Source: a virus
Virus record (IMG/VR): IMGVR_UViG_3300032282_004797
Coordinates: 1 to 55,939 of that record
Direction: 5' to 3' (one strand)
DNA length: 55,939 nucleotides
The translations under genes were made by a program, and so were the position numbers. Positions 1 through 55,939 of the stretch are shown here, in pieces. The notes below the pieces were generated by a model, which did no database searches, was not told where the DNA came from, and saw nothing but the letters and a program-made list of their open reading frames with translations. Each line of letters opens with the position of its first letter. The stretch's first letter is position 1.

Positions 1-3
1 CAT
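1..3 (-). CDS. Possible start codon of a leftward gene outside the window (partial)
   Basis: The first three bases read CAT, which is ATG on the minus strand, so a leftward gene may start here and run out of the window. Upstream on that strand, 36 nt away, is a GATATTTATG motif like the one in front of other virion genes. No protein sequence can be read, so nothing is said about function. Confidence 0.3.
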
Positions 4-39
4 ATTTAGTTAATTTTATTTATTTAATTTTATCTTATT

Positions 40-49
40 CATAAATATC
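40..49 (-). promoter_or_regulatory. Late-promoter-like motif GATATTTATG (leftward)
   Basis: The minus strand reads GATATTTATG, one base from the GATATTTATA motif that precedes several virion genes. The gap to the possible ATG at position 3 is 36 nt, longer than the 10-17 nt seen elsewhere, so this instance is weaker. Confidence 0.35.
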
Positions 50-106
50 AGATTTTTTACCAAAAAACCAGAATATCAGTTCATTTTTAAAATTCTTTCT
101 TTATTT

Positions 107-874
107 TTAAATATTTTCTGTTATTGTAAAAGTTCTGCTAATCGCTGGTGTCACAATATAATCGTCTGGATCTGATAAAAATCCTTGTAAATTAAAATTG
201 TACAATTGCACGTAAAACCTTTTATTGTTAAGATCAGTCACTTGACTTTCATCTGAAGAATCTTCTAAAACAATTGGAATGTAATGCCCGTTAACCACCG
301 TATAAGCTTGTCTGCTTTGGAAATTTTTTAAAACGGTTGCGTTAAATTTATTAAGTTCTTGTTGTCTATAAGCAAAAATTCTAACATCATAAGTTATATC
401 AACAGGTATTGGTTGTGGTATTTTATAAACATCGACACCCATTTTATTACCGTCCCAAGTTGGAACTTCCGCATACGTGTAATGTCTACCTGTAGGTATA
501 TTATAAATCAAAGATGGGTTTGTCCCGTATTTTGTATCTGGATTTCTAACAATATTAATAAACGGAATCTTTAAGTTTTTATACTCATCCGAAAATTTCC
601 ATGTTTGTGAAAACTCATTCCATTTTTGTATACCCATCATAAAAACAGGTACTTTTTCACCGTCAAGTGAAATAGCTAGTTCATTAGTAATAAAGTCTTT
701 AAAACCCCTATCTAAATCAACATGCATTACACCTTTTGGTAAATAAGTATCTTTATCGATAATCATATCCTTCATATTTTCAGCCGCACCACTTTGCATT
801 GAGTAAGGATACTCGATGTTAGCACGTTGCTGTGTAAGATTGATCTTCTTTTTAAATGAACCTGGTAAAGCCAT
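107..874 (-). CDS. Putative virion structural protein near the neck genes
   Basis: A 255-residue protein that I cannot assign to a named family. It has no membrane segment and no obvious catalytic motif. It is rich in aromatic and beta-forming residues. Its C-terminal third (YRQQELNKFNATVL, then FQSRQAY and GHYIPIVLED) has the look of connector or tail-completion proteins in T4-like phages of Bacteroidota, but that is an impression only. It follows the leftward 880-1413 gene with a 5-nt gap and is probably co-transcribed with it. The position beside neck-type genes suggests a head-tail joining role. The start ATG at 874 lies just after the previous stop; the AAAGGAG upstream of it is part of the preceding gene's coding sequence. 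Confidence 0.6.
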   Translation of the reverse strand: MALPGSFKKKINLTQQRANIEYPYSMQSGAAENMKDMIIDKDTYLPKGVMHVDLDRGFKDFITNELAISLDGEKVPVFMMGIQKWNEFSQTWKFSDEYKNLKIPFINIVRNPDTKYGTNPSLIYNIPTGRHYTYAEVPTWDGNKMGVDVYKIPQPIPVDITYDVRIFAYRQQELNKFNATVLKNFQSRQAYTVVNGHYIPIVLEDSSDESQVTDLNNKRFYVQLYNFNLQGFLSDPDDYIVTPAISRTFTITENI

Positions 875-879
875 GATTA

Positions 880-1413
880 TTATACTCCTTTAAATATGTT
901 AGGATCCACGTTTGTACATTTTATTCTTCTAAAATAACCAGAGTAACCAAATTGGGTACTTGGGTTATCAGTATTTACGGTGTCATCATCAAAAACTGTG
1001 AAATATTTGAGATTGCTTTGTTTGTCTGAATAACCAACAATATCACCATAACTTATTTCAGTGTTTTTTTCATCCAGTTGCTTTTGTAAAACTGTAAATT
1101 CAAGATTTCCATAATCTTGGTACCTTAAATTACCGTTTGGTGAATATGATTTATTCTCACCGTTTTCAAGATTAAGTATAACCTTTAACTCAACAGGTGC
1201 TAAAAATCTGATATCATTTACATTACTTTCACCGTAAACATCATCCATTTGCGTGTTAACTCTGTCAACTCTAAACAAAACAACAGTAAAATTCATATCC
1301 CCCTCGATTAGTTCTGTTGCCATATCAAGCTCAAGTTGAAAATCTTCTTCGTCATAAAACCTATTCAACCTTGTATTTGGTATTCTAGTTTTTCTTTCCA
1401 TTGCTGTTTTCAT
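880..1413 (-). CDS. Putative neck/head-completion protein, possibly gp14-like
   Basis: A 177-residue protein. The segment DDVYGE, followed by a beta-rich stretch with GDIVGY and then YFTVFDDD, resembles T4-like gp14 neck proteins, which carry a similar (L/V)YGE motif and a 'GD(I/L)' turn. It is shorter than T4 gp14 (about 256 residues), so this is a tentative match. Two starts are possible. Met1 at 1413 overlaps a CTATTTATAT motif. Met5 (ATG at 1399-1401) lies 10 nt downstream of that motif, closer to the spacing seen at other late genes, so the shorter 173-residue form may be the real product. The gene is transcribed leftward, divergent from the helicase. Confidence 0.5.
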   Translation of the reverse strand: MKTAMERKTRIPNTRLNRFYDEEDFQLELDMATELIEGDMNFTVVLFRVDRVNTQMDDVYGESNVNDIRFLAPVELKVILNLENGENKSYSPNGNLRYQDYGNLEFTVLQKQLDEKNTEISYGDIVGYSDKQSNLKYFTVFDDDTVNTDNPSTQFGYSGYFRRIKCTNVDPNIFKGV

Positions 1414-1421
1414 ATAAATAG
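1412..1421 (-). promoter_or_regulatory. Late-promoter-like motif CTATTTATAT (leftward)
   Basis: The minus strand reads CTATTTATAT, identical to the motif in front of the terminase gene at 34368-34377. It lies 10 nt from the second Met codon of the leftward neck-type gene and overlaps its first ATG. Confidence 0.45.
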
Positions 1422-1454
1422 TTTGATTTATTAATGAATTGACTTTGTCCTAAA

Positions 1455-1483
1455 AATTTATTATTATTGAGTAATAATAAATT
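1455..1483. repeat. Perfect 12-bp inverted repeat between divergent genes
   Basis: AATTTATTATTA (1455-1466) and TAATAATAAATT (1472-1483) are exact reverse complements around a 5-nt TTGAG loop. It sits in the 88-nt gap between the leftward 880-1413 gene and the rightward helicase. It could be an operator, a 5' UTR hairpin of the helicase mRNA or a symmetric promoter element. It is purely A/T in the arms, so chance is not excluded. Confidence 0.45.
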
Positions 1484-1501
1484 AAGGGAAAACAAACATA
1501 A

Positions 1502-3280
1502 ATGCAATTACCAATAGAAAAGAGAGCCCTGGATATACTAAAAACATATAAAGGTTTAAACGATTATATATTAGGTATACAAAATACTTACTTTACAAGT
1601 AAAAGTTTTATACCCACAAAAAACCAAAGCGACTATATTATTAGAAATGGTAATGTTGATCCAGTTGTTGTTAATAAACTATTTGATATTAGTAAGTCTT
1701 GTAGACCTTTCATTGCTGAACAACTAAAGTTAGATTTTATACCAGAAAAAATATTCATTAATAAATTACTTAGCAGAAAAGAGAATTTTTTACACGTTTA
1801 CGGTTGTTTTGAAGAAGGTTGCGACAAATATTACACTTTTTACATATCAAAAGAATGTGTAAAGGTTAGTCGCCCTGAACCAGAAATCGACCCAACAAAA
1901 TACGAAAGGGACCCAAAACCTCACCAGATAACAGCTATTAAAAAATTATTGACAAACGATAAATTTATCCTGGCAGATGAAATGGGCCTTGGTAAAACCA
2001 CATCCGCTATTATTGCGGCTATGGAAGGTCAATTTAAAAAAATATTAGTTGTTTGCCCAGCATCACTTAAACTTAACTGGAAAATTGAGATTTCAAACTA
2101 CGACTCACCAGATAACATCAGTGTTGTTGATGGTAGTAATCTTACTGTAAAAAAATGGACAATTGTAAATTACGATATTCTTAAGAACTTTCACCATTTA
2201 CCTAGACGTGGTGTTAAAACAGCTGATCTACCTGTATCACCAATTGATTATCATAAGTTTGATTTAATTATTGCTGATGAGGCTCACTATCTTAAAAACG
2301 CTGCGTCAAATAGAACAAAAATCTTTAATGATTTTGCTATGAAAGTACCAGTAAGATGGTTATTAACAGGTACCCCAATCACAAATAAACCAATCGATTT
2401 TTATAATCTTTTGTATTTGTGTGAATCACCTGTGGCATCTAATTGGGTTGGTTATGTTAAAAGATATTGTGCTGGTAGACAATTTAACCGCAAAGGTACC
2501 AAACAAAAGTATTGGGTTTGTTCAGGATCGTCAAATCTAGAAGAATTAAAAGATTTTTCTTCTGATGTTATTTTGAGAAGAACTAAAAACGATTCCATTG
2601 ATTTACCACAAAAGACTATCAAACCTGTATACCTACCATTGGAATTCTCAACCAGCTACAACGCTTATATTGATGAATATGAAGCTTGGATTGAGGAAAT
2701 GGAAGCGGCTGGCGAAAAACCTACTGTAACAGATCATTTAACAAAACTTATCAAGGTTAGACAATTGTTGTCTTACGATAAGATAGCACACACCATTGAA
2801 ATGGCTGAAGAAATGCTTGAGAATGATCAAAAAGTTATCATCTTTAGTTGTTTTACAAATACAATTAAGGAATTGCAAGCTCATTTCGGTAAAAAATCGG
2901 TAATGATTGATGGTTCTGTTTCAAAAGAAAAAAGACAACAGGCTGTTGAATCATTTCAAAACGATGATAAGGTTAAAGTTTTTTTAGGTAATATTGTCGC
3001 TGCTGGGGTTGGTTTGACACTTACTGAAAGTAGTGTTGTAATATTCAATGATTTGGATTGGACACCAGCTAACCACATGCAAGCTGAAGATAGAGCCCAT
3101 AGAATTGGCCAACAAAACCAAGTTCACATTATCTACCCATTGTTTGCGGATACTTTAGACATGATTATGTATAAAGCGCTTCAAAGTAAGATGAAGATAA
3201 TCAGTACTATTATGGGAGATAACCCTTCAGAAGAACAAATTTCTGTTGGTAAAGAGGTTATTATGCACCTTAGACGTTAA
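1502..3280 (+). CDS. SNF2-family DNA helicase/translocase
   Basis: A 592-residue superfamily 2 ATPase of the SNF2/RAD54 type, acting on double-stranded or forked DNA. Motif I is DEMGLGKTT (G164-K165-T166). Motif II is DEAH (D259-H262). LTGTP is near residue 290. The second RecA domain ends with motif VI QAEDRAHRIGQ (residues 527-537), which is diagnostic for SNF2 proteins. The domain order and the short N-terminal region resemble SMARCAL1-like annealing helicases, and T4 UvsW is a functional analogue. A role in replication-fork remodelling or recombination is inferred. Its stop codon overlaps that of the convergent downstream gene: TTAA at 3277-3280 serves both strands. Confidence 0.93.
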   Translation: MQLPIEKRALDILKTYKGLNDYILGIQNTYFTSKSFIPTKNQSDYIIRNGNVDPVVVNKLFDISKSCRPFIAEQLKLDFIPEKIFINKLLSRKENFLHVYGCFEEGCDKYYTFYISKECVKVSRPEPEIDPTKYERDPKPHQITAIKKLLTNDKFILADEMGLGKTTSAIIAAMEGQFKKILVVCPASLKLNWKIEISNYDSPDNISVVDGSNLTVKKWTIVNYDILKNFHHLPRRGVKTADLPVSPIDYHKFDLIIADEAHYLKNAASNRTKIFNDFAMKVPVRWLLTGTPITNKPIDFYNLLYLCESPVASNWVGYVKRYCAGRQFNRKGTKQKYWVCSGSSNLEELKDFSSDVILRRTKNDSIDLPQKTIKPVYLPLEFSTSYNAYIDEYEAWIEEMEAAGEKPTVTDHLTKLIKVRQLLSYDKIAHTIEMAEEMLENDQKVIIFSCFTNTIKELQAHFGKKSVMIDGSVSKEKRQQAVESFQNDDKVKVFLGNIVAAGVGLTLTESSVVIFNDLDWTPANHMQAEDRAHRIGQQNQVHIIYPLFADTLDMIMYKALQSKMKIISTIMGDNPSEEQISVGKEVIMHLRR

Positions 3281-4452
3281 TGTTGTAGTAAGTAACTACC
3301 TTTAACATCTTTTCTTTGTGCTCCGATGTCACTGTCACCAGTAGGTAATACAATAACATTGTATTTTAAAGGTTCACCCTGTGTCGCTGGTAATTCATCA
3401 GTATAAACAATTGATTCGTATGGTATGTTATATTTAATACTAACACGATTTTTTAGCGTTTCTTTAGCCTCATTATCGATAAAGGTTGCCTTTTCTTTTT
3501 CATCCTTAACATAATGAGGGCCTTCTTTTTTAAAGATATCTTTAAATAACTCTTTTGGTACTATCTTAGAAATTTTGGCTGTGTCTGTATTAACTTTAGC
3601 TGTTTCTTTTTTATTCGCATCATCCGAAAAATTCATAACAAAGTTTGGATCCGCTATGTTAGCTATATCACCCATCTTTGTATATGCATAAGACTCAACG
3701 TTATAACCAGCTTTAAGTAATTGGTTTGTAACACTAATTGCGATGTCATAATATTTTTTAGCGAAAAAATCACCAGCATCATTCCATCTTAAAATCATTT
3801 TAATTTCAACCTTTTCTTTGTTTGATTGTCTTTTCAAACTGTATGCTAACGGATCTAATTCATCCATTATGATGTTTTCATACATTTCAGGATCGTTTAA
3901 TAATAAATTAAGTCTTTGGGTGTATTTTAGGTTCTTACCATCATTCATGATATAAAAACCTTTTCTAGCGTAACAGTCAATCGCACACGTGCCAGCACCA
4001 GGGCAAGTATTAATTGTATAAAATTTACCTTGCTCTTTATCATAAAGAATACTTCTTAATGCTGGTATACCTGTATTAACGGTATATTGCAAACCACCCC
4101 TGTCACTTTTTTCCATTTTAGGGTTTCTATCAAATATTTGTTTTGGTAACGCTGTAATTTGTCTAATAAAATGGTCAATGTCAATTTCACCTTCACTATC
4201 CGTTGGTATATTTTTACCACTTATGATTGGTTCATTTGCACTTATCTTCTCTCTATCTTTTGATGGTTTACCTAATCTATCTAACTGTGAGTTTAACATA
4301 CTAACAACAGATTCTGGGGATAAGCAGCTTTTTTTAACATCACTGAAATCCTTTTCCCAATCAACCTCAGATATATTTGTAGACTCATTTAAACGAAAAG
4401 CAAATAATTCTTTTGTTCTGAGTATTGCGTTATTAAATTTGTTATTAGCCAT
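3277..4452 (-). CDS. GP88-like phage protein with a CX5CX3C motif
   Basis: A 391-residue protein, starting at ATG 4452; the frame is open for 30 more codons upstream, but these would cross the divergent promoter. A triplet of cysteines, C150-PGAGT-C156-AID-C160-Y, is followed about 90 residues later by RWNDAGDFF and then by YAYTKMGD. This pattern matches the 'gene product 88' family (GP88) of phages, whose role is unknown and whose cysteines look like a metal or iron-sulfur site. The first 100 residues look poorly conserved and hydrophilic. It is a leftward single gene, convergent with the helicase and sharing stop-codon bases with it. A function beyond the family match is not claimed. Confidence 0.65.
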   Translation of the reverse strand: MANNKFNNAILRTKELFAFRLNESTNISEVDWEKDFSDVKKSCLSPESVVSMLNSQLDRLGKPSKDREKISANEPIISGKNIPTDSEGEIDIDHFIRQITALPKQIFDRNPKMEKSDRGGLQYTVNTGIPALRSILYDKEQGKFYTINTCPGAGTCAIDCYARKGFYIMNDGKNLKYTQRLNLLLNDPEMYENIIMDELDPLAYSLKRQSNKEKVEIKMILRWNDAGDFFAKKYYDIAISVTNQLLKAGYNVESYAYTKMGDIANIADPNFVMNFSDDANKKETAKVNTDTAKISKIVPKELFKDIFKKEGPHYVKDEKEKATFIDNEAKETLKNRVSIKYNIPYESIVYTDELPATQGEPLKYNVIVLPTGDSDIGAQRKDVKGSYLLQH

Positions 4453-4471
4453 AATATTCCCGTATTTAAAA

Positions 4472-4489
4472 GTATTTATTATAAATATT
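4472..4489. promoter_or_regulatory. Bidirectional late-promoter-like element
   Basis: The 43-nt gap between the divergent genes at 4452 (-) and 4496 (+) holds two overlapping copies of the late motif in opposite orientation. GTATTTATTA on the plus strand (4472-4481) lies 14 nt from the gp13-like ATG. AATATTTATA on the minus strand (4480-4489) lies 27 nt from the GP88-like ATG. The overlap makes an interrupted palindrome. Confidence 0.5.
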
Positions 4490-4495
4490 AAGCAA

Positions 4496-5587
4496 ATGAG
4501 AATAAATCCAACCGAAAAGCAAAAAATATACAAACAAGCCAAACACAGGCTTGGTGCTCCTATTAGAAAGATTCAATTAGAGGATGAACAAATGGACTCA
4601 CTTCTTGAAATCGCTACGGAAGACTATGTTGAGTTTATAAATAACTGGTTAATTGAACACCAATGGCCTAGTTTGATTGGTCTAAGTATTAGTGAGGCTG
4701 ATTTGACAAGAGCTTTTATTTATAGAACTTTTGATTTGGTTACCCAATATACTTACTCCTACTCAAAAATTGTTGGTTTAGGTGCTGGTGAAGGTGGTTA
4801 TGTGCTTAAAAAAGATTACGTTGAATTAGTTAAAGGTCAACAAATGTATGAGATTCCAGCAAACAGAGAGATAAATGAGGTATTGTGGTTTACGCCAGCA
4901 TCTTTGGACCAATCTGTTATTGACCCATTCTTGGGTGTTTGGAACAATCAGTTTGGTGCCGAATACATGGGATTAGGTAGTTACTATATTCTTCCAGCTT
5001 TTGATATTTTAATGAGAACAACTGATAGAAACCTTAAAAACAGAATGATCCGTTCAGAATTGATTTATAAAATCACAAATGCACCAGATGGTAAAAAATA
5101 TCTTCATCTAATGAACACACCTGGTGGTAAGTTTGATTTCAGGGGTTCAATGCTTGACCAAGGTAAATGTTGGTATTGGTACTACGACATCAACCCATTA
5201 ATTAAAGATGATTGTTTAGCAAAAAACAAAGACATTATTAAATCTCCAATGGACGTTCCTTTAGATGACATTACGTTTGATGACTTAAATGACCCTGCTA
5301 AAGTTTGGATCAGAAGATATTTTATTGCTTTATGTAAAGAAACTTTAGGTAGAGTAAGGGGTACTTTTGGTGGTAAAATACCAGTTCCAGATGCAAATAT
5401 GGAAATTGAATACCAATCTCTTTTATCCGAGGGTAAAGATGAAATGGTCACACTTAAAAAAGAATTAGAGGATAGAATGCTTAAACTAAACCCATTGGAA
5501 ATTCTTAAAAGAATGTCTTCTGAGGCTGAAGAAATTAACAAAGCTCTTAAATTTAGAGCATTCCAAAAACCAATTAAAATTATATAA
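4496..5587 (+). CDS. Neck protein, gp13-like
   Basis: A 363-residue protein. The C-terminal part, from WIRRYFIALCKETLGRV through GKIPVPDANMEIEYQSLLSEG to an acidic/basic coiled stretch, matches the layout of gp13 head-completion proteins of T4-like phages: a 'V(R/K)(R/K)Y' helix, a glycine loop, then a paired-helix tail. gp13 joins the portal ring to the tail. I start at ATG 4496 rather than further upstream in the same open frame because the upstream part would be antisense to the GP88-like gene, and because a late-promoter-like motif ends 14 nt before this ATG. The stop codon overlaps the next start as TAATG. Confidence 0.62.
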   Translation: MRINPTEKQKIYKQAKHRLGAPIRKIQLEDEQMDSLLEIATEDYVEFINNWLIEHQWPSLIGLSISEADLTRAFIYRTFDLVTQYTYSYSKIVGLGAGEGGYVLKKDYVELVKGQQMYEIPANREINEVLWFTPASLDQSVIDPFLGVWNNQFGAEYMGLGSYYILPAFDILMRTTDRNLKNRMIRSELIYKITNAPDGKKYLHLMNTPGGKFDFRGSMLDQGKCWYWYYDINPLIKDDCLAKNKDIIKSPMDVPLDDITFDDLNDPAKVWIRRYFIALCKETLGRVRGTFGGKIPVPDANMEIEYQSLLSEGKDEMVTLKKELEDRMLKLNPLEILKRMSSEAEEINKALKFRAFQKPIKII

Positions 5588-7233
5588 TGTTTTATACAGC
5601 CCTGGATAATAGTGATTATTTTGATTTAGTTGTCACAAAAGATTGTCGTGATTTTTATCGTGATTATAATGAATGTAATTTAATAAACATTAACATTACT
5701 GAAGATCTATGTTCAATACCTGGGAGTGTTCAAACAGAAGAAGTTGAATTAAAAAATATCACCCTTACTGGTTACGATAACTTTTTTATATATAATGGTG
5801 AAATATCTAACATTAATAATTTTACTGGTGATACAATAGGATATACGGTTAATCAAGATATTGTTATTGACGTTGATAAAAATTTAACTTATGTGGTTGA
5901 AACTGGGGATACATTTTGTTTTCACGAAATATCTGGTTATAGCGGTAATTATTGTTATGAGATTGACCATTTAAATATTGATAATGGCGTTTACTACAAT
6001 AAATTAAATGGTGGTTTTTACCAAGGTTTCTATAAAATATTTGGGCAAAACGTTGAATGGTTTCCATCTAGAGCTAAAAAGGGTTGGACCGTTGACATGG
6101 TTGTTCATTTTCCTATGGACGTAACAGGGTCAACTGGAACTAGTGGTACATCTGGAACATCTGGTTCTTCAGGGTCTAACGGTTCTTCAGGATCTAATGG
6201 CTCCAATGGTACCTTAGGAACATCTGGTTCTAGTGGATCATCAGGTAGTTGTATAACTTTGAACGAGGTTTACCCAAATAATAGCGGTTTTATTTTTTAT
6301 TTAGGAGCAAGAGCTGAAAATAAATTTGCTGATAAAACTGATATTGAAATACAAAAATTTGAGGATAATTATGAAATCTTACCGTTAAACACACCAAACC
6401 TATTCACATATAATAATTTAATAAGTTTGGACGGTTTAACAAATTATATTGGTTATTTTAATTACTATAACGGTTTAATGTATACTGGTAGAAATTATAC
6501 AGTTGACTCACAACCACTACAATATCATCAAGAATATAGTGATTTAACTTATAATGCGTTTGGTATAAGAGTTACCAATGATGGTAGAATTGGTTATAGA
6601 ACAATATACCCAACTGACATATGCCACACTGGATCGACTCAAGAAGTTAGTGGTATAACAAACAACTCGTTTATAATGGAACCAGATGATCCTTGTGTTA
6701 ATTACACAAGAGCTCTTATCGTAACCAAATATTTTACAATTGAGGAATGTTACACAAAAAACCCAGTTATTAATGTTACTGAAAATAAATTTTTAAATAT
6801 AACTGGTGTTTTTGAAAGAGATTTTGCTTATGGTGATAATTGTCAATTAAAATACGGTGACTATAAAAAAGGTACTTTCTCAATCTATCTAAACGGATTT
6901 CTAGTTTTTAGAAACAAAAAATTTGTTGAAGTTATACCCCATGAATTAGATACTGACGCAAAATACCAAGAAGGTGTTCCGTTTAATATCTCATTTGGTG
7001 GTGGTACTCAAAGTTTAATTGATGCGGTAGTGTTTGATAAAACAAAAGTACTTGGTACCGTTTTAGAGAAATTTTTTGCTGGAACATTTTTAGGTGGTGT
7101 TAAGTCATTTAAAATGTATTGTGTACCTTTGTATACTGTTGAAGTTAAAAAAGAACTTAGAAATATTGCGGGCATGTATAATTTACCAATAATAAAAGGT
7201 GGAAGACAAATATTTATAAAAAATCTATTCTAA
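5587..7233 (+). CDS. Fibre or whisker-like virion protein with a collagen-like segment and jelly-roll-like C-terminus
   Basis: A 548-residue protein in three parts. Residues 1-180 are beta-rich and unrecognised. Residues about 181-222 are a collagen-like Gly-X-Y tract of Gly, Ser, Thr and Asn (for example GTSGTSGTSGSSG). The rest has GTFSIYLNGFLVF and an acidic loop, as in LamG/concanavalin-like domains that often bind sugars. Trimeric fibres are the usual form of such proteins. It starts by a TAATG overlap with the gp13-like gene. In T4 the whisker gene wac lies next to gene 13, so a neck-attached whisker analogue is a reasonable guess, though there is no sequence match to fibritin. Confidence 0.7.
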   Translation: MFYTALDNSDYFDLVVTKDCRDFYRDYNECNLININITEDLCSIPGSVQTEEVELKNITLTGYDNFFIYNGEISNINNFTGDTIGYTVNQDIVIDVDKNLTYVVETGDTFCFHEISGYSGNYCYEIDHLNIDNGVYYNKLNGGFYQGFYKIFGQNVEWFPSRAKKGWTVDMVVHFPMDVTGSTGTSGTSGTSGSSGSNGSSGSNGSNGTLGTSGSSGSSGSCITLNEVYPNNSGFIFYLGARAENKFADKTDIEIQKFEDNYEILPLNTPNLFTYNNLISLDGLTNYIGYFNYYNGLMYTGRNYTVDSQPLQYHQEYSDLTYNAFGIRVTNDGRIGYRTIYPTDICHTGSTQEVSGITNNSFIMEPDDPCVNYTRALIVTKYFTIEECYTKNPVINVTENKFLNITGVFERDFAYGDNCQLKYGDYKKGTFSIYLNGFLVFRNKKFVEVIPHELDTDAKYQEGVPFNISFGGGTQSLIDAVVFDKTKVLGTVLEKFFAGTFLGGVKSFKMYCVPLYTVEVKKELRNIAGMYNLPIIKGGRQIFIKNLF

Positions 7234-7634
7234 TGATATTCAGTATAAGACAAAACGCAACATTACCCATTTTGAAAATGAAAGTTTTCAGAGATGGACG
7301 CAACGATTTCAGACGTTTCGAAGAGTTAATTGAAAATTGCGTGGTAACGTTTGCCATGAAAGATGAAAAAACTGGTATATACAAAGTTGCAAATAAAGCT
7401 GCAAATGTTGTACTTGAAAATCCTTGTGACGAAAATGGTTACAAAAACTACATCATAACATACCAATTTACAAAAGACGATACAGACAAACCTGGAGTGT
7501 TTCTTGGTGAGTTTAAATTAACCTTGTTTGATCTAGCTAACCCCACAGAAGTTTATGGTGAATTAATAGCGCCAATCCAAGAGGAATTATACATACACAT
7601 CCTCGATTCATTCGTAAAAACAGATATTATTTAA
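7233..7634 (+). CDS. Small beta-rich virion-associated protein, unknown
   Basis: A 133-residue protein of unknown family. It begins IRQNATLPILKMKVFRDG and ends IQEELYIHILDSF, with alternating hydrophobic residues that suggest a beta-sandwich. Similar folds occur at the N-terminus of baseplate and fibre-anchor proteins, but I cannot confirm this. It is coupled to the fibre-like gene by a TAATG overlap, which suggests a partner or adaptor of that fibre. No signal peptide or membrane segment is seen. Confidence 0.6.
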   Translation: MIFSIRQNATLPILKMKVFRDGRNDFRRFEELIENCVVTFAMKDEKTGIYKVANKAANVVLENPCDENGYKNYIITYQFTKDDTDKPGVFLGEFKLTLFDLANPTEVYGELIAPIQEELYIHILDSFVKTDII

Positions 7635-7640
7635 TTTTTT

Positions 7641-7671
7641 TTTGTTTTTTTGGGTTTTATACTTATATTTG
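7641..7671 (+). promoter_or_regulatory. Bacteroidota-type promoter of the DNA polymerase gene
   Basis: TTTG (7641-7644), a 19-nt spacer and TATATTTG (7664-7671) match the known Bacteroidota consensus of TTTG around -33 and TAnnTTTG around -7. The polymerase ATG follows after 17 nt, so the leader is about 10 nt with no Shine-Dalgarno sequence. Confidence 0.72.
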
Positions 7672-7688
7672 TGCCAAAATAATGATTT

Positions 7689-10600
7689 ATGGCCGAATAC
7701 AAAATATCCCTTGAAGAAATAGAAAAGTTTTTAAATGGACACGATGATGAAAAATACATCGTGAATGTTGAGTATGACGCTGAAACAAATTTAATCCATA
7801 AAATTAAACAAGACCCTGAAAAAGGTAGCTGCGTTGAGACAGAACCATTATTGGCTTTTATGTGGATTAAAAACCTTAATAAGGTTAAGGAATTAACCAA
7901 TTTTTACGGTAACAGTGATTCGAAGATTAAATCCGCTAGACAAAGGTTTGGTATTGAAATCAAGTCTTTGGGTGGTGACCACCCTAAATTACTAGAGGGT
8001 TATAGGTATTTAGTTACCTGCAATCAAGGTAATAAAAGAATGTTAGATTTCTTCAGAGAAGGCGGTATCTATGTCTATGATACAAGAAATGATATTAGAT
8101 CACACTTTTTGATGATATCACCTGTTGAACAATATTTTATACACACAGGTAAACGTTTGTTTAAAGGTTTTGAAGAATATGATGATATTCATAAATTTGT
8201 ATTTGACTTAGAGACAACTGGTTTAGATCCAAATATTAATAGGATATTCTTGATCGGTATATATACGAATAAAGGTGCTAAAGAAATTATACCTGTTGAA
8301 GATGATGATGAATCCGAAAGACAAGCAATCACAAAATTCTTTGAGGTTATCAATAAAATTAAACCAACAATCATCGCTGGTTATAATAGCGCTAACTTTG
8401 ACTGGGATTTCTTTTTTGTCCGTTGCCAAAAACTTGGATTAGATATTCAAGACATCGCTATAACACTTAAACCAGGTGAACTTATCCAAAGAAAAGAGAA
8501 AAGTATTCTTAAACTTGGTAATGAAGTAGAGGAATACACCCAAACTAATATGTTTGGTTATAGTATTATTGATATCATTCACTCAGCTAGACGTGCACAA
8601 GCAATTGATTCAAGTATGAAATCGGTTGGTTTAAAGTACGTTTGTAAGTATAATAAGATTGCAAAAAAGAATCGTGTTTACATCGTTGGTGATAAGATTG
8701 GTAACACGTGGTATTCAAAGGATAAGTTCTATTTTGATGACAGAACTGGTGCGTATACAAAAACAAAACCAGCTTTAGAGTTTATGGATTATATCCGTAG
8801 AGAAGATGTCCAAGCTAATCCAGATAAAGTATTTGTTTTTGGTGATAACATGCTTAGACAAGGACTTGGTGGTCAGGCAAAAGAAATGCGTGGCGAACCA
8901 AATGTTATTGGTATTGTAACTAAACATTCACCAGAATCGAATCAAGAGTCTTATTTTAATGACAAAGATTTTGATAATCTTAAAAAATATATTGATGCTG
9001 ATATTAATCAGGTAATTGAAAAGATTAAAGAGGGTAAAACTATTGTGTTCCCTAAAATGGGTATTGGTACAGGTTTGGCTCAATTAGATATGAGAGCACC
9101 AAAAACTTTCAAATATTTAGTGGGTTTATTACGTGCATTACGTGATTATATTAACTCTTTTCAGGAAGTTGATGGTAAATACATTGTCGAGCGTTACTTG
9201 GTTGATGACTTATGGGAAACGATGGAAGTTGATGCCGTTTACAACCAATCATCATTCTTATTAGCTAAATTGGTACCAACAACATACCAAAGGGTTTCAA
9301 CAATGGGTACCGCTGGTTTGTGGAAGTTATTAATGATGGCTTATTCTTTTGAGAATGATTTGGCTATACCAGTATCCGACACAAAAAGAGATTATACAGG
9401 TGGTTTATCAAGATTATTTAAGGTAGGTTATTCAACCACTCTAAGAAAGATGGACTACAACTCACTTTATCCAGCTATTCAGTTGGCTCATGATGTATTC
9501 CCAAGTGTTGATGTTAACGGTGCCATGAAATCGATGTTAAAGTATTTCCACACTGAACGTTTTAACGCTAAGAGATTATCTGACAAGTACAAAAAAGAAG
9601 GTAATTACCAATTAGCTGACAAATATAAACGTAAACAGTTACCACTTAAGATCTTTATTAACTCGATGTTCGGTGCCCTTGGAGCACCAATGGCATTCCA
9701 ATGGGCTGAAATCGATGTCAGTGAACGTATTACATGTACGGCAAGACAATATCTTAGGTTGATGGTTACATTTTTTGTTAAACGTGGTTACACGCCTTTG
9801 GTACTTGATACAGATGGTGTAAACTTTATGGCCCCTAAAAACGGTGAGCACTATACATATATTGGTAAAGGGTTAAACGATGAGGTGGAAGCTGGTAAAG
9901 AATATACAGGTGTTAAAGCTATAGTCGCTGAATTTAACGATACGTACATGCGTGGTGAGATGGGCCTTGGTTTGGATGGTATTTGGCCAGCAACCATAAA
10001 CCTATCAAGAAAAAACTACGCTTTATTAGAGGATGATGGGTCAATCAGCTTAACTGGTAATAGTATTAAATCAAAAGCTATGCCTGTTTATATTGAAGAG
10101 TTTTTGGCTAAAGGTATGAAAATGTTATTGAATGGTTATGGTTATGATTTTGTTCAATATTACTACGAATACGCTGAAAAGGTGTGTAATAAACAAATAC
10201 CGTTGGCTAAGATTGCAACAAAAGCTAGGGTTAAGAAATCAATAAACGGTTACATAAATCGTGGTGGTGACAAAAACGGTAGACAATTAGCTAAACAAGC
10301 ACACATGGAATTGGCTATTAAACATAATCTTGATGTTAATCTTGGTGATACCATTTATTATGTTAATAACGGTAAAACAAAATCACATGGGGATGCCCAA
10401 GAAGATAAAAATGGTGAAATGTACGCAACATTGGTACCAAATGATATCATTGAAAACAAACCAGATTATATTGGTGAATATAATGTACCTAAATATTTGG
10501 AAGCTTTAAATAAAAAAGTTGAACCGTTATTAGTTGCATTTTCTCTTGAGGTTAGAGATAAAATTCTTATTAAAAAATCTGGTGAAAGAACAATGTTCCT

Positions 10601-10790
10601 AAGATCTGAATTAGATTTGGTAAATGACCAACCAACAGATATCGAAGATCAGGATACATTAGAAGAATTTTTTACACCATCTCCAATGGAAAAAGAATTC
10701 TGGGCTAAAATGGAATATGAATCAGATTATTGGTTTTCAGATCAAATAACATTCAAAATACCAGGTTTGGACGAAGAATTTACGGTTTAG
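7689..10790 (+). CDS. Family B DNA polymerase (gp43-like) with an inserted domain
   Basis: A 1033-residue replicative polymerase with proofreading. Exo I is FDLETTG (D173, E175), Exo II is YNSANFDWD (D238) and Exo III is YLVDD (Y503, D507). Polymerase motif A is DYNSLYP (D589), motif B is KIFINSMFGALG (about residue 654), motif C is LDTDG (D707, D709) and the KxY-type motif is RKNY. All catalytic acids are present, but motif C has Gly where DTDS is usual. About 115-130 residues (roughly 360-490) are extra, placed between Exo II and Exo III. They carry NPDKVFVFGDN, LRQGLGGQAKEMRG and FPKMGIGTGLAQLD, the signature of a small phage domain known as a stand-alone protein (DUF7831-type, macro-domain-like in look). 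Without it the enzyme would be close to T4 gp43 in length. It is transcribed from its own host-type promoter. Confidence 0.97.
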   Translation: MAEYKISLEEIEKFLNGHDDEKYIVNVEYDAETNLIHKIKQDPEKGSCVETEPLLAFMWIKNLNKVKELTNFYGNSDSKIKSARQRFGIEIKSLGGDHPKLLEGYRYLVTCNQGNKRMLDFFREGGIYVYDTRNDIRSHFLMISPVEQYFIHTGKRLFKGFEEYDDIHKFVFDLETTGLDPNINRIFLIGIYTNKGAKEIIPVEDDDESERQAITKFFEVINKIKPTIIAGYNSANFDWDFFFVRCQKLGLDIQDIAITLKPGELIQRKEKSILKLGNEVEEYTQTNMFGYSIIDIIHSARRAQAIDSSMKSVGLKYVCKYNKIAKKNRVYIVGDKIGNTWYSKDKFYFDDRTGAYTKTKPALEFMDYIRREDVQANPDKVFVFGDNMLRQGLGGQAKEMRGEPNVIGIVTKHSPESNQESYFNDKDFDNLKKYIDADINQVIEKIKEGKTIVFPKMGIGTGLAQLDMRAPKTFKYLVGLLRALRDYINSFQEVDGKYIVERYLVDDLWETMEVDAVYNQSSFLLAKLVPTTYQRVSTMGTAGLWKLLMMAYSFENDLAIPVSDTKRDYTGGLSRLFKVGYSTTLRKMDYNSLYPAIQLAHDVFPSVDVNGAMKSMLKYFHTERFNAKRLSDKYKKEGNYQLADKYKRKQLPLKIFINSMFGALGAPMAFQWAEIDVSERITCTARQYLRLMVTFFVKRGYTPLVLDTDGVNFMAPKNGEHYTYIGKGLNDEVEAGKEYTGVKAIVAEFNDTYMRGEMGLGLDGIWPATINLSRKNYALLEDDGSISLTGNSIKSKAMPVYIEEFLAKGMKMLLNGYGYDFVQYYYEYAEKVCNKQIPLAKIATKARVKKSINGYINRGGDKNGRQLAKQAHMELAIKHNLDVNLGDTIYYVNNGKTKSHGDAQEDKNGEMYATLVPNDIIENKPDYIGEYNVPKYLEALNKKVEPLLVAFSLEVRDKILIKKSGERTMFLRSELDLVNDQPTDIEDQDTLEEFFTPSPMEKEFWAKMEYESDYWFSDQITFKIPGLDEEFTV

Positions 10791-10812
10791 TTGAAATATT
10801 ACCTAAATCACC

Positions 10813-10822
10813 GATATTTATA
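10813..10822 (+). promoter_or_regulatory. Late-promoter-like motif GATATTTATA
   Basis: An exact GATATTTATA, 13 nt before the ATG at 10836. It follows the polymerase gene and would start a separate late transcript for the small-gene block up to 13719. Confidence 0.6.
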
Positions 10823-10835
10823 GTTAAAATATCGA

Positions 10836-11408
10836 ATGTCACAAAGTAATAACATAAAAGAATTTATTGATCAAGACGGTGATATAATCAGTGGTGATAA
10901 AAAATACATTGATTATGTTAACACCAGTCATGATACAACCGATGCCGCTATCTTAAAAACTAGACAACCGTTTGTTTTTCAGAATTACAGAAGATATTAC
11001 GGTGAATCTGTATTACCTTTTAATAATGAAGCGGATTATTGTAAAAGCGATCCTAAAAAATTCTATGAATTTTTAGGGAAAAAGGGTATGGAACACACTT
11101 TTGAAGATTATTTTACAGAAGTAAAACAAAGAAAAGATGTTAAACCTGTAATTGACCCAAAAGACAAATTAAAAGAGATTGCAAAAGAAAAAGCATTTAA
11201 AATGCTTGAAGACCTTCTTTCCAAAAGAAAAGATGATGACTATCTTATATCTAGAGATATGCCAACAACTATCGAAGAAATCAAAGATAAAGAAAAATTA
11301 CTTTTTGATAAATTTGATAAAATACTCGAATTCTTTAAAGAAAACCTAAATGAAGGTGAGAAAAAAATATTATTATCTTATTTTGAAAACTCATTAAAAA
11401 ATGGATAA
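10836..11408 (+). CDS. Hypothetical late protein
   Basis: A 190-residue protein with no family that I recognise. The first half has aromatic residues (FVFQNYRRYYGES), and the second half is a charged, mostly helical stretch rich in Lys, Glu and Asp that may form coiled coils. It is the first gene after an exact late-promoter-like motif, so a virion or assembly role is likely. It overlaps the next gene by 8 nt. Confidence 0.6.
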   Translation: MSQSNNIKEFIDQDGDIISGDKKYIDYVNTSHDTTDAAILKTRQPFVFQNYRRYYGESVLPFNNEADYCKSDPKKFYEFLGKKGMEHTFEDYFTEVKQRKDVKPVIDPKDKLKEIAKEKAFKMLEDLLSKRKDDDYLISRDMPTTIEEIKDKEKLLFDKFDKILEFFKENLNEGEKKILLSYFENSLKNG

Positions 11409-11889
11409 CATAAGTGAAGAAAACTCAAAACTTTTAGGTAATTTTTATGAAGTACCTGAAGAAGTATTGGTTTATGTAAAGCACGCTTTAAATAAACATG
11501 GTGAGGATAATAAAACAGCTAAAGGTTATAAAAGGGCAAATCATATTGTTAATAACCCAAACCAGCCGTTTGTTAATTTAGTTAACATTAAAAACTATTT
11601 TGATACATTAGACACCAACAATATAAATAATGTTGAGTTTGATTTACATGGTGGTAAAGTTATGAATACTTGGGTTCAAGACCTTATAAAAAGAGAAAGA
11701 GAAAGAGTTGAAGGTAATAAAGTTGCTAGAACAAATGCAGGTATGGATGGTCAATTTAGAAAAGATTCTGAAGGGGATGATTTTAATACTGATTTACCAA
11801 ATAACGTAATGGATACGCCAGACATAATGTTTAATAGCGCATTACTTGAAGATATAACTAGAATAAAAAATTTAATAAATAAAATCTAA
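11401..11889 (+). CDS. Hypothetical late protein
   Basis: A 162-residue hydrophilic protein, not recognised. It has an N-terminal helical part (EVPEEVLVYVKHALNKH) and a basic region KRERERVEGNKVART near residue 100, followed by a likely flexible acidic stretch. It has no membrane segment. It overlaps the gene before by 8 nt and is followed 3 nt later by the next, so it belongs to the same late operon. Confidence 0.58.
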   Translation: MDNISEENSKLLGNFYEVPEEVLVYVKHALNKHGEDNKTAKGYKRANHIVNNPNQPFVNLVNIKNYFDTLDTNNINNVEFDLHGGKVMNTWVQDLIKRERERVEGNKVARTNAGMDGQFRKDSEGDDFNTDLPNNVMDTPDIMFNSALLEDITRIKNLINKI

Positions 11890-11891
11890 TC

Positions 11892-12155
11892 ATGGCAGAT
11901 AACATTTTAAAAGTACCAGCATCAGAGCAATTAAGACAAGTTGCTTTTGAAGAAAGAGAGGGTAAATTAGTCCCAATCAACGAATATAAACCAAATTCTT
12001 TTGAGTATAGCTCAACAAACCCTAACGCACTTAGTGGTGACGCTAAAGGTAAGGGTGATATTGGTAACACTACCGATGTTGAAGAAAGATCAAAATTGGT
12101 TGCTGTTAACAATTATAAAGATACTAATACATATCCAGACCCATCTGTAGTTTAA
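11892..12155 (+). CDS. Small hypothetical late protein
   Basis: An 87-residue protein, not recognised. Much of it is Asn, Asp, Gly and Ser rich and probably unstructured. It is tightly packed in the late small-gene operon, starting 3 nt after the previous stop. It could be a minor virion component, but nothing in the sequence proves that. Confidence 0.55.
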   Translation: MADNILKVPASEQLRQVAFEEREGKLVPINEYKPNSFEYSSTNPNALSGDAKGKGDIGNTTDVEERSKLVAVNNYKDTNTYPDPSVV

Positions 12156-12167
12156 TTTTTTTTATTT

Positions 12168-12746
12168 ATGCTTATTATTGAACAAAACGAAAATGAAAAA
12201 TTGTCCTTATTACGTCAAGCGATTGAAGATAAGGTAGAAATTTCGTTTTGGTATAGAGGTGTTAAAGTTAGCGATCCTAATAATAAGAAATACACCAAAC
12301 AGAACTGGAGATTTGCTCAACCAACAGATTTAGGTAAAAGCAAAGGTGAAGGTAATAGATGGATGTTAAGAGCTTATCAAAAAAGTGGAACTAGCAACAC
12401 TAATAATAGAGCGTGGAAAACATTTTTAGTAGATGAAATGAATAATATAACCCTATTGAATGGCGATAATAAGGCATACATTTTACAAAAGTATGGTTAT
12501 TTCGAAAAACCAGATGGATCTGGTTTTAATTTAAGTGGGGATAAAAAAATGGTTAACGATAAACCAGAAATTAAAATAGACATAAACAAAAAAAGACCTG
12601 AAAATAAACCAGAACAAAAACCAGTGGAACCCCAAGCTCAAGGACAACCTCAAGGACAAAATGTCCCTGAGAACCCAAATGATAAGGAACCAATAGCTGA
12701 ACATAGTTCTGGATTCTTAAAATGGATTTATAATATATATGGATAA
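12168..12746 (+). CDS. WYL-like domain protein
   Basis: A 192-residue protein. Residues about 10-95 have the spacing of a WYL domain: LLRQAIEDKVEISFWYRG, then WRFAQPTDLG, RWMLRAYQ and RAWKTFLVDEMNNITLL. WYL domains are SH3-like modules that usually sense ligands or nucleic acid in regulators. Here there is no DNA-binding helix-turn-helix. Instead the C-terminal 70 residues are a Pro/Gln/Lys-rich linker followed by a short aromatic end (FLKWIYNIYG). It overlaps the next gene by 8 nt. Because the surrounding genes look late, this may be a virion or late-regulatory protein; the WYL match is by pattern only. Confidence 0.6.
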   Translation: MLIIEQNENEKLSLLRQAIEDKVEISFWYRGVKVSDPNNKKYTKQNWRFAQPTDLGKSKGEGNRWMLRAYQKSGTSNTNNRAWKTFLVDEMNNITLLNGDNKAYILQKYGYFEKPDGSGFNLSGDKKMVNDKPEIKIDINKKRPENKPEQKPVEPQAQGQPQGQNVPENPNDKEPIAEHSSGFLKWIYNIYG

Positions 12747-13353
12747 TCAAGATAAAGCAGCTTTATTAGCGCAAGGAATTGCTAAAGCAAGAATGGTAAT
12801 GGAAAAAGTTGAAGCCAATACTGGTGGTAAAATGGCTCAAGATAGGGGTATGGGTTCTATGCCTGTGTCAAGAGAAATTTATTCTGATAATTATCAGGAG
12901 CGTGAACCAGAGTACTTAACTGAGGAACAAGTTGCCGCTAGAACAAGAAATGCTGCTGGTAACATACCAAAAAATACAATGAAAAATTTATCAACCTCAA
13001 AAATGCCTAAAGAAATACTACAGTCGTTTATGGAAAATCCGATTGTTGACCCCACAATGCCTGTTGGGATGGATAATTTAATGGAACAAGTTGCTAAAGC
13101 GCAACCTAAAATGAAACAAATTGAGGAGATGGTACAATCAAGACCTGCCGCACCAACACAATCCGCACCAGCTTTAACGATGGATAAGGAATTAATTGAA
13201 TATATCATTAAAAAAACCGTTGAAACGGTACTAGAGGAACAAGCTAAAAAAACAAGTATTGATGAAAATTTTCAAATTAAAATAGGTGATAAAATATTTG
13301 GTGGTAAATTAAACGTTTTGAAAGAAAATAATAATAAAACAACTAAAAAGTAA
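12739..13353 (+). CDS. Hypothetical late protein, Met/Gln-rich
   Basis: A 204-residue protein, not recognised. It is rich in Met, Lys, Glu and Ala, with a Pro/Ala-rich linker near residue 135 (SRPAAPTQSAPA). A C-terminal helix (ELIEYIIKKTVETVLEE) is followed by a small basic tail. The layout of helix, linker and helix would suit a scaffold or chaperone-type protein. It overlaps the WYL-like gene by 8 nt and precedes the holin candidate by 5 nt. Confidence 0.57.
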   Translation: MDNQDKAALLAQGIAKARMVMEKVEANTGGKMAQDRGMGSMPVSREIYSDNYQEREPEYLTEEQVAARTRNAAGNIPKNTMKNLSTSKMPKEILQSFMENPIVDPTMPVGMDNLMEQVAKAQPKMKQIEEMVQSRPAAPTQSAPALTMDKELIEYIIKKTVETVLEEQAKKTSIDENFQIKIGDKIFGGKLNVLKENNNKTTKK

Positions 13354-13358
13354 AAACT

Positions 13359-13526
13359 ATGAAAAAAGAACAATTATTAGGTGTTATACGTCACGTATTA
13401 ACATTTATTGGTGGTGTTTTAATCACTAATGGTTTAGCCAACGAAGCTTTATCACAAGAGCTTGTTGGTGCGACAATAACTTTGATCGGTGGTATCTGGT
13501 CAATTGTAGAAAAAAACAAAAAATAA
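13359..13526 (+). CDS. Putative holin (Pam3-gp28-like small membrane protein)
   Basis: A 55-residue protein with two hydrophobic segments: VIRHVLTFIGGVLITNG (residues about 9-25) and LVGATITLIGGIWSIV (about 34-49). They are separated by a short acidic loop (NEALSQE), with Lys at both ends. The layout and the RHxLTFxGG pattern match the Pam3-gp28 group of putative phage holins. A holin would form inner-membrane holes at the end of infection. The endolysin candidate is 39 kb away, so this is not a classical lysis cassette. It is encoded by a complete frame with ATG at 13359 and TAA at 13524-13526. Confidence 0.65.
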   Translation: MKKEQLLGVIRHVLTFIGGVLITNGLANEALSQELVGATITLIGGIWSIVEKNKK

Positions 13527-13530
13527 GAAC

Positions 13531-13719
13531 ATGCACGTAATTAAATTTTGTAAAAACAAATGCTGTCCAGTTATTGAGGTTCAAGAAAACGCAATCGTAT
13601 TGGGTGATAAAGAAGGGCCAGAAGGTATAACAACATGGACTAAAAACCAATTTGCTGACTTTGTTGAAGCGGCTAAAGACGGTAAATTTGACGAAATTGT
13701 TAACGATAAAAAAGATTAA
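13531..13719 (+). CDS. Small hypothetical protein
   Basis: A 62-residue protein, not recognised. It has a cysteine-containing N-terminus (FCKNKCCPVIEV), a beta-like middle and a helical acidic C-terminus (QFADFVEAAKDGKFDEIV). It starts 4 nt after the holin candidate and is the last gene before a strong terminator, so it closes the late block. The cysteine trio might bind a metal, but there is no further support. Confidence 0.6.
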   Translation: MHVIKFCKNKCCPVIEVQENAIVLGDKEGPEGITTWTKNQFADFVEAAKDGKFDEIVNDKKD

Positions 13720-13746
13720 TCGTTAAAATTTTAACAAAAAACTAAT

Positions 13747-13777
13747 AATGGGGAATTTGATATTCCCCATTTTTTTT
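13747..13777 (+). terminator. Rho-independent terminator after the small late block
   Basis: AATGGGGAAT (13747-13756) and ATTCCCCATT (13762-13771) form a perfect 10-bp stem around TTGAT, followed by T to 13777. The loop and 3' side also hold the TTTG of the next promoter. Confidence 0.88.
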
Positions 13778-13786
13778 GTATATTTG
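13756..13786 (+). promoter_or_regulatory. Bacteroidota-type promoter inside the terminator, start of glycan operon 1
   Basis: TTTG (13756-13759), a 19-nt spacer and TATATTTG (13779-13786). The -33 box lies in the loop of the preceding terminator. Only 4 nt separate the -7 box from the ATG at 13791, so transcription would start at or next to the A of the ATG. The first mRNA would then be leaderless or nearly so. Confidence 0.75.
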
Positions 13787-13790
13787 TCAT

Positions 13791-14540
13791 ATGGATAAGA
13801 TAAAAATTGTGGTTATTGGCGAAAACTGTACTGATAAATTTATATATGGTAGTGTTAGTAGGTTATGCCCAGAGGCACCAGTACCAATATTAAACCCTTA
13901 TAAAATAACTAAAAACCCTGGGATGGCTGGTAATGTTGTGGAAAACATAAAAGCGCTTAGAAATGATTGTGATATAACATTTATTCACCAGGATAGTAAG
14001 ATTGTTAAAACAAGGTTTGTTGATGAACAAAGCAATCAAATGATTATTCGTGTTGATGAGGGTGAGGATAATATAAAACCCTTAGAATTAACACAAGAAT
14101 TAATTGATGAGTTATTATTAGCTGATATTGTAATTGTTAGTGACTACAATAAAGGTTTTTTATCAAATGAAGTTTTAGCTAACATAGCTCACCACTCAGC
14201 ATGTTCAATACTTGATAGTAAAAGACTTATGTTACCAATATTTAAAGATTTTACGTTTATTAAATTAAATAAAACCGAACGATTACAACAAAAAGAGGCT
14301 TTGATTTGTGATTTGAATATTATAACAACTTTAGGTAAAAAAGGTGCTGAATATAAAGGTGACGTATACCCATCACCATCACCAAGAGATACTATAGATG
14401 TTAGTGGGGCTGGTGATACCTTCACAGCGTCATTTATTTTAAAATATCATGAGACTAAGGACATTAAGATGTCAATATACTTTGCTAACACAAAAGCTTC
14501 TGATGTTGTGAGTAAAAGAGGGGTTGTTGTACCAAAATAA
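13791..14540 (+). CDS. PfkB-family sugar kinase, HldE/RfaE kinase-domain-like
   Basis: A 249-residue ribokinase-fold kinase. The N-terminus, VVIGENCTDKFIYGSVSRL then CPEAPVPIL, closely follows the heptose-7-phosphate kinase domain of HldE (GD..LD.Y..G...R.SPEAPVP). GMAGNVVENI is the substrate glycine motif. DVSGAGDTF (D203-F211) is the PfkB signature, with D209 the expected base. HldE makes D-glycero-D-manno-heptose 1,7-bisphosphate. The protein is about 60 residues shorter than the usual kinase domain, mainly missing the segment after GNVVENI that normally forms the lid, and there is no nucleotidyltransferase domain. I start at ATG 13791, because the upstream TTG at 13776 lies inside the terminator and promoter. 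It is the first gene of glycan operon 1. Confidence 0.85.
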   Translation: MDKIKIVVIGENCTDKFIYGSVSRLCPEAPVPILNPYKITKNPGMAGNVVENIKALRNDCDITFIHQDSKIVKTRFVDEQSNQMIIRVDEGEDNIKPLELTQELIDELLLADIVIVSDYNKGFLSNEVLANIAHHSACSILDSKRLMLPIFKDFTFIKLNKTERLQQKEALICDLNIITTLGKKGAEYKGDVYPSPSPRDTIDVSGAGDTFTASFILKYHETKDIKMSIYFANTKASDVVSKRGVVVPK

Positions 14541-14603
14541 ATTTCCTAATATATTTTGATTTTTGGTTAATTTTTACTATTATTATGGAAACATAATGAA
14601 TCT

Positions 14604-15824
14604 ATGAGTAAAATTAATATACTAGTACAACCAAATGACCGAGCTGGTTCGGGTAAATATAGATGCGTAGATCCCCACGTAACTTTACAGAATAATAACC
14701 CTGAAGATTTTTTTGTTGAAATTAATGAAAACGTTAATTTTAATGATGATAACTATTTGAAAAAATTTCAGTTATTCTTTTTCCATAGAGCCCCAGGTGG
14801 TAATTATTTACAAGGTGTTGAGATTATTAAAAAAATTAAATCGTTTGGTGGTAAAGTTATCATCGATTTAGATGATCACTGGAATTTAGACCCATCACAT
14901 GGTTTATACCAAACATCAAAAAAGAATGAAATCCCTCTTCACACAATCAATATTGTTAAAGAGGCTGATTTGGTAACGGTATCAACACATTTCCTACAAA
15001 CAGAAGTTTTAAAATACAACAAAAAATGTGTTATTTTGGCTAATGCAATAAACCCAAATGAAACACAATTTAAACCAAAACCAAGTGAGTCAGAAAGATT
15101 AAGATTTGGTTGGTTAGGTGGTTCATCACACGTTAAAGATATTGAATTATTAAAAGGTATACCTCAAAGATCAAATGAGTATGGTGATAAGATGCAAATT
15201 GTGTTGTGCGGTTACGATACAAGGGGTACTGTTAGGGCTCAAAACCCTCAAACAGGTGAAATGATGGAAAGACAAATGCAACCTGTTGAAACAACTTGGT
15301 TTATGTACGAGGTATTCCTAACAGATCATTTTAAAACAATTAAAGATCAAGAATATATCAAACATTTATTAAAATTTGACCAGACGTTAAATTATGATGA
15401 TAAAAATATGCCGTATAGAAGGATATGGACTAAATCAATCGATACATACGCAAAAGGTTATAACGAATTTGATGTTGCATTAGCACCATTAAATGATAGC
15501 CCTTTTAATAGATACAAGTCTCAATTAAAGGTAATTGAAGCTGGATTTCATAAAAAAGCTATAATTGCTCAGAATTACGGGCCATATACAATTGATTTGG
15601 TCTCTGCAATTGAAAAGGGTGGTGGGTTTAACACAAAAGGTAACTCTTTATTGGTTGAGTCAAGTAAAAACCACAAACAATGGACCCAACATATTAAAAG
15701 ATTAATCGATAACCCAAGTCTTGTTGAAGATCTTGGTGAAAAATTGTATGAAGCAGTTAAAGACAAATATGATATAAATTACGTAACAAAATTAAGATCT
15801 GAAATATATAAAACATTAATATAA
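14604..15824 (+). CDS. Glycosyltransferase, GT-B fold (GT4-like)
   Basis: A 406-residue protein with two Rossmann-like halves. The first has VIIDLDDHW near residue 90 and a TVSTHFLQTEVLKY hinge-type segment as in GT4 enzymes. The second starts RLRFGWLGGSSHVKDIELL and ends with a YKSQLKVIEAGFHKKAIIAQNYGPY donor-site region, where the Glu of the usual EX7E is kept. It would move a sugar from a nucleotide donor to an unknown acceptor in the host cytoplasm. No transmembrane segment is seen. Its stop is followed 2 nt later by the dUTPase ATG. Confidence 0.83.
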   Translation: MSKINILVQPNDRAGSGKYRCVDPHVTLQNNNPEDFFVEINENVNFNDDNYLKKFQLFFFHRAPGGNYLQGVEIIKKIKSFGGKVIIDLDDHWNLDPSHGLYQTSKKNEIPLHTINIVKEADLVTVSTHFLQTEVLKYNKKCVILANAINPNETQFKPKPSESERLRFGWLGGSSHVKDIELLKGIPQRSNEYGDKMQIVLCGYDTRGTVRAQNPQTGEMMERQMQPVETTWFMYEVFLTDHFKTIKDQEYIKHLLKFDQTLNYDDKNMPYRRIWTKSIDTYAKGYNEFDVALAPLNDSPFNRYKSQLKVIEAGFHKKAIIAQNYGPYTIDLVSAIEKGGGFNTKGNSLLVESSKNHKQWTQHIKRLIDNPSLVEDLGEKLYEAVKDKYDINYVTKLRSEIYKTLI

Positions 15825-15825
15825 T

Positions 15826-16410
15826 ATGAGCAACAAATTAGAGAATTTAGACATGGGTGAACTTTTTGATGATGAAACCAAAAATGAATTGGATAGCATT
15901 TTAAAACAAACTCAACACATGATGGGTGATTGGGATTACGACCCAGCCACAATGTCAATTAAGTTAAAAGTGTCTTTTATTAACAAATCAAATAATCCTG
16001 ACCCAACCTATGAAAAGGAAGGTGATAGCGGTTTTGATATTAGAGCTTTTATCGATAAACCAATTGATATTGAGCCAGGTTGTAGGGCGTTAATCAAAAC
16101 GGGTTTATATTTTGAAATACCTTATGGTTATGAATTACAAGTTAGATCTAGAAGTGGTTTAGCTTTAAATAACGGTGTTATTGTTTTAAATAGCCCTGGA
16201 ACTGTTGATTCTGGGTACAGAGGTGAAATTGGTATTATATTGCATAATACCGATAAATTAAACCCATTTTATGTACATAATGGTGATAGAATTGCACAAG
16301 GTGTTATTGCCGCTGTACAAACAATGGGTAAAACAAAATTCATAAAAACTGATACACTATCAAGTAGTGATAGAGGTTCTGGTGGTTTTGGTTCAACTGG
16401 AGTTAGTTAA
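15826..16410 (+). CDS. dut: dUTPase, trimeric type
   Basis: A 194-residue dUTP diphosphatase that makes dUMP and keeps uracil out of phage DNA. All five motifs are visible: DSGFDIRA (from D67), RSRSGLALNNGV, NSPGTVDSGYRGEI, RIAQGV and the C-terminal RGSGGFGSTG arm. The first 45 residues are an extra acidic extension not found in typical enzymes of about 150 residues. It sits inside the glycan operon between two unrelated genes and overlaps the next start as TAATG. Confidence 0.97.
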   Translation: MSNKLENLDMGELFDDETKNELDSILKQTQHMMGDWDYDPATMSIKLKVSFINKSNNPDPTYEKEGDSGFDIRAFIDKPIDIEPGCRALIKTGLYFEIPYGYELQVRSRSGLALNNGVIVLNSPGTVDSGYRGEIGIILHNTDKLNPFYVHNGDRIAQGVIAAVQTMGKTKFIKTDTLSSSDRGSGGFGSTGVS

Positions 16411-16715
16411 TGATAGTATTTAAAGACCAAATAAGGGCCTATAAAGCAATTACACCCGATGTATTAAACCAAATAGAATACAAAACTGTTTGGTCTGGTA
16501 AAAGAATTGAGGTTGGTGACAAAGTTTTGTACGCATTTGTATACCCCTTAAATTCAGAAGATTATAAATTAGCTACCTTTCTTGAGCGTGAACTTGATGA
16601 AGTTAATCAAATGTTTACATTCATTCAAACAATAAAAGGTATTATACCTGTATTAAAATATAAGAATGATAATCTTGTGAGAGATTTAATCATAGAAGAA
16701 GAGGATGAGTCATAA
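16410..16715 (+). CDS. Small hypothetical protein
   Basis: A 101-residue protein, not recognised. It shows beta strands and a charged C-terminus (LIIEEEDES) and has no membrane segment. It is coupled to dut by TAATG and overlaps the next glycosyltransferase by 11 nt, so it is a true member of the operon. Confidence 0.6.
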   Translation: MIVFKDQIRAYKAITPDVLNQIEYKTVWSGKRIEVGDKVLYAFVYPLNSEDYKLATFLERELDEVNQMFTFIQTIKGIIPVLKYKNDNLVRDLIIEEEDES

Positions 16716-18138
16716 AATTAGTGTTGTTTTCTCAACAAGAAAAATAGATGAAAATTTTATTGAGCATGTTAAGAAAACCTGTATGTATAAAGGTGTTGAA
16801 GTTTTGCCGTATGAAAATAATGGTGAATATTCTTTAACGGAAATATATAATAAGGGTTTAAATGATGCGTCAAGTGACATTGTTATTTTTTGCCATGATG
16901 ATATATTATTTGAGACAAATAATTGGGGTGAAAAGGTTTTAAAAGCTTTTGAAAAAAACCCTGAATACGGTATCCTTGGTGTTGCTGGGACAAACCATAT
17001 GATTAGTGGTATGTGGTGGGAAATACGTAACGCTATGCATGGTACCGTAAAACATACTGACGGTACAAAAGTATGGGCGAACAAGTATTCAGCTAATTAT
17101 GGTAATCAATTAAAAGAGATGATTGCCGTTGACGGTTTATTTATAGCCCTAAATAAGGGAAAGATTAAACATTCTTTTGATGAAACATTTAATGGTTTTC
17201 ATTTTTATGATATTTCATTCTGTTTAAAAAACCATTTAGATGGTGTAAAAATAGGTCTAATCTCAAATATTTTAATATTACATAAATCCGTTGGTCAAGT
17301 CAACGAACAATGGGGTGAAAATAAAACTTTATTTGAAAAAATATATGGTGATCAATTACCAATATGTTTGAATGATGAAACAAAACATGTAATTTTTGAT
17401 AAAGAATTACCGAAGATTGATATGCATGTTCTTTGTTGGAATGAGGAAAAAATAATACCTTATTTCCTAAATCACTATGGTAATTTAGTTAGTAACATTT
17501 ATGTTTATGATAACAAATCAAATGACAATAGTGTTAAATTGTTAAAGTCACACCCAAAAGTTACTGTAATACCATACGATACCAATAATGAAATTAGAGA
17601 TGACGCTTATTTGCAGATAAAAAATAACGCTTGGAAAAATTCTGTTGGAAAAGCTGATATTGTTATTGTTTGTGATATGGACGAGTTTTTATATTCTGAA
17701 GACTTAAAATCGACTATTATCGAATTTAATAATAGTGAATTTACTGTCGTAAAGCCAACTGGTTATGACATGATAGTTAATGAATTTGATTTTGATTATA
17801 AAAGTAAATTAACGGATTTAATTAAAACTGGTTATAGAAATGATTTATTTGATAAATTTTTAATGTTTAAACCAAATAATATTAAAGAAATTAATTATAG
17901 AGGTGGTTGTCATTTTGCTAACCCAATTGGTGAAGTAAGACTATTTATAGATAAATTAACACTTTTACACTATAAAAGATTAGGTTTAAAATATCATTTA
18001 AAAAAAATGCGATCATATAAAAAAAGACTAAGCGATTTTAATAAAAAATATAATTTAGGTTATGAATATGGTTTTGACGAAAATAAACATATAGAAGATT
18101 TTACTGATTGTTTGGGTAAATCTGAGATATGCATCTAA
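16705..18138 (+). CDS. Two-domain glycosyltransferase (two GT2/GT-A type modules)
   Basis: A 477-residue protein that looks like two GT-A domains joined. Residues 1-215 have the StrF-like pattern: ISVVFSTRK, DIVIFCHDDI with the DxD-type acidic pair, and GTNHMISGMWW. From about residue 230 a second module begins IDMHVLCWNEEKIIPYF with YVYDNKSNDNS and IVCDMDEFLY, like the Glyco_tranf_2_4/GT92-type enzymes. Two active sites in one chain could add two sugars in sequence. It is predicted to be cytoplasmic. It overlaps the gene before by 11 nt. Confidence 0.8.
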   Translation: MSHKISVVFSTRKIDENFIEHVKKTCMYKGVEVLPYENNGEYSLTEIYNKGLNDASSDIVIFCHDDILFETNNWGEKVLKAFEKNPEYGILGVAGTNHMISGMWWEIRNAMHGTVKHTDGTKVWANKYSANYGNQLKEMIAVDGLFIALNKGKIKHSFDETFNGFHFYDISFCLKNHLDGVKIGLISNILILHKSVGQVNEQWGENKTLFEKIYGDQLPICLNDETKHVIFDKELPKIDMHVLCWNEEKIIPYFLNHYGNLVSNIYVYDNKSNDNSVKLLKSHPKVTVIPYDTNNEIRDDAYLQIKNNAWKNSVGKADIVIVCDMDEFLYSEDLKSTIIEFNNSEFTVVKPTGYDMIVNEFDFDYKSKLTDLIKTGYRNDLFDKFLMFKPNNIKEINYRGGCHFANPIGEVRLFIDKLTLLHYKRLGLKYHLKKMRSYKKRLSDFNKKYNLGYEYGFDENKHIEDFTDCLGKSEICI

Positions 18139-18151
18139 CCAAAATTAAATA

Positions 18152-19249
18152 ATGGGTTATTTTAAGGTAAAAAATAGGTTTGGTAAAAATATTAAAGAAA
18201 CCGAAATATATGAAAAAACATATGAATTAGTTGATACTGATATTACTGAGGATAGACTTGAAAAACATGAAAAAATTTCATTTAAAAAAAAATATATTAA
18301 ATCTGATAAAGAAGTTTTTGTTGGAGATATTTTGGTTAATGACCCCCCATTACCAGAAAACCATGAAATAAAAAAGGTTAAAACTAAACCAGGAAATCTT
18401 ACCATCAAAAAGGGTGTTGTAGTTAATGATAGTTTAAAATATTCTAAACCAAACAATTTAAATGATAGTGAAGAACGGTTTGATGGCAGATTTATTGGTG
18501 TTAATAACGAAAGAACGGAAAAAATAGCTGTCTTAGTTCATTGTTATTTTATTGACGTTTTATTACACACATTACTACCTAAATTATTACCATTAGCTAA
18601 ACACGCTGATTTTTATTTTAATTTTATAAAAAATGATGATGTTATTAACCAAACAATGGCGTTAGAAGTTATTAAATCAAATTTTGATAACTACACCATA
18701 AATTATACAAACAGAAATATTGGTAGAGACATAAACGGACAATTTAATAACCTAAAAAAAATCTATGAAAATGATAAAACATATGATTTTTATTTATTAG
18801 TTCATACTAAAAAATCTAAACATATGGTTAGATCTGCGGCTCAAAGTTGGCTTGGTGATTTATTAAACGGTACTATTGGTAATTACGATAAAATTAATGA
18901 AATACTAGATTCTTTCAAAAACAATGAAAAAATTGGTATAATTGGTTCAGAAGATAAAAAGTTAAGAACGTTAAGGGATTGTTTTGAATTGAATGTAGAT
19001 AAATATAATGAACTTTGTAGGTTATTAAAAATTGATAAAAACCTTGATACATATTTTATTGCTGGTACCATGTTTTGGATTAGATCTGAAGTTTTAGACC
19101 ATTATTTAAGAAAGAAAAATATTTTAAAATTATTCACATCAAAATTAGAAGAAAATAAATTAATTGATGGCGATTGGCATCATGCAATGGAGAGACTTTA
19201 CGGTACTTTATGTTATAATTTAGGTTATACTGTTAATGAGGAAAAATAA
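18152..19249 (+). CDS. RgpF-like (rhamnan synthesis F) glycosyltransferase-type protein
   Basis: A 365-residue protein. Residues from about 125 match the RgpF family: IAVLVHCYFID, NRNIGRDINGQF, YLLVHTKKSKH, FIAGTMFWIRSEVL and a final WHHAMERLYGTLCY. Family members build rhamnose-containing or other cell-wall polysaccharides. The first 120 residues are Lys/Asp/Glu-rich without a recognised fold and may be a partner-binding extension. It is part of the GT run; the next gene starts 12 nt later. Confidence 0.78.
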   Translation: MGYFKVKNRFGKNIKETEIYEKTYELVDTDITEDRLEKHEKISFKKKYIKSDKEVFVGDILVNDPPLPENHEIKKVKTKPGNLTIKKGVVVNDSLKYSKPNNLNDSEERFDGRFIGVNNERTEKIAVLVHCYFIDVLLHTLLPKLLPLAKHADFYFNFIKNDDVINQTMALEVIKSNFDNYTINYTNRNIGRDINGQFNNLKKIYENDKTYDFYLLVHTKKSKHMVRSAAQSWLGDLLNGTIGNYDKINEILDSFKNNEKIGIIGSEDKKLRTLRDCFELNVDKYNELCRLLKIDKNLDTYFIAGTMFWIRSEVLDHYLRKKNILKLFTSKLEENKLIDGDWHHAMERLYGTLCYNLGYTVNEEK

Positions 19250-19261
19250 CACAAATTTATT

Positions 19262-19711
19262 ATGATTAATGAGATAACTAAAATATTGATAGATTTTGAT
19301 GGTGTCTTAACAGACGGTAAAATCTATTACACGCACAATGGTGAACAATTTAAAGGTATTAATACCCGTGATGTTAGGGCTATTAGAGAATTAATATCGA
19401 ATGGTTATGATGTGGTTATATTAACGGCAAGTAGTTGGCCAGGTTCAAAAACTTTTGCTAAAAAAACTGGGTCAGAGATTGTTATATCAAAAGATAAAAA
19501 ACTTTTTGCTGAGCAACTAAATGAAAAATTTATTGCCGTTGGTGATGATGTTTGGGATCTTGGTTTAATAGAAAAATCAGAAAGATTCTTTGCACCAAAA
19601 GATTGCGATAGAGCAATTCGTTATAACAGTAATAAAGTTGAAATACTTAACAGTAAAGGTGGTGAAGGTGTTATAGCCGAACTTGTCCATTGTCTATTAA
19701 ATAAAAATTAA
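19262..19711 (+). CDS. KdsC-like HAD phosphatase
   Basis: A 149-residue HAD-superfamily phosphatase of the C0 (KdsC/YrbI) type. The nucleophile motif is LIDFDGVLTDG (D11, D13). The NTRDVRAIREL region and VVILTASSW match motif II. VGDDVWDLG is motif IV with the metal-binding acids. The relatives hydrolyse KDO 8-phosphate or the 9-phosphate of sialic acids. The chain is about 40 residues shorter than E. coli KdsC, and the substrate here cannot be read from sequence. It starts ATG after an RgpF-like gene and is coupled to the next GT by a TAATG overlap. Confidence 0.85.
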   Translation: MINEITKILIDFDGVLTDGKIYYTHNGEQFKGINTRDVRAIRELISNGYDVVILTASSWPGSKTFAKKTGSEIVISKDKKLFAEQLNEKFIAVGDDVWDLGLIEKSERFFAPKDCDRAIRYNSNKVEILNSKGGEGVIAELVHCLLNKN

Positions 19712-20823
19712 TGAATCAAACTAAAACAAAAATAGTTAAAGTAAAACCCGAAAAAAATATATTAAAGTTTTTTAGGGAATACGATAATTTTTTAATTGAT
19801 GACCAAGAAATTAACATTAACCAAAATAAAACAGGTATAAATATATTAATAACATGCCCATCATTTAAAGTACCACACGGTGGTATTAGAGTTATTTTAG
19901 AATGGGCTAATAGATTAAATAAATGGCATAATATTGTTATTTTTGTTAAAGATAATGTTAAAAAATGTGATTGGTTTAATATCGATGAGGACATTACCAT
20001 CAACGGTAGTTTAAAAAATTTACACAGATGTAATTGTGTTATAATTACAAGCCCACACACAATTTTTGTTCAAGATAATTTACATAAAAAACAAAAATGT
20101 TTTATTTTCATGCAAATGATGGAACATATGTTCATACCAAATAACATGAATTGGTATAATGATTGCGTAAAATTTTATAACTCAAAACACCCATTATTTT
20201 CTATTTCAAAATGGAATATTGAAATGTTAAAAAACAATTTTAAAAGATCAGGTATGATCCATTACATCGGTAACGGTGTTAACTTTAAAGATTTTACAAT
20301 TAATCGTGAACCAAAAAAAAATAATAATTACGTTTTAGTCGAAGGTTGGGAATCAACTAACCCAACTAAAGATTTTAATCATATAGCCGCAAAAGTGGCT
20401 AAAAAATTAAAAAAAGATGGTTATAAAATAATAGCATACTCAAATGTTGATTTATATACGTTAAAAAATGTGCCAGATGAGTTTTACAAAAACCCGTCAA
20501 TTGGTAAATTAAATGAACTATATGATAAAGCTACTATCTTAATAAAAGCTAGTCAATATGACGCTAGAAGTTGCTCACCAATGGAAGCTATGACTAAAGG
20601 TACACCAACCGTTAGAGCTATAACTAAAGGTGATGATGATCTAATAGATGGTTATAACGCCATAATAGTTCCATATGACGAAACAAGTCTTTATAACGCT
20701 GCTACTAACTTATTAAATAATAAAATATTGATGGATAACTTATCAATTAATTGTTTAAACTATGTTGAAGCCTTCAACTGGGATTTTTGGGTGGATGAAA
20801 TAAATCAAATAATAATAAAATAA
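19711..20823 (+). CDS. Glycosyltransferase, GT4-like
   Basis: A 370-residue GT-B enzyme. N-terminal: NILITCPSFKVPHGGIRVILEWANRL, with the usual glycine loop. C-terminal: YDKATILIKASQYDARSCSPMEAMTKGTPTV, which is the conserved donor-binding region with the EAM glutamate. The first 45 residues are an extra charged extension. It starts inside the stop of the KdsC-like gene. Confidence 0.85.
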   Translation: MNQTKTKIVKVKPEKNILKFFREYDNFLIDDQEININQNKTGINILITCPSFKVPHGGIRVILEWANRLNKWHNIVIFVKDNVKKCDWFNIDEDITINGSLKNLHRCNCVIITSPHTIFVQDNLHKKQKCFIFMQMMEHMFIPNNMNWYNDCVKFYNSKHPLFSISKWNIEMLKNNFKRSGMIHYIGNGVNFKDFTINREPKKNNNYVLVEGWESTNPTKDFNHIAAKVAKKLKKDGYKIIAYSNVDLYTLKNVPDEFYKNPSIGKLNELYDKATILIKASQYDARSCSPMEAMTKGTPTVRAITKGDDDLIDGYNAIIVPYDETSLYNAATNLLNNKILMDNLSINCLNYVEAFNWDFWVDEINQIIIK

Positions 20824-20833
20824 AAATAATCAT

Positions 20834-21481
20834 ATGGATAATAAAATTTGCATAATATCTTTAAAATATTTAGAACCTTATTGGGAATCAACAAAAAATA
20901 ATATAGAAAAAACTGGGTTACCAGTAATATACGTAGATAGGGAAGGTATTGGCTCAATGAGTAAAGCTTTTAATAGTGCTATACCATTACTAAAAGAAAA
21001 ATTTGGGGACAACCAACCAGATTATTTATTTTTTGTTACTAATATTAATTTTAATTTAGAAACAGTTAATTCTTTAATAGATAGAATGGATAAAAGTGGT
21101 TTTGGTGGTATACACCCAACACATAATAGTCACCATAATACCCATCATAAAGATGGTAGTAATAGTTTAAAAGAAACACCTTTTATTGAATGGACAGCAC
21201 CAATCATAAGAACAGATCTTTTTCTTAATTTACCATTGGATGAAGATTTTAAATATTGGTATTTTGATTTAGTTTGGAGTTATCAAGCTAAAAAAATGGG
21301 TTATAAAATTGGTGTTGATCATAACACATCTGTTGGTCACACATACCTTTTAGATAATCAAAATGAACATACAATATCAAAATTAAGAAATCAATTAAGG
21401 TGGTATTGGGACCCTTTTGAACAAAATGAATTGGTTAAGAAATATGGTATTAATTGGAGAAATTTATTGTGGGGTAGATAA
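20834..21481 (+). CDS. GT2-like glycosyltransferase-type protein
   Basis: A 215-residue protein with a compact GT-A look: IGSMSKAFNSAIPLL, then DYLFFVTNINF in place of a DxD motif, and FIEWTAPIIRTDLF with YFDLVWSYQAKKMG. The metal-binding DxD is not evident (TNIN). This raises the question of whether it is active or uses another acidic site. The His-rich loop (HNSHHNTHHKDG) is unusual. Confidence 0.65.
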   Translation: MDNKICIISLKYLEPYWESTKNNIEKTGLPVIYVDREGIGSMSKAFNSAIPLLKEKFGDNQPDYLFFVTNINFNLETVNSLIDRMDKSGFGGIHPTHNSHHNTHHKDGSNSLKETPFIEWTAPIIRTDLFLNLPLDEDFKYWYFDLVWSYQAKKMGYKIGVDHNTSVGHTYLLDNQNEHTISKLRNQLRWYWDPFEQNELVKKYGINWRNLLWGR

Positions 21482-21494
21482 TAAAATATAAAAT

Positions 21495-22139
21495 ATGACA
21501 ACATTAGAATTACATGGAATAGCACATGAACTTGGTTTTTGGAAAGAATTTGTTAAAACGGATAGATTTATTAATGGTTGGGTTGGTAAAATTAAAACAC
21601 CCGAACTAAATAATAAAGTAGCTGAGTTTATTTTAAATAATAAAAACAATAATATTTTGGATGTGGGTAGTGGCGCTGTTTCTTTATTAAACGGTTTAAA
21701 TAATGATTCAAATTTAATTACATGCGATCCGTTAGGTGCATTATATGAATTAATTTTTGATTATAACATGTATGGTATTTTACCACCGTTAACTTATCCA
21801 GCTGAAGAATTACCATATGAAAATGAGTTTGATATTGTACATATATCAAATGCTTTAGACCATGCACAAGACCCTAAACTATCTGTTGATAAACTATTAA
21901 AAGCGACTAAAATTGGTGGACACCTAATAATCCAAGGTTTTGAATGTGAAGGTACGTTTGAAAATTGGCTTGGTTTTCACCAATGGGATTTACAATATAA
22001 AAACCAAGGGCTAACATTGACAGACAAGAATAATAATGAAATACTTTTAATTGATAACACAAAACATAACGTCATAATGGGTGAAAGTTTTGATATCGGT
22101 AATAATAAAAAATGGTTAATATGCATCATTAATAAATAA
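21495..22139 (+). CDS. SAM-dependent methyltransferase (class I)
   Basis: A 214-residue protein. ILDVGSGAVSLLNGL is the SAM-binding glycine motif, ITCDPLG supplies the acidic residue at the end of strand 2, and FDIVHISNALDHAQDP matches motif IV of Methyltransf_11-type enzymes. It lies in the GT operon, so it probably methylates a sugar or a glycan intermediate. No DNA methylase motif (NPPY) is present. Confidence 0.83.
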   Translation: MTTLELHGIAHELGFWKEFVKTDRFINGWVGKIKTPELNNKVAEFILNNKNNNILDVGSGAVSLLNGLNNDSNLITCDPLGALYELIFDYNMYGILPPLTYPAEELPYENEFDIVHISNALDHAQDPKLSVDKLLKATKIGGHLIIQGFECEGTFENWLGFHQWDLQYKNQGLTLTDKNNNEILLIDNTKHNVIMGESFDIGNNKKWLICIINK

Positions 22140-22149
22140 AAACAAATCT

Positions 22150-22914
22150 ATGAATATAAATAAAACAAAAACATCTTCTAGAAGAACAAGAAAAAAATTA
22201 ACGCCTGAAGAAGAGTTTGAAGCTCTTGAAAGTATTACCCGTGCACATAGTGGTAATATCTTAGACAAAATGAGAGTTGATATTAAATGCAAAACCCAAA
22301 ATCAAAAGGCGCTCATTACTGAGATAAAAAACAAAGAAATAGTTATTTGTTCTGGGTTACCAGGTACAGGTAAAACGTTCTTATCTTGCGCTGTAGCGTT
22401 AGAACTCCTCAAAAGTGACCCAAGATACCGAAAAATTGTTATCGTTAAATCTGTGACAACTTTAAAGGATGAAGAAATCGGATTCCTAAAAGGTACCATG
22501 AAAGAAAAGATGGAACCGTTTATGTATTCTTTTATGCATAATTTTGAAAAAGTAATTGGTAAACACAATGTTGAGCTTTTAAGAGCTAATAATATGATTG
22601 AAGAAATGCCAATTGCATATATGAGAGGTATTAACATCGATAATTCAATTACAATTATTGACGAGGCCCAAAACATTTCAATTGATAATATTAGAACTAT
22701 TATGACCAGACTTGGCGAGAATTCTAAAATGATATTCTTGGGTGATGAAAATCAAATTGATATGAAAAAGAAGGGTGAAAGTTCTTTAAATTTCATTATC
22801 CAAAAATTTAGCGATTTTGATGAAGTTGGTACAATCACATTGGGTGAAGATGATGTTGTTAGGAACCCATTAATCAAAAAAATAGAGAAAATATTTAACG
22901 AAAGTAAAATGTAG
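22150..22914 (+). CDS. PhoH-like ATPase
   Basis: A 254-residue PhoH-family protein, common in T4-like phages of water and soil. SGLPGTGKT is Walker A (G74-K75-T76), ITIIDEAQN is Walker B, and FLGDENQID together with VRNP are the RNA-helicase-like motifs shared with superfamily 1. Function in phages is unknown; ATP-dependent RNA or phosphate-related roles have been proposed. A Lys/Arg-rich N-terminus of about 25 residues precedes the domain. Confidence 0.92.
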   Translation: MNINKTKTSSRRTRKKLTPEEEFEALESITRAHSGNILDKMRVDIKCKTQNQKALITEIKNKEIVICSGLPGTGKTFLSCAVALELLKSDPRYRKIVIVKSVTTLKDEEIGFLKGTMKEKMEPFMYSFMHNFEKVIGKHNVELLRANNMIEEMPIAYMRGINIDNSITIIDEAQNISIDNIRTIMTRLGENSKMIFLGDENQIDMKKKGESSLNFIIQKFSDFDEVGTITLGEDDVVRNPLIKKIEKIFNESKM

Positions 22915-22936
22915 TCTTTATTTTAACCCAAAACCC

Positions 22937-22965
22937 TATTATTTTTATTAAAAATAAAAAATAGT
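22937..22965 (+). repeat. AT-rich inverted repeat before the HAD-like gene
   Basis: In the 51-nt gap before the ATG at 22966, CTATT ... AATAG arms flank an exact ATTTTT-ATT-AAAAAT inverted repeat. It would form a weak A/T hairpin in the leader directly ahead of the start codon. No TATATTTG or late motif is seen here. Confidence 0.3.
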
Positions 22966-23601
22966 ATGGTAATAGGTATTACAATAAATAACATTTTAAG
23001 GGAACACATTAGTAAACTAAAGGATTTATATGAATTTGAGTTTGAAAAAGAACCCATTTTACCTATAAATCCTTTTGATTTATCTAAATCTTTCCCAGAT
23101 ATTGAGGGTGAAATTGTCGACACAAATTTTGAGGTTGGCAAAGAATTGGAGCTGTCCGAAAATAAAAAAGACACTTCTTTTAATTTAAGTAGATTCATGT
23201 ATGAAGATGCGTGTTTTGAAGTATTTGGCCGTGTTGAAGAGAGCCAACCAGGTATCATTAAACAGGTATGTGATTTTTCTAACAAAAATAAGATCAAAAT
23301 TGTCTTATTAAATAATGAAAGCCAAAGATCAAAATCGGCAACATTATTCTTCCTGAGTAAAAACTATTATAACCTAGAACAAATAATCTTTCCTAGTAAA
23401 TGGAAGGATTTTTGGTCGTATTGTGATGTTTTGGTTACTGATAACCCTAAGTTATTAAAAACCAAACCAAAAGATAAAATATCTATAAAACACAAAAATG
23501 ATTTTAATGTTGACATTAAATCAGATTATACTATAATTAACATTGAAGAATTATTCAAAATCTTAAAAAAATTAAAGAAAGAACAAAATGGAAAAAACTA
23601 A
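22966..23601 (+). CDS. HAD/5'-nucleotidase-like protein lacking the nucleophile Asp
   Basis: A 211-residue protein. The start IGITINNILRE sits where HAD phosphatases have (I/V)xxDxDG(V/I)L, but both Asp are replaced. KIVLLNNESQRSKSATLFFLS and then WSYCDVLVTDNP resemble the rest of 5'(3')-deoxynucleotidase-like phage proteins. If this reading is right the protein has lost catalysis and may bind a nucleotide or a partner. It overlaps the next gene by 14 nt. Confidence 0.55.
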   Translation: MVIGITINNILREHISKLKDLYEFEFEKEPILPINPFDLSKSFPDIEGEIVDTNFEVGKELELSENKKDTSFNLSRFMYEDACFEVFGRVEESQPGIIKQVCDFSNKNKIKIVLLNNESQRSKSATLFFLSKNYYNLEQIIFPSKWKDFWSYCDVLVTDNPKLLKTKPKDKISIKHKNDFNVDIKSDYTIINIEELFKILKKLKKEQNGKN

Positions 23602-24670
23602 CGAAATAGTTAAAAACATTGAGTCAGCTATAAGCAAGATTCAAAACAAAGAACAAAAAATTGTTTTCTTGGTGCCAGATACCAAGGGTAACGCTAAATC
23701 AAGTGTTATCCATCTCTATAAACAGGCGTTAACACTAAAAAATTTAGGTTATAACGTTAGTATGTTACATGAGAAAAATGATTACATTAAAGTTGGGTCA
23801 TGGTTGTCACCAGAATGTGACGAGCTAGAGCATTTATCAATCGAAGATAACAACCTTGTTGTTGGTGCCTCAGATTTTATCATAGTACCAGAGGTATATG
23901 GTAGTGTGTTTGAACAAATTAATAAAATGCCTTTAGAAAAGGTTATTTATGTACAATCATTTGATTATATGCTTGAGGCTTTCTCCCCTGGTAAATCTTG
24001 GGTTGATTTAGGCGCTGAGGAATGTATAACAACATCAAACTCACTTAAAACAATGATTGAGGATACGGTCCCAGTTGAAGACGTTCAATTTATTGAACCA
24101 GCGATTTCAGATAAAACGTTTACTTTAAATGATAAACCGCAAAAACCAATTATTGCCATCTATTGTCGTGAGGCTAGAAAAGCAGCAAAAATGATTAAAT
24201 CATTCTATTTGAAATATCCTATCTATAGGTTCGTTTCTTTTAAAGATATGCATACAATGCCACAGGATACTTTTGCTAATAACTTAAAAGAATGTTGTGT
24301 TTCTATATGGATTGACGATGATTCATCATTTGGTAGATATCCAGTTGAATCTATTAAGTGTAACGTACCTGTTATTGGTAAGGTACCTAATATTATCCCA
24401 GAATGGATGACGGATGAAAACGGTGTTTGGGTTTATGATGAGAATCAAATACCTGAAATCCTATCTAGTTACATTAAAAATTGGTTGGAAGATACTTTAC
24501 CAGAGAATTTGTTAAATGTCGCAAAAACAGTTGAGAACAGATATACTGAAGAGGTTTTTGAGAAAAACACTAAAGAGGTTTATGAATACCTGTTCAATAA
24601 AAAAATCTCAAAACTAGAAACAATAAAAGAAAATTTTAAAAAAGAAGTGGAACAAAATGAACAAAACTAA
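23588..24670 (+). CDS. Glycosyltransferase, GT-B type
   Basis: A 360-residue protein. KIVFLVPDTKGNAKSSVIHLYKQAL and then VIYVQSFDYMLEAF form the N-terminal half. The C-terminal half has CCVSIWIDDDSSFGRYPVESIKCNVPVIG, a donor-site region with the conserved Glu before the small residue-rich turn. A short charged tail (about 30 residues) follows the domain. It overlaps the genes on both sides by 14 nt, so it is strongly coupled to them. Confidence 0.78.
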   Translation: MEKTNEIVKNIESAISKIQNKEQKIVFLVPDTKGNAKSSVIHLYKQALTLKNLGYNVSMLHEKNDYIKVGSWLSPECDELEHLSIEDNNLVVGASDFIIVPEVYGSVFEQINKMPLEKVIYVQSFDYMLEAFSPGKSWVDLGAEECITTSNSLKTMIEDTVPVEDVQFIEPAISDKTFTLNDKPQKPIIAIYCREARKAAKMIKSFYLKYPIYRFVSFKDMHTMPQDTFANNLKECCVSIWIDDDSSFGRYPVESIKCNVPVIGKVPNIIPEWMTDENGVWVYDENQIPEILSSYIKNWLEDTLPENLLNVAKTVENRYTEEVFEKNTKEVYEYLFNKKISKLETIKENFKKEVEQNEQN

Positions 24671-25487
24671 TTTAACCGTTATAATCCCAGTGCACTCGGT
24701 TGCTGATATTGGGAAACAAAAATTTGATGATTTATTTGATATTGCATTGTCATCTATTAGTAGAAATGAGGTTAAACCAGAAAAGGTTTTAATCGTAAGA
24801 TGTAATTGCATCGAGGTTGATGCTAAATTAGAGTCAATGGATTTATCAAAATATGATTTAAATATTGAAATCATAGTAAATGATGGCGATACGGATTACC
24901 AAAGCCAAATAAATTACGCAGCAAAAAATGTTGATACCGAATATATGTCAATTCTAGAATTTGATGATGAGGTATCAAAAACATGGTATGGTAATGTTAA
25001 AACACATATTGAAGCATATCCAGAAGTTGATATGTTTTTACCTATTGTTAATGATGTTTCTGAGGATAACAAGTTTATAGGGTTATCAAATGAGGCTATT
25101 TGGGCTTATAATTTTAGTGAATCGCTTGGTAATGTTGATTTAGAGTGTTTATTGGAATACCCAAATATCAGCCCTTGTGGTATGGTTATTAAAACAGCTG
25201 TTTTTAACGAAATTAATGGTTTCAAACAAATTAAATTAACATTTAACTATGAGTTTTTATTACGTTTTCATAAAAACGGTCACAAGTCAATGGTTATTCC
25301 AAAAATCGGTTACAAACATGTTAACATGAGAGAGGAATCGTTGTTCTGGTTATATAAAAACAGTGAGTCTGTGGAATATAAAATGGAACCTAAACAGGCT
25401 TTATTTTGGATGGAAACGGCTAAAAAAGAATATTTGTTTAATGATGATAGGTATATAATATATGAGGAAAATGAAGTTGGTGAGTAA
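24657..25487 (+). CDS. Glycosyltransferase family 2
   Basis: A 276-residue GT-A enzyme: LTVIIPVHSVADIG at the N-terminus, INYAAKNVDTEYMSILEFDDEV with the acidic DxD-like site, and PNISPCGMVIKTAVFNEINGF, typical of GT2 after the DxD. The acceptor is unknown. It is the last GT of operon 1 and is joined to the sigma factor gene by a TAATG overlap. Confidence 0.88.
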   Translation: MNKTNLTVIIPVHSVADIGKQKFDDLFDIALSSISRNEVKPEKVLIVRCNCIEVDAKLESMDLSKYDLNIEIIVNDGDTDYQSQINYAAKNVDTEYMSILEFDDEVSKTWYGNVKTHIEAYPEVDMFLPIVNDVSEDNKFIGLSNEAIWAYNFSESLGNVDLECLLEYPNISPCGMVIKTAVFNEINGFKQIKLTFNYEFLLRFHKNGHKSMVIPKIGYKHVNMREESLFWLYKNSESVEYKMEPKQALFWMETAKKEYLFNDDRYIIYEENEVGE

Positions 25488-26200
25488 TGGCAAGACAGAA
25501 AAAAGATCGCAACTACTATGGTGTAGACCAAGAAAAAGCGGTGGTCATGTTTCTGGAAGCCAAAACGGTTGCTGAGAGAGAAAAAATTTATAGAGAGTTT
25601 TTACAAGAACCTATCAATACAATGATAGAAAGTATTATTAGAACTTATAAATTATATAGACAATCATACGAATTCCACGATTTACATGCTGACACGCTGT
25701 CATTCTTGATGACAAAATTTGATAAATTTAAACCTGAAAAGGGTAAAAGATCATTTTCGTACTTTGGTACGATATGTAAAAATTACCTTTTTGGTGAAAT
25801 GGTCAAAGAATATAAGAAAAAAACAACTGTTGTTGATATTGATCAATCAGAAGGTGATATTTTAAAAAGAGATGATTTATTATATCGTATTGATAATGAT
25901 GATCTTGACTTAACTATTTTTATTGAGACTTTAACTACTAACATAAAGGATGAATTAAAATCGGATGATTTAAATGATAACGAATTTAAAGTAGGGCACT
26001 CTCTGGTGAAGATTCTTGAAGAATGGCGTGAATTGTTTTCACAAGTTAATGAAGGTAAAAATTCACCAAAATTCAATAAAAACTTGATATTACTGTATAT
26101 TCGTAATATGACTGGCCTAAATACAAAGGAAATTAGGAATAGTATGAAAAGATTTAAGTCTTTATATCGTATTTTTAAAGATAATTATTTAGATAGTTGA
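25487..26200 (+). CDS. gp55-like late-transcription sigma factor
   Basis: A 237-residue protein with a sigma-70 region 2 pattern: LHADTLSFLMTKFDKFKPEKGK followed by SFSYFGTICKNYLFGEMVKEYKKK. This corresponds to regions 2.1-2.3, where an acidic helix is followed by an aromatic-rich helix that binds core RNA polymerase and melts DNA. T4 gp55 has the same limited sigma homology (region 2 only) and directs late transcription with gp33 and the gp45 clamp. The C-terminal 90 residues end with a helical element (YIRNMTGLNTKEIRNSMKRFKSL) that may act in DNA or clamp binding. It is the last gene of the early-type operon 1 and directly precedes a late motif, a fitting place for a switch. Confidence 0.78.
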   Translation: MARQKKDRNYYGVDQEKAVVMFLEAKTVAEREKIYREFLQEPINTMIESIIRTYKLYRQSYEFHDLHADTLSFLMTKFDKFKPEKGKRSFSYFGTICKNYLFGEMVKEYKKKTTVVDIDQSEGDILKRDDLLYRIDNDDLDLTIFIETLTTNIKDELKSDDLNDNEFKVGHSLVKILEEWRELFSQVNEGKNSPKFNKNLILLYIRNMTGLNTKEIRNSMKRFKSLYRIFKDNYLDS

Positions 26201-26208
26201 TATTTATA
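26199..26208 (+). promoter_or_regulatory. Late-promoter-like motif GATATTTATA
   Basis: An exact copy that overlaps the stop region of the sigma factor gene; 16 nt separate it from the ATG at 26225. It would start the late baseplate/virion operon. Confidence 0.65.
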
Positions 26209-26224
26209 TGAAATAACATTTATT

Positions 26225-26611
26225 ATGATACCAAAAAAGAAAAAAGTTGACGTTTCGGAAGATAGCATGAAAGAGCTTATGCAAGAAACTTATAATGAAA
26301 TTGTTGACGAAAGAAATAGGGCTTTAACCGCTTATAAAAAATTTACAAAAGATATTAATGAAAATTCTGATATCGCTTTAGTTGGTAAAATCACAAATGA
26401 CCTATTAAAAATAATTGATTCATCTATTGAAAAAAAACTAAGGTTAATCAAAATCCAAGGCGATATTCTTTATAAATCTGGTAAATCACCTGATGCCTCT
26501 GGTGTTGGTAATATGACAATTACTGATGAGGATAGAAAATGGGCTGAAGATTTTATTAAAAAACAAGCAACAACAAGTGAATCAGATACGAATGAAAAAG
26601 AGTATGAATAA
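26225..26611 (+). CDS. Small helical late protein
   Basis: A 128-residue protein, not recognised. It is almost all helical and charged, with a long predicted coiled coil between residues 25 and 85 (RNRALTAYKKF through EKKLRLIKIQGDIL) and an acidic tail. The size and helical make-up resemble small terminase subunits or assembly chaperones, but I cannot say which. It is the first gene of the late operon, and the next gene starts 2 nt after its stop. Confidence 0.6.
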   Translation: MIPKKKKVDVSEDSMKELMQETYNEIVDERNRALTAYKKFTKDINENSDIALVGKITNDLLKIIDSSIEKKLRLIKIQGDILYKSGKSPDASGVGNMTITDEDRKWAEDFIKKQATTSESDTNEKEYE

Positions 26612-26613
26612 TA

Positions 26614-28518
26614 ATGGGTTCACAAAGCGAAATATTTTCAAGATATAGATCACTCGTGGTTTCTAATAAACAGAAACCATATGCTACCGATGCGCAAAAA
26701 AAATTAGATAAATTAGAATTTGTTGACTTTTTAGTAGAGTTAGTTAAATCAACCAGAGGTCAAAAAGAATTTAAAAGTTTAATATTAAAAGGTAGTTTAT
26801 CCCAATTAAAAAAATTTGATGATATCAACAAGGTTATTGTTGATAATTTTATCGCTTTATTTGGTTGTGATAGCAATTTAGTTATACCACAAAAATATAC
26901 AACATTAGCTGTTGGTGGTATAGAAATGACCAAACAAGAAATTGATTCTTTTGGGTTATTAAATATTGATCCAGATAGTAGGACGGGTAAATTAATGTAT
27001 GAGGGTAATGACATTACCAAACATGCAAATTATTTTTTTAGTAAATCACAAAACGCAATAAGTGATTCACCGCTAGAATTAAAAAAAGATGGTAGGGTAT
27101 TATTTACGCTATACGCAAAGGATTCATCAACATTTGTTTTTAAATTTGGTGAATTTTATTCAAAAAAACAATTTTCAATCTTTTTAAATGACTATTTAGC
27201 TGTTGCAACACCAGTATTTAACTTCCCTAATTTTATGGCCATATTAATGGACATATTAACAGGATCAGTATCTACTAAAGCAAAACTAAACAAAAAAATT
27301 ATAGTTAAACAAAGTGGTTTAATTAAAGGGTTAAAAAAAATGTTTGGGTTTTGTAATGAAGATGCTGATGAGATGCCAGATGCGTCAAACAAAAATTTCT
27401 TAGATAAAGAATTTAACCCATCAGATGCACAAAAAAATGGTGAGGATAGTGGTGTCTTAAACGCTGATGCTGATTTTGATAATGTTTTTAATTTTAATAA
27501 AAAAGAATTAGATGATATTGAAAACATTGGTAATCTTAGAGCAAATAATTTTTTAAGATTTTCTTCATGTGGTAATCTGGATGTTGCTATAAATCCAGAT
27601 GACATTATAAATTCTTTAGAGGAGTTATTCAATAATAGCCAAGGTGATAAATTAATTTTTCCTAATGAAAATTCACAAAATGTTGTAGCCCAACAAAACA
27701 CAAGCACACTAGATAACTCTAAAAAGATACCAAGTTTAGACCAAGCGTCTGATGTATTAGATAAAGCTTTAAAAAATGGTATTAATGATGTTGTTAATTC
27801 AGGTGAAATAAATGCAGCAATTAATTTACCTAATATAAATGCTGAAATTCAGTTAAATATTTTAAAAGCCATACCATATTCTATTATGCAAATGATTATG
27901 ACACCCAAATTATTGGTTGTACCTAAGTTATATTTGGTTTTAAAAGGTGATAATACAAAAAAATCACCAGAAGAAATGATATCTTTTATGAAACCTTTGG
28001 TTAAAAAAATAGGTAGTTTTATCACTGATTTATTAATTAAAAATATTTTTAATTTAGTAAAAAAAGATTTGATTGGTTTAGCTAAAAAAATTAGTGCTGA
28101 TTTCTTAAAACAAAGAGGTCTTGATTACATATCATCATTAAAAAGTTTATTAGCTCTTTTAAAAGCTTTAAAAGGTTTTAAAGTAGGTGGTTGTCAATCA
28201 ATAATTGACCAAATACTTCGTCTATTGAAATTATTGAACGTTGCACCTATGCCACCTATACCACCACCGTTGGTTTTACTTGGTGGGGCTTTAAAACCAG
28301 GTTTAAATCACATAGCAATGATAAATGAACTTAAATCTAATTTAAGTGAAAAAGGTATTGAAACAGCCGCAACATTTCCAGATGGAACACCAAACCATCT
28401 TATAATTGGTTTGGAAGAAACAATGAAAGTTATGGTTTCAAGTATAAAAACAAACGCAAAGGTTGAAGTAACGACAACAGGTGTTGGTCTTACAACAGGA
28501 TTTGGACAAATACAGTAA
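26614..28518 (+). CDS. Large virion structural protein, baseplate candidate
   Basis: A 634-residue protein that I do not recognise by name. It has a mixed N-terminal half and a low-complexity Asp/Asn/Ser region (residues 250-330). A hydrophobic helical region (KSLLALLKALKGF through LRLLKLLNV) is followed by a proline run (MPPIPPPLVLLGGALKPG). The C-terminus ends in a Gly/Thr stretch. The hydrophobic part is not a clean transmembrane segment and more likely packs in an assembly. Size, late promoter and neighbours suggest a baseplate or tail protein. Confidence 0.62.
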   Translation: MGSQSEIFSRYRSLVVSNKQKPYATDAQKKLDKLEFVDFLVELVKSTRGQKEFKSLILKGSLSQLKKFDDINKVIVDNFIALFGCDSNLVIPQKYTTLAVGGIEMTKQEIDSFGLLNIDPDSRTGKLMYEGNDITKHANYFFSKSQNAISDSPLELKKDGRVLFTLYAKDSSTFVFKFGEFYSKKQFSIFLNDYLAVATPVFNFPNFMAILMDILTGSVSTKAKLNKKIIVKQSGLIKGLKKMFGFCNEDADEMPDASNKNFLDKEFNPSDAQKNGEDSGVLNADADFDNVFNFNKKELDDIENIGNLRANNFLRFSSCGNLDVAINPDDIINSLEELFNNSQGDKLIFPNENSQNVVAQQNTSTLDNSKKIPSLDQASDVLDKALKNGINDVVNSGEINAAINLPNINAEIQLNILKAIPYSIMQMIMTPKLLVVPKLYLVLKGDNTKKSPEEMISFMKPLVKKIGSFITDLLIKNIFNLVKKDLIGLAKKISADFLKQRGLDYISSLKSLLALLKALKGFKVGGCQSIIDQILRLLKLLNVAPMPPIPPPLVLLGGALKPGLNHIAMINELKSNLSEKGIETAATFPDGTPNHLIIGLEETMKVMVSSIKTNAKVEVTTTGVGLTTGFGQIQ

Positions 28519-28521
28519 AAT

Positions 28522-28740
28522 ATGAATAACCCGAAACTAAAAGAAATTTTTGAAAATGTTGATAAAAAGTCAAATAAAGATTTGGCAACACTATTGGTTG
28601 CCTTAAAAAATGATTTTGAGGATGTTAAAGAAACCGTTCTAAGATTAACAACAACTATGGAAGAGGTTGAGGTTACATATGACAAAGTATATAATGAATT
28701 AAAACAAAGATTAAAATTCGAAGATAAAAATGAAGGCTGA
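28522..28740 (+). CDS. Small coiled-coil protein
   Basis: A 72-residue, almost fully helical protein with heptad-like spacing of Leu and Val (LATLLVALKNDFEDVKETVLRLTTTMEEVEV). It is not recognised. It starts 3 nt after the large virion gene and overlaps the OB-fold-like gene by 11 nt, so it is probably an assembly partner of one of them. Confidence 0.6.
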   Translation: MNNPKLKEIFENVDKKSNKDLATLLVALKNDFEDVKETVLRLTTTMEEVEVTYDKVYNELKQRLKFEDKNEG

Positions 28741-30400
28741 GTTTAGTTTAGGTATTTGTTTTAATAATAGTGACCCGTTAAATCACGGTAGAATTCTTGT
28801 TGCCCCTTACGAAGGGTATAAGAATCATACCTCTTATACATCTATCGAAAACGCAATTAGTTTACTAAACGTAAATTCAATAAAGTATGATAAATGGAGT
28901 GATAAGGGTTCTGGTTCTAAAACTAGTGATCCATATATAGCCACACCGTTTTTACCCAATCAAATATCAATTATACCTAAACCTGGTCAGGTTGTTAGAT
29001 TAATTAAATTTGATGATGGAAGTATAAATTATATTGGCCCTGTAACACAAAACCCTCTAAAACTAAATACAACATATTTCGAGGAAATTAACAGAAGAAA
29101 ATTCCCAGTATCTGATGACATCTCAAATAGTGTTAATGATATGGTTTTTTCTGGTTTTAATAATGAACAAGTTTCTTTGGGTAACGAAAGAATCCTACTT
29201 AGATTAGATCATTTAGATAACCAATCTAGAAAAAAAACGTACCCAGTATTCCAGATATCAAAATTTACGAAAACAACTAATTACAGCGTCAAAGATGTTA
29301 CTGAGACAATTAAACCAGATGTTTTTTTAGATTATATTATCGAAATAAAATTTGATTACACTAGAAAAGAAGCTCTTGATAGTAAAAATATCATATGTAC
29401 CATAAACTTATACAGTACGTTAGAACTTATAAGTACCAAACAAAACAACACATCAAAAATTGTTAAAGGTTTGATGAAAAAAGATTATAATAGGTTTGAG
29501 AATTATACTTCTGGTGCGAATTATAATCAATATGTTGTTAATCATACACTAGAATTTAATGATATTGAATCGATGGATAAAACTATTGAGGATATTATTT
29601 CAGCTTATAAAACAAAAAAGATTAAATTTTATAACCCACAAACAGTTGGTTCACAAAGAATTGAATCTGCAAGTAACGTTATAAATCTGGTTAATAGAAT
29701 ACCTTTCAGATCTAATAGTTCTGGAGCTAACCATGACACACCAGATGAAGTTGCTGATTTAAAAAACTTTGTTGTAAGAATAAACCCAAATAACAGGGAT
29801 TTATACACAACACCAAGTGCTGATTTACAAGACCAACTTGGTATACCAGCAACACAACCAACAGATTCAGCATCACTGAATTATGTTAGATTTAAAGAAT
29901 TTAACAGTTTTATACGTAAAATTAAAAAATATAATAACGATAGATTTTTAGGTGATCAGGAATTACAAGCACCCGTCACAACAACAACTAAAAAAACACA
30001 ATCTACCGTAAACGATAAAGAGGTTACGGTAAACGTTAATTATGCTGATAAATTTTTATTTTTAAGTAGTCTTAATTCAAGAGATTACCTTGAAAGCGCC
30101 AACGATGGTATGAGTAAAGAAACAATTTCTAAATTTTTATCAAATCTTTCTTCGGACGATACTGGTAGAAGTTATGAAACTTATGGTTTTGTTAGGGGTG
30201 AAAAAATACTAGATTTATTAGATCAGATATTAAGTGTTTTCTTATCCCACGGGCATTCAATTGGGCAATCTGAAGGTTCTTTAAGTAAAAATGCAGTAGA
30301 ATTGGTTAAAAATTTAAGAGGGCAAATCGCACAAGAAATAAACGGAAACACAACAAATTCCACAACAAAGATAATTAATCATAACTTACGTCTTAATTAA
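28730..30400 (+). CDS. Baseplate protein candidate with gp5-like OB-fold N-terminus
   Basis: A 556-residue protein. The first 115 residues (HGRILVAPYEGY, then PNQISIIPKPGQVVRLI and YIGPVT) have the beta pattern and Pro-Gly-(Q/D)-x-V turn of the OB domain at the N-terminus of T4 gp5-type hub proteins. No lysozyme domain and no VgrG-type triple-helix repeat are seen. The C-terminal end (ILDLLDQILSVFLSHGHSIGQSEG) is helical. A spike or hub adaptor role is inferred. It starts inside the previous gene. Confidence 0.6.
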   Translation: MKAEFSLGICFNNSDPLNHGRILVAPYEGYKNHTSYTSIENAISLLNVNSIKYDKWSDKGSGSKTSDPYIATPFLPNQISIIPKPGQVVRLIKFDDGSINYIGPVTQNPLKLNTTYFEEINRRKFPVSDDISNSVNDMVFSGFNNEQVSLGNERILLRLDHLDNQSRKKTYPVFQISKFTKTTNYSVKDVTETIKPDVFLDYIIEIKFDYTRKEALDSKNIICTINLYSTLELISTKQNNTSKIVKGLMKKDYNRFENYTSGANYNQYVVNHTLEFNDIESMDKTIEDIISAYKTKKIKFYNPQTVGSQRIESASNVINLVNRIPFRSNSSGANHDTPDEVADLKNFVVRINPNNRDLYTTPSADLQDQLGIPATQPTDSASLNYVRFKEFNSFIRKIKKYNNDRFLGDQELQAPVTTTTKKTQSTVNDKEVTVNVNYADKFLFLSSLNSRDYLESANDGMSKETISKFLSNLSSDDTGRSYETYGFVRGEKILDLLDQILSVFLSHGHSIGQSEGSLSKNAVELVKNLRGQIAQEINGNTTNSTTKIINHNLRLN

Positions 30401-30413
30401 AATATTTATTACT

Positions 30414-31787
30414 ATGGGCATATACAGAACATATTTTGATAAAAACAATACTATCGTTAGAGGTAATGAAGTAAACACTGGTAGAAATCAAGTGTCAGAA
30501 CTATATTTTGGTAACCTGGTCAGTAGATTTTTGTTTTATTGCTCATTTGATGAGATTAGAAATCTTGCAGATTCTGGTGTTATCAATTTAAATGGTGACG
30601 TAAAACATATATTAACAATTAAAAATACAAGTAATTTTGATATTAAAGATATTTTAACCATCGATAATAATTTAATGTTTGGTGATTATTACAGGCCAAC
30701 ATCTTTTGATGTTGAGTTGCACCCAGTTAATGAATTATGGGATGAGGGTAATGGTTATGATTTTGCAAATGGTATTCATGCTTTTCCTCAAAATATTGAA
30801 TATGTTGTGGCCCCATCAAATTGGATAAAGGCAACAAACGTAACAAATTTTAACACACCTGGTGTTATAAGTGGGGGAACCCCAATTGCCGTACAACATT
30901 TAGGTTGGGGTAATGAAGATATTAAAATGGATGTCACTGACTTTGTAAATTCAATCATAAGTGGTGCAACAAGTGGTACAACTTACAATGGTTTCTGTTT
31001 AAAATACTCAGATGCTATTGAAGCTTTAACGTTCCCAGATAATAGGGTTTGTGCTCTTGGTTTATTTACTAGGCACACACAGACATTTTTTGAACCGTAT
31101 ATTGAAACAATATATGATGACCATATTGATGATGAAAGAATTACATTCTATTTAGGTAAAGAAAACAAACTATTCTTTTATTCGGTTATTAACGGTAAAT
31201 TAGAAAATCTAGATCAGTTACCAACTTGTACAATTAATGGTACTGGGTATACTGTTAACCAAAAAACAAAAGGTGTTTATTATGTAAGCGTTGATGGTGA
31301 TGAGTCAATATTTACCAGTTACACGGAATATAACGATATTTGGAGTGATATTTACTATAATGGTAAAGCTAGACCTGATATTAAATTAAGATTTGTACCA
31401 ATTGATGCGGACAAATACTTTAATTTTAATATAGACGCTTTGGATGACACCAGATACGGTTTATCTTTGAGTGGTATAAAGGTTGGTGAAGGTTTGCAAC
31501 AAGGTGAGCAAAGAAAGGTTAATATTCTTTTAAGAAAACCATACACTGTTTCTGAATACTATGTGAGTAATAGTGTTTATTATAAACTATATGTGAAACA
31601 AGGACCAGCTGTTATTGATATTTTTGATTGGCAGTTAGCGAACAAAGCGTTAAATAATAACTATTTTACAATAGATACAACTTGGATGGTGCCGCAAAGA
31701 TATTTCGTTGACATCAAGGTTGAAACTAACGGTGAAACAACATTATATAGTAATGAGTTACATTTTGATATTGTAAATAAAGCGTAA
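30414..31787 (+). CDS. Virion protein, tail or baseplate associated
   Basis: A 457-residue, beta-rich protein, not recognised. It has repeated Thr/Asn/Gly/Tyr-rich stretches such as FLFYCSFDEIRNL near the N-terminus and FEPYIETIYDDHIDDERITFYLG in the middle, and its end looks like an immunoglobulin-like fold (YFVDIKVETNGETTLYSNEL). No catalytic motif is visible. A motif AATATTTATT at 30401-30410 lies only 3 nt before the ATG and is probably not its promoter. Confidence 0.6.
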   Translation: MGIYRTYFDKNNTIVRGNEVNTGRNQVSELYFGNLVSRFLFYCSFDEIRNLADSGVINLNGDVKHILTIKNTSNFDIKDILTIDNNLMFGDYYRPTSFDVELHPVNELWDEGNGYDFANGIHAFPQNIEYVVAPSNWIKATNVTNFNTPGVISGGTPIAVQHLGWGNEDIKMDVTDFVNSIISGATSGTTYNGFCLKYSDAIEALTFPDNRVCALGLFTRHTQTFFEPYIETIYDDHIDDERITFYLGKENKLFFYSVINGKLENLDQLPTCTINGTGYTVNQKTKGVYYVSVDGDESIFTSYTEYNDIWSDIYYNGKARPDIKLRFVPIDADKYFNFNIDALDDTRYGLSLSGIKVGEGLQQGEQRKVNILLRKPYTVSEYYVSNSVYYKLYVKQGPAVIDIFDWQLANKALNNNYFTIDTTWMVPQRYFVDIKVETNGETTLYSNELHFDIVNKA

Positions 31788-31790
31788 TAT

Positions 31791-32195
31791 ATGTATTTAA
31801 TTTATATAAACCCACTTAATAAAAATTTTAAAGGCCAGTACACCTATGAGTTTATCTTTACAAAACGTTTAGATAATGTTGAGTATGGTGATGACTGGGA
31901 CGTTCAACCAGCATCAAGTGGATTACCAACCCCACCAAATGTTAGACAAATTGAATCAATAGGTATGTTAAAATCAGATGATATTGAATTGGATTTGGCT
32001 ATGAACTCAGATACATTTTCAATGTATGATTGTGTTGAAGGTATTATCGCACTTGGTTGGGAATCAGAATCACCTGAAATTGACGATAGACTTGTTTTTA
32101 GATATGGTGAGACTATTGAATCAATAAAAGAAAAAATATACAGTAGAGATAAACTACTAACAATAATAAATAAAGAAGAAATCGATAAATTCTAA
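31791..32195 (+). CDS. Hypothetical virion-associated protein
   Basis: A 134-residue protein, not recognised. It is acidic, with beta strands and a YGDDWDVQPASSGLPTPP loop. It follows the previous gene by 3 nt and is coupled to the next by TAATG. It is probably a minor tail component, judging only by position. Confidence 0.57.
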   Translation: MYLIYINPLNKNFKGQYTYEFIFTKRLDNVEYGDDWDVQPASSGLPTPPNVRQIESIGMLKSDDIELDLAMNSDTFSMYDCVEGIIALGWESESPEIDDRLVFRYGETIESIKEKIYSRDKLLTIINKEEIDKF

Positions 32196-33019
32196 TGGAA
32201 AATACAGAAACAAATTATGATGATGTGATCGCTAAAGCGGTTACGGATCCAGAAGGTACAATGCAAAGTTTAGATAACGCAAAAAATACGTTACAACAAC
32301 TTTCAGATAAAGTAAATCAAGTAAAAGCTACTGCTGGTGTACAGGATACAAACAGTGGTATGCAAACAGAAGATGATTCAGGTAGTCAATGGTCTTTTGA
32401 GGATACCATTGATGAATTAATGTCTAAATTTTCAGGTTATACATATTACGATTTACCATGGTCTAAGAGAAATACGATTAAAAGTAGTAGTAATAGGTAT
32501 AATATTGATGATGAATCTGGTACAGTTAAAGCAAATGCTTCTGAAGATGATGTTATTGAATACGCTAATACTGTTTATCACTATGATATGGCTGATAATG
32601 AAGCTGAAGAGTTTAAAACGTTTGAGGACGCTAAAAACGCTTTAGAAAATGAAGGTCATTTTAAGGTTATTAATGTAGCCGACACAAAACAAATTAGTTT
32701 GTTCCCAATTGAAAAAAAGAAAGAGGTTGCTGAACCAGAAAATACTGTTATCAGTAAAATGGATGATGCGGCTTATCAAGATTTTCTCAATAAATTTAGA
32801 AACCCTTACACCAAAGTTCAAATTAGCCAAACGGTTGATTTACTAAGAGCTGATAAACAAAAAGAAGCTTATTCAAAATTAAGAAGGTTATTAGATAGTT
32901 TAAGAGAAAATAAAGAAAATTTGGTTAATTCAGAAACATTTCGTATTATTGCAGAGTCAGAAAAACCAAAATTGACCAAATCGGACATTTTGGAATTTGT
33001 TAAACAACGTAAAAAATAA
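32195..33019 (+). CDS. Hypothetical late protein
   Basis: A 274-residue acidic protein, not recognised. It has a Ser/Asp/Thr-rich first third, a middle with SGYTYYDLPWSKRNTI, and a helical C-terminus (YTKVQISQTVDLLRADKQKEAYSKLRRLLDSL). No membrane segment is seen. It is coupled to the previous gene by a TAATG overlap. Confidence 0.57.
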   Translation: MENTETNYDDVIAKAVTDPEGTMQSLDNAKNTLQQLSDKVNQVKATAGVQDTNSGMQTEDDSGSQWSFEDTIDELMSKFSGYTYYDLPWSKRNTIKSSSNRYNIDDESGTVKANASEDDVIEYANTVYHYDMADNEAEEFKTFEDAKNALENEGHFKVINVADTKQISLFPIEKKKEVAEPENTVISKMDDAAYQDFLNKFRNPYTKVQISQTVDLLRADKQKEAYSKLRRLLDSLRENKENLVNSETFRIIAESEKPKLTKSDILEFVKQRKK

Positions 33020-33028
33020 ATTTTAAAT

Positions 33029-33157
33029 ATGAAAAATAACCAAGAAAATCCAACACAGACACCTGTTGAAACACCAGTAAAAACACCTAGTCCAGTTAAA
33101 AATCCGTCAAAAATTGACGTACCAAAACCAAAGGTTAATCCAAAACCAAAAGCATAA
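33029..33157 (+). CDS. Short Pro/Lys/Thr-rich ORF
   Basis: A complete 42-residue frame, ATG at 33029 and TAA at 33155-33157. The peptide is almost all Pro, Lys, Thr, Val and Asn with PVKTPSPVKNP and VPKPKVNPKPK repeats, and is surely unstructured. It starts 9 nt after the previous stop and lies just before a terminator. It may be a real late gene or a C-terminal linker fragment. The composition resembles no neighbour. Confidence 0.45.
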   Translation: MKNNQENPTQTPVETPVKTPSPVKNPSKIDVPKPKVNPKPKA

Positions 33158-33160
33158 AAA

Positions 33161-33192
33161 TTTGGTTGTTTAAAAACTTTTACCTATATTTG
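33161..33192 (+). promoter_or_regulatory. Bacteroidota-type promoter before the pre-terminase gene
   Basis: TTTG (33161-33164), a 20-nt spacer and TATATTTG (33185-33192). The last two bases of the -7 box are part of the stem of the following hairpin. The ATG is 31 nt downstream. Confidence 0.68.
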
Positions 33193-33223
33193 CCTTGTTA
33201 ATAATAAACAAGGCATTTTTTTT
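33191..33223 (+). terminator. Rho-independent terminator overlapping the promoter
   Basis: TGCCTTGTT (33191-33199) pairs perfectly with AACAAGGCA (33207-33215) around AATAATA, followed by eight T (33216-33223) and at once the ATG at 33224. It closes the 26.2-33.2 kb operon. RNA from the overlapping promoter would start inside the left arm and not form the full stem. Confidence 0.82.
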
Positions 33224-34363
33224 ATGAGAAAATCAGGACTACAATTGGGTGATTACCCAAACTACATCGCTAAATCAACTGTTGGTAAATTATCCAATAG
33301 AACGCACCCATTGGCTAAAATGCCATACTACGACCAGTCAACTCACCCAGAAATGTGGAGAGAAGAAGCTATAGCATCTGAACGCTATAAAGAGCTGGTT
33401 GATTCCTACTGTAACACATTTGGGTTGTACGATAAATCCCAATTAAATCCAATGGAAGTTATGATGTGTGCTGGTTCTGCCAATTATATCGCAGTTAATA
33501 AAGAAAGCGGTAAAAGACCAACATTATGCAATTTAGCTGAAAAAATTATCAGAGAAGAATGGTTCCTTGGTAAAGATGAAGTTATTTTTGACCTTGAGAT
33601 ATTGGAACCAGGTAATATCAAATTACCTGAAAATATGAGTATGCACCCACCTTTGACTGAAGAGGAAAAAGAGGAGATTGAAAATGAAATGGAAGACGAG
33701 ATTGTTAAAAGAAGAACTATTAATGCCCTTGCACAAGGTGCTTCATTAAGAGGTCATTATTTATTCCATTTGTATCGTACTGAAATTGAGCAAATTGTAC
33801 CTAATATTACAGGTTATTACCAAAAAGCTTTAATTGCAAATGACTTATTTTACTATTTGATTAGCGATGAAATGTTTCAACAACAAATTGAAGCCGATGA
33901 TTCTAATAATGCGGGTTACGTTAAGCTTGACTTTAGCGGAGATGTACCTAAAATTATAGCAAAAGCGATTAATTTGCCAATATTAATTCACGAAATGATA
34001 AAAGGTATTATTTCTTTATTATCTGTAGTTGGTTTACCAGAAGAAGATGCTGATAAAGTAATTGACTATACTGATACTATCGTTGCTGAATTGTGGGATA
34101 TTCGTTTATTTCCCGTTGTATGGGCTAATTTCCACGCTTTGATTGATGAAGAAGATTATGACATTAAAAAATTAATCTTAATGGATCTATTTAAAAGAGA
34201 TACCGAAGATTTTATTAATTTCATGTCATTGTTAGAACATCGACCTGATTACGCTAAAAAAGAAATAAAAGACATTGTCAAAGAAAAAAGAATGGAAATT
34301 ATGGAATATAATTTTATTAAAGATGACCTTGATAATCTTGATTTAAGCGATTTAGGACTATAA
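33224..34363 (+). CDS. Conserved-looking hypothetical protein upstream of TerL
   Basis: A 379-residue protein, not recognised. The N-terminal half has MPYYDQSTHPEMWREEAIASERYK; the middle has a long acidic helix (TEEEKEEIENEMEDEIVKR); the C-terminus is helical with a moderately hydrophobic segment (LPILIHEMIKGIISLLSVVGL). It is probably not a membrane protein, since that segment is amphipathic. It has a host-type promoter of its own although it lies in front of the packaging genes. A packaging or replication-linked role is possible but not shown. Confidence 0.65.
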   Translation: MRKSGLQLGDYPNYIAKSTVGKLSNRTHPLAKMPYYDQSTHPEMWREEAIASERYKELVDSYCNTFGLYDKSQLNPMEVMMCAGSANYIAVNKESGKRPTLCNLAEKIIREEWFLGKDEVIFDLEILEPGNIKLPENMSMHPPLTEEEKEEIENEMEDEIVKRRTINALAQGASLRGHYLFHLYRTEIEQIVPNITGYYQKALIANDLFYYLISDEMFQQQIEADDSNNAGYVKLDFSGDVPKIIAKAINLPILIHEMIKGIISLLSVVGLPEEDADKVIDYTDTIVAELWDIRLFPVVWANFHALIDEEDYDIKKLILMDLFKRDTEDFINFMSLLEHRPDYAKKEIKDIVKEKRMEIMEYNFIKDDLDNLDLSDLGL

Positions 34364-34367
34364 TAAA

Positions 34368-34377
34368 CTATTTATAT
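34368..34377 (+). promoter_or_regulatory. Late-promoter-like motif CTATTTATAT before TerL
   Basis: The motif ends 14 nt before the TTG at 34392 that starts TerL, the same distance as at other late genes. The ATG at 34376 overlaps the motif and so would not be in the leader of this transcript. Confidence 0.55.
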
Positions 34378-34391
34378 GGAAACAATAGGCT

Positions 34392-36203
34392 TTGTCGAAA
34401 CAAATTACAGATAAAAAAGAGTTACTATTAGAGTATGCAAAATGCTCTCAAGATTTTTGTTATGTCATAGAAAGTTATTTTGAGACTTTTGATAAAACCA
34501 GAGAGGGTTATGTCCCTTTTGAACTTTTTGATGGTCAAAAAAAACTTGTTGCTAATTATAAAAAACATAGATTTAATCTAGTTTTAAAATATCGCCAGGC
34601 TGGTATCTCAACGGTTACAGCTGCGTATTCCGCTGTACTTACAGCTTTTGCTAGTCCAGATAGACCTGAAAAAGTTTTGATCCTTGCAAATAAACAGGAA
34701 ACAGCAATTGAGTTCCAGAACAAAATCATTAACTTTATTAAACAATTACCTGATTGGGTAAATGTTTCGTTTGATAAATCATCACAAAAACACGTTAGAT
34801 TATCTAACGGTTCCGAAATTAAAGCCGTTGCTACATCCCAGGATGCCCTGCGTGGTTATACACCAACTGTTTTGTTAATTGATGAAGCCGCTTTCGTTGA
34901 AGGTGGTCAAGAGTTATGGACAGCGTGTTTGGCCTCAATTGGTACTGGTGGTAAGGCTGTATTAATTTCAACCCCTAATGGGTTAGATCCAATTTATTAC
35001 GCTTCATATGAAGGTGCTATCAAAGGTGATAACAGTTTCTGTGTTACACACTTAAAATGGTGGCAAGATCCACGATTCAACAAAGATTTACGTTTAATTA
35101 AAACTAAAGATATTGTTGATTGGATTCAAAAACCAGCATCTGAAAAAGATGAAGATATTATTGAATCGGTTATTGATTTACACCTAGATGTTATAAATAA
35201 ATTTATTACTGAAGGGTATAAACCACACTCCACATGGTATGAAAACATGTGTAGGGATATGAACTTTAATAAACGTATGATCAACCAAGAGTTGGAATGC
35301 GCCTTTATTGGTTCTGGTGATAACGTTATTGAGGGTGAGGTTATTAGAAAACAAGAACAAGAAAATGTCATCGAACCAATTGTTAAAGACAAAGCCTGGG
35401 ATAGTAATTTATGGATATGGAAATTACCTGAAAAGGGTCATAGATATATCTTAGCACTTGACGTATCTCGTGGTGATTCTGAGGATGCTACTGGTTTGTG
35501 TATTATTGATTATGATACGTTTGAACAAGTATTGGAATATCATGGTAAAGTCCCACCAGATGTAGCCGCATTAATTGTGGATCAATACGGTAGGATGTAT
35601 GATGCCCTATCAACATTTGATATCACAGGTGGTATGGGTATAGCGTCAACACAAAAACTTAAAGAATTAAATTACCCTAAAAAACTATTACACTACGATA
35701 AAGAGGGTGATAATAACAGCATGTATTTTATACCAGATGAAAACTCAATCCCAGGTATAAATTTTGCATCAAAAAATAGAAGAAGTCAAATTGTGGCTGC
35801 TTTAGAAGAAGCTGTTGCCAGAGGTGGTTTTAAGATCAGAAGTGAGAGGTTAACAGCTGAGTTAAAAAAATTCGTTTATAAGAACGGTAAACCAGACCAT
35901 ATGAAAGGTTCACATGATGATCTTATTATGGCCCTTGGTATGTGTTTATTTGTGGCAAACACATCATTTAAAAGATTACAAGAATCAGATAACATGACCA
36001 GAGCTATGTTAGATAGTTGGAAGATAACAACTAATAACGTAAAAACGGATGCGGACTATTTATTAAGAGATGTAACTAGCTCACCAAACCCAGATAAATC
36101 GTATTATAATTCGGATGAATTTGCTACAAATAATAATATGATGAACACAAAGGAATTTGGTTGGTTATTTGGTGTAATGAAACCTAAAAATAAAAATAAT
36201 TAA
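34392..36203 (+). CDS. Terminase large subunit (gp17-like)
   Basis: A 603-residue DNA packaging motor. The ATPase has the T4-like deviant Walker A KYRQAGIST (R68 to T74), Walker B VLLIDEAAF (D164, E165) and the coupling motif LISTPNG. The nuclease has ALDVSRGDSEDATG (D357) and SHDDLIMAL (D509, D510), the RNase H-like metal ligands. It pumps DNA through the portal and cuts concatemers. The start is unusual: a TTG codon, because a TAG stop in frame is 4 nt upstream and no ATG is near. A 12-codon ATG frame (34376-34414) overlaps it in another frame. Confidence 0.95.
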   Translation: MSKQITDKKELLLEYAKCSQDFCYVIESYFETFDKTREGYVPFELFDGQKKLVANYKKHRFNLVLKYRQAGISTVTAAYSAVLTAFASPDRPEKVLILANKQETAIEFQNKIINFIKQLPDWVNVSFDKSSQKHVRLSNGSEIKAVATSQDALRGYTPTVLLIDEAAFVEGGQELWTACLASIGTGGKAVLISTPNGLDPIYYASYEGAIKGDNSFCVTHLKWWQDPRFNKDLRLIKTKDIVDWIQKPASEKDEDIIESVIDLHLDVINKFITEGYKPHSTWYENMCRDMNFNKRMINQELECAFIGSGDNVIEGEVIRKQEQENVIEPIVKDKAWDSNLWIWKLPEKGHRYILALDVSRGDSEDATGLCIIDYDTFEQVLEYHGKVPPDVAALIVDQYGRMYDALSTFDITGGMGIASTQKLKELNYPKKLLHYDKEGDNNSMYFIPDENSIPGINFASKNRRSQIVAALEEAVARGGFKIRSERLTAELKKFVYKNGKPDHMKGSHDDLIMALGMCLFVANTSFKRLQESDNMTRAMLDSWKITTNNVKTDADYLLRDVTSSPNPDKSYYNSDEFATNNNMMNTKEFGWLFGVMKPKNKNN

Positions 36204-36217
36204 AACAATTAAACAAA

Positions 36218-36457
36218 ATGGCAAATGTAATTAAACAAGGTAGAAGCAGCGGACCAGGATCAACATCAATTATTAGAACCGCTGACCCAAAAAATTTGGA
36301 TAAAAAAGATGGTAGAGCATTACAAAGAAATGTTGATGCTATCAAATGTTCACCAGAATCAGATGGTACAACAACATATGTACAAAAAAAAGAATGGGAC
36401 GAAGCTGTGGAAAATTATAAATTTCCACCTTATGTTTCATGCGAATACGTAAATTAA
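36218..36457 (+). CDS. Small hypothetical protein between TerL and portal
   Basis: A 79-residue protein, not recognised. It has a Gly/Ser/Arg-rich start and a YVQKKEWDEAVENYKFPPYV helix near the end. Short proteins at this place in T4-like genomes are often minor head components. It starts 14 nt after TerL; the portal gene follows 6 nt later. Confidence 0.57.
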   Translation: MANVIKQGRSSGPGSTSIIRTADPKNLDKKDGRALQRNVDAIKCSPESDGTTTYVQKKEWDEAVENYKFPPYVSCEYVN

Positions 36458-36463
36458 AAATAT

Positions 36464-38317
36464 ATGGCAGATAATAGATTAACAATATTCCAAAGATTAA
36501 ATAAGGTTCTCGGCAATGAAGTCGATGGGCCAAAATATGTCATTGACCCAAGTTCATTCAACGGGTTAAGTGGTAATGATTTGGAACAAAAAAAATTAGA
36601 GGCGCAGCAAACGCTATACTTACAAAATCAGTGGAAAAAAATTGATAACGAACTTTACCAAAAAGCCGTTTATTACGAACCAACAAGAATTGCATCATAT
36701 TATGATTATGAGGCTATGGAATATACACCAGAAATTTCTGTTGCGTTGGATATCTTTGCTGAAGAAGCTACAACAGCAAATGAAAACGGTAAAGTTTTAA
36801 CAATTTATTCTGATAGTACCAGAATCAAAAAAGAATTAACAGATTTATTTGAAAATGTGTTAGATATTAACGCTAACCTTACATCTTGGGCTAGAAACGT
36901 ATGTAAATACGGTGATAACTTTGTTTACAATAAAATTGTACCTAACCAAGGTATTATTGGTGTAACTCAGTTACCAAATATTGAGATGACCAGATCTGAA
37001 CCTGGTTTTTCAAAAGTTACAAGTTTAGGTGACCAACAAAAAGAGAAGAACATTAAATTTTTCTGGAAAGATAAAAACGTTGAATTTAATTCATTTGAAA
37101 TTTCCCACTTTAGATTACTTGGTGATGATAGAAGATTACCTTACGGTACATCAATGCTTGAAAAAGTAAGAAGAATTTGGAAACAATTATTACTATCTGA
37201 GGATGCGATGTTAGTATATCGTGTTACCAGAGCACCAGAAAGACGTGTTTACAAAGTATTCGTTGGTAACATGGATGATAAAGACGTTGATGCTTATGTT
37301 GATAAAATTGCCAATAACTTCAAAAGGGTTAATATGGTAGATAATAAGAATGGTCAACAGGATACACGTTATAACGCATTAGCTGTCGATCAGGACTATT
37401 TTATCCCTGTTAGGGATCCAAGCCTTGCAATGCCAATTGAGACGCTTCCTGGGGCTCAAAACTTATCAGAAATAGCTGACATCGAATATATCCAAAAGAA
37501 AATGTTAGCTGCTCTTAGAGTACCCAAAGCTTTTATTGGTTTTGAAGAAACTACTGGTGATGGTAAAAACTTGGCCATCCTTGACGTTCGTTTTGCGAGA
37601 GCTGTACATAGAATACAAAAAGCTCTTATTCAAGAGTTAAATAAAATGGCCATTATCCATTTATATACCAAAGGTTTTACAGATGATTTAGAAAACTTTA
37701 CGTTAACATTAACAAGCCCATCCACTCAAGCCGAAATGCTTAAAATCCAAAACTGGAAAGAGAAGGTTACGTTATATCGTGACGCTGTTTCTGACGCTGG
37801 TAACGGATTCTCAGCTATGTCAATGACTTATGCTAAGAAAGAAATCTTAAACATGAGTGATGATGAGATTAAACTTGATATCCAAAGACAAGCTGTTGAA
37901 AAAGCTGGTGGTGAAGAGCTTAAATCATTGGGTGAAACTATTAAACAAACTGGTATATTTAGAGATATCTATAAAATATACAAAATTGACCCTAATAACA
38001 TGACACTTGGTGATACTGGTGCTAGTGCTGGTGCTGCTACGACTGGTGGTGGCGGTGGTGGTATGGGTGATATGGGTAGTGGTGAAACCGCTGGTGGAAC
38101 CGATTTTACAACACCATTAGAAGTTCCAGGAGCTGAGGCTGGTGCTGAAATACCAGGCCCTGAAACAGGTGCCGAAACCCCAGAAACGGCTGCTGAATTA
38201 CCAGGCGCTGAAGAACCTTTAGCAGAAATAACCAAAAGAAAATTAGATGCTAAAAATAAGTTAATCAACGAAGCTCTTAAAAAAACAATTGATGAAATTG
38301 ATGATTTATTAGTATAA
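36464..38317 (+). CDS. Portal protein (gp20-like)
   Basis: A 617-residue portal subunit; twelve copies form the DNA gate. EAMEYTPEISVALDIFAEEA, KYGDNFVYNKI, GTSMLEKVRRIWKQLLLSEDAM, YRVTRAPERRVYKVFVGN and LRVPKAFIGFEE are the conserved gp20 blocks. The C-terminal 110 residues carry a Gly-rich run (GGGGGGMGDMGSGETAGG) and an Ala/Pro/Glu-rich repeat region that is probably disordered. T4 gp20 is 524 residues, so this extension is extra. It is translated after TerL in the same late transcript. Confidence 0.96.
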   Translation: MADNRLTIFQRLNKVLGNEVDGPKYVIDPSSFNGLSGNDLEQKKLEAQQTLYLQNQWKKIDNELYQKAVYYEPTRIASYYDYEAMEYTPEISVALDIFAEEATTANENGKVLTIYSDSTRIKKELTDLFENVLDINANLTSWARNVCKYGDNFVYNKIVPNQGIIGVTQLPNIEMTRSEPGFSKVTSLGDQQKEKNIKFFWKDKNVEFNSFEISHFRLLGDDRRLPYGTSMLEKVRRIWKQLLLSEDAMLVYRVTRAPERRVYKVFVGNMDDKDVDAYVDKIANNFKRVNMVDNKNGQQDTRYNALAVDQDYFIPVRDPSLAMPIETLPGAQNLSEIADIEYIQKKMLAALRVPKAFIGFEETTGDGKNLAILDVRFARAVHRIQKALIQELNKMAIIHLYTKGFTDDLENFTLTLTSPSTQAEMLKIQNWKEKVTLYRDAVSDAGNGFSAMSMTYAKKEILNMSDDEIKLDIQRQAVEKAGGEELKSLGETIKQTGIFRDIYKIYKIDPNNMTLGDTGASAGAATTGGGGGGMGDMGSGETAGGTDFTTPLEVPGAEAGAEIPGPETGAETPETAAELPGAEEPLAEITKRKLDAKNKLINEALKKTIDEIDDLLV

Positions 38318-38330
38318 TAAGAAAATAACC

Positions 38331-38340
38331 GATATTTATA
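38331..38340 (+). promoter_or_regulatory. Late-promoter-like motif GATATTTATA
   Basis: An exact copy in the 39-nt gap after the portal gene, 16 nt before the ATG at 38357. Confidence 0.62.
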
Positions 38341-38356
38341 TAAAAATATTAAACAG

Positions 38357-39070
38357 ATGTTTGGACAATTAAAAGAAAGTATTCTTTCAAATCTAGAAAA
38401 AACTTACCAAGAAAAAGGTGAAAAAGATTTTAAAAAGTCTTTTTCTATGTATGTTAAGGTATTAAAAGAAAATAATGTATTAAGAGAATTTAATGAGGTT
38501 TACAACTTATTAAATACAATAAAATTCGAAAACGAGGATATCGCAAAAGAGTTTGTTGAAGAGTCTATTACACATTTAAAAACTTTTGATTTAACAAAAG
38601 TTGATGCGTTAAAAACTTTAACCGAAAATATTGTTATTGTTAATAATGTGATTAATGAAAGCATAGATCAGCTTGTTTTTAACAAAAAACTATCATTGGT
38701 TGATAAAGTTAAACATAAAACAAACTTAGTTAAACATTTAACAAAAGTTGATGAGGATATTGTCTCAATAAAAGAGTCAATAGATAAAATCAATGAAAGT
38801 TTAGCCGATAAAATTTCAAAATTAAATGAAGAACAAGTTAAAGTTTTAAATTTATTTGCAGAAAATGATGAATCAGCTATTAATGGTTATTATAGCACAT
38901 TAATTGATAGTACTCAAGATATGGTTGAAAAAACCATAAATAAAGCTGACGATATTATTGTTGTTAAAAAATTATTAGAAGTTAGGTCAAAATTAAATGA
39001 AATGAAAAATCAAAAACCATCTTTAGAGGTTATTGATAATGTTCTTGACTTAAAGAAAAGTTTCGAGTAA
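38357..39070 (+). CDS. Helical late protein next to portal, head-assembly candidate
   Basis: A 237-residue, Lys/Glu/Asp-rich protein with long predicted helices (ESIDKINESLADKISKLNEEQ) and no hydrophobic segment. It is not recognised. A helical charged protein between portal and protease in T4-like phages would suit a prohead-core or vertex role (gp67 or gp68 type), though the size is larger. It is the last gene before a perfect terminator. Confidence 0.6.
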   Translation: MFGQLKESILSNLEKTYQEKGEKDFKKSFSMYVKVLKENNVLREFNEVYNLLNTIKFENEDIAKEFVEESITHLKTFDLTKVDALKTLTENIVIVNNVINESIDQLVFNKKLSLVDKVKHKTNLVKHLTKVDEDIVSIKESIDKINESLADKISKLNEEQVKVLNLFAENDESAINGYYSTLIDSTQDMVEKTINKADDIIVVKKLLEVRSKLNEMKNQKPSLEVIDNVLDLKKSFE

Positions 39071-39092
39071 ACACACATTTAACATAAAAAGT

Positions 39093-39124
39093 AAAGCCAG
39101 GGTAGCGAATCCTGGCTTTTTTTT
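39093..39124 (+). terminator. Rho-independent terminator, end of packaging block
   Basis: AAAGCCAGG (39093-39101) and CCTGGCTTT (39111-39119) pair perfectly around GTAGCGAAT, then T to 39124. It lies between convergent genes. On the minus strand the same stem would be followed by TACTTTTT, so it may work weakly both ways. Confidence 0.85.
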
Positions 39125-39152
39125 GTCCCATAACTGGAACGGTCCTAAAACA

Positions 39153-39165
39153 CCGCTTATAGCGG
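39153..39165 (-). terminator. Possible weak terminator of the leftward membrane-protein gene
   Basis: CCGCT-TAT-AGCGG is a perfect 5-bp hairpin, followed on the minus strand by TGTTTTAGG. It lies 7 nt after the stop of the leftward gene. Confidence 0.35.
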
Positions 39166-39171
39166 AATATC

Positions 39172-39480
39172 TTATTTGGTTTCCTCAACCGCAGTATCCT
39201 CAGTAGCAGCTGACGCTTCAGCATTTGATTTTGCTATTGATACTTTGTGACCAGTATAGTTTTTATAACCAATTAAAGCAGCCCCAATCATAGTAAAAGC
39301 TACCGCTTGATTAATTACGTCCATATTCTTGTCAATGAACATTTTATCAACCACCCCTAATAGGAATGATAAACAGCCAATCATTACGATGATAAAGCCT
39401 GATGTTGATGTTACAGATGTTTTTCCGTCTGGGTTCGATGTCATTTCACCGAAAGACCATTTTTTGATGTCTACTTTCAT
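39172..39480 (-). CDS. Small two-helix membrane protein, holin-like candidate
   Basis: A 102-residue protein with two hydrophobic segments: GFIIVMIGCLSFLLGVV (residues about 28-44) and AVAFTMIGAALIGY (about 60-73). They are joined by a short acidic/basic loop, with an Ala/Glu/Thr-rich tail after the second. This is the layout of small holins or other phage membrane proteins. It is the only leftward gene in the 33-53 kb part and has its own late-type motif, so it is expressed with virion genes but separately. A head- or tail-bound membrane protein is equally possible. Confidence 0.6.
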   Translation of the reverse strand: MKVDIKKWSFGEMTSNPDGKTSVTSTSGFIIVMIGCLSFLLGVVDKMFIDKNMDVINQAVAFTMIGAALIGYKNYTGHKVSIAKSNAEASAATEDTAVEETK

Positions 39481-39496
39481 AATGTGTGTGTTTAAT

Positions 39497-39506
39497 TATA
39501 AATATC
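39497..39506 (-). promoter_or_regulatory. Late-promoter-like motif GATATTTATA (leftward)
   Basis: The minus strand reads exactly GATATTTATA, 16 nt before the ATG at 39480. It is the clearest evidence that the motif is oriented with its gene. Confidence 0.62.
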
Positions 39507-39531
39507 TAAAATTTGTTTTAATGAACTTTTT

Positions 39532-39549
39532 TTCTTATTATTATAAGAA
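39532..39549. repeat. 7-bp inverted repeat in the gap before 39586
   Basis: TTCTTAT-TATT-ATAAGAA is a perfect A/T-rich hairpin. It lies in the divergent gap of 105 nt, where I see no plus-strand TATATTTG or ATATTTAT motif. It may be an operator or leader element. Confidence 0.3.
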
Positions 39550-39585
39550 GAAATAATAAAATATACTAAAACATGAAAAAACAAA

Positions 39586-40035
39586 ATGCAATGCAAATTC
39601 GGGAAAGAAAAGAAACTCTTTACAGACGAGAGATTTCGAGTTAAATACGGTACAATTGATGCCGTAAAATTAAACGCTATTTATTTAAATATTGAGTCAT
39701 GGGTACAACCCAGGGAAATAGATAATTACGATTCATACATTAGATTAATGCGAAGAGAAATTATTGTTAAAATAAAAGATGGTATCGACATAACAACGTT
39801 TAATGAAAATTTCATTGTCGATCTGGATTTAAGGGCTTCAGGTATGTCATTAGATAAAAAAAGTTTTATGTTCATTGAGTTAACGGTATACCCTAAGGAA
39901 AAATTAAAATTTAATTCAACTTTAATGTTTAAAAAAATGCAAGAATTGTCTAATCTTATGATAGAATCTTTAGAGCAAAATAAACTAACCTTTTTTTCAA
40001 AAAAATCAAATGCTAGATCCAGAAGACTTATATGA
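39586..40035 (+). CDS. Hypothetical protein in the head module
   Basis: A 149-residue protein, not recognised. It has alternating beta-type stretches (AIYLNIESWVQPRE, MRREIIVKIKDGI, FMFIELTVYPKEKLKF) and a basic C-terminus. The first ATG at 39573 is in another frame that stops after 23 codons, so I use 39586. It overlaps the AAA+ ATPase gene by 26 nt, implying joint translation and perhaps a shared complex. Confidence 0.6.
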   Translation: MQCKFGKEKKLFTDERFRVKYGTIDAVKLNAIYLNIESWVQPREIDNYDSYIRLMRREIIVKIKDGIDITTFNENFIVDLDLRASGMSLDKKSFMFIELTVYPKEKLKFNSTLMFKKMQELSNLMIESLEQNKLTFFSKKSNARSRRLI

Positions 40036-40933
40036 GATGTCCGCAGAGGATGGACAAGAAATGCTTAAAGAGCATTTTGATAAAATTTACCCATCAATCG
40101 AATCTTGGTATACAATAAACAACACAGATTTCTTTTTTAACTTTAAAACTATTGCTACTGTTGAATCTGGTTTATATACTATGATATATAACGATAATAA
40201 CGGTTTTGGTGTTTCAAAATTAAATTATAAAAGCGATGAATTTTTTCATCTGCCGTCACTACCACATAATGAAATCATTGGTGATTTAATTAAGTTTTGG
40301 GATAATGTGGATAGGTTTAAAAAATATAACTTAACACCTAAAAGAGGTATTATATTACACGGGGATCCAGGTTGTGGTAAAACATCATTAATTTATCTTT
40401 TAGTTGATAAATTAAAAGAATACAACGGTCTATCAATCTATTTTGATAACCCATTTAATTGGGTTGAGTTGGCTAAACTAGTCAGAAAAGTGGAGAAAAC
40501 AAGACCATTACTTTGTGTTATTGAAGATATTGATCTTGTAATACAAAAGTTTGGTGAGGAAGTATTTTTAAATTTCTTAGATGGTTTAAACTCAATAGAT
40601 AATGTTGTTTATGTTGCAACAACGAATAATTTAGAGAAAATACCAGCTAGGATTAAAGACAGACCATCCAGATTTGATAAGAAATATAAAATAGAAAAAC
40701 CAACAGCAGAAGATAGAAAGATTTATTTTACTGAAATATTGGATGAAGAGGATAAAAAAGTATATGATATTGATAAATTAGTTAAAGATACTAATGGTTA
40801 TACCATGGCACATCTTAAAGAAACTTTTATTTCACTATATATCCTTAAAAATCCGTATGATGAGACTATTAAGCGATTAAAGAACAAAAAAATTGCTGAT
40901 GAGCGAATTGGATTTGACCTTTCTAACGATTAA
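40010..40933 (+). CDS. AAA+ ATPase
   Basis: A 307-residue protein with one AAA+ domain: Walker A HGDPGCGKTS (G123-K124-T125), Walker B CVIEDID (E172-D175), sensor 1 VATTN, and PSRFDKKYKIEKP with arginines fit for fingers. The first 90 residues are an unknown N-terminal domain that probably recognises the substrate. The domain resembles BCS1/FtsH-type remodelers. T4 has no AAA+ protein between portal and protease, so this may be a head-assembly remodeler or chaperone of this lineage. The gp21-like gene starts 50 nt later from its own motif. Confidence 0.85.
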   Translation: MLDPEDLYEMSAEDGQEMLKEHFDKIYPSIESWYTINNTDFFFNFKTIATVESGLYTMIYNDNNGFGVSKLNYKSDEFFHLPSLPHNEIIGDLIKFWDNVDRFKKYNLTPKRGIILHGDPGCGKTSLIYLLVDKLKEYNGLSIYFDNPFNWVELAKLVRKVEKTRPLLCVIEDIDLVIQKFGEEVFLNFLDGLNSIDNVVYVATTNNLEKIPARIKDRPSRFDKKYKIEKPTAEDRKIYFTEILDEEDKKVYDIDKLVKDTNGYTMAHLKETFISLYILKNPYDETIKRLKNKKIADERIGFDLSND

Positions 40934-40956
40934 CTCGGTATTTAACTTGTTTTCAT

Positions 40957-40966
40957 TATATTTATG
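40957..40966 (+). promoter_or_regulatory. Late-promoter-like motif TATATTTATG
   Basis: It matches the late motif at the core ATATTTAT and lies 17 nt before the protease ATG. It also resembles a -7 box TATATTTA with the last G missing, and no TTTG lies 19 nt upstream, so I favour the late class. Confidence 0.45.
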
Positions 40967-40983
40967 TAATATAATCTATTGAA

Positions 40984-41697
40984 ATGGGTATAAAAATATT
41001 AAAAGAAAACGAAGAAGGTTTTGGTATCTTAATTGAAGGTGATGCTGGTTCAGTATCTGAGGTATTACAAGGACAAATTATAAATGAGGAAATTAGTAAG
41101 GGTTCAATAGATTTATCTGGACCCATATACTATTATGCCACATTACAAAAATATGGTGTTGAAAACAGAAATGGTAGAGTATATCCAGAAGACATCTTAA
41201 GAAGAGAGGTTGAAAACTATAGAGAGGTTATTGCTCGCAACTCTAGTTTTCATGAATTAGATCACCCACAAGAATCAGTTATATCACTTAAAGGTGGTTC
41301 ACCGCACAGAATAGTAGATATGTTCTGGAAAGATAACGTTCTTATTGGTAAATTGGAAATATTAGTATCTGAAGGTTTTAGAAGAGGTGGTATCATATCT
41401 TGTAATGGTGATTTAGTTGCACATTACTTAAGTTATGGCATGACGTTAGGTATTTCATCTAGAGGTGTTGGTAGTCTTAAAAAGATTAACGGTAAAAATG
41501 TTGTACAAGGGGATTTTGAATTAATATGTTGGGACATTGTTTCTTCACCATCAACACCTGGCTCTTATTTATATAAAGACCCACAAGATTTTAAAAAATA
41601 TGACGAAGTTTTGAGTGAACCAAAGGAAATTGAGGAGAGCGCAGCCCCAGAAGAAGACAGTTTTTTAGCTAATCTTAATAAATTTTTGAAGTTTTAA
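40984..41697 (+). CDS. Prohead core protease (gp21-like)
   Basis: A 237-residue serine protease that trims head proteins during maturation. HELDHP (H90, H94) and GISSRG (S158/S159) are the conserved His and Ser regions of the gp21 (U9/S77) family. The long loop YYYATLQKYGVENRNGRVYP is also typical. The acidic C-terminus (PKEIEESAAPEEDSF) is probably removed or used for core contact. It starts from ATG 40984. Confidence 0.93.
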   Translation: MGIKILKENEEGFGILIEGDAGSVSEVLQGQIINEEISKGSIDLSGPIYYYATLQKYGVENRNGRVYPEDILRREVENYREVIARNSSFHELDHPQESVISLKGGSPHRIVDMFWKDNVLIGKLEILVSEGFRRGGIISCNGDLVAHYLSYGMTLGISSRGVGSLKKINGKNVVQGDFELICWDIVSSPSTPGSYLYKDPQDFKKYDEVLSEPKEIEESAAPEEDSFLANLNKFLKF

Positions 41698-41751
41698 GTT
41701 GTTTTTTTAAAAAATTTTTATTACTATTATAACAATTAAAAAATATTTTTT

Positions 41752-41991
41752 ATGAAAACATACTATTGGTACACCGTAGCGATTCAATTTGTGATTGAAG
41801 ACGAACAAACAGGTAAAATTAAAAAAATTAAAGAAAATTACATGACTAAAGCAATTTCAATAACAGACGCAGAAGCTAATGTTATCAAGGATTTGGAAGG
41901 GTACATGGGTGATTACAGAATTTTAAATTGTGCCGAATCTAAAGTTGTTAGAGTTTTAATTCCAGAAGGCGTTGATGTCAATGCTGAATAA
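41752..41991 (+). CDS. DUF4494-like small protein
   Basis: A 79-residue protein: YYWYTVAIQFVIEDEQTGKIKKIKENYMTKAISITDAEANVIKDLEG, and a closing AESKVVRVLIPE. This matches the DUF4494 family, which is found almost only in Bacteroidota and their phages and has no known function. It is placed between the protease and the scaffold and is followed by a terminator. It supports the host assignment. Confidence 0.72.
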   Translation: MKTYYWYTVAIQFVIEDEQTGKIKKIKENYMTKAISITDAEANVIKDLEGYMGDYRILNCAESKVVRVLIPEGVDVNAE

Positions 41992-42015
41992 GTTACGGCC
42001 TTAAAATGTATTAAA

Positions 42016-42043
42016 AACCATCCACATCGGGTGGTTTTTTTTT
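42016..42043 (+). terminator. Rho-independent terminator after the DUF4494-like gene
   Basis: AACCATCC (42016-42023) pairs with GGGTGGTT (42029-42036), one T-G wobble, loop ACATC, followed by T to 42043. Confidence 0.82.
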
Positions 42044-42114
42044 GTTTAACCCCCGTGTAATATGACTTAATAAGAATATTTTTTTATTTTTTTTGTTCTT
42101 TTGATATTTTCATA

Positions 42115-42124
42115 GTATTTATTA
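42115..42124 (+). promoter_or_regulatory. Late-promoter-like motif GTATTTATTA
   Basis: The same sequence as at 4472-4481. It lies 41 nt before the scaffold ATG, so the leader would be longer than at other late genes. The leader contains GATAATATATC, a short palindrome. Confidence 0.4.
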
Positions 42125-42165
42125 CTAAGATAATATATCATAATAATTTTTTAATAAATTAAAAC

Positions 42166-43452
42166 ATGAGCAAGACAAATATTTTAGCAGAAACTCTAGC
42201 TGAAATTCAAGAACTAAGAGAAGCTGTTTCTAAAAACGCTAACCATGCGTTGAAAAGCACCCTTAAAGAAGAATTAGAAGAAATTGTCAAAAACAACCTA
42301 GAGGAAGTTAATGACGAAGAGTTAACAGATGACATGCCTGGTGATAATCTACCAGGTGATCAAACAGCAAATAATGATGACGGTATGGGTGATATGCCTG
42401 CTGAACCACAAGATGGTGAAGAGGTTATCGATTTAACCGACAAATCAGATGAGGATGTTATTAATCATTTCAACCTTATGGAACCTGCTGATGAGATCGA
42501 AATCGTACAAACCCCAGAAGGTGGTGTACAAATCAACATCAAAGCCAAAACTGAAGACGAAGAATCTAAAGAAGATTCTGAAGAAGCGCCAGTAGCTACT
42601 GATGATGAGGAGTATAAAACTGAACCAATGGAAGAAATTGTTGATGAAACGGTTGAAATGAAAGAAGAGCCAGTGTATGAGATTGAAATCTCAGAAGAGG
42701 ATCTTAACGAAGTTGCTAAGGAAGCTACAGCTCACATGACTACTAAAGGTGGATCAGTTCCAACAGGTGAAAAGAAACTTGAGGAACCATCTAAAGAAAA
42801 TGGTGTGATCAAAAATGCGGCTACCAAACACATGACTACTAAAGGTGGATCAGTTCCAACAGGTGAAAAGAAACTTGAGGAACCATCTAAAGAAAATGGT
42901 GTGATCAAAAATGCGGCTACGAAAGATATCCAAGAAAGTACACAAAATAAGGCTGGAAACAAAAACAAAGAAAAAGAGTTACATGAAAGCTTGGTAGTTA
43001 TGAGAAAAAAATACCAAGAAACAGTGGCTGAAAATAATAAAAAGACTCAAGAGTTAGATAGCTTTAAAACTTTAGCGGAAGAATTTAAAGGTTCTGAAAC
43101 TGAATATAAATCAGCTATCAAAAATCTTAAGTCTCAGTTACAAGAAGTTGCTTTGTTCTCATCAAACTTAACTTATGCGATCAAATTGATTACTGAAAAC
43201 TCTACAACTAAGGATGAAAAATTCAATATCCTTAAAAGATTCGATTCAGCTAAAAACTTAAACGAGTCAAGAGAAATCTTTAACAGTTTGCAAGATCAGT
43301 TAGTTTCTGGTAAAACAGCAACAAAACAAGTGATTGAAGACAAAATTATGGAAAGTCCAAAAGCTAGTGGTTCTTCAAAATTAAATGAATCAACTGCTTA
43401 TCAAAATCCACAATTATCAAGAATGTTGGATATCATCGGAAAAATTAAATAA
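42166..43452 (+). CDS. Prohead core/scaffold protein (gp22-like)
   Basis: A 428-residue, highly acidic and helical protein directly between protease and major capsid, as T4 gp22 is. The N-terminal 140 residues are mostly Asp/Glu. Residues about 190-253 hold two tandem copies of a 32-residue unit starting HMTTKGGSVPTGEKKLEE. The C-terminal half is coiled coil (ESLVVMRKKYQETVAENNKK, then a helix with SAIKNLKSQLQEVALF). No sequence identity to gp22 is claimed; the call rests on position, composition and coiled coils. Confidence 0.75.
   Translation: MSKTNILAETLAEIQELREAVSKNANHALKSTLKEELEEIVKNNLEEVNDEELTDDMPGDNLPGDQTANNDDGMGDMPAEPQDGEEVIDLTDKSDEDVINHFNLMEPADEIEIVQTPEGGVQINIKAKTEDEESKEDSEEAPVATDDEEYKTEPMEEIVDETVEMKEEPVYEIEISEEDLNEVAKEATAHMTTKGGSVPTGEKKLEEPSKENGVIKNAATKHMTTKGGSVPTGEKKLEEPSKENGVIKNAATKDIQESTQNKAGNKNKEKELHESLVVMRKKYQETVAENNKKTQELDSFKTLAEEFKGSETEYKSAIKNLKSQLQEVALFSSNLTYAIKLITENSTTKDEKFNILKRFDSAKNLNESREIFNSLQDQLVSGKTATKQVIEDKIMESPKASGSSKLNESTAYQNPQLSRMLDIIGKIK
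42733..42924 (+). repeat. 96-bp tandem duplication within the scaffold gene
   Basis: Copy 1 is 42733-42828 and copy 2 is 42829-42924. They differ at one base near the end (CTACC versus CTACG). The period is 96 bp, so the frame is kept. Such near identity at DNA level, including third positions, points to a recent duplication. Confidence 0.95.
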
Positions 43453-43485
43453 TAAATAAAAAAACTTAAAAAAAAAAATACTAAA

Positions 43486-45081
43486 ATGGGAGCATTATTA
43501 GAATCAGGAAAAGTTGGTAACGTAGGTTTAAATCACTTAAAAAGCGTACGTACTGACGTAATTAACAGATGGGACAGCTTAGGACTATTAGAAGGTCTTG
43601 CTGGTCACAGAAAAGAGAATATCGCACAATTATTTGAAAACCAAGCATCACACATGCTTAATGAATCAGTTGCTTTAGGTAACGAAGGTTCTTTCGAAAC
43701 TGTGGTATTCCCAATCGTGAGAAGAGTATTCTCAAAATTATTAGCTAACGAAATCGTTTCGGTTCAAGCTTTAAACTTACCTATTGGTAAATTATTCTAC
43801 TTCATTCCGAAGTTAGATAATTCATCATTTGCTGCTGGTAGCGCAGGTATTCCAAAAACACCTCAAAACGCTGCTGGTACAACATCAAGTACAAACCTTT
43901 ATGATTCTTTCTATGGAGAGAATGGTCTTTATGACAGCTCTAAAGGTCAATATACAGTTTTAACTGGTGCTACAGCTGCTAATATATGGGAATTTAGTTC
44001 ATCAACTACTAGCGGTTATTCACAAGTAGCTGGACCTGTTACAAATTGTCCAATAAGCACAACTTCAATTATCAAAGTTGATTTCGCTGCAAATATTGAT
44101 AACTGGGAAAATGCTGAAGAAGTTATGTCAACATTAAACGTTACATCTGTAACTAGTGGTGCTGACTTTGATTTCTATTTACCAGCTCAAAAATATGGTA
44201 AATCAATCATGGACGCAGATGGTATTGTTTACATCGCAATCGTTAACAATAGTGCTTCTGTAGTATTACCATTGACAGGTTTAACTGTAACAGCTAAAGA
44301 ATACGAATCTTTAGAGTACAATGATCAAATGGGTGAAGTAAGCTTCGAACTTCAATCTGTAACAGTTTCTGTTATCGAAAGAAAGTTAAGAGCTCAATGG
44401 TCTCCAGAATTAGCTCAAGACGTATCAGCGTTCCACAACATTGATGCAGAAGCTGAATTAACAGCTTTATTGTCTGAGCAAGTTGCTGCTGAGATTGACC
44501 GTGAAATCTTAAGAGACTTAAGAAGAGGTGCTGCTTGGAGAATGACTTGGGATTACTCAGCTCAAACTGGTAATGGTGGTATAACTGCTGGTAACGGTTA
44601 CTATACTCAAAAAGATTGGAACCAAACTTTGATCACTGCGATCAACCAAGTTTCTGCACAAATCCACAAAGCTACTTTAAGAGGTGGTGCTAACTGGATC
44701 GTAGTTTCTGCTGAGGTTTCAGCTATCTTGGACGACTTAGAATACTTCCACGTATCTAACGCTGCTCCAGAGCAAGACAAATATAACATGGGTATTGAAA
44801 GAATCGGTTCATTGGGTGGAAGATACCAAGTTTACCGTGATCCTTACTTCCCAGCTGATACAATCTTGATGGGTCACAAAGGTACATCATTATTGGATAC
44901 TGGTTACATTTACGCACCATACGTGCCAATGCAATTAACTCCAACAATGTACAACCCATTCACCTTTGCACCAGTTAAAGGTATTATGACTCGTTACGCT
45001 AAGAAAATGGTTAACAACCGTTTCTATGGTGTAATCAAGTGTAAAAGTATCGTTCAATTCGGTATCACAGGTTTAAGATAA
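43486..45081 (+). CDS. Major capsid protein (gp23-like)
   Basis: A 531-residue HK97-fold capsid subunit, close to T4 gp23 in length. The N-terminal part contains QLFENQASHMLNE and VFPIVRRVFSKLLANEIVSVQ. The middle has ERKLRAQWSPELAQDVSAFHNID and then LLSEQVAAEIDREIL, the best-conserved gp23 blocks. The last third ends PMQLTPTMYNPFTFAPVKG. The N-terminus is probably cut by the gp21-like protease. Codon choice here is shifted to C-ending forms (ttc, aac, atc) compared with neighbours, as expected for a very highly expressed gene. No promoter motif is seen in its 33-nt leader; it is read from the scaffold transcript. Confidence 0.97.
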   Translation: MGALLESGKVGNVGLNHLKSVRTDVINRWDSLGLLEGLAGHRKENIAQLFENQASHMLNESVALGNEGSFETVVFPIVRRVFSKLLANEIVSVQALNLPIGKLFYFIPKLDNSSFAAGSAGIPKTPQNAAGTTSSTNLYDSFYGENGLYDSSKGQYTVLTGATAANIWEFSSSTTSGYSQVAGPVTNCPISTTSIIKVDFAANIDNWENAEEVMSTLNVTSVTSGADFDFYLPAQKYGKSIMDADGIVYIAIVNNSASVVLPLTGLTVTAKEYESLEYNDQMGEVSFELQSVTVSVIERKLRAQWSPELAQDVSAFHNIDAEAELTALLSEQVAAEIDREILRDLRRGAAWRMTWDYSAQTGNGGITAGNGYYTQKDWNQTLITAINQVSAQIHKATLRGGANWIVVSAEVSAILDDLEYFHVSNAAPEQDKYNMGIERIGSLGGRYQVYRDPYFPADTILMGHKGTSLLDTGYIYAPYVPMQLTPTMYNPFTFAPVKGIMTRYAKKMVNNRFYGVIKCKSIVQFGITGLR

Positions 45082-45104
45082 TCTTAAGGGTTACATTAAA
45101 ATAC

Positions 45105-45133
45105 AAAAGGGTGGATTTTTTCCACCCTTTTTT
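45105..45133 (+). terminator. Strong terminator after the major capsid gene
   Basis: AAAAGGGTGGA (45105-45115) and TCCACCCTTTT (45121-45131) form a perfect 11-bp stem around TTTTT, followed by further T. Confidence 0.9.
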
Positions 45134-45136
45134 GTT

Positions 45137-45165
45137 TATATTTGTTTCTTTTTTTACTATATTTG
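45137..45165 (+). promoter_or_regulatory. Tandem TATATTTG promoter boxes, start of glycan operon 2
   Basis: Two exact TATATTTG boxes (45137-45144 and 45158-45165), 21 nt apart, follow the capsid terminator. Upstream TTTG spacing is not ideal for either (TTTG at 45131-45134 is 23 nt from the second). The ATG at 45187 is 21 nt after the second box. Confidence 0.55.
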
Positions 45166-45186
45166 TATGGTTAATTAGAAATATTT

Positions 45187-47940
45187 ATGAAAAAATTACT
45201 ATACATCGCTCCACACCTTTCTACAGGCGGTTTACCACAGTATTTAACTAAAAAAATTGAATTACTTAGAGATTCGTTCGACATTTATGTTGTTGAATGG
45301 TCTAACCACACTGGTGGTGTGTTGGTTGTACAAAGAGATAAAATAACTTCAATGGTTGCACCAGATAAATTCTTTACTCTGGAAGAAAACAAAATGCAAT
45401 TGATTGATATTATTAATCAGGTATCTCCTGATATTGTACACTTAGAAGAAATCCCTGAATATTTCATGGATTTTGAGGTTGCAAAAGAAATCTACAAAAA
45501 AGATCGTAATTATGTTATCGTAGAAACTTCTCACGATTCATCATATGATGCGACACAAAAGAAATTTTTCCCAGACAAATTTATGTTTGTATCTGATTGG
45601 CAAATTAAATTATTTGAATCAATTGATATCCCAAAAGTTCTTGTTGAATACCCAATTGAATATAAACAAAGACCAAATAGAGAAGACGCTTTAAAAGATC
45701 TAGGTTTAGATCCAAATAAAAAACACGTATTACACGTTGGTTTATTTACACCAAGAAAAAATCAAAAAGAATTTTTTGAATACGCTAAATCTTTACCTGA
45801 ATATGTTTTCCACTCTGTTGGTAATCAAGCTGGTAACTTTGCGCATTACTGGGAACCTTTAATGAAGGATAAACCAGAGAATGTTGTTTGGCATGGTGAA
45901 AGAAAAGATGTTGACAGATTCTATCAAGCGATGGATCTATTCTTATTTACATCTAGAGGTACCGATAATGATAAAGAAACAATGCCTTTGGTTATTCGTG
46001 AGGCAATTTCCTGGAACCTACCAATTTTAATTTACAACCTTGGTGTTTATTTGAATTATTTTGATAAATTTGATAACATCAAGTATTTAGATTTTTCTGA
46101 TTTCAATAAAAATTCACTTTTAATTAAAGAAGTTCTTGATAACGGTATACAATTCCAACCAAAAACAAAAGAAATTAATAGAGAAAAAGAAGCTGTAATT
46201 ATTTCAACGTACCCAACAACAAAAAGTGTTTTTGATACAACAGTTGAATCTATTTTAGCGGCTAAAAGAACAGGTAGAAAAGTGATATTAACATCACACT
46301 TACCAATTTCACCAGATCTACAAAGTTTGGTTGATTATTCTATATACGATAAAAATAATATCTTAACCAAACACACATATTACTCTCAAAGTAGATACAG
46401 CGAGGCTGATTTTTTTGCCTTTGTTAATCTAAGAGGTGAGGGTAATGATGTTTACCACGGCCCAACTTGCTATACAAACTATTACAATGGCGCTGCATTG
46501 GCAAATGAATTGGGTATGGAAAAGGTTTATTTTCTTAACTATGATTATGTGCTTAAAAATGACGCTTATTTGGATAATATTTCAAATGTGTTAGATACAA
46601 AATCAGCTTATTTTGGTGATATGCCGAATAACCAAGAAGGACATTCAGTTACAACCTTTTTCATGGGTATTAAACCTAAATTTTATTTAAATACTGTTGA
46701 GCCGATATTCTGTGCGCAAGATTATGAGAATTTAAGAACTAAATGGGGTTCATTTAGTAATGGGTATGAGAATATGATGTATTTTGCGTTCAAAGATAAA
46801 ATGAATCAAATTGAATTGGTTGGTGAAGAACAGTTTAAAACTGAAGTTGCAACTAATTTCCATCACAGAGATTACTCTAGAGTTGAATACTTTACCGTAT
46901 TACCAACTAATATACCTAATTCATTTGCTGTTTATTTCCAAGTTTCAAATTCAATTGATAGTAGAATCGTTAATATTAAGATTAATAAAAACGGATCTTT
47001 ATTAAAAGAAGAACAAATCACTGTAACTGGTAGAGGTGCTTGGTACAATATGGTTAGCTATAACCTAGAAGAAAACGCTATTTATACTGTTGATTACCAA
47101 TCATTTGATAAAGATACGCAACAATTTATTGAAAGTAAATTTATAGAAATCGACAATAACTACATCATTAACCAGCTACCTAATAACGGTATGTTTGAAT
47201 ACAAAGGTGATCACAACAGTGTTAATTTATTAACTAATAACGATGCGTCTAAACCTAAAATTAGAATTGTACATTTGGTTACAGAACCATCAAGTAACCC
47301 CAAAGAATTAAGATCGGCTTTTTCTTTAAAAGATTTCGCTAATACTTTTGACAACGTTGAATACTATCAAAAAGTTAATCTAATCTATAGGGAGTTACCA
47401 CCAGCGGATACATGTAATAGACCACATGATGTTGCGCCTGAGCCAGGGTACTTTAAATTATCACCAGGACATTATGGTTGTTTCTTAGCGCATAAGAATG
47501 GTATTACTTTACCAGATAATGATAAATATGATTTCATACTTGTATTTGAAGGTGATGTTATTATCGATGCTCCATACCAAGAACTATACGATAACTTAAT
47601 CAGATGGTCTCAATTGGCTAAAGAAGAAAATGTTGATATGGTTGGTTTTGGTAACTACTGTGCTGAAAGATATAGTGGTGAACGTGAGGATTTAATGCTT
47701 AATTTAAGTATTTTTGCGCCAGCACAATCCTACTTGATTAATAGAGAAAAATTACCTACTTTTGTGGAAAAATTTAATAATTGTAAATGGGATGCATTTG
47801 ATTTGTGGATGACAAAGGTTGCTGGTTTACACGGTGCCATGGCTAACAAGATCTATACTAAACATTTACCAGGTTATTCTATTGTGGATAAAAAAGATAA
47901 GAATAAAGACAACGATTACGCAGCAATTTTTACTAATTAA
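45187..47940 (+). CDS. Three-part glycosyltransferase (GT4 / middle GT-like / GT25-like)
   Basis: A 917-residue protein with three modules. Residues 1-330 are GT-B: LLYIAPHLSTGGLPQYLTKK, HVLHVGLFTPRKNQKEFFEY, and TSRGTDNDKETMPLVIREAISW with the donor-binding Glu. Residues about 330-640 form a middle module with VILTSHLPISPDL, YHGPTCYTNYYNGAALANELG and YFLNYDYVL, and then a beta-rich part. Residues about 690-917 look like GT25 (LPS-type): VNLIYRELPP, LSPGHYGCFLAHKNGI and FILVFEGDVIID, with the E-x-D acidic site. Such modular enzymes can build several linkages. It starts from ATG 45187 and is joined to the next by TAATG. Confidence 0.82.
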   Translation: MKKLLYIAPHLSTGGLPQYLTKKIELLRDSFDIYVVEWSNHTGGVLVVQRDKITSMVAPDKFFTLEENKMQLIDIINQVSPDIVHLEEIPEYFMDFEVAKEIYKKDRNYVIVETSHDSSYDATQKKFFPDKFMFVSDWQIKLFESIDIPKVLVEYPIEYKQRPNREDALKDLGLDPNKKHVLHVGLFTPRKNQKEFFEYAKSLPEYVFHSVGNQAGNFAHYWEPLMKDKPENVVWHGERKDVDRFYQAMDLFLFTSRGTDNDKETMPLVIREAISWNLPILIYNLGVYLNYFDKFDNIKYLDFSDFNKNSLLIKEVLDNGIQFQPKTKEINREKEAVIISTYPTTKSVFDTTVESILAAKRTGRKVILTSHLPISPDLQSLVDYSIYDKNNILTKHTYYSQSRYSEADFFAFVNLRGEGNDVYHGPTCYTNYYNGAALANELGMEKVYFLNYDYVLKNDAYLDNISNVLDTKSAYFGDMPNNQEGHSVTTFFMGIKPKFYLNTVEPIFCAQDYENLRTKWGSFSNGYENMMYFAFKDKMNQIELVGEEQFKTEVATNFHHRDYSRVEYFTVLPTNIPNSFAVYFQVSNSIDSRIVNIKINKNGSLLKEEQITVTGRGAWYNMVSYNLEENAIYTVDYQSFDKDTQQFIESKFIEIDNNYIINQLPNNGMFEYKGDHNSVNLLTNNDASKPKIRIVHLVTEPSSNPKELRSAFSLKDFANTFDNVEYYQKVNLIYRELPPADTCNRPHDVAPEPGYFKLSPGHYGCFLAHKNGITLPDNDKYDFILVFEGDVIIDAPYQELYDNLIRWSQLAKEENVDMVGFGNYCAERYSGEREDLMLNLSIFAPAQSYLINREKLPTFVEKFNNCKWDAFDLWMTKVAGLHGAMANKIYTKHLPGYSIVDKKDKNKDNDYAAIFTN

Positions 47941-48533
47941 TGTATTTACACGGACATAAATTAAATACTAAACACCCAGATTTTAATATTGGGTGGTGTG
48001 AATCAGTCTTTAAGGAGATTTGGTTAGACCACGAGTATTCAAGATATGGTGTTGAGGTGGAAAAAGGTGATATCGTTGTTGACTGTGGTGCTAATGTTGG
48101 TTTCTTTACCAACTACGCTTTGAATTATCGTAAAGCAAAACATGTTTATTCATTTGAATGTGATGAAACATATGTTGAATGTTTAAGAGAAAACACAAAC
48201 GAAAACGTTACTATAAAAAAAGCTTTTGTTTCTGATAGAAATGAAGAAGGTCATTACAACATAGAAAGAATGTTGAATGAATTCGGTTTAACACATATTG
48301 ATTTCATTAAAGTTGACATTGAATGGTGGGAATACCCTCTGTTAGTTAACATGTCAGATGATACAATGAAAAGAGCTAATAAATGGGTGATCGAATTACA
48401 TAGTATCTATGATAATTATGATAAAATATTAGATATAATTGAAAAATTTACTTTAAATGGTTTTGATGTCAATTATGAACAAGTGCATAAAGAAACAAAT
48501 CTAGCATTATTATACGCAAAAAAAAGAATATGA
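47940..48533 (+). CDS. FkbM-family methyltransferase
   Basis: A 197-residue SAM-dependent methyltransferase. IVVDCGANVGFFTNYA is the SAM-binding loop, VYSFECDE follows with the acidic residue, and HIDFIKVDIEWWEYPLL is the FkbM-type motif. FkbM enzymes usually O-methylate sugars or polyketides, so this enzyme probably caps or edits a glycan. It starts inside the stop of the big GT and overlaps the next gene by 4 nt. Confidence 0.9.
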   Translation: MYLHGHKLNTKHPDFNIGWCESVFKEIWLDHEYSRYGVEVEKGDIVVDCGANVGFFTNYALNYRKAKHVYSFECDETYVECLRENTNENVTIKKAFVSDRNEEGHYNIERMLNEFGLTHIDFIKVDIEWWEYPLLVNMSDDTMKRANKWVIELHSIYDNYDKILDIIEKFTLNGFDVNYEQVHKETNLALLYAKKRI

Positions 48534-49480
48534 AAATTTGTCAAGTACATCCAGGATGCGGAATCCCAGTACCACCACCTAATTGGGGTGCTGTAGAAAA
48601 AATAGTATGGGAATTTACCCAGAATTTAAGATTATTAGGACACGAAGTTGACATTAAATATGCCAATGAGATCCAACCAGGTGAATACGATGTTGTTCAC
48701 GTACATATGGCTAATTTATGCCATTTTTTACATGATAGAGGTATACCATACATTTATCAGTTACATGACCATCATGCATATTATTACGGTAAAGGGTCGT
48801 ATGTTTTTAACCAAAATAATAGGGCTATCCTTGAATCACAGGTATCGTTAATGCCAGGTAAATTCTTGGTACCGTATTTTGAAACAGAAAAAGCGATTTA
48901 TTTTTCGCATGGTGTAAACACAGATTTTTACCACCCATCAGACGTTAGACCAAAAGAACATAAATTATTATGTTTGGCTAATAACGGTTTAGCTGGTATG
49001 GATGGTTATGATAGAAAAGGGTTTGGTTTTGCTATTCAAGCGGCAATGGCAAGAAATTTACCAATTACAATTGCTGGGCCAAGAAATAACCAAAATTTCT
49101 TTAATGAAAATCCATGGGTTAATGGTTACGCTAAATTATCAATCGAATGGGAACCAAATCAAGATGAATTGGTTGATTTATATCACAGACACACAATTTT
49201 TATGCACCCATCTGAATTAGAAGCTGGACACCCTAATTTAACGATATTAGAGGCCGCTGCATGTGGTTTACCGATTAATGGGGCCATTGAGATGGAAACT
49301 GATTTTAATGGTATGTGGAGAGCTCCTAGAAAGGTCACAGAAATTGTACGTGGTTTAGATGACATTATCGCTAATTATGATGGATACCGTGAAAGAGCTA
49401 TACAACACGCTGAATCTTTATCATGGTATAACAGATCAAAAGAATTATTAGAGGTTTACAAACAATACACAGAACAATGA
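48530..49480 (+). CDS. Glycosyltransferase, GT4-like
   Basis: A 316-residue GT-B enzyme. ICQVHPGCGIPVPPPNWGAVEKIVWEF carries the N-terminal glycine/proline loop of GT4. YDVVHVHMAN and FSHGVNTDFYHP are the usual core blocks. MHPSELEAGHPNLTILEAAACGLPI includes the EX7E-type donor site. It overlaps the gene before as ATGA and the carbamoyltransferase after it by 4 nt. Confidence 0.9.
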   Translation: MKICQVHPGCGIPVPPPNWGAVEKIVWEFTQNLRLLGHEVDIKYANEIQPGEYDVVHVHMANLCHFLHDRGIPYIYQLHDHHAYYYGKGSYVFNQNNRAILESQVSLMPGKFLVPYFETEKAIYFSHGVNTDFYHPSDVRPKEHKLLCLANNGLAGMDGYDRKGFGFAIQAAMARNLPITIAGPRNNQNFFNENPWVNGYAKLSIEWEPNQDELVDLYHRHTIFMHPSELEAGHPNLTILEAAACGLPINGAIEMETDFNGMWRAPRKVTEIVRGLDDIIANYDGYRERAIQHAESLSWYNRSKELLEVYKQYTEQ

Positions 49481-51102
49481 GAATATTAGGACTTTCAGCT
49501 GGATCACATTCTTGTGGTATAAGCTTAATAGAAGATGGTAAAATAATTTTTTCCTTAGAGGAAGAAAGACATACAAGGGTAAAAGTTTACAAAGATTTTT
49601 ATAGTAATTATTTCAGGTTTCCACAACAATCAATTATTGAAGCTATTAATAAATTTAATTTAGATACCAACTCAATTGATTACATAACAAGTTATTACCC
49701 AAAACATGAGGTTAAAATATTTTGGGAAAGTATGAATTTGGGTCCATTCCCAGAACAAAAATTTATTTTTGTTGATCACCATGATTCACATGCAGCCACT
49801 GCATATTATATGAGTGGTTTTGACGAAGATACACTTGTTGTTACAATGGACGCAAGTGGTGGTCAGTATAGTGCAAAATATTTTATTGGTTCCAACAGTC
49901 ACCTAGAATATATTGATGGGTTAGATTTAACAAGAAAATCTTTTGGTCATTATTACGCAATGTTAACAGAATTTTTGGGTTTTAGACGACTTAAAGATGA
50001 GGGTAAAGTTGTTGGTATGGCAGCGCATGGTAGGCATGATACTATTTCATATCAAGCATTCAATGAATGTATCAATATCGAAGGTATACATACAGATAAA
50101 GATCAATCAGATGTATTACTTGGTCAAGTGTATGTTGATTTCTACACCAAATACTATAAAACATTAGGGTCTAAAGTTTTTTTTGGTACAAAAGCTGATT
50201 TAGCGTACACAGGACAACTTGTTTTTGAAGAAAAGATATTACAAGTATTCAATAACCTACATAACATGTATCCTAATGTTAAAAAAGTTGCTGTTGCTGG
50301 TGGTGTTTTTGCTAATGTTAAATTAAACAAACGTATTAACGAATTATATTGGGTTGATGAAATGTTTGTTGCCCCACCAATGGGTGATGAAGGTTGTCCA
50401 CTTGGTTGTGCTTTAATGGTGCATAAAATGTTTACACCAGATTTTAAACCGTTTAAGTTGGATAACATGTTCATGGGAACATCTTATACTGATGCTGAGG
50501 TTGGTGAGCATTATTGGGACCAAAACAAATTTTCAAGAGAGATATTCACACCAGAATTGGCAGCAAAATATCTTGCTGAGGGTAAAATCATGGGTGTTTT
50601 CAACGGTAGGTATGAACATGGTCCAAGAGCTTTGGGTAATAGGAGTATTATTGGTGAAGTAACTAACCCAGATACCTATGATAAGATTAATAATAAGCTT
50701 CAAAGAAACGATTTCATGCCATTTGCACCAGCTGTTATGGAAGAACATGCCGATACAATCTTTAATGTCACCAAATCAAGGTACACAGCTGAGTTTATGA
50801 CCATGTTGTATGATACAAGACCTGAATGGGCTGACAGAATACCAACAGTTGTTCACCCTAAAGATAAAACAGCTAGAATACAAATAGTAACCAAAACAAG
50901 TAACCCAACATTTTATAAGATATTGGATGAATACAATAAATTATCTGGTGTACCTGTTCTTTTAAATACATCATTCAATGTACATGAAGAACCAATCGTA
51001 TGCCACCCGAACGAAGCGTTTAACCATCTGGAAAATGATGTCGTTGACTTATTAATAATAAACAATTTTATCTATAGAAAATATGAAGGACATATTAATT
51101 AA
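49477..51102 (+). CDS. Carbamoyltransferase (NodU/TobZ family)
   Basis: A 541-residue O-carbamoyltransferase. The N-terminal YrdC/kinase-like half has ILGLSAGSHSCGISLIEDG, FVDHHDSHAATAYY (iron-binding His residues in the family) and VTMDASGG. The middle has VAVAGGVFANVKLNKRI. The C-terminal half has GVFNGRYEHGPRALGNRSII. Relatives in Nod factor and aminoglycoside synthesis transfer carbamoyl from carbamoyl phosphate to a sugar hydroxyl. The full two-domain length is kept, so it is likely active. It overlaps the heptosyltransferase-like gene by 20 nt. Confidence 0.95.
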   Translation: MRILGLSAGSHSCGISLIEDGKIIFSLEEERHTRVKVYKDFYSNYFRFPQQSIIEAINKFNLDTNSIDYITSYYPKHEVKIFWESMNLGPFPEQKFIFVDHHDSHAATAYYMSGFDEDTLVVTMDASGGQYSAKYFIGSNSHLEYIDGLDLTRKSFGHYYAMLTEFLGFRRLKDEGKVVGMAAHGRHDTISYQAFNECINIEGIHTDKDQSDVLLGQVYVDFYTKYYKTLGSKVFFGTKADLAYTGQLVFEEKILQVFNNLHNMYPNVKKVAVAGGVFANVKLNKRINELYWVDEMFVAPPMGDEGCPLGCALMVHKMFTPDFKPFKLDNMFMGTSYTDAEVGEHYWDQNKFSREIFTPELAAKYLAEGKIMGVFNGRYEHGPRALGNRSIIGEVTNPDTYDKINNKLQRNDFMPFAPAVMEEHADTIFNVTKSRYTAEFMTMLYDTRPEWADRIPTVVHPKDKTARIQIVTKTSNPTFYKILDEYNKLSGVPVLLNTSFNVHEEPIVCHPNEAFNHLENDVVDLLIINNFIYRKYEGHIN

Positions 51103-52354
51103 CGAATACAATAACACTGAAATCTTAGCAAAAGATTACAAACAGCCATCAAACTCATTTATTATACATTTTGTGAATGGTGCTTTATGTGAAATTAAAG
51201 GCCCGATATCAAAAAAATACAAGGTTGTTTTTTCTGATAATAAAACTGGGCATGTTCATCACGTATCTGAAATCACAAATAATATGTGGACTAAAAGTGC
51301 TATTGAATATTTTGTTGAATGGAATATTAAAGTGTATGAATTAGAAACTGATGAGTTAGTTTTTGAACACACATACGATTGTAAAGACAAACGAGTTTAT
51401 ATTCACCTAGATAGCTCAGCTGTTGGTGATACAATGGCTTGGTTCCCTTATGCTGATGAGTTTAGAAAAAAACACGGTTGTAAGGTATTGTGTTCAACAT
51501 TCCATAACGAATGGTTTGAGCAAATGTACCCAGAAATTGAATTTGTTAAACCTGGTACACCTGTAATCGATTTATATGCGATGTATAAAATTGGTTGGTT
51601 CTATGATAACAAAGAAGTTGTTAAATCTAAAATACCAATTGACTTTAAACAACACCCTTTACAAGAAAGTAGCTCATGTATTTTAGGACTTGATTATACA
51701 GAAGTTAAACCAAAGGTGTTTGTACCTGATGAACCAAGTAGAATTGAGGGTAAATATGTTATTATCGCACCACATGCATCAGCGCATGCTAAATATTGGA
51801 ATCATCCAGGTGGGTGGCAAGGTGTTATTGATCATTTGAATAATAATGGTTATAAAGTTGTTATGATTACGTCAGAAAAATTGGGTGATGCTTGGCATGA
51901 TTCAAAACTTGGTGGTACATTAAGAAATGTTATTGATAAAACTGGTGGGGAGATTGATCTTGTTGACCGAATGATTGACATTAAACACGCATCAGCCTTT
52001 ATTGGGCTTGGTAGTGGATTAAGTTGGTTATCTTGGGCAATTGGGACACCTACGGTTCTTATTTCAGGTTTTAGTTATCCTTTATCCGAGTTTGCTGATT
52101 GTGAAAGAATTTTTAATCCAGATGTTTGTAACGGATGTTTTAATAGACATTGGTTAAATCCAGGTGATTGGGAATGGTGCCCAGATCACAAAGACACCCC
52201 AAGACATTTTGAATGTTCTAAAACCATTAAAACCCAAACAGTTATAGACGCTGTTGATAGACTTTTAAGTAAAAAAGAAGAGGTTATTCAAGAGGTGACT
52301 GAAGAAGTTTCAGAAAAAAAAGAGAAGAAAAGTTTTTTTGGTAAGTTTTTTTAG
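51083..52354 (+). CDS. Protein O-heptosyltransferase, TibC/BAHT-type (GT9-like)
   Basis: A 423-residue protein. HLDSSAVGDTMAWFPYADEF and KVLCSTFHNEWFEQMYPEIEF are typical of the bacterial autotransporter heptosyltransferase family. The donor half has PHASAHAKYWNHPGGWQGVI and ASAFIGLGSGLSWLSWAIGTP. Near the end C349-NG-C352, C366 and C378 form the four-cysteine iron site known from TibC. The family adds heptose from ADP-heptose to Ser in strand-loop-strand repeats of surface proteins. A 30-residue Lys/Glu-rich tail ending KSFFGKFF is extra. No autotransporter substrate lies in the window. Confidence 0.83.
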   Translation: MKDILINEYNNTEILAKDYKQPSNSFIIHFVNGALCEIKGPISKKYKVVFSDNKTGHVHHVSEITNNMWTKSAIEYFVEWNIKVYELETDELVFEHTYDCKDKRVYIHLDSSAVGDTMAWFPYADEFRKKHGCKVLCSTFHNEWFEQMYPEIEFVKPGTPVIDLYAMYKIGWFYDNKEVVKSKIPIDFKQHPLQESSSCILGLDYTEVKPKVFVPDEPSRIEGKYVIIAPHASAHAKYWNHPGGWQGVIDHLNNNGYKVVMITSEKLGDAWHDSKLGGTLRNVIDKTGGEIDLVDRMIDIKHASAFIGLGSGLSWLSWAIGTPTVLISGFSYPLSEFADCERIFNPDVCNGCFNRHWLNPGDWEWCPDHKDTPRHFECSKTIKTQTVIDAVDRLLSKKEEVIQEVTEEVSEKKEKKSFFGKFF

Positions 52355-52355
52355 G

Positions 52356-52390
52356 TATATTTGTTGCTATAATGTAAAATAGTAACAAAT
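52356..52390 (+). promoter_or_regulatory. TATATTTG box within a 12-bp inverted repeat before the endolysin gene
   Basis: TATATTTG (52356-52363) starts 2 nt after the previous stop. ATTTGTTGCTAT (52359-52370) and ATAGTAACAAAT (52379-52390) form a 12-bp stem with one G-U pair, loop AATGTAAA, ending directly before the ATG. There is no T-tract, so it is more likely an operator or a start-codon hairpin than a terminator. The upstream TTTG is only 15 nt from the -7 box. Confidence 0.5.
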
Positions 52391-52966
52391 ATGTTTTATA
52401 AATATGATGAAAAACAACTCAAATTTGTTAAGAACAAATTGGGTATGAGAATAGCACTGGGAACCACCATTTTATTGATGGTTGGTTCTTTTTTTATTGG
52501 TAGGTATACAAGTGGTACATTAACTAAATATGAAAGAGATTATATCCATATTAATTGGGCAAAAGAACGTAACACGATTAATAAGGAAAAATTAGCTAAA
52601 GAGTTAAAAGAATGCGGTATTAAGTTTCCACATATTATAATGGCGCAAGCTATTATCGAATCTGCACATTTTACAAGTTGGCTTTATAAGAAAAATAATA
52701 ACCTATTTGGTATGATGATACCAGGTTCAAGAAACACCACAAATATTTCCACTAATGGTAAATACGCTAAATATGATACGTGGCAAAGATGTGTACTTGA
52801 TATGGGTTATTTACAACAATATAATTTAAAAGGTGTTAGATTGAATAATGATGAAGATTATTTTATATATTTAAAAAATAGTAATTACGCTGAAGCACCA
52901 GACTATATACAAGTTTTAAAGAAAACAATACAAACAGAAAATTTAAAATCATATTTTAATGAGTAA
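52391..52966 (+). CDS. Endolysin: membrane-anchored glucosaminidase (GH73/FlgJ-like)
   Basis: A 191-residue protein. One N-terminal hydrophobic helix (IALGTTILLMVGSFFIG, residues 21-37) follows a basic stretch, so it is a signal anchor rather than a cleaved signal peptide. The catalytic domain has FPHIIMAQAIIESAHFTSWL (E90 the expected acid), NNLFGMM and YAKYDTWQRCVLDMGYLQQ, the pattern of N-acetylglucosaminidases that cut peptidoglycan. A signal-anchor-release type of export is possible, since the helix is short and holds Gly, Ser and Thr. It overlaps the next gene by 8 nt. Confidence 0.85.
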   Translation: MFYKYDEKQLKFVKNKLGMRIALGTTILLMVGSFFIGRYTSGTLTKYERDYIHINWAKERNTINKEKLAKELKECGIKFPHIIMAQAIIESAHFTSWLYKKNNNLFGMMIPGSRNTTNISTNGKYAKYDTWQRCVLDMGYLQQYNLKGVRLNNDEDYFIYLKNSNYAEAPDYIQVLKKTIQTENLKSYFNE

Positions 52967-53792
52967 AGAAAAATTAGTGGATATTTTATCCACCCCGACT
53001 TATTGTGGGCAAGAACAATATCTTATAGCAAAAATAACAAGGTATCTTAATGAGAGTAATTTAGATTACGTTATTGATGAGCACGGTAATATCTATGTAA
53101 CAAAAGGTGTTGCTGATTATTACCCTTGTGTTGTCGCACATACCGATTCAGTTCATAGAATTGTTGAAATGGATATTCTTGAACGTGAGGATGATGAAGA
53201 CATTTTATATGCTGTTGAGAAAGGTACCAAAAAAAGAACTGGTTGTGGTGGAGATAATAAGGCGGGTGTATACGTTTGCCTGGAATTACTTGAACGTGCT
53301 GAAGTACTTAAAGCAGCTTTTTTTGTTTCAGAAGAATATGGTTGTTTTGGTTCAATACTTTCAGATGAAACGTTCTTTGAAAACGTTGGTTACGCACTCC
53401 AATTTGATGCCCCAGAAAATGATTGGGTAACACACTACTGTAATGGTGTTAAATTATTTGATGAAGAGGGTGATTTTTATAAAACAATTCAACCAATCTT
53501 AGAGGATTACATGGGTGATTACTCTTTGGGTAGACATCCATACACAGATGTTAGTATTCTTGGTGCATTTCATGACTTTTCTTGTATCAACTATTCGGTT
53601 GGTTATTACAACATGCATTCAAATATGGAATATGTTAGTGTTGGTTATGCACAACAAGCCAGAAATATCGCTTTAGAGATCATTTCTTCTCTTGGTAATA
53701 TAAAGTATCCATTTATTGATGAAAATGTCAGAATAGACAAAGAAAAGGCCAAAACAAGGGCTTTAAAATCACTTAATGGATTACGAAAATAA
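52959..53792 (+). CDS. M20-like zinc metallopeptidase
   Basis: A 277-residue protein with the di-zinc ligands of M20/M28-type peptidases: AHTDSVH (H61, D63), GGDNKAG (D99), SEEYG (E125 the base, E126 a ligand), QFDAPEND (D150), and a late His in YYNMHSNMEY. It resembles tripeptidase T but is much shorter (277 versus about 400 residues) and lacks the dimerisation domain. It would release amino acids or trim peptides. Pairing with an endolysin by an 8-nt overlap suggests that it may cut cell-wall peptides or host peptides late. It is the last gene before the terminator. Confidence 0.83.
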   Translation: MSKEKLVDILSTPTYCGQEQYLIAKITRYLNESNLDYVIDEHGNIYVTKGVADYYPCVVAHTDSVHRIVEMDILEREDDEDILYAVEKGTKKRTGCGGDNKAGVYVCLELLERAEVLKAAFFVSEEYGCFGSILSDETFFENVGYALQFDAPENDWVTHYCNGVKLFDEEGDFYKTIQPILEDYMGDYSLGRHPYTDVSILGAFHDFSCINYSVGYYNMHSNMEYVSVGYAQQARNIALEIISSLGNIKYPFIDENVRIDKEKAKTRALKSLNGLRK

Positions 53793-53815
53793 AAAAGGGG
53801 CGCTAGGCCCCTTTT
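53793..53815. terminator. Bidirectional terminator between convergent genes
   Basis: AAAAGGGGC (53793-53801) and GCCCCTTTT (53807-53815) form a perfect 9-bp stem around GCTAG, with A and T tracts on the two sides. It serves the peptidase gene and the leftward fibre gene, whose stop is at 53817. Confidence 0.88.
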
Positions 53816-53816
53816 C

Positions 53817-55939
53817 TTATTTCTTTAGACTCTGAATTTCTTTGTCTAAGTCTTTTATTGCTTCGATAAGTAGACCAACCAAGTTTGCGTAAGCAACACT
53901 TAAGTGTCCGTTGTCTTCTCTTACAGAGATTACCTCTGGGATTACTTTTTGAACCTCTTGTGCAATCACACCCATTTGTAATGATTTGTCTTCAGTATCT
54001 TTTCTCGTGTAGTTAACACCTCTCATACTTCTTACTTTATTCAAGGCATCGCTAATTGTCACGATATTTTCTTTAACTCTCTCATCCGAGTAAGCTGTAA
54101 CGTTACCAGAAGCATAGATATCACCACCAACATCCAATGTGAATGAAGGAGAGGCGTTATTGATACCCAATCTAGTGTTGGTCATATCAGCTTTCAAGAA
54201 GCTAACGCTTTGTACAGTTGCTGTACCAGTTGTTCTAACTAAGTAGTCAGGTTGGTTTGTGAATGAACCACCACTGATACCTGATGTACCACTAATTGAT
54301 TGTCCACTTGTACCAGCAGCACCTGTAGTACCACTTGTACCAGGAGCACCTGTCGTACCGTTTGTACCAGCAACACCTGATGAACCCGATGTTTTACTTG
54401 AACCACCTAAACCGCTCGTACCATCAGTACCAGAAGTACCAGAAGAACCAGAGTTACCAGCCACACCCGCAGTACCGTTTGTACCTCTTAAACCAGAAGT
54501 ACCACTCGTACCACTCGTACCACTTGAACCGTTAGCACCTGATGTACCGTTAGCACCAACACCCGATGTACCAGCACCTGAAGTACCTGATGTACCGTTA
54601 GCACCTGATGTACCATTAGCACCGTTAACACCTGAGTTACCAGCGGCACCTGAAGTACCATTAGAACCGTTTATAGCTGATGTACCTGAATTACCGTTAG
54701 CACCATTGTTACCGTTGTTACCTGAAGTACCGTTTGTACCTGTTGATCCTGATAGACCAGAGTTACCTGAGTTACCGTTGTTACCTGAAGTACCGTTTGT
54801 ACCTGTTGATCCTGATAGACCAGAGTTACCTGAGTTACCATTGTTACCAACGGTACCAGCAGTACCTGAAGTAGCTGAAGTCCCAGAAGAACCAGAGTTT
54901 GCACTCAATCCTGATGTACCAGCGTTACCTGTTGTACCGTTTGTACCTGATGTTGCAGATGAACCACTTAATTGAGATAATCCTGAGTTACCAGCAGCCC
55001 CTGAAGTACCATTCGTACCATTTGAACCTGAAGTTCCTGATAAACCTGAGTTACCGTTACCACCAACAGCACCATTTGTACCAGTAGAACCGTTAGTTCC
55101 ACTTACACCTGAAACACCACCAAGACCAACACCACCAGCATTACCCGAAGTACCAGTAGAACCGTTAGTTCCACTTACACCTGAATTACCACTTGCACCA
55201 TTGTTACCATTATTACCTGAAGTACCATTTGTACCAGTTGATCCAGATGAACCACTTAATGCTGAAGTACCTATGTTACCAGCAGCACCATTTGTACCAT
55301 TCGTACCTGAAGATCCTGATGTACCTGATACATTACTTGTACCAGAAGGAACAGGTAAACCGTTTGTACCACCAGTACCTGAAGATCCAGATGTACCACT
55401 TACAGCTGAGTTACCGTTACCACCCGCATTACCATTATTACCTGTTGTACCATTTGAACCTGAAGTTCCTGATAAACCTGAGTTACCGTTTCCACCATTA
55501 TTACCGTTTGTACCTGTTGATCCTGAAGTTCCTGAAGAACCTGAGTTATTACTAGCACCATTGTTACCAACAGTACCAATAGTACCTGAAGTTGCGGATG
55601 AACCTGAGGTTCCTGAAGAACCTGCTATTCTAGAGATACCATCAGTACCCGCAGTACCTGTTGTTCCAGAAGAACCTGAAGAACCTGAGTTAGCGGATAA
55701 ACCGTTTGTACCAGCATTACCTGTTGTACCACCAGTTCCTGAAGAACCAGAAGAACCACTTAACGCTGAAGCTCCGATGTTACCAGCGTTACCTGACGTA
55801 CCATTAGAACCTGAAGAACCTGAAGAACCTGATAATCTACTAGCACCATCTAAACCAGCGGTACCTGTTGTACCACTTGAACCAGCTGTACCTGAAGATT
55901 TACTTAAGTTAGAAGCACCATCTGTACCAGCAGAACCGC
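53817..55939 (-). CDS. Giant collagen-like fibre protein with C-terminal S74 chaperone domain (5' end outside window)
   Basis: The frame is open from 53817 to the window edge, giving about 707 residues of the C-terminal part. Roughly the first 560 are Gly-X-Y repeats with Ser, Thr, Asn and Ala (GTSGTSG, NGTSGNNGN), the layout of trimeric collagen-like phage fibres. Then about 45 residues lead to an intramolecular chaperone domain: YSDERVKENI (Ser at 54087-54089, Lys at 54072-54074), MGVIAQEVQKVIPEV and a final helix EAIKDLDKEIQSLKK. The SDxRxKxNI motif is that of peptidase S74, which cuts itself off after trimer folding. A TTG at 54906-54908 gives a false internal start; the repeat frame runs straight through it. 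Confidence 0.93.
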   Translation of the reverse strand, partial: GSAGTDGASNLSKSSGTAGSSGTTGTAGLDGASRLSGSSGSSGSNGTSGNAGNIGASALSGSSGSSGTGGTTGNAGTNGLSANSGSSGSSGTTGTAGTDGISRIAGSSGTSGSSATSGTIGTVGNNGASNNSGSSGTSGSTGTNGNNGGNGNSGLSGTSGSNGTTGNNGNAGGNGNSAVSGTSGSSGTGGTNGLPVPSGTSNVSGTSGSSGTNGTNGAAGNIGTSALSGSSGSTGTNGTSGNNGNNGASGNSGVSGTNGSTGTSGNAGGVGLGGVSGVSGTNGSTGTNGAVGGNGNSGLSGTSGSNGTNGTSGAAGNSGLSQLSGSSATSGTNGTTGNAGTSGLSANSGSSGTSATSGTAGTVGNNGNSGNSGLSGSTGTNGTSGNNGNSGNSGLSGSTGTNGTSGNNGNNGANGNSGTSAINGSNGTSGAAGNSGVNGANGTSGANGTSGTSGAGTSGVGANGTSGANGSSGTSGTSGTSGLRGTNGTAGVAGNSGSSGTSGTDGTSGLGGSSKTSGSSGVAGTNGTTGAPGTSGTTGAAGTSGQSISGTSGISGGSFTNQPDYLVRTTGTATVQSVSFLKADMTNTRLGINNASPSFTLDVGGDIYASGNVTAYSDERVKENIVTISDALNKVRSMRGVNYTRKDTEDKSLQMGVIAQEVQKVIPEVISVREDNGHLSVAYANLVGLLIEAIKDLDKEIQSLKK
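54711..54836 (-). repeat. 63-bp exact tandem duplication in the fibre gene
   Basis: 54711-54773 and 54774-54836 are identical over 63 bp, giving 21 residues twice. The rest of the gene is made of related but diverged Gly-X-Y units, so this copy is recent. Confidence 0.9.

Follow-up and report, generated by a model that had tools for sequence, protein, structure and literature searches.

A DUF7831 domain inserted ahead of Exo III in a phage family B DNA polymerase, with a macro-like predicted fold and a candidate ADP-ribose pocket

The window, a stretch of 55,939 nucleotides of viral DNA that was analysed as a whole, encodes a family B DNA polymerase in which Exo I to Exo III and polymerase motifs A and C are present with their catalytic acids, and in which a complete DUF7831 domain lies between Exo II and Exo III. 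The insert is a retained part of the protein that changes fast between some lineages. We tentatively infer that it binds or hydrolyses ADP-ribose in aid of replication, countering DNA ADP-ribosylation of the DarT type.

Results

A domain inserted in the polymerase

A Pfam scan of the polymerase ORF placed DNA_pol_B_exo1 and RNase_H_2 before DUF7831 and DNA_pol_B after it. The gene and its motifs are arranged as follows, with the names Exo I to III and motifs A and C being those that we take to belong at these positions.

7689..10790, + strand: family B DNA polymerase gene, an open frame of 1033 aa with Pfam matches
8205..8213, + strand: Exo I, D173-x-E175, invariant in alignments A2 and A7
8385..8408, + strand: Exo II, NSANFDWD including D238, with D238 invariant in A2 and A7
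8757..9152, + strand: extra segment, about residues 357–488, missing in relatives (tblastn breaks, MAFFT)
8778..9122, + strand: DUF7831 (PF25176) core, residues 364–478, Pfam E 1e-44, with a confident AlphaFold model
9195..9209, + strand: Exo III, Y503-x3-D507, directly after the insert, invariant in A2 and A7
9453..9473, + strand: polymerase motif A, DYNSLYP at 589–595, with D589, L593, Y594 and P595 invariant in A2 and A7
9807..9818, + strand: polymerase motif C, DTDG at 707–710 (D707, D709), invariant in A2 and A7

Alignments A2 and A7 include relatives that have no insert, among them the isolates Salinibacter phage M31CC-1 and Nostoc phage YongM. A sequence-only reading of this DNA had held that the frame is intact and that all Exo and Pol motifs are retained; both statements stand, the catalytic residues being invariant even when compared with the insert-less relatives. 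Its coordinates also agree with the translation, in which the residue strings that it picked out (NPDKVFVFGDN, LGGQAKEMRG and FPKMGIGTGLAQLD) are all present. When the whole polymerase was modelled (pTM 0.41), nearly all of the structural alignments listed were to family B polymerases (Z 21.0–13.4).

The DUF7831 match scored 151.6 bits, the curated cut-off being 27, and covered profile positions 2–116 of 118, and PHROG 2072, a family with no named function, matched at the same place in the polymerase. The earlier proposal of a separate DUF7831-type domain is borne out by the E value of the PF25176 match together with the absence of the segment from nine relatives at this place, and the insert is almost certainly a domain in its own right. 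Removal of the segment leaves a polymerase of ~901 aa; the insert-less relative L031 measures 914 aa from stop to stop.

The neighbourhood of the gene was surveyed with PHROGs and Pfam scans that covered 30, not all, of the other ORFs in the window. Downstream of the polymerase, genes for the terminase large subunit, portal and major head protein occupy positions 34392–45081, and between these packaging and head genes and the polymerase there are several glycosyltransferase-like genes and an RgpF-like gene. A Nol-like carbamoyltransferase gene (E 3e-94) was found at 49477–51102.

Relatives with and without the insert

Scanning viral contigs with the polymerase yielded 37 loci, and a scan with the insert yielded two further fusions (L062 and L063) in addition to stand-alone and giant-protein copies of DUF7831. 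In tblastn, 26 of these 39 polymerase loci have the whole insert, nine have none and one (L024) ends inside it, while the remaining three (L030, L032, L033) stop short of the insert site and were not judged. At seven of the nine insert-less loci the alignment ends at residues 356–361 and restarts at 489–491; the other two break at 340 and resume at 491 (L037), or break at 356 and resume at 466 (L038). The sequence-only reading had suggested an alignment with related polymerases, and the outcome is thus that 9 of 39 lack the segment at the same place. MAFFT alignment of seven insert-less relatives shows a short loop of roughly 8–20 residues at the site. When the family model was run against 19 phage records, most of which are probably fragments, 12 had one copy in a frame of polymerase length and seven had none.

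No named phage polymerase bearing the insert was among the matches listed in three sequence searches, no polymerase lay under the insert match among the best 60 of 99 phage records, and none lay under it in any of nine plasmid records. One record, LR745206 (634 kb), was considered as a second polymerase fusion and rejected: its ORF is a 405-aa DUF7831 protein with a different C-terminal part, and the match extends past the insert, hence the resemblance to a fusion. The literature searches turned up no polymerase with this insert, and the name DUF7831 was absent from the literature covered, a scope that left out most subscription papers.

Some of the insert-less relatives carry other interruptions. 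In L034, L035 and L036 a different insertion lies at motif C (DTDG), at query positions 707–719, where the window polymerase has none; because the insertion of L035 matches LAGLIDADG_3 it is probably an intein, and that of L034 has no such match. The polymerase genes of L037 (12520–14223) and L038 (6325–8220) are interrupted close to motif C by an ORF matching DUF723, treble-clef models and, weakly, the Mom family. Separately, a NADAR gene was found at G011:C1:94393-94806, in an insert-less relative of 340 kb, and in none of the 12 insert-bearing or six other insert-less records (one positive among 19); no Macro domain was found in the 19 phage records. A complementarity of counter-defences, with the insert set against NADAR or Macro, was considered and dropped, a single NADAR case making no pattern.

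Predicted fold

Modelled alone with 21 family members, residues 355–489 gave an AlphaFold (AF2) model with a pLDDT of 92.0 and a pTM of 0.85, so that structure prediction, one of the checks put forward in the sequence-only reading, returned a confidently folded domain. Its elements run in the order strand, helix, strand, loop, short helix, strand, long helix, strand, loop, helices. Nearly the same elements appeared in the whole-polymerase model, in which block means for the insert were 69–90 pLDDT; because that model is too poor overall, the placement of the insert against DNA is not derivable from it.

A comparison with 994 PDB chains (VIA-align 2) ranked TARG1 (C6orf130) in rows 1–5, with Z 7.4–6.0 over 106–112 aa at an rmsd of 3.5–4.0 Å, followed by the CHIKV macrodomain in row 6 (Z 5.9) and the PARP14 macrodomain in rows 9–10 (Z 5.0), the first unrelated entry being CbiL (Z 5.4); by the program's own note, a Z under 8 can reflect a common arrangement. 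Foldseek, run with the insert against the PDB, gave no match at E <= 0.001, its top row being a dual-specificity phosphatase (E 0.34). In a search of a viral structure library, the insert matched DUF7831 proteins of Tupanvirus, Hyperionvirus, Yasminevirus and two phages (E 1e-14 to 7e-12). The structure search proposed earlier gave TARG1 as the best PDB alignment and nothing in Foldseek at its threshold.

The insert model has four strands against the six-stranded sheet of the macro core described in passages of PMC9503650. Sequence models likewise failed to place the insert among macrodomains: there was no PF01661 (Macro) match in Pfam at E up to 1, no macro family among NCBIfam matches at E up to 10, and no match to the DarG family models NF048014 and PDLC02990 in the NCBIfam and PADLOC scans, and PDB searches with the insert and with profile A4 returned nothing significant. 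Proof of macro homology by sequence was accordingly given up as a candidate claim, since the Pfam, NCBIfam, PADLOC and PDB searches and hhalign with DarG were all without significance. Because the sequence models fail and the model has four strands, we file the protein under DUF7831 and the family B polymerases and not under Macro domain or DarG, like which it may nevertheless work. Of the earlier impression of a macro-like look, what holds is the structural ranking of TARG1, and what does not is membership of Macro by sequence and by strand number. The modelled fold is probably macro-like, of the alpha/beta kind, and its resemblance to TARG1 is suggestive of this, not proof.

Candidate ADP-ribose pocket

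According to passages of PMC5179494, ADP-ribose is bonded in DarG by N8, L9, T20, N22, V31, Q34, T79, G117, G119, N120 and G121, and replacement of K80 by Ala gives an inactive enzyme; as stated in part of PMC9411070, DarG retains the Lys but not the Asp of the TARG1 pair. In the nine DarG rows of our alignment A5 (9 of 20 fetched DarG loci), N22, Q34, T79, K80, G117, G119 and G121 are invariant at these numbers. Candidate equivalents of these residues in the insert are listed below.

8847..8849, + strand: N387, candidate equivalent of DarG N22, in 34/34 rows of A6
8874..8876, + strand: Q396, candidate equivalent of DarG Q34, in 34/34 rows of A6
8919..8924, + strand: T411-K412, candidate equivalents of DarG T79-K80 (catalytic Lys), with T in 34/34 and K in 32/34 rows of A6
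9060..9074, + strand: G458-x-G460-x-G462 loop, candidate equivalent of DarG G117/G119/G121, with the middle G in 34/34 rows of A6

Alignment A6 consists of 34 chosen DUF7831 rows, five of them polymerase inserts whose pockets are intact; because degenerate inserts were deliberately omitted, its conservation figures hold for intact members. When all 27 polymerase inserts were considered, Lys at the K412 position was present in 26 of 27, eight checked positions were all kept in 16 and one or more had changed in 11. The one Lys loss is in L015, whose insert has lost the Gln as well. Since the pocket is intact in early-branching lineages (L022, L062 and L063) and in the window's group, it was probably intact in the ancestor.

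In the insert model the candidate residues lie at the ends of strands, at the start of a helix and in a loop, with T411-K412 at a strand end. In a register that we chose, the insert has a residue of like type at six of the 11 hydrogen-bond contacts of DarG; in that register DarG T20 and N120 fall on Gly and Thr, and N8, L9 and V31 were assigned no counterpart. An Asp partner for the Lys seems to be missing from the insert, as judged on what we take to be the TARG1 register (Lys being TARG1 K84 and DarG K80).

The equivalence of DUF7831 and DarG residues is putative, and profile–profile statistics do not support it. Comparison of DUF7831 with DarG (A5) by hhalign gave P 0.033 (A4) and 0.044 (A3) in two different registers, of which that of A4 pairs T411-K412 with the DarG Lys position and that of A3 does not, neither being significant. 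The A6 profile was also not significant against that of DarG, its score being reached by 14/200 column shuffles and 62/200 block shuffles, the latter a poor null because they preserve the motif blocks; the reversed DarG profile scored 14.8 versus 17.3. The pattern N..Q..TK..GxGxG matched 100 of 2403 distinct ORFs (>= 100 aa), each of which bears DUF7831 or DarG on a reading of the list. This pattern was drawn up after both families had been seen, the ORF set is rich in both, and in at least one protein, L088, the matching stretch lies outside the domain.

Origin and rate of change

Maximum-likelihood analysis of the polymerase flanks, with the insert columns removed, separated 15 insert-bearing from six insert-less rows by a branch with 100/100 support (21 rows: 15 of the 27 polymerases with the insert and 6 of the 9 that lack it; a long branch at L031 drew a warning from the program). 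In a DUF7831 tree of 39 rows, ten polymerase copies formed one group (100/99) among bacterial and viral copies. Because both trees give a single group, the simplest reading is a single capture with descent thereafter: an ancestral phage polymerase gene would have taken up DUF7831 once, in an exonuclease-domain loop just before Exo III, and the frame would have been kept since. The polymerase copies have the GGQAKEMRGEPN length type, as do separate genes of alphaproteobacterial phages. The position of L009 within the clade differs between the two trees, so the module may later have been exchanged between phages.

The insert is retained in frame among polymerases down to 61% identity. Its dN/dS was below 1 in the 20 of 21 pairs for which it could be computed (0.054–0.511, with flank values ranging from 0.015 to 0.26), and lay above both flanks in 16 of the 20 and between them in four, with dS saturated in many. 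In comparisons with L003, L009, L010, L014 and L015, each of the 642 flank windows of equal length is better conserved than the insert; compared with the close relatives L006 and L020 the conservation of the insert equals that of many such windows, and against L022, L062 and L063 it falls inside their range. Fast change of this kind is expected alike of a conflict module, of relaxed constraint and of swapping.

DUF7831 outside the polymerase

DUF7831 also occurs away from polymerases. In phage phiCbK a separate DUF7831 gene (L092:3995-4444) lies immediately after rIIA and rIIB. Among other Caulobacter and Brevundimonas phages, some have rIIB features under the insert match, and matches to the whole polymerase can start there at residue 270. 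Giant viruses, as seen in the viral structure library, carry DUF7831 without a link to a polymerase. In genome contigs, a first scan found no relative and a second scan with another alignment found 75 bacterial or archaeal loci, many of them in Acidobacteriota, Hymenobacter and Methylobacterium; the ORFs of 28 of the 75 were looked at, and three large ones were scanned for domains.

Two giant proteins on viral contigs combine the domain with others, namely L088:1-9960 (3320 aa), which has DUF7831, cpYpsA/SLOG, a 2OG-Fe(II) oxygenase and a NADAR match below threshold, and L074:394-8973 (2860 aa), which has DUF7831 and cpYpsA (SLOG). Passages of PMC9503650 treat SLOG, NADAR and Macro domains, and likewise large polyvalent proteins of phages, as parts of NAD/ADP-ribose conflicts, and the two giant proteins would by our assignment be polyvalent proteins in that sense.

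Among the cellular and stand-alone copies, a 1554-aa protein of a Pyrinomonadaceae MAG (L101:7887-12548) has DUF7831 near its start followed by DUF488, and a 4127-aa protein of a MAG titled as an archaeon (L149:2448-14828) has DUF7831 with a Hint/LAGLIDADG element and an AAA domain. A stand-alone DUF7831 protein (L087:5962-6345) matched the NCBIfam model A1S_2505_Nterm below cut-off (E 0.003), possibly a distant sister family.

Discussion

The job that we propose for the insert would be to bind ADP-ribose and remove it from DNA at the replication fork. Host toxins of the DarT type ADP-ribosylate thymidines of single-stranded DNA, the target of DarT given in parts of PMC11481870 and PMC9411070, and bring the replication of phages to a halt; if the polymerase bore a hydrolase like TARG1 or DarG, this could clear the adduct, or aid its tolerance, in cis, with hydrolysis depending on K412. 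The ADP-ribose ligand, hydrolysis through K412, the DNA substrate and the DarT threat are all putative elements of this scheme. A ligand of the ADP-ribose type is slightly favoured for the insert. De-ADP-ribosylation of DNA in cis is possible and somewhat doubtful, and rather doubtful too is the fuller picture of a built-in enzyme that strips DarT-type thymidine adducts as the polymerase arrives, with the degenerate inserts as disarmed or retargeted alleles. In the phylum of one Hymenobacter that bears DUF7831, 28 of 296 genomes had a DarG score over the NCBIfam threshold, and therefore DarTG is not rare in one candidate host group. In favour of the proposal are the insertion itself, the single group on both trees, the kept frame and constraint, the confident model and the conserved candidate pocket; weighing against it are the absence of PF01661 and DarG matches, Z values under 8, the empty Foldseek search at its threshold, the weak hhalign results, the DarG contacts for which the insert has no like residue, the changed pockets in 11 of 27 inserts, and the faster change of the insert than of its flanks in most pairs and against five relatives.

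The evidence of fold and pocket applies equally to an insert whose nucleotide-type ligand (ADP-ribose, a nucleotide or an NAD-derived signal) is bound but not cleaved, and which would act as a sensor or anchor to move the enzyme between synthesis and proofreading. The position within the exonuclease domain adjoining Exo III, the pairing of DUF7831 with cpYpsA/SLOG in two giant viral-contig proteins and the description of some macrodomains as possible sensors in part of PMC9503650 are consistent with such a role, but an enzyme fits at least as well with a candidate catalytic Lys that is kept in nearly all inserts and A6 rows, and we regard the sensor as unlikely. A captured domain whose role is now mainly structural (spacing, stability or partner binding) and whose old activity is fading in part of the clade would account for the 11 of 27 inserts in which candidate pocket residues are altered but the frame is open, for a dN/dS exceeding both flanks in most pairs, and for conservation below every flank window against five of the ten relatives compared. 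However, all eight positions are kept in the other 16 inserts, including early-branching lineages and the window's group, and the dN/dS of the insert remains below 1, so that this reading also appears improbable.

The polymerase might instead be a mere carrier of the domain, whose target would be something else that is ADP-ribosylated (the polymerase itself, other phage proteins or RNA) or a soluble defence signal derived from NAD. Polymerase-free copies occur in phiCbK, at the 75 bacterial or archaeal loci and in giant viruses, and the basic activity of DUF7831 therefore need not concern replication; retention in a replicative polymerase through the divergence seen here argues for a job at the fork, and we consider the carrier role quite unlikely. 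An intein or other self-removing element can practically be discounted. The window segment ends in ...YIN followed by S, a weak echo of an intein end, but Pfam finds no Hint domain, the end residue varies among relatives (Asn, Asp or Glu) as does the next one (S, T or Q), and seven relatives without the insert have their own short loop there in place of a bare join. The sequence-only reading had seen no intein splice signs, and the missing Hint domain and variable segment ends agree with it.

If the proposed removal of ADP-ribose from DNA at the fork is correct, a counter-defence would be sited within the replication enzyme itself, and there would be a functional handle on DUF7831, a family of phages, bacteria and giant viruses. 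Whatever its activity, a folded foreign domain beside Exo III in polymerases down to 61% identical bears on how much a proofreading domain tolerates.

The window polymerase has Exo I to III and the Pol motifs in common with family B polymerases of the RB69/T4 gp43 type, and RB69 gp43 entries are among its structural alignments, at 14–16% identity; it differs in having ~132 additional residues ahead of Exo III. DUF7831/PHROG 2072 proteins of Caulobacter, Rhizobium, Roseobacter-group and other phages have the same domain, with at most ~52% identity among the records listed, and the same GDN, GGQA, TK and GxGTG blocks, but in the regions opened they are separate genes with no named function, whereas the window copy sits inside a replicative polymerase. 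The TARG1/DarG macrodomains (ALC1-like class) give the best structural alignments and have the order N, Q, T-K, G-x-G-x-G in common with the insert, which is ~30 residues shorter between the Gln and Thr-Lys, has four strands and gives no significant profile match; its seeming want of an Asp partner for the Lys is a trait it would have in common with DarG (PMC9411070, in part).

The degenerate inserts may be likened to the inactive AdfA/AdfB alleles that are discussed for other phages in part of PMC11481870. The passages on phage polymerase domain mosaicism in PMC10684548 name no macro-like or DUF7831 domain, and the gain and loss of domains that they describe is a theme into which the insert fits. 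Polymerase mutations are stated to free phages (T-even phages in one paper) from DarTG in passages of PMC11348598, PMC10684548 and PMC11481870, which rest on LeRoux 2022, one of the three naming bypass of the adduct as the probable cause. Escape from DNA ADP-ribosylation is thus polymerase-borne in the T-even PolB mutants described there, as it would be in the system proposed here: the mutants are thought to permit bypass through alterations of the polymerase itself, whereas in the window polymerase an added module would do the same work.
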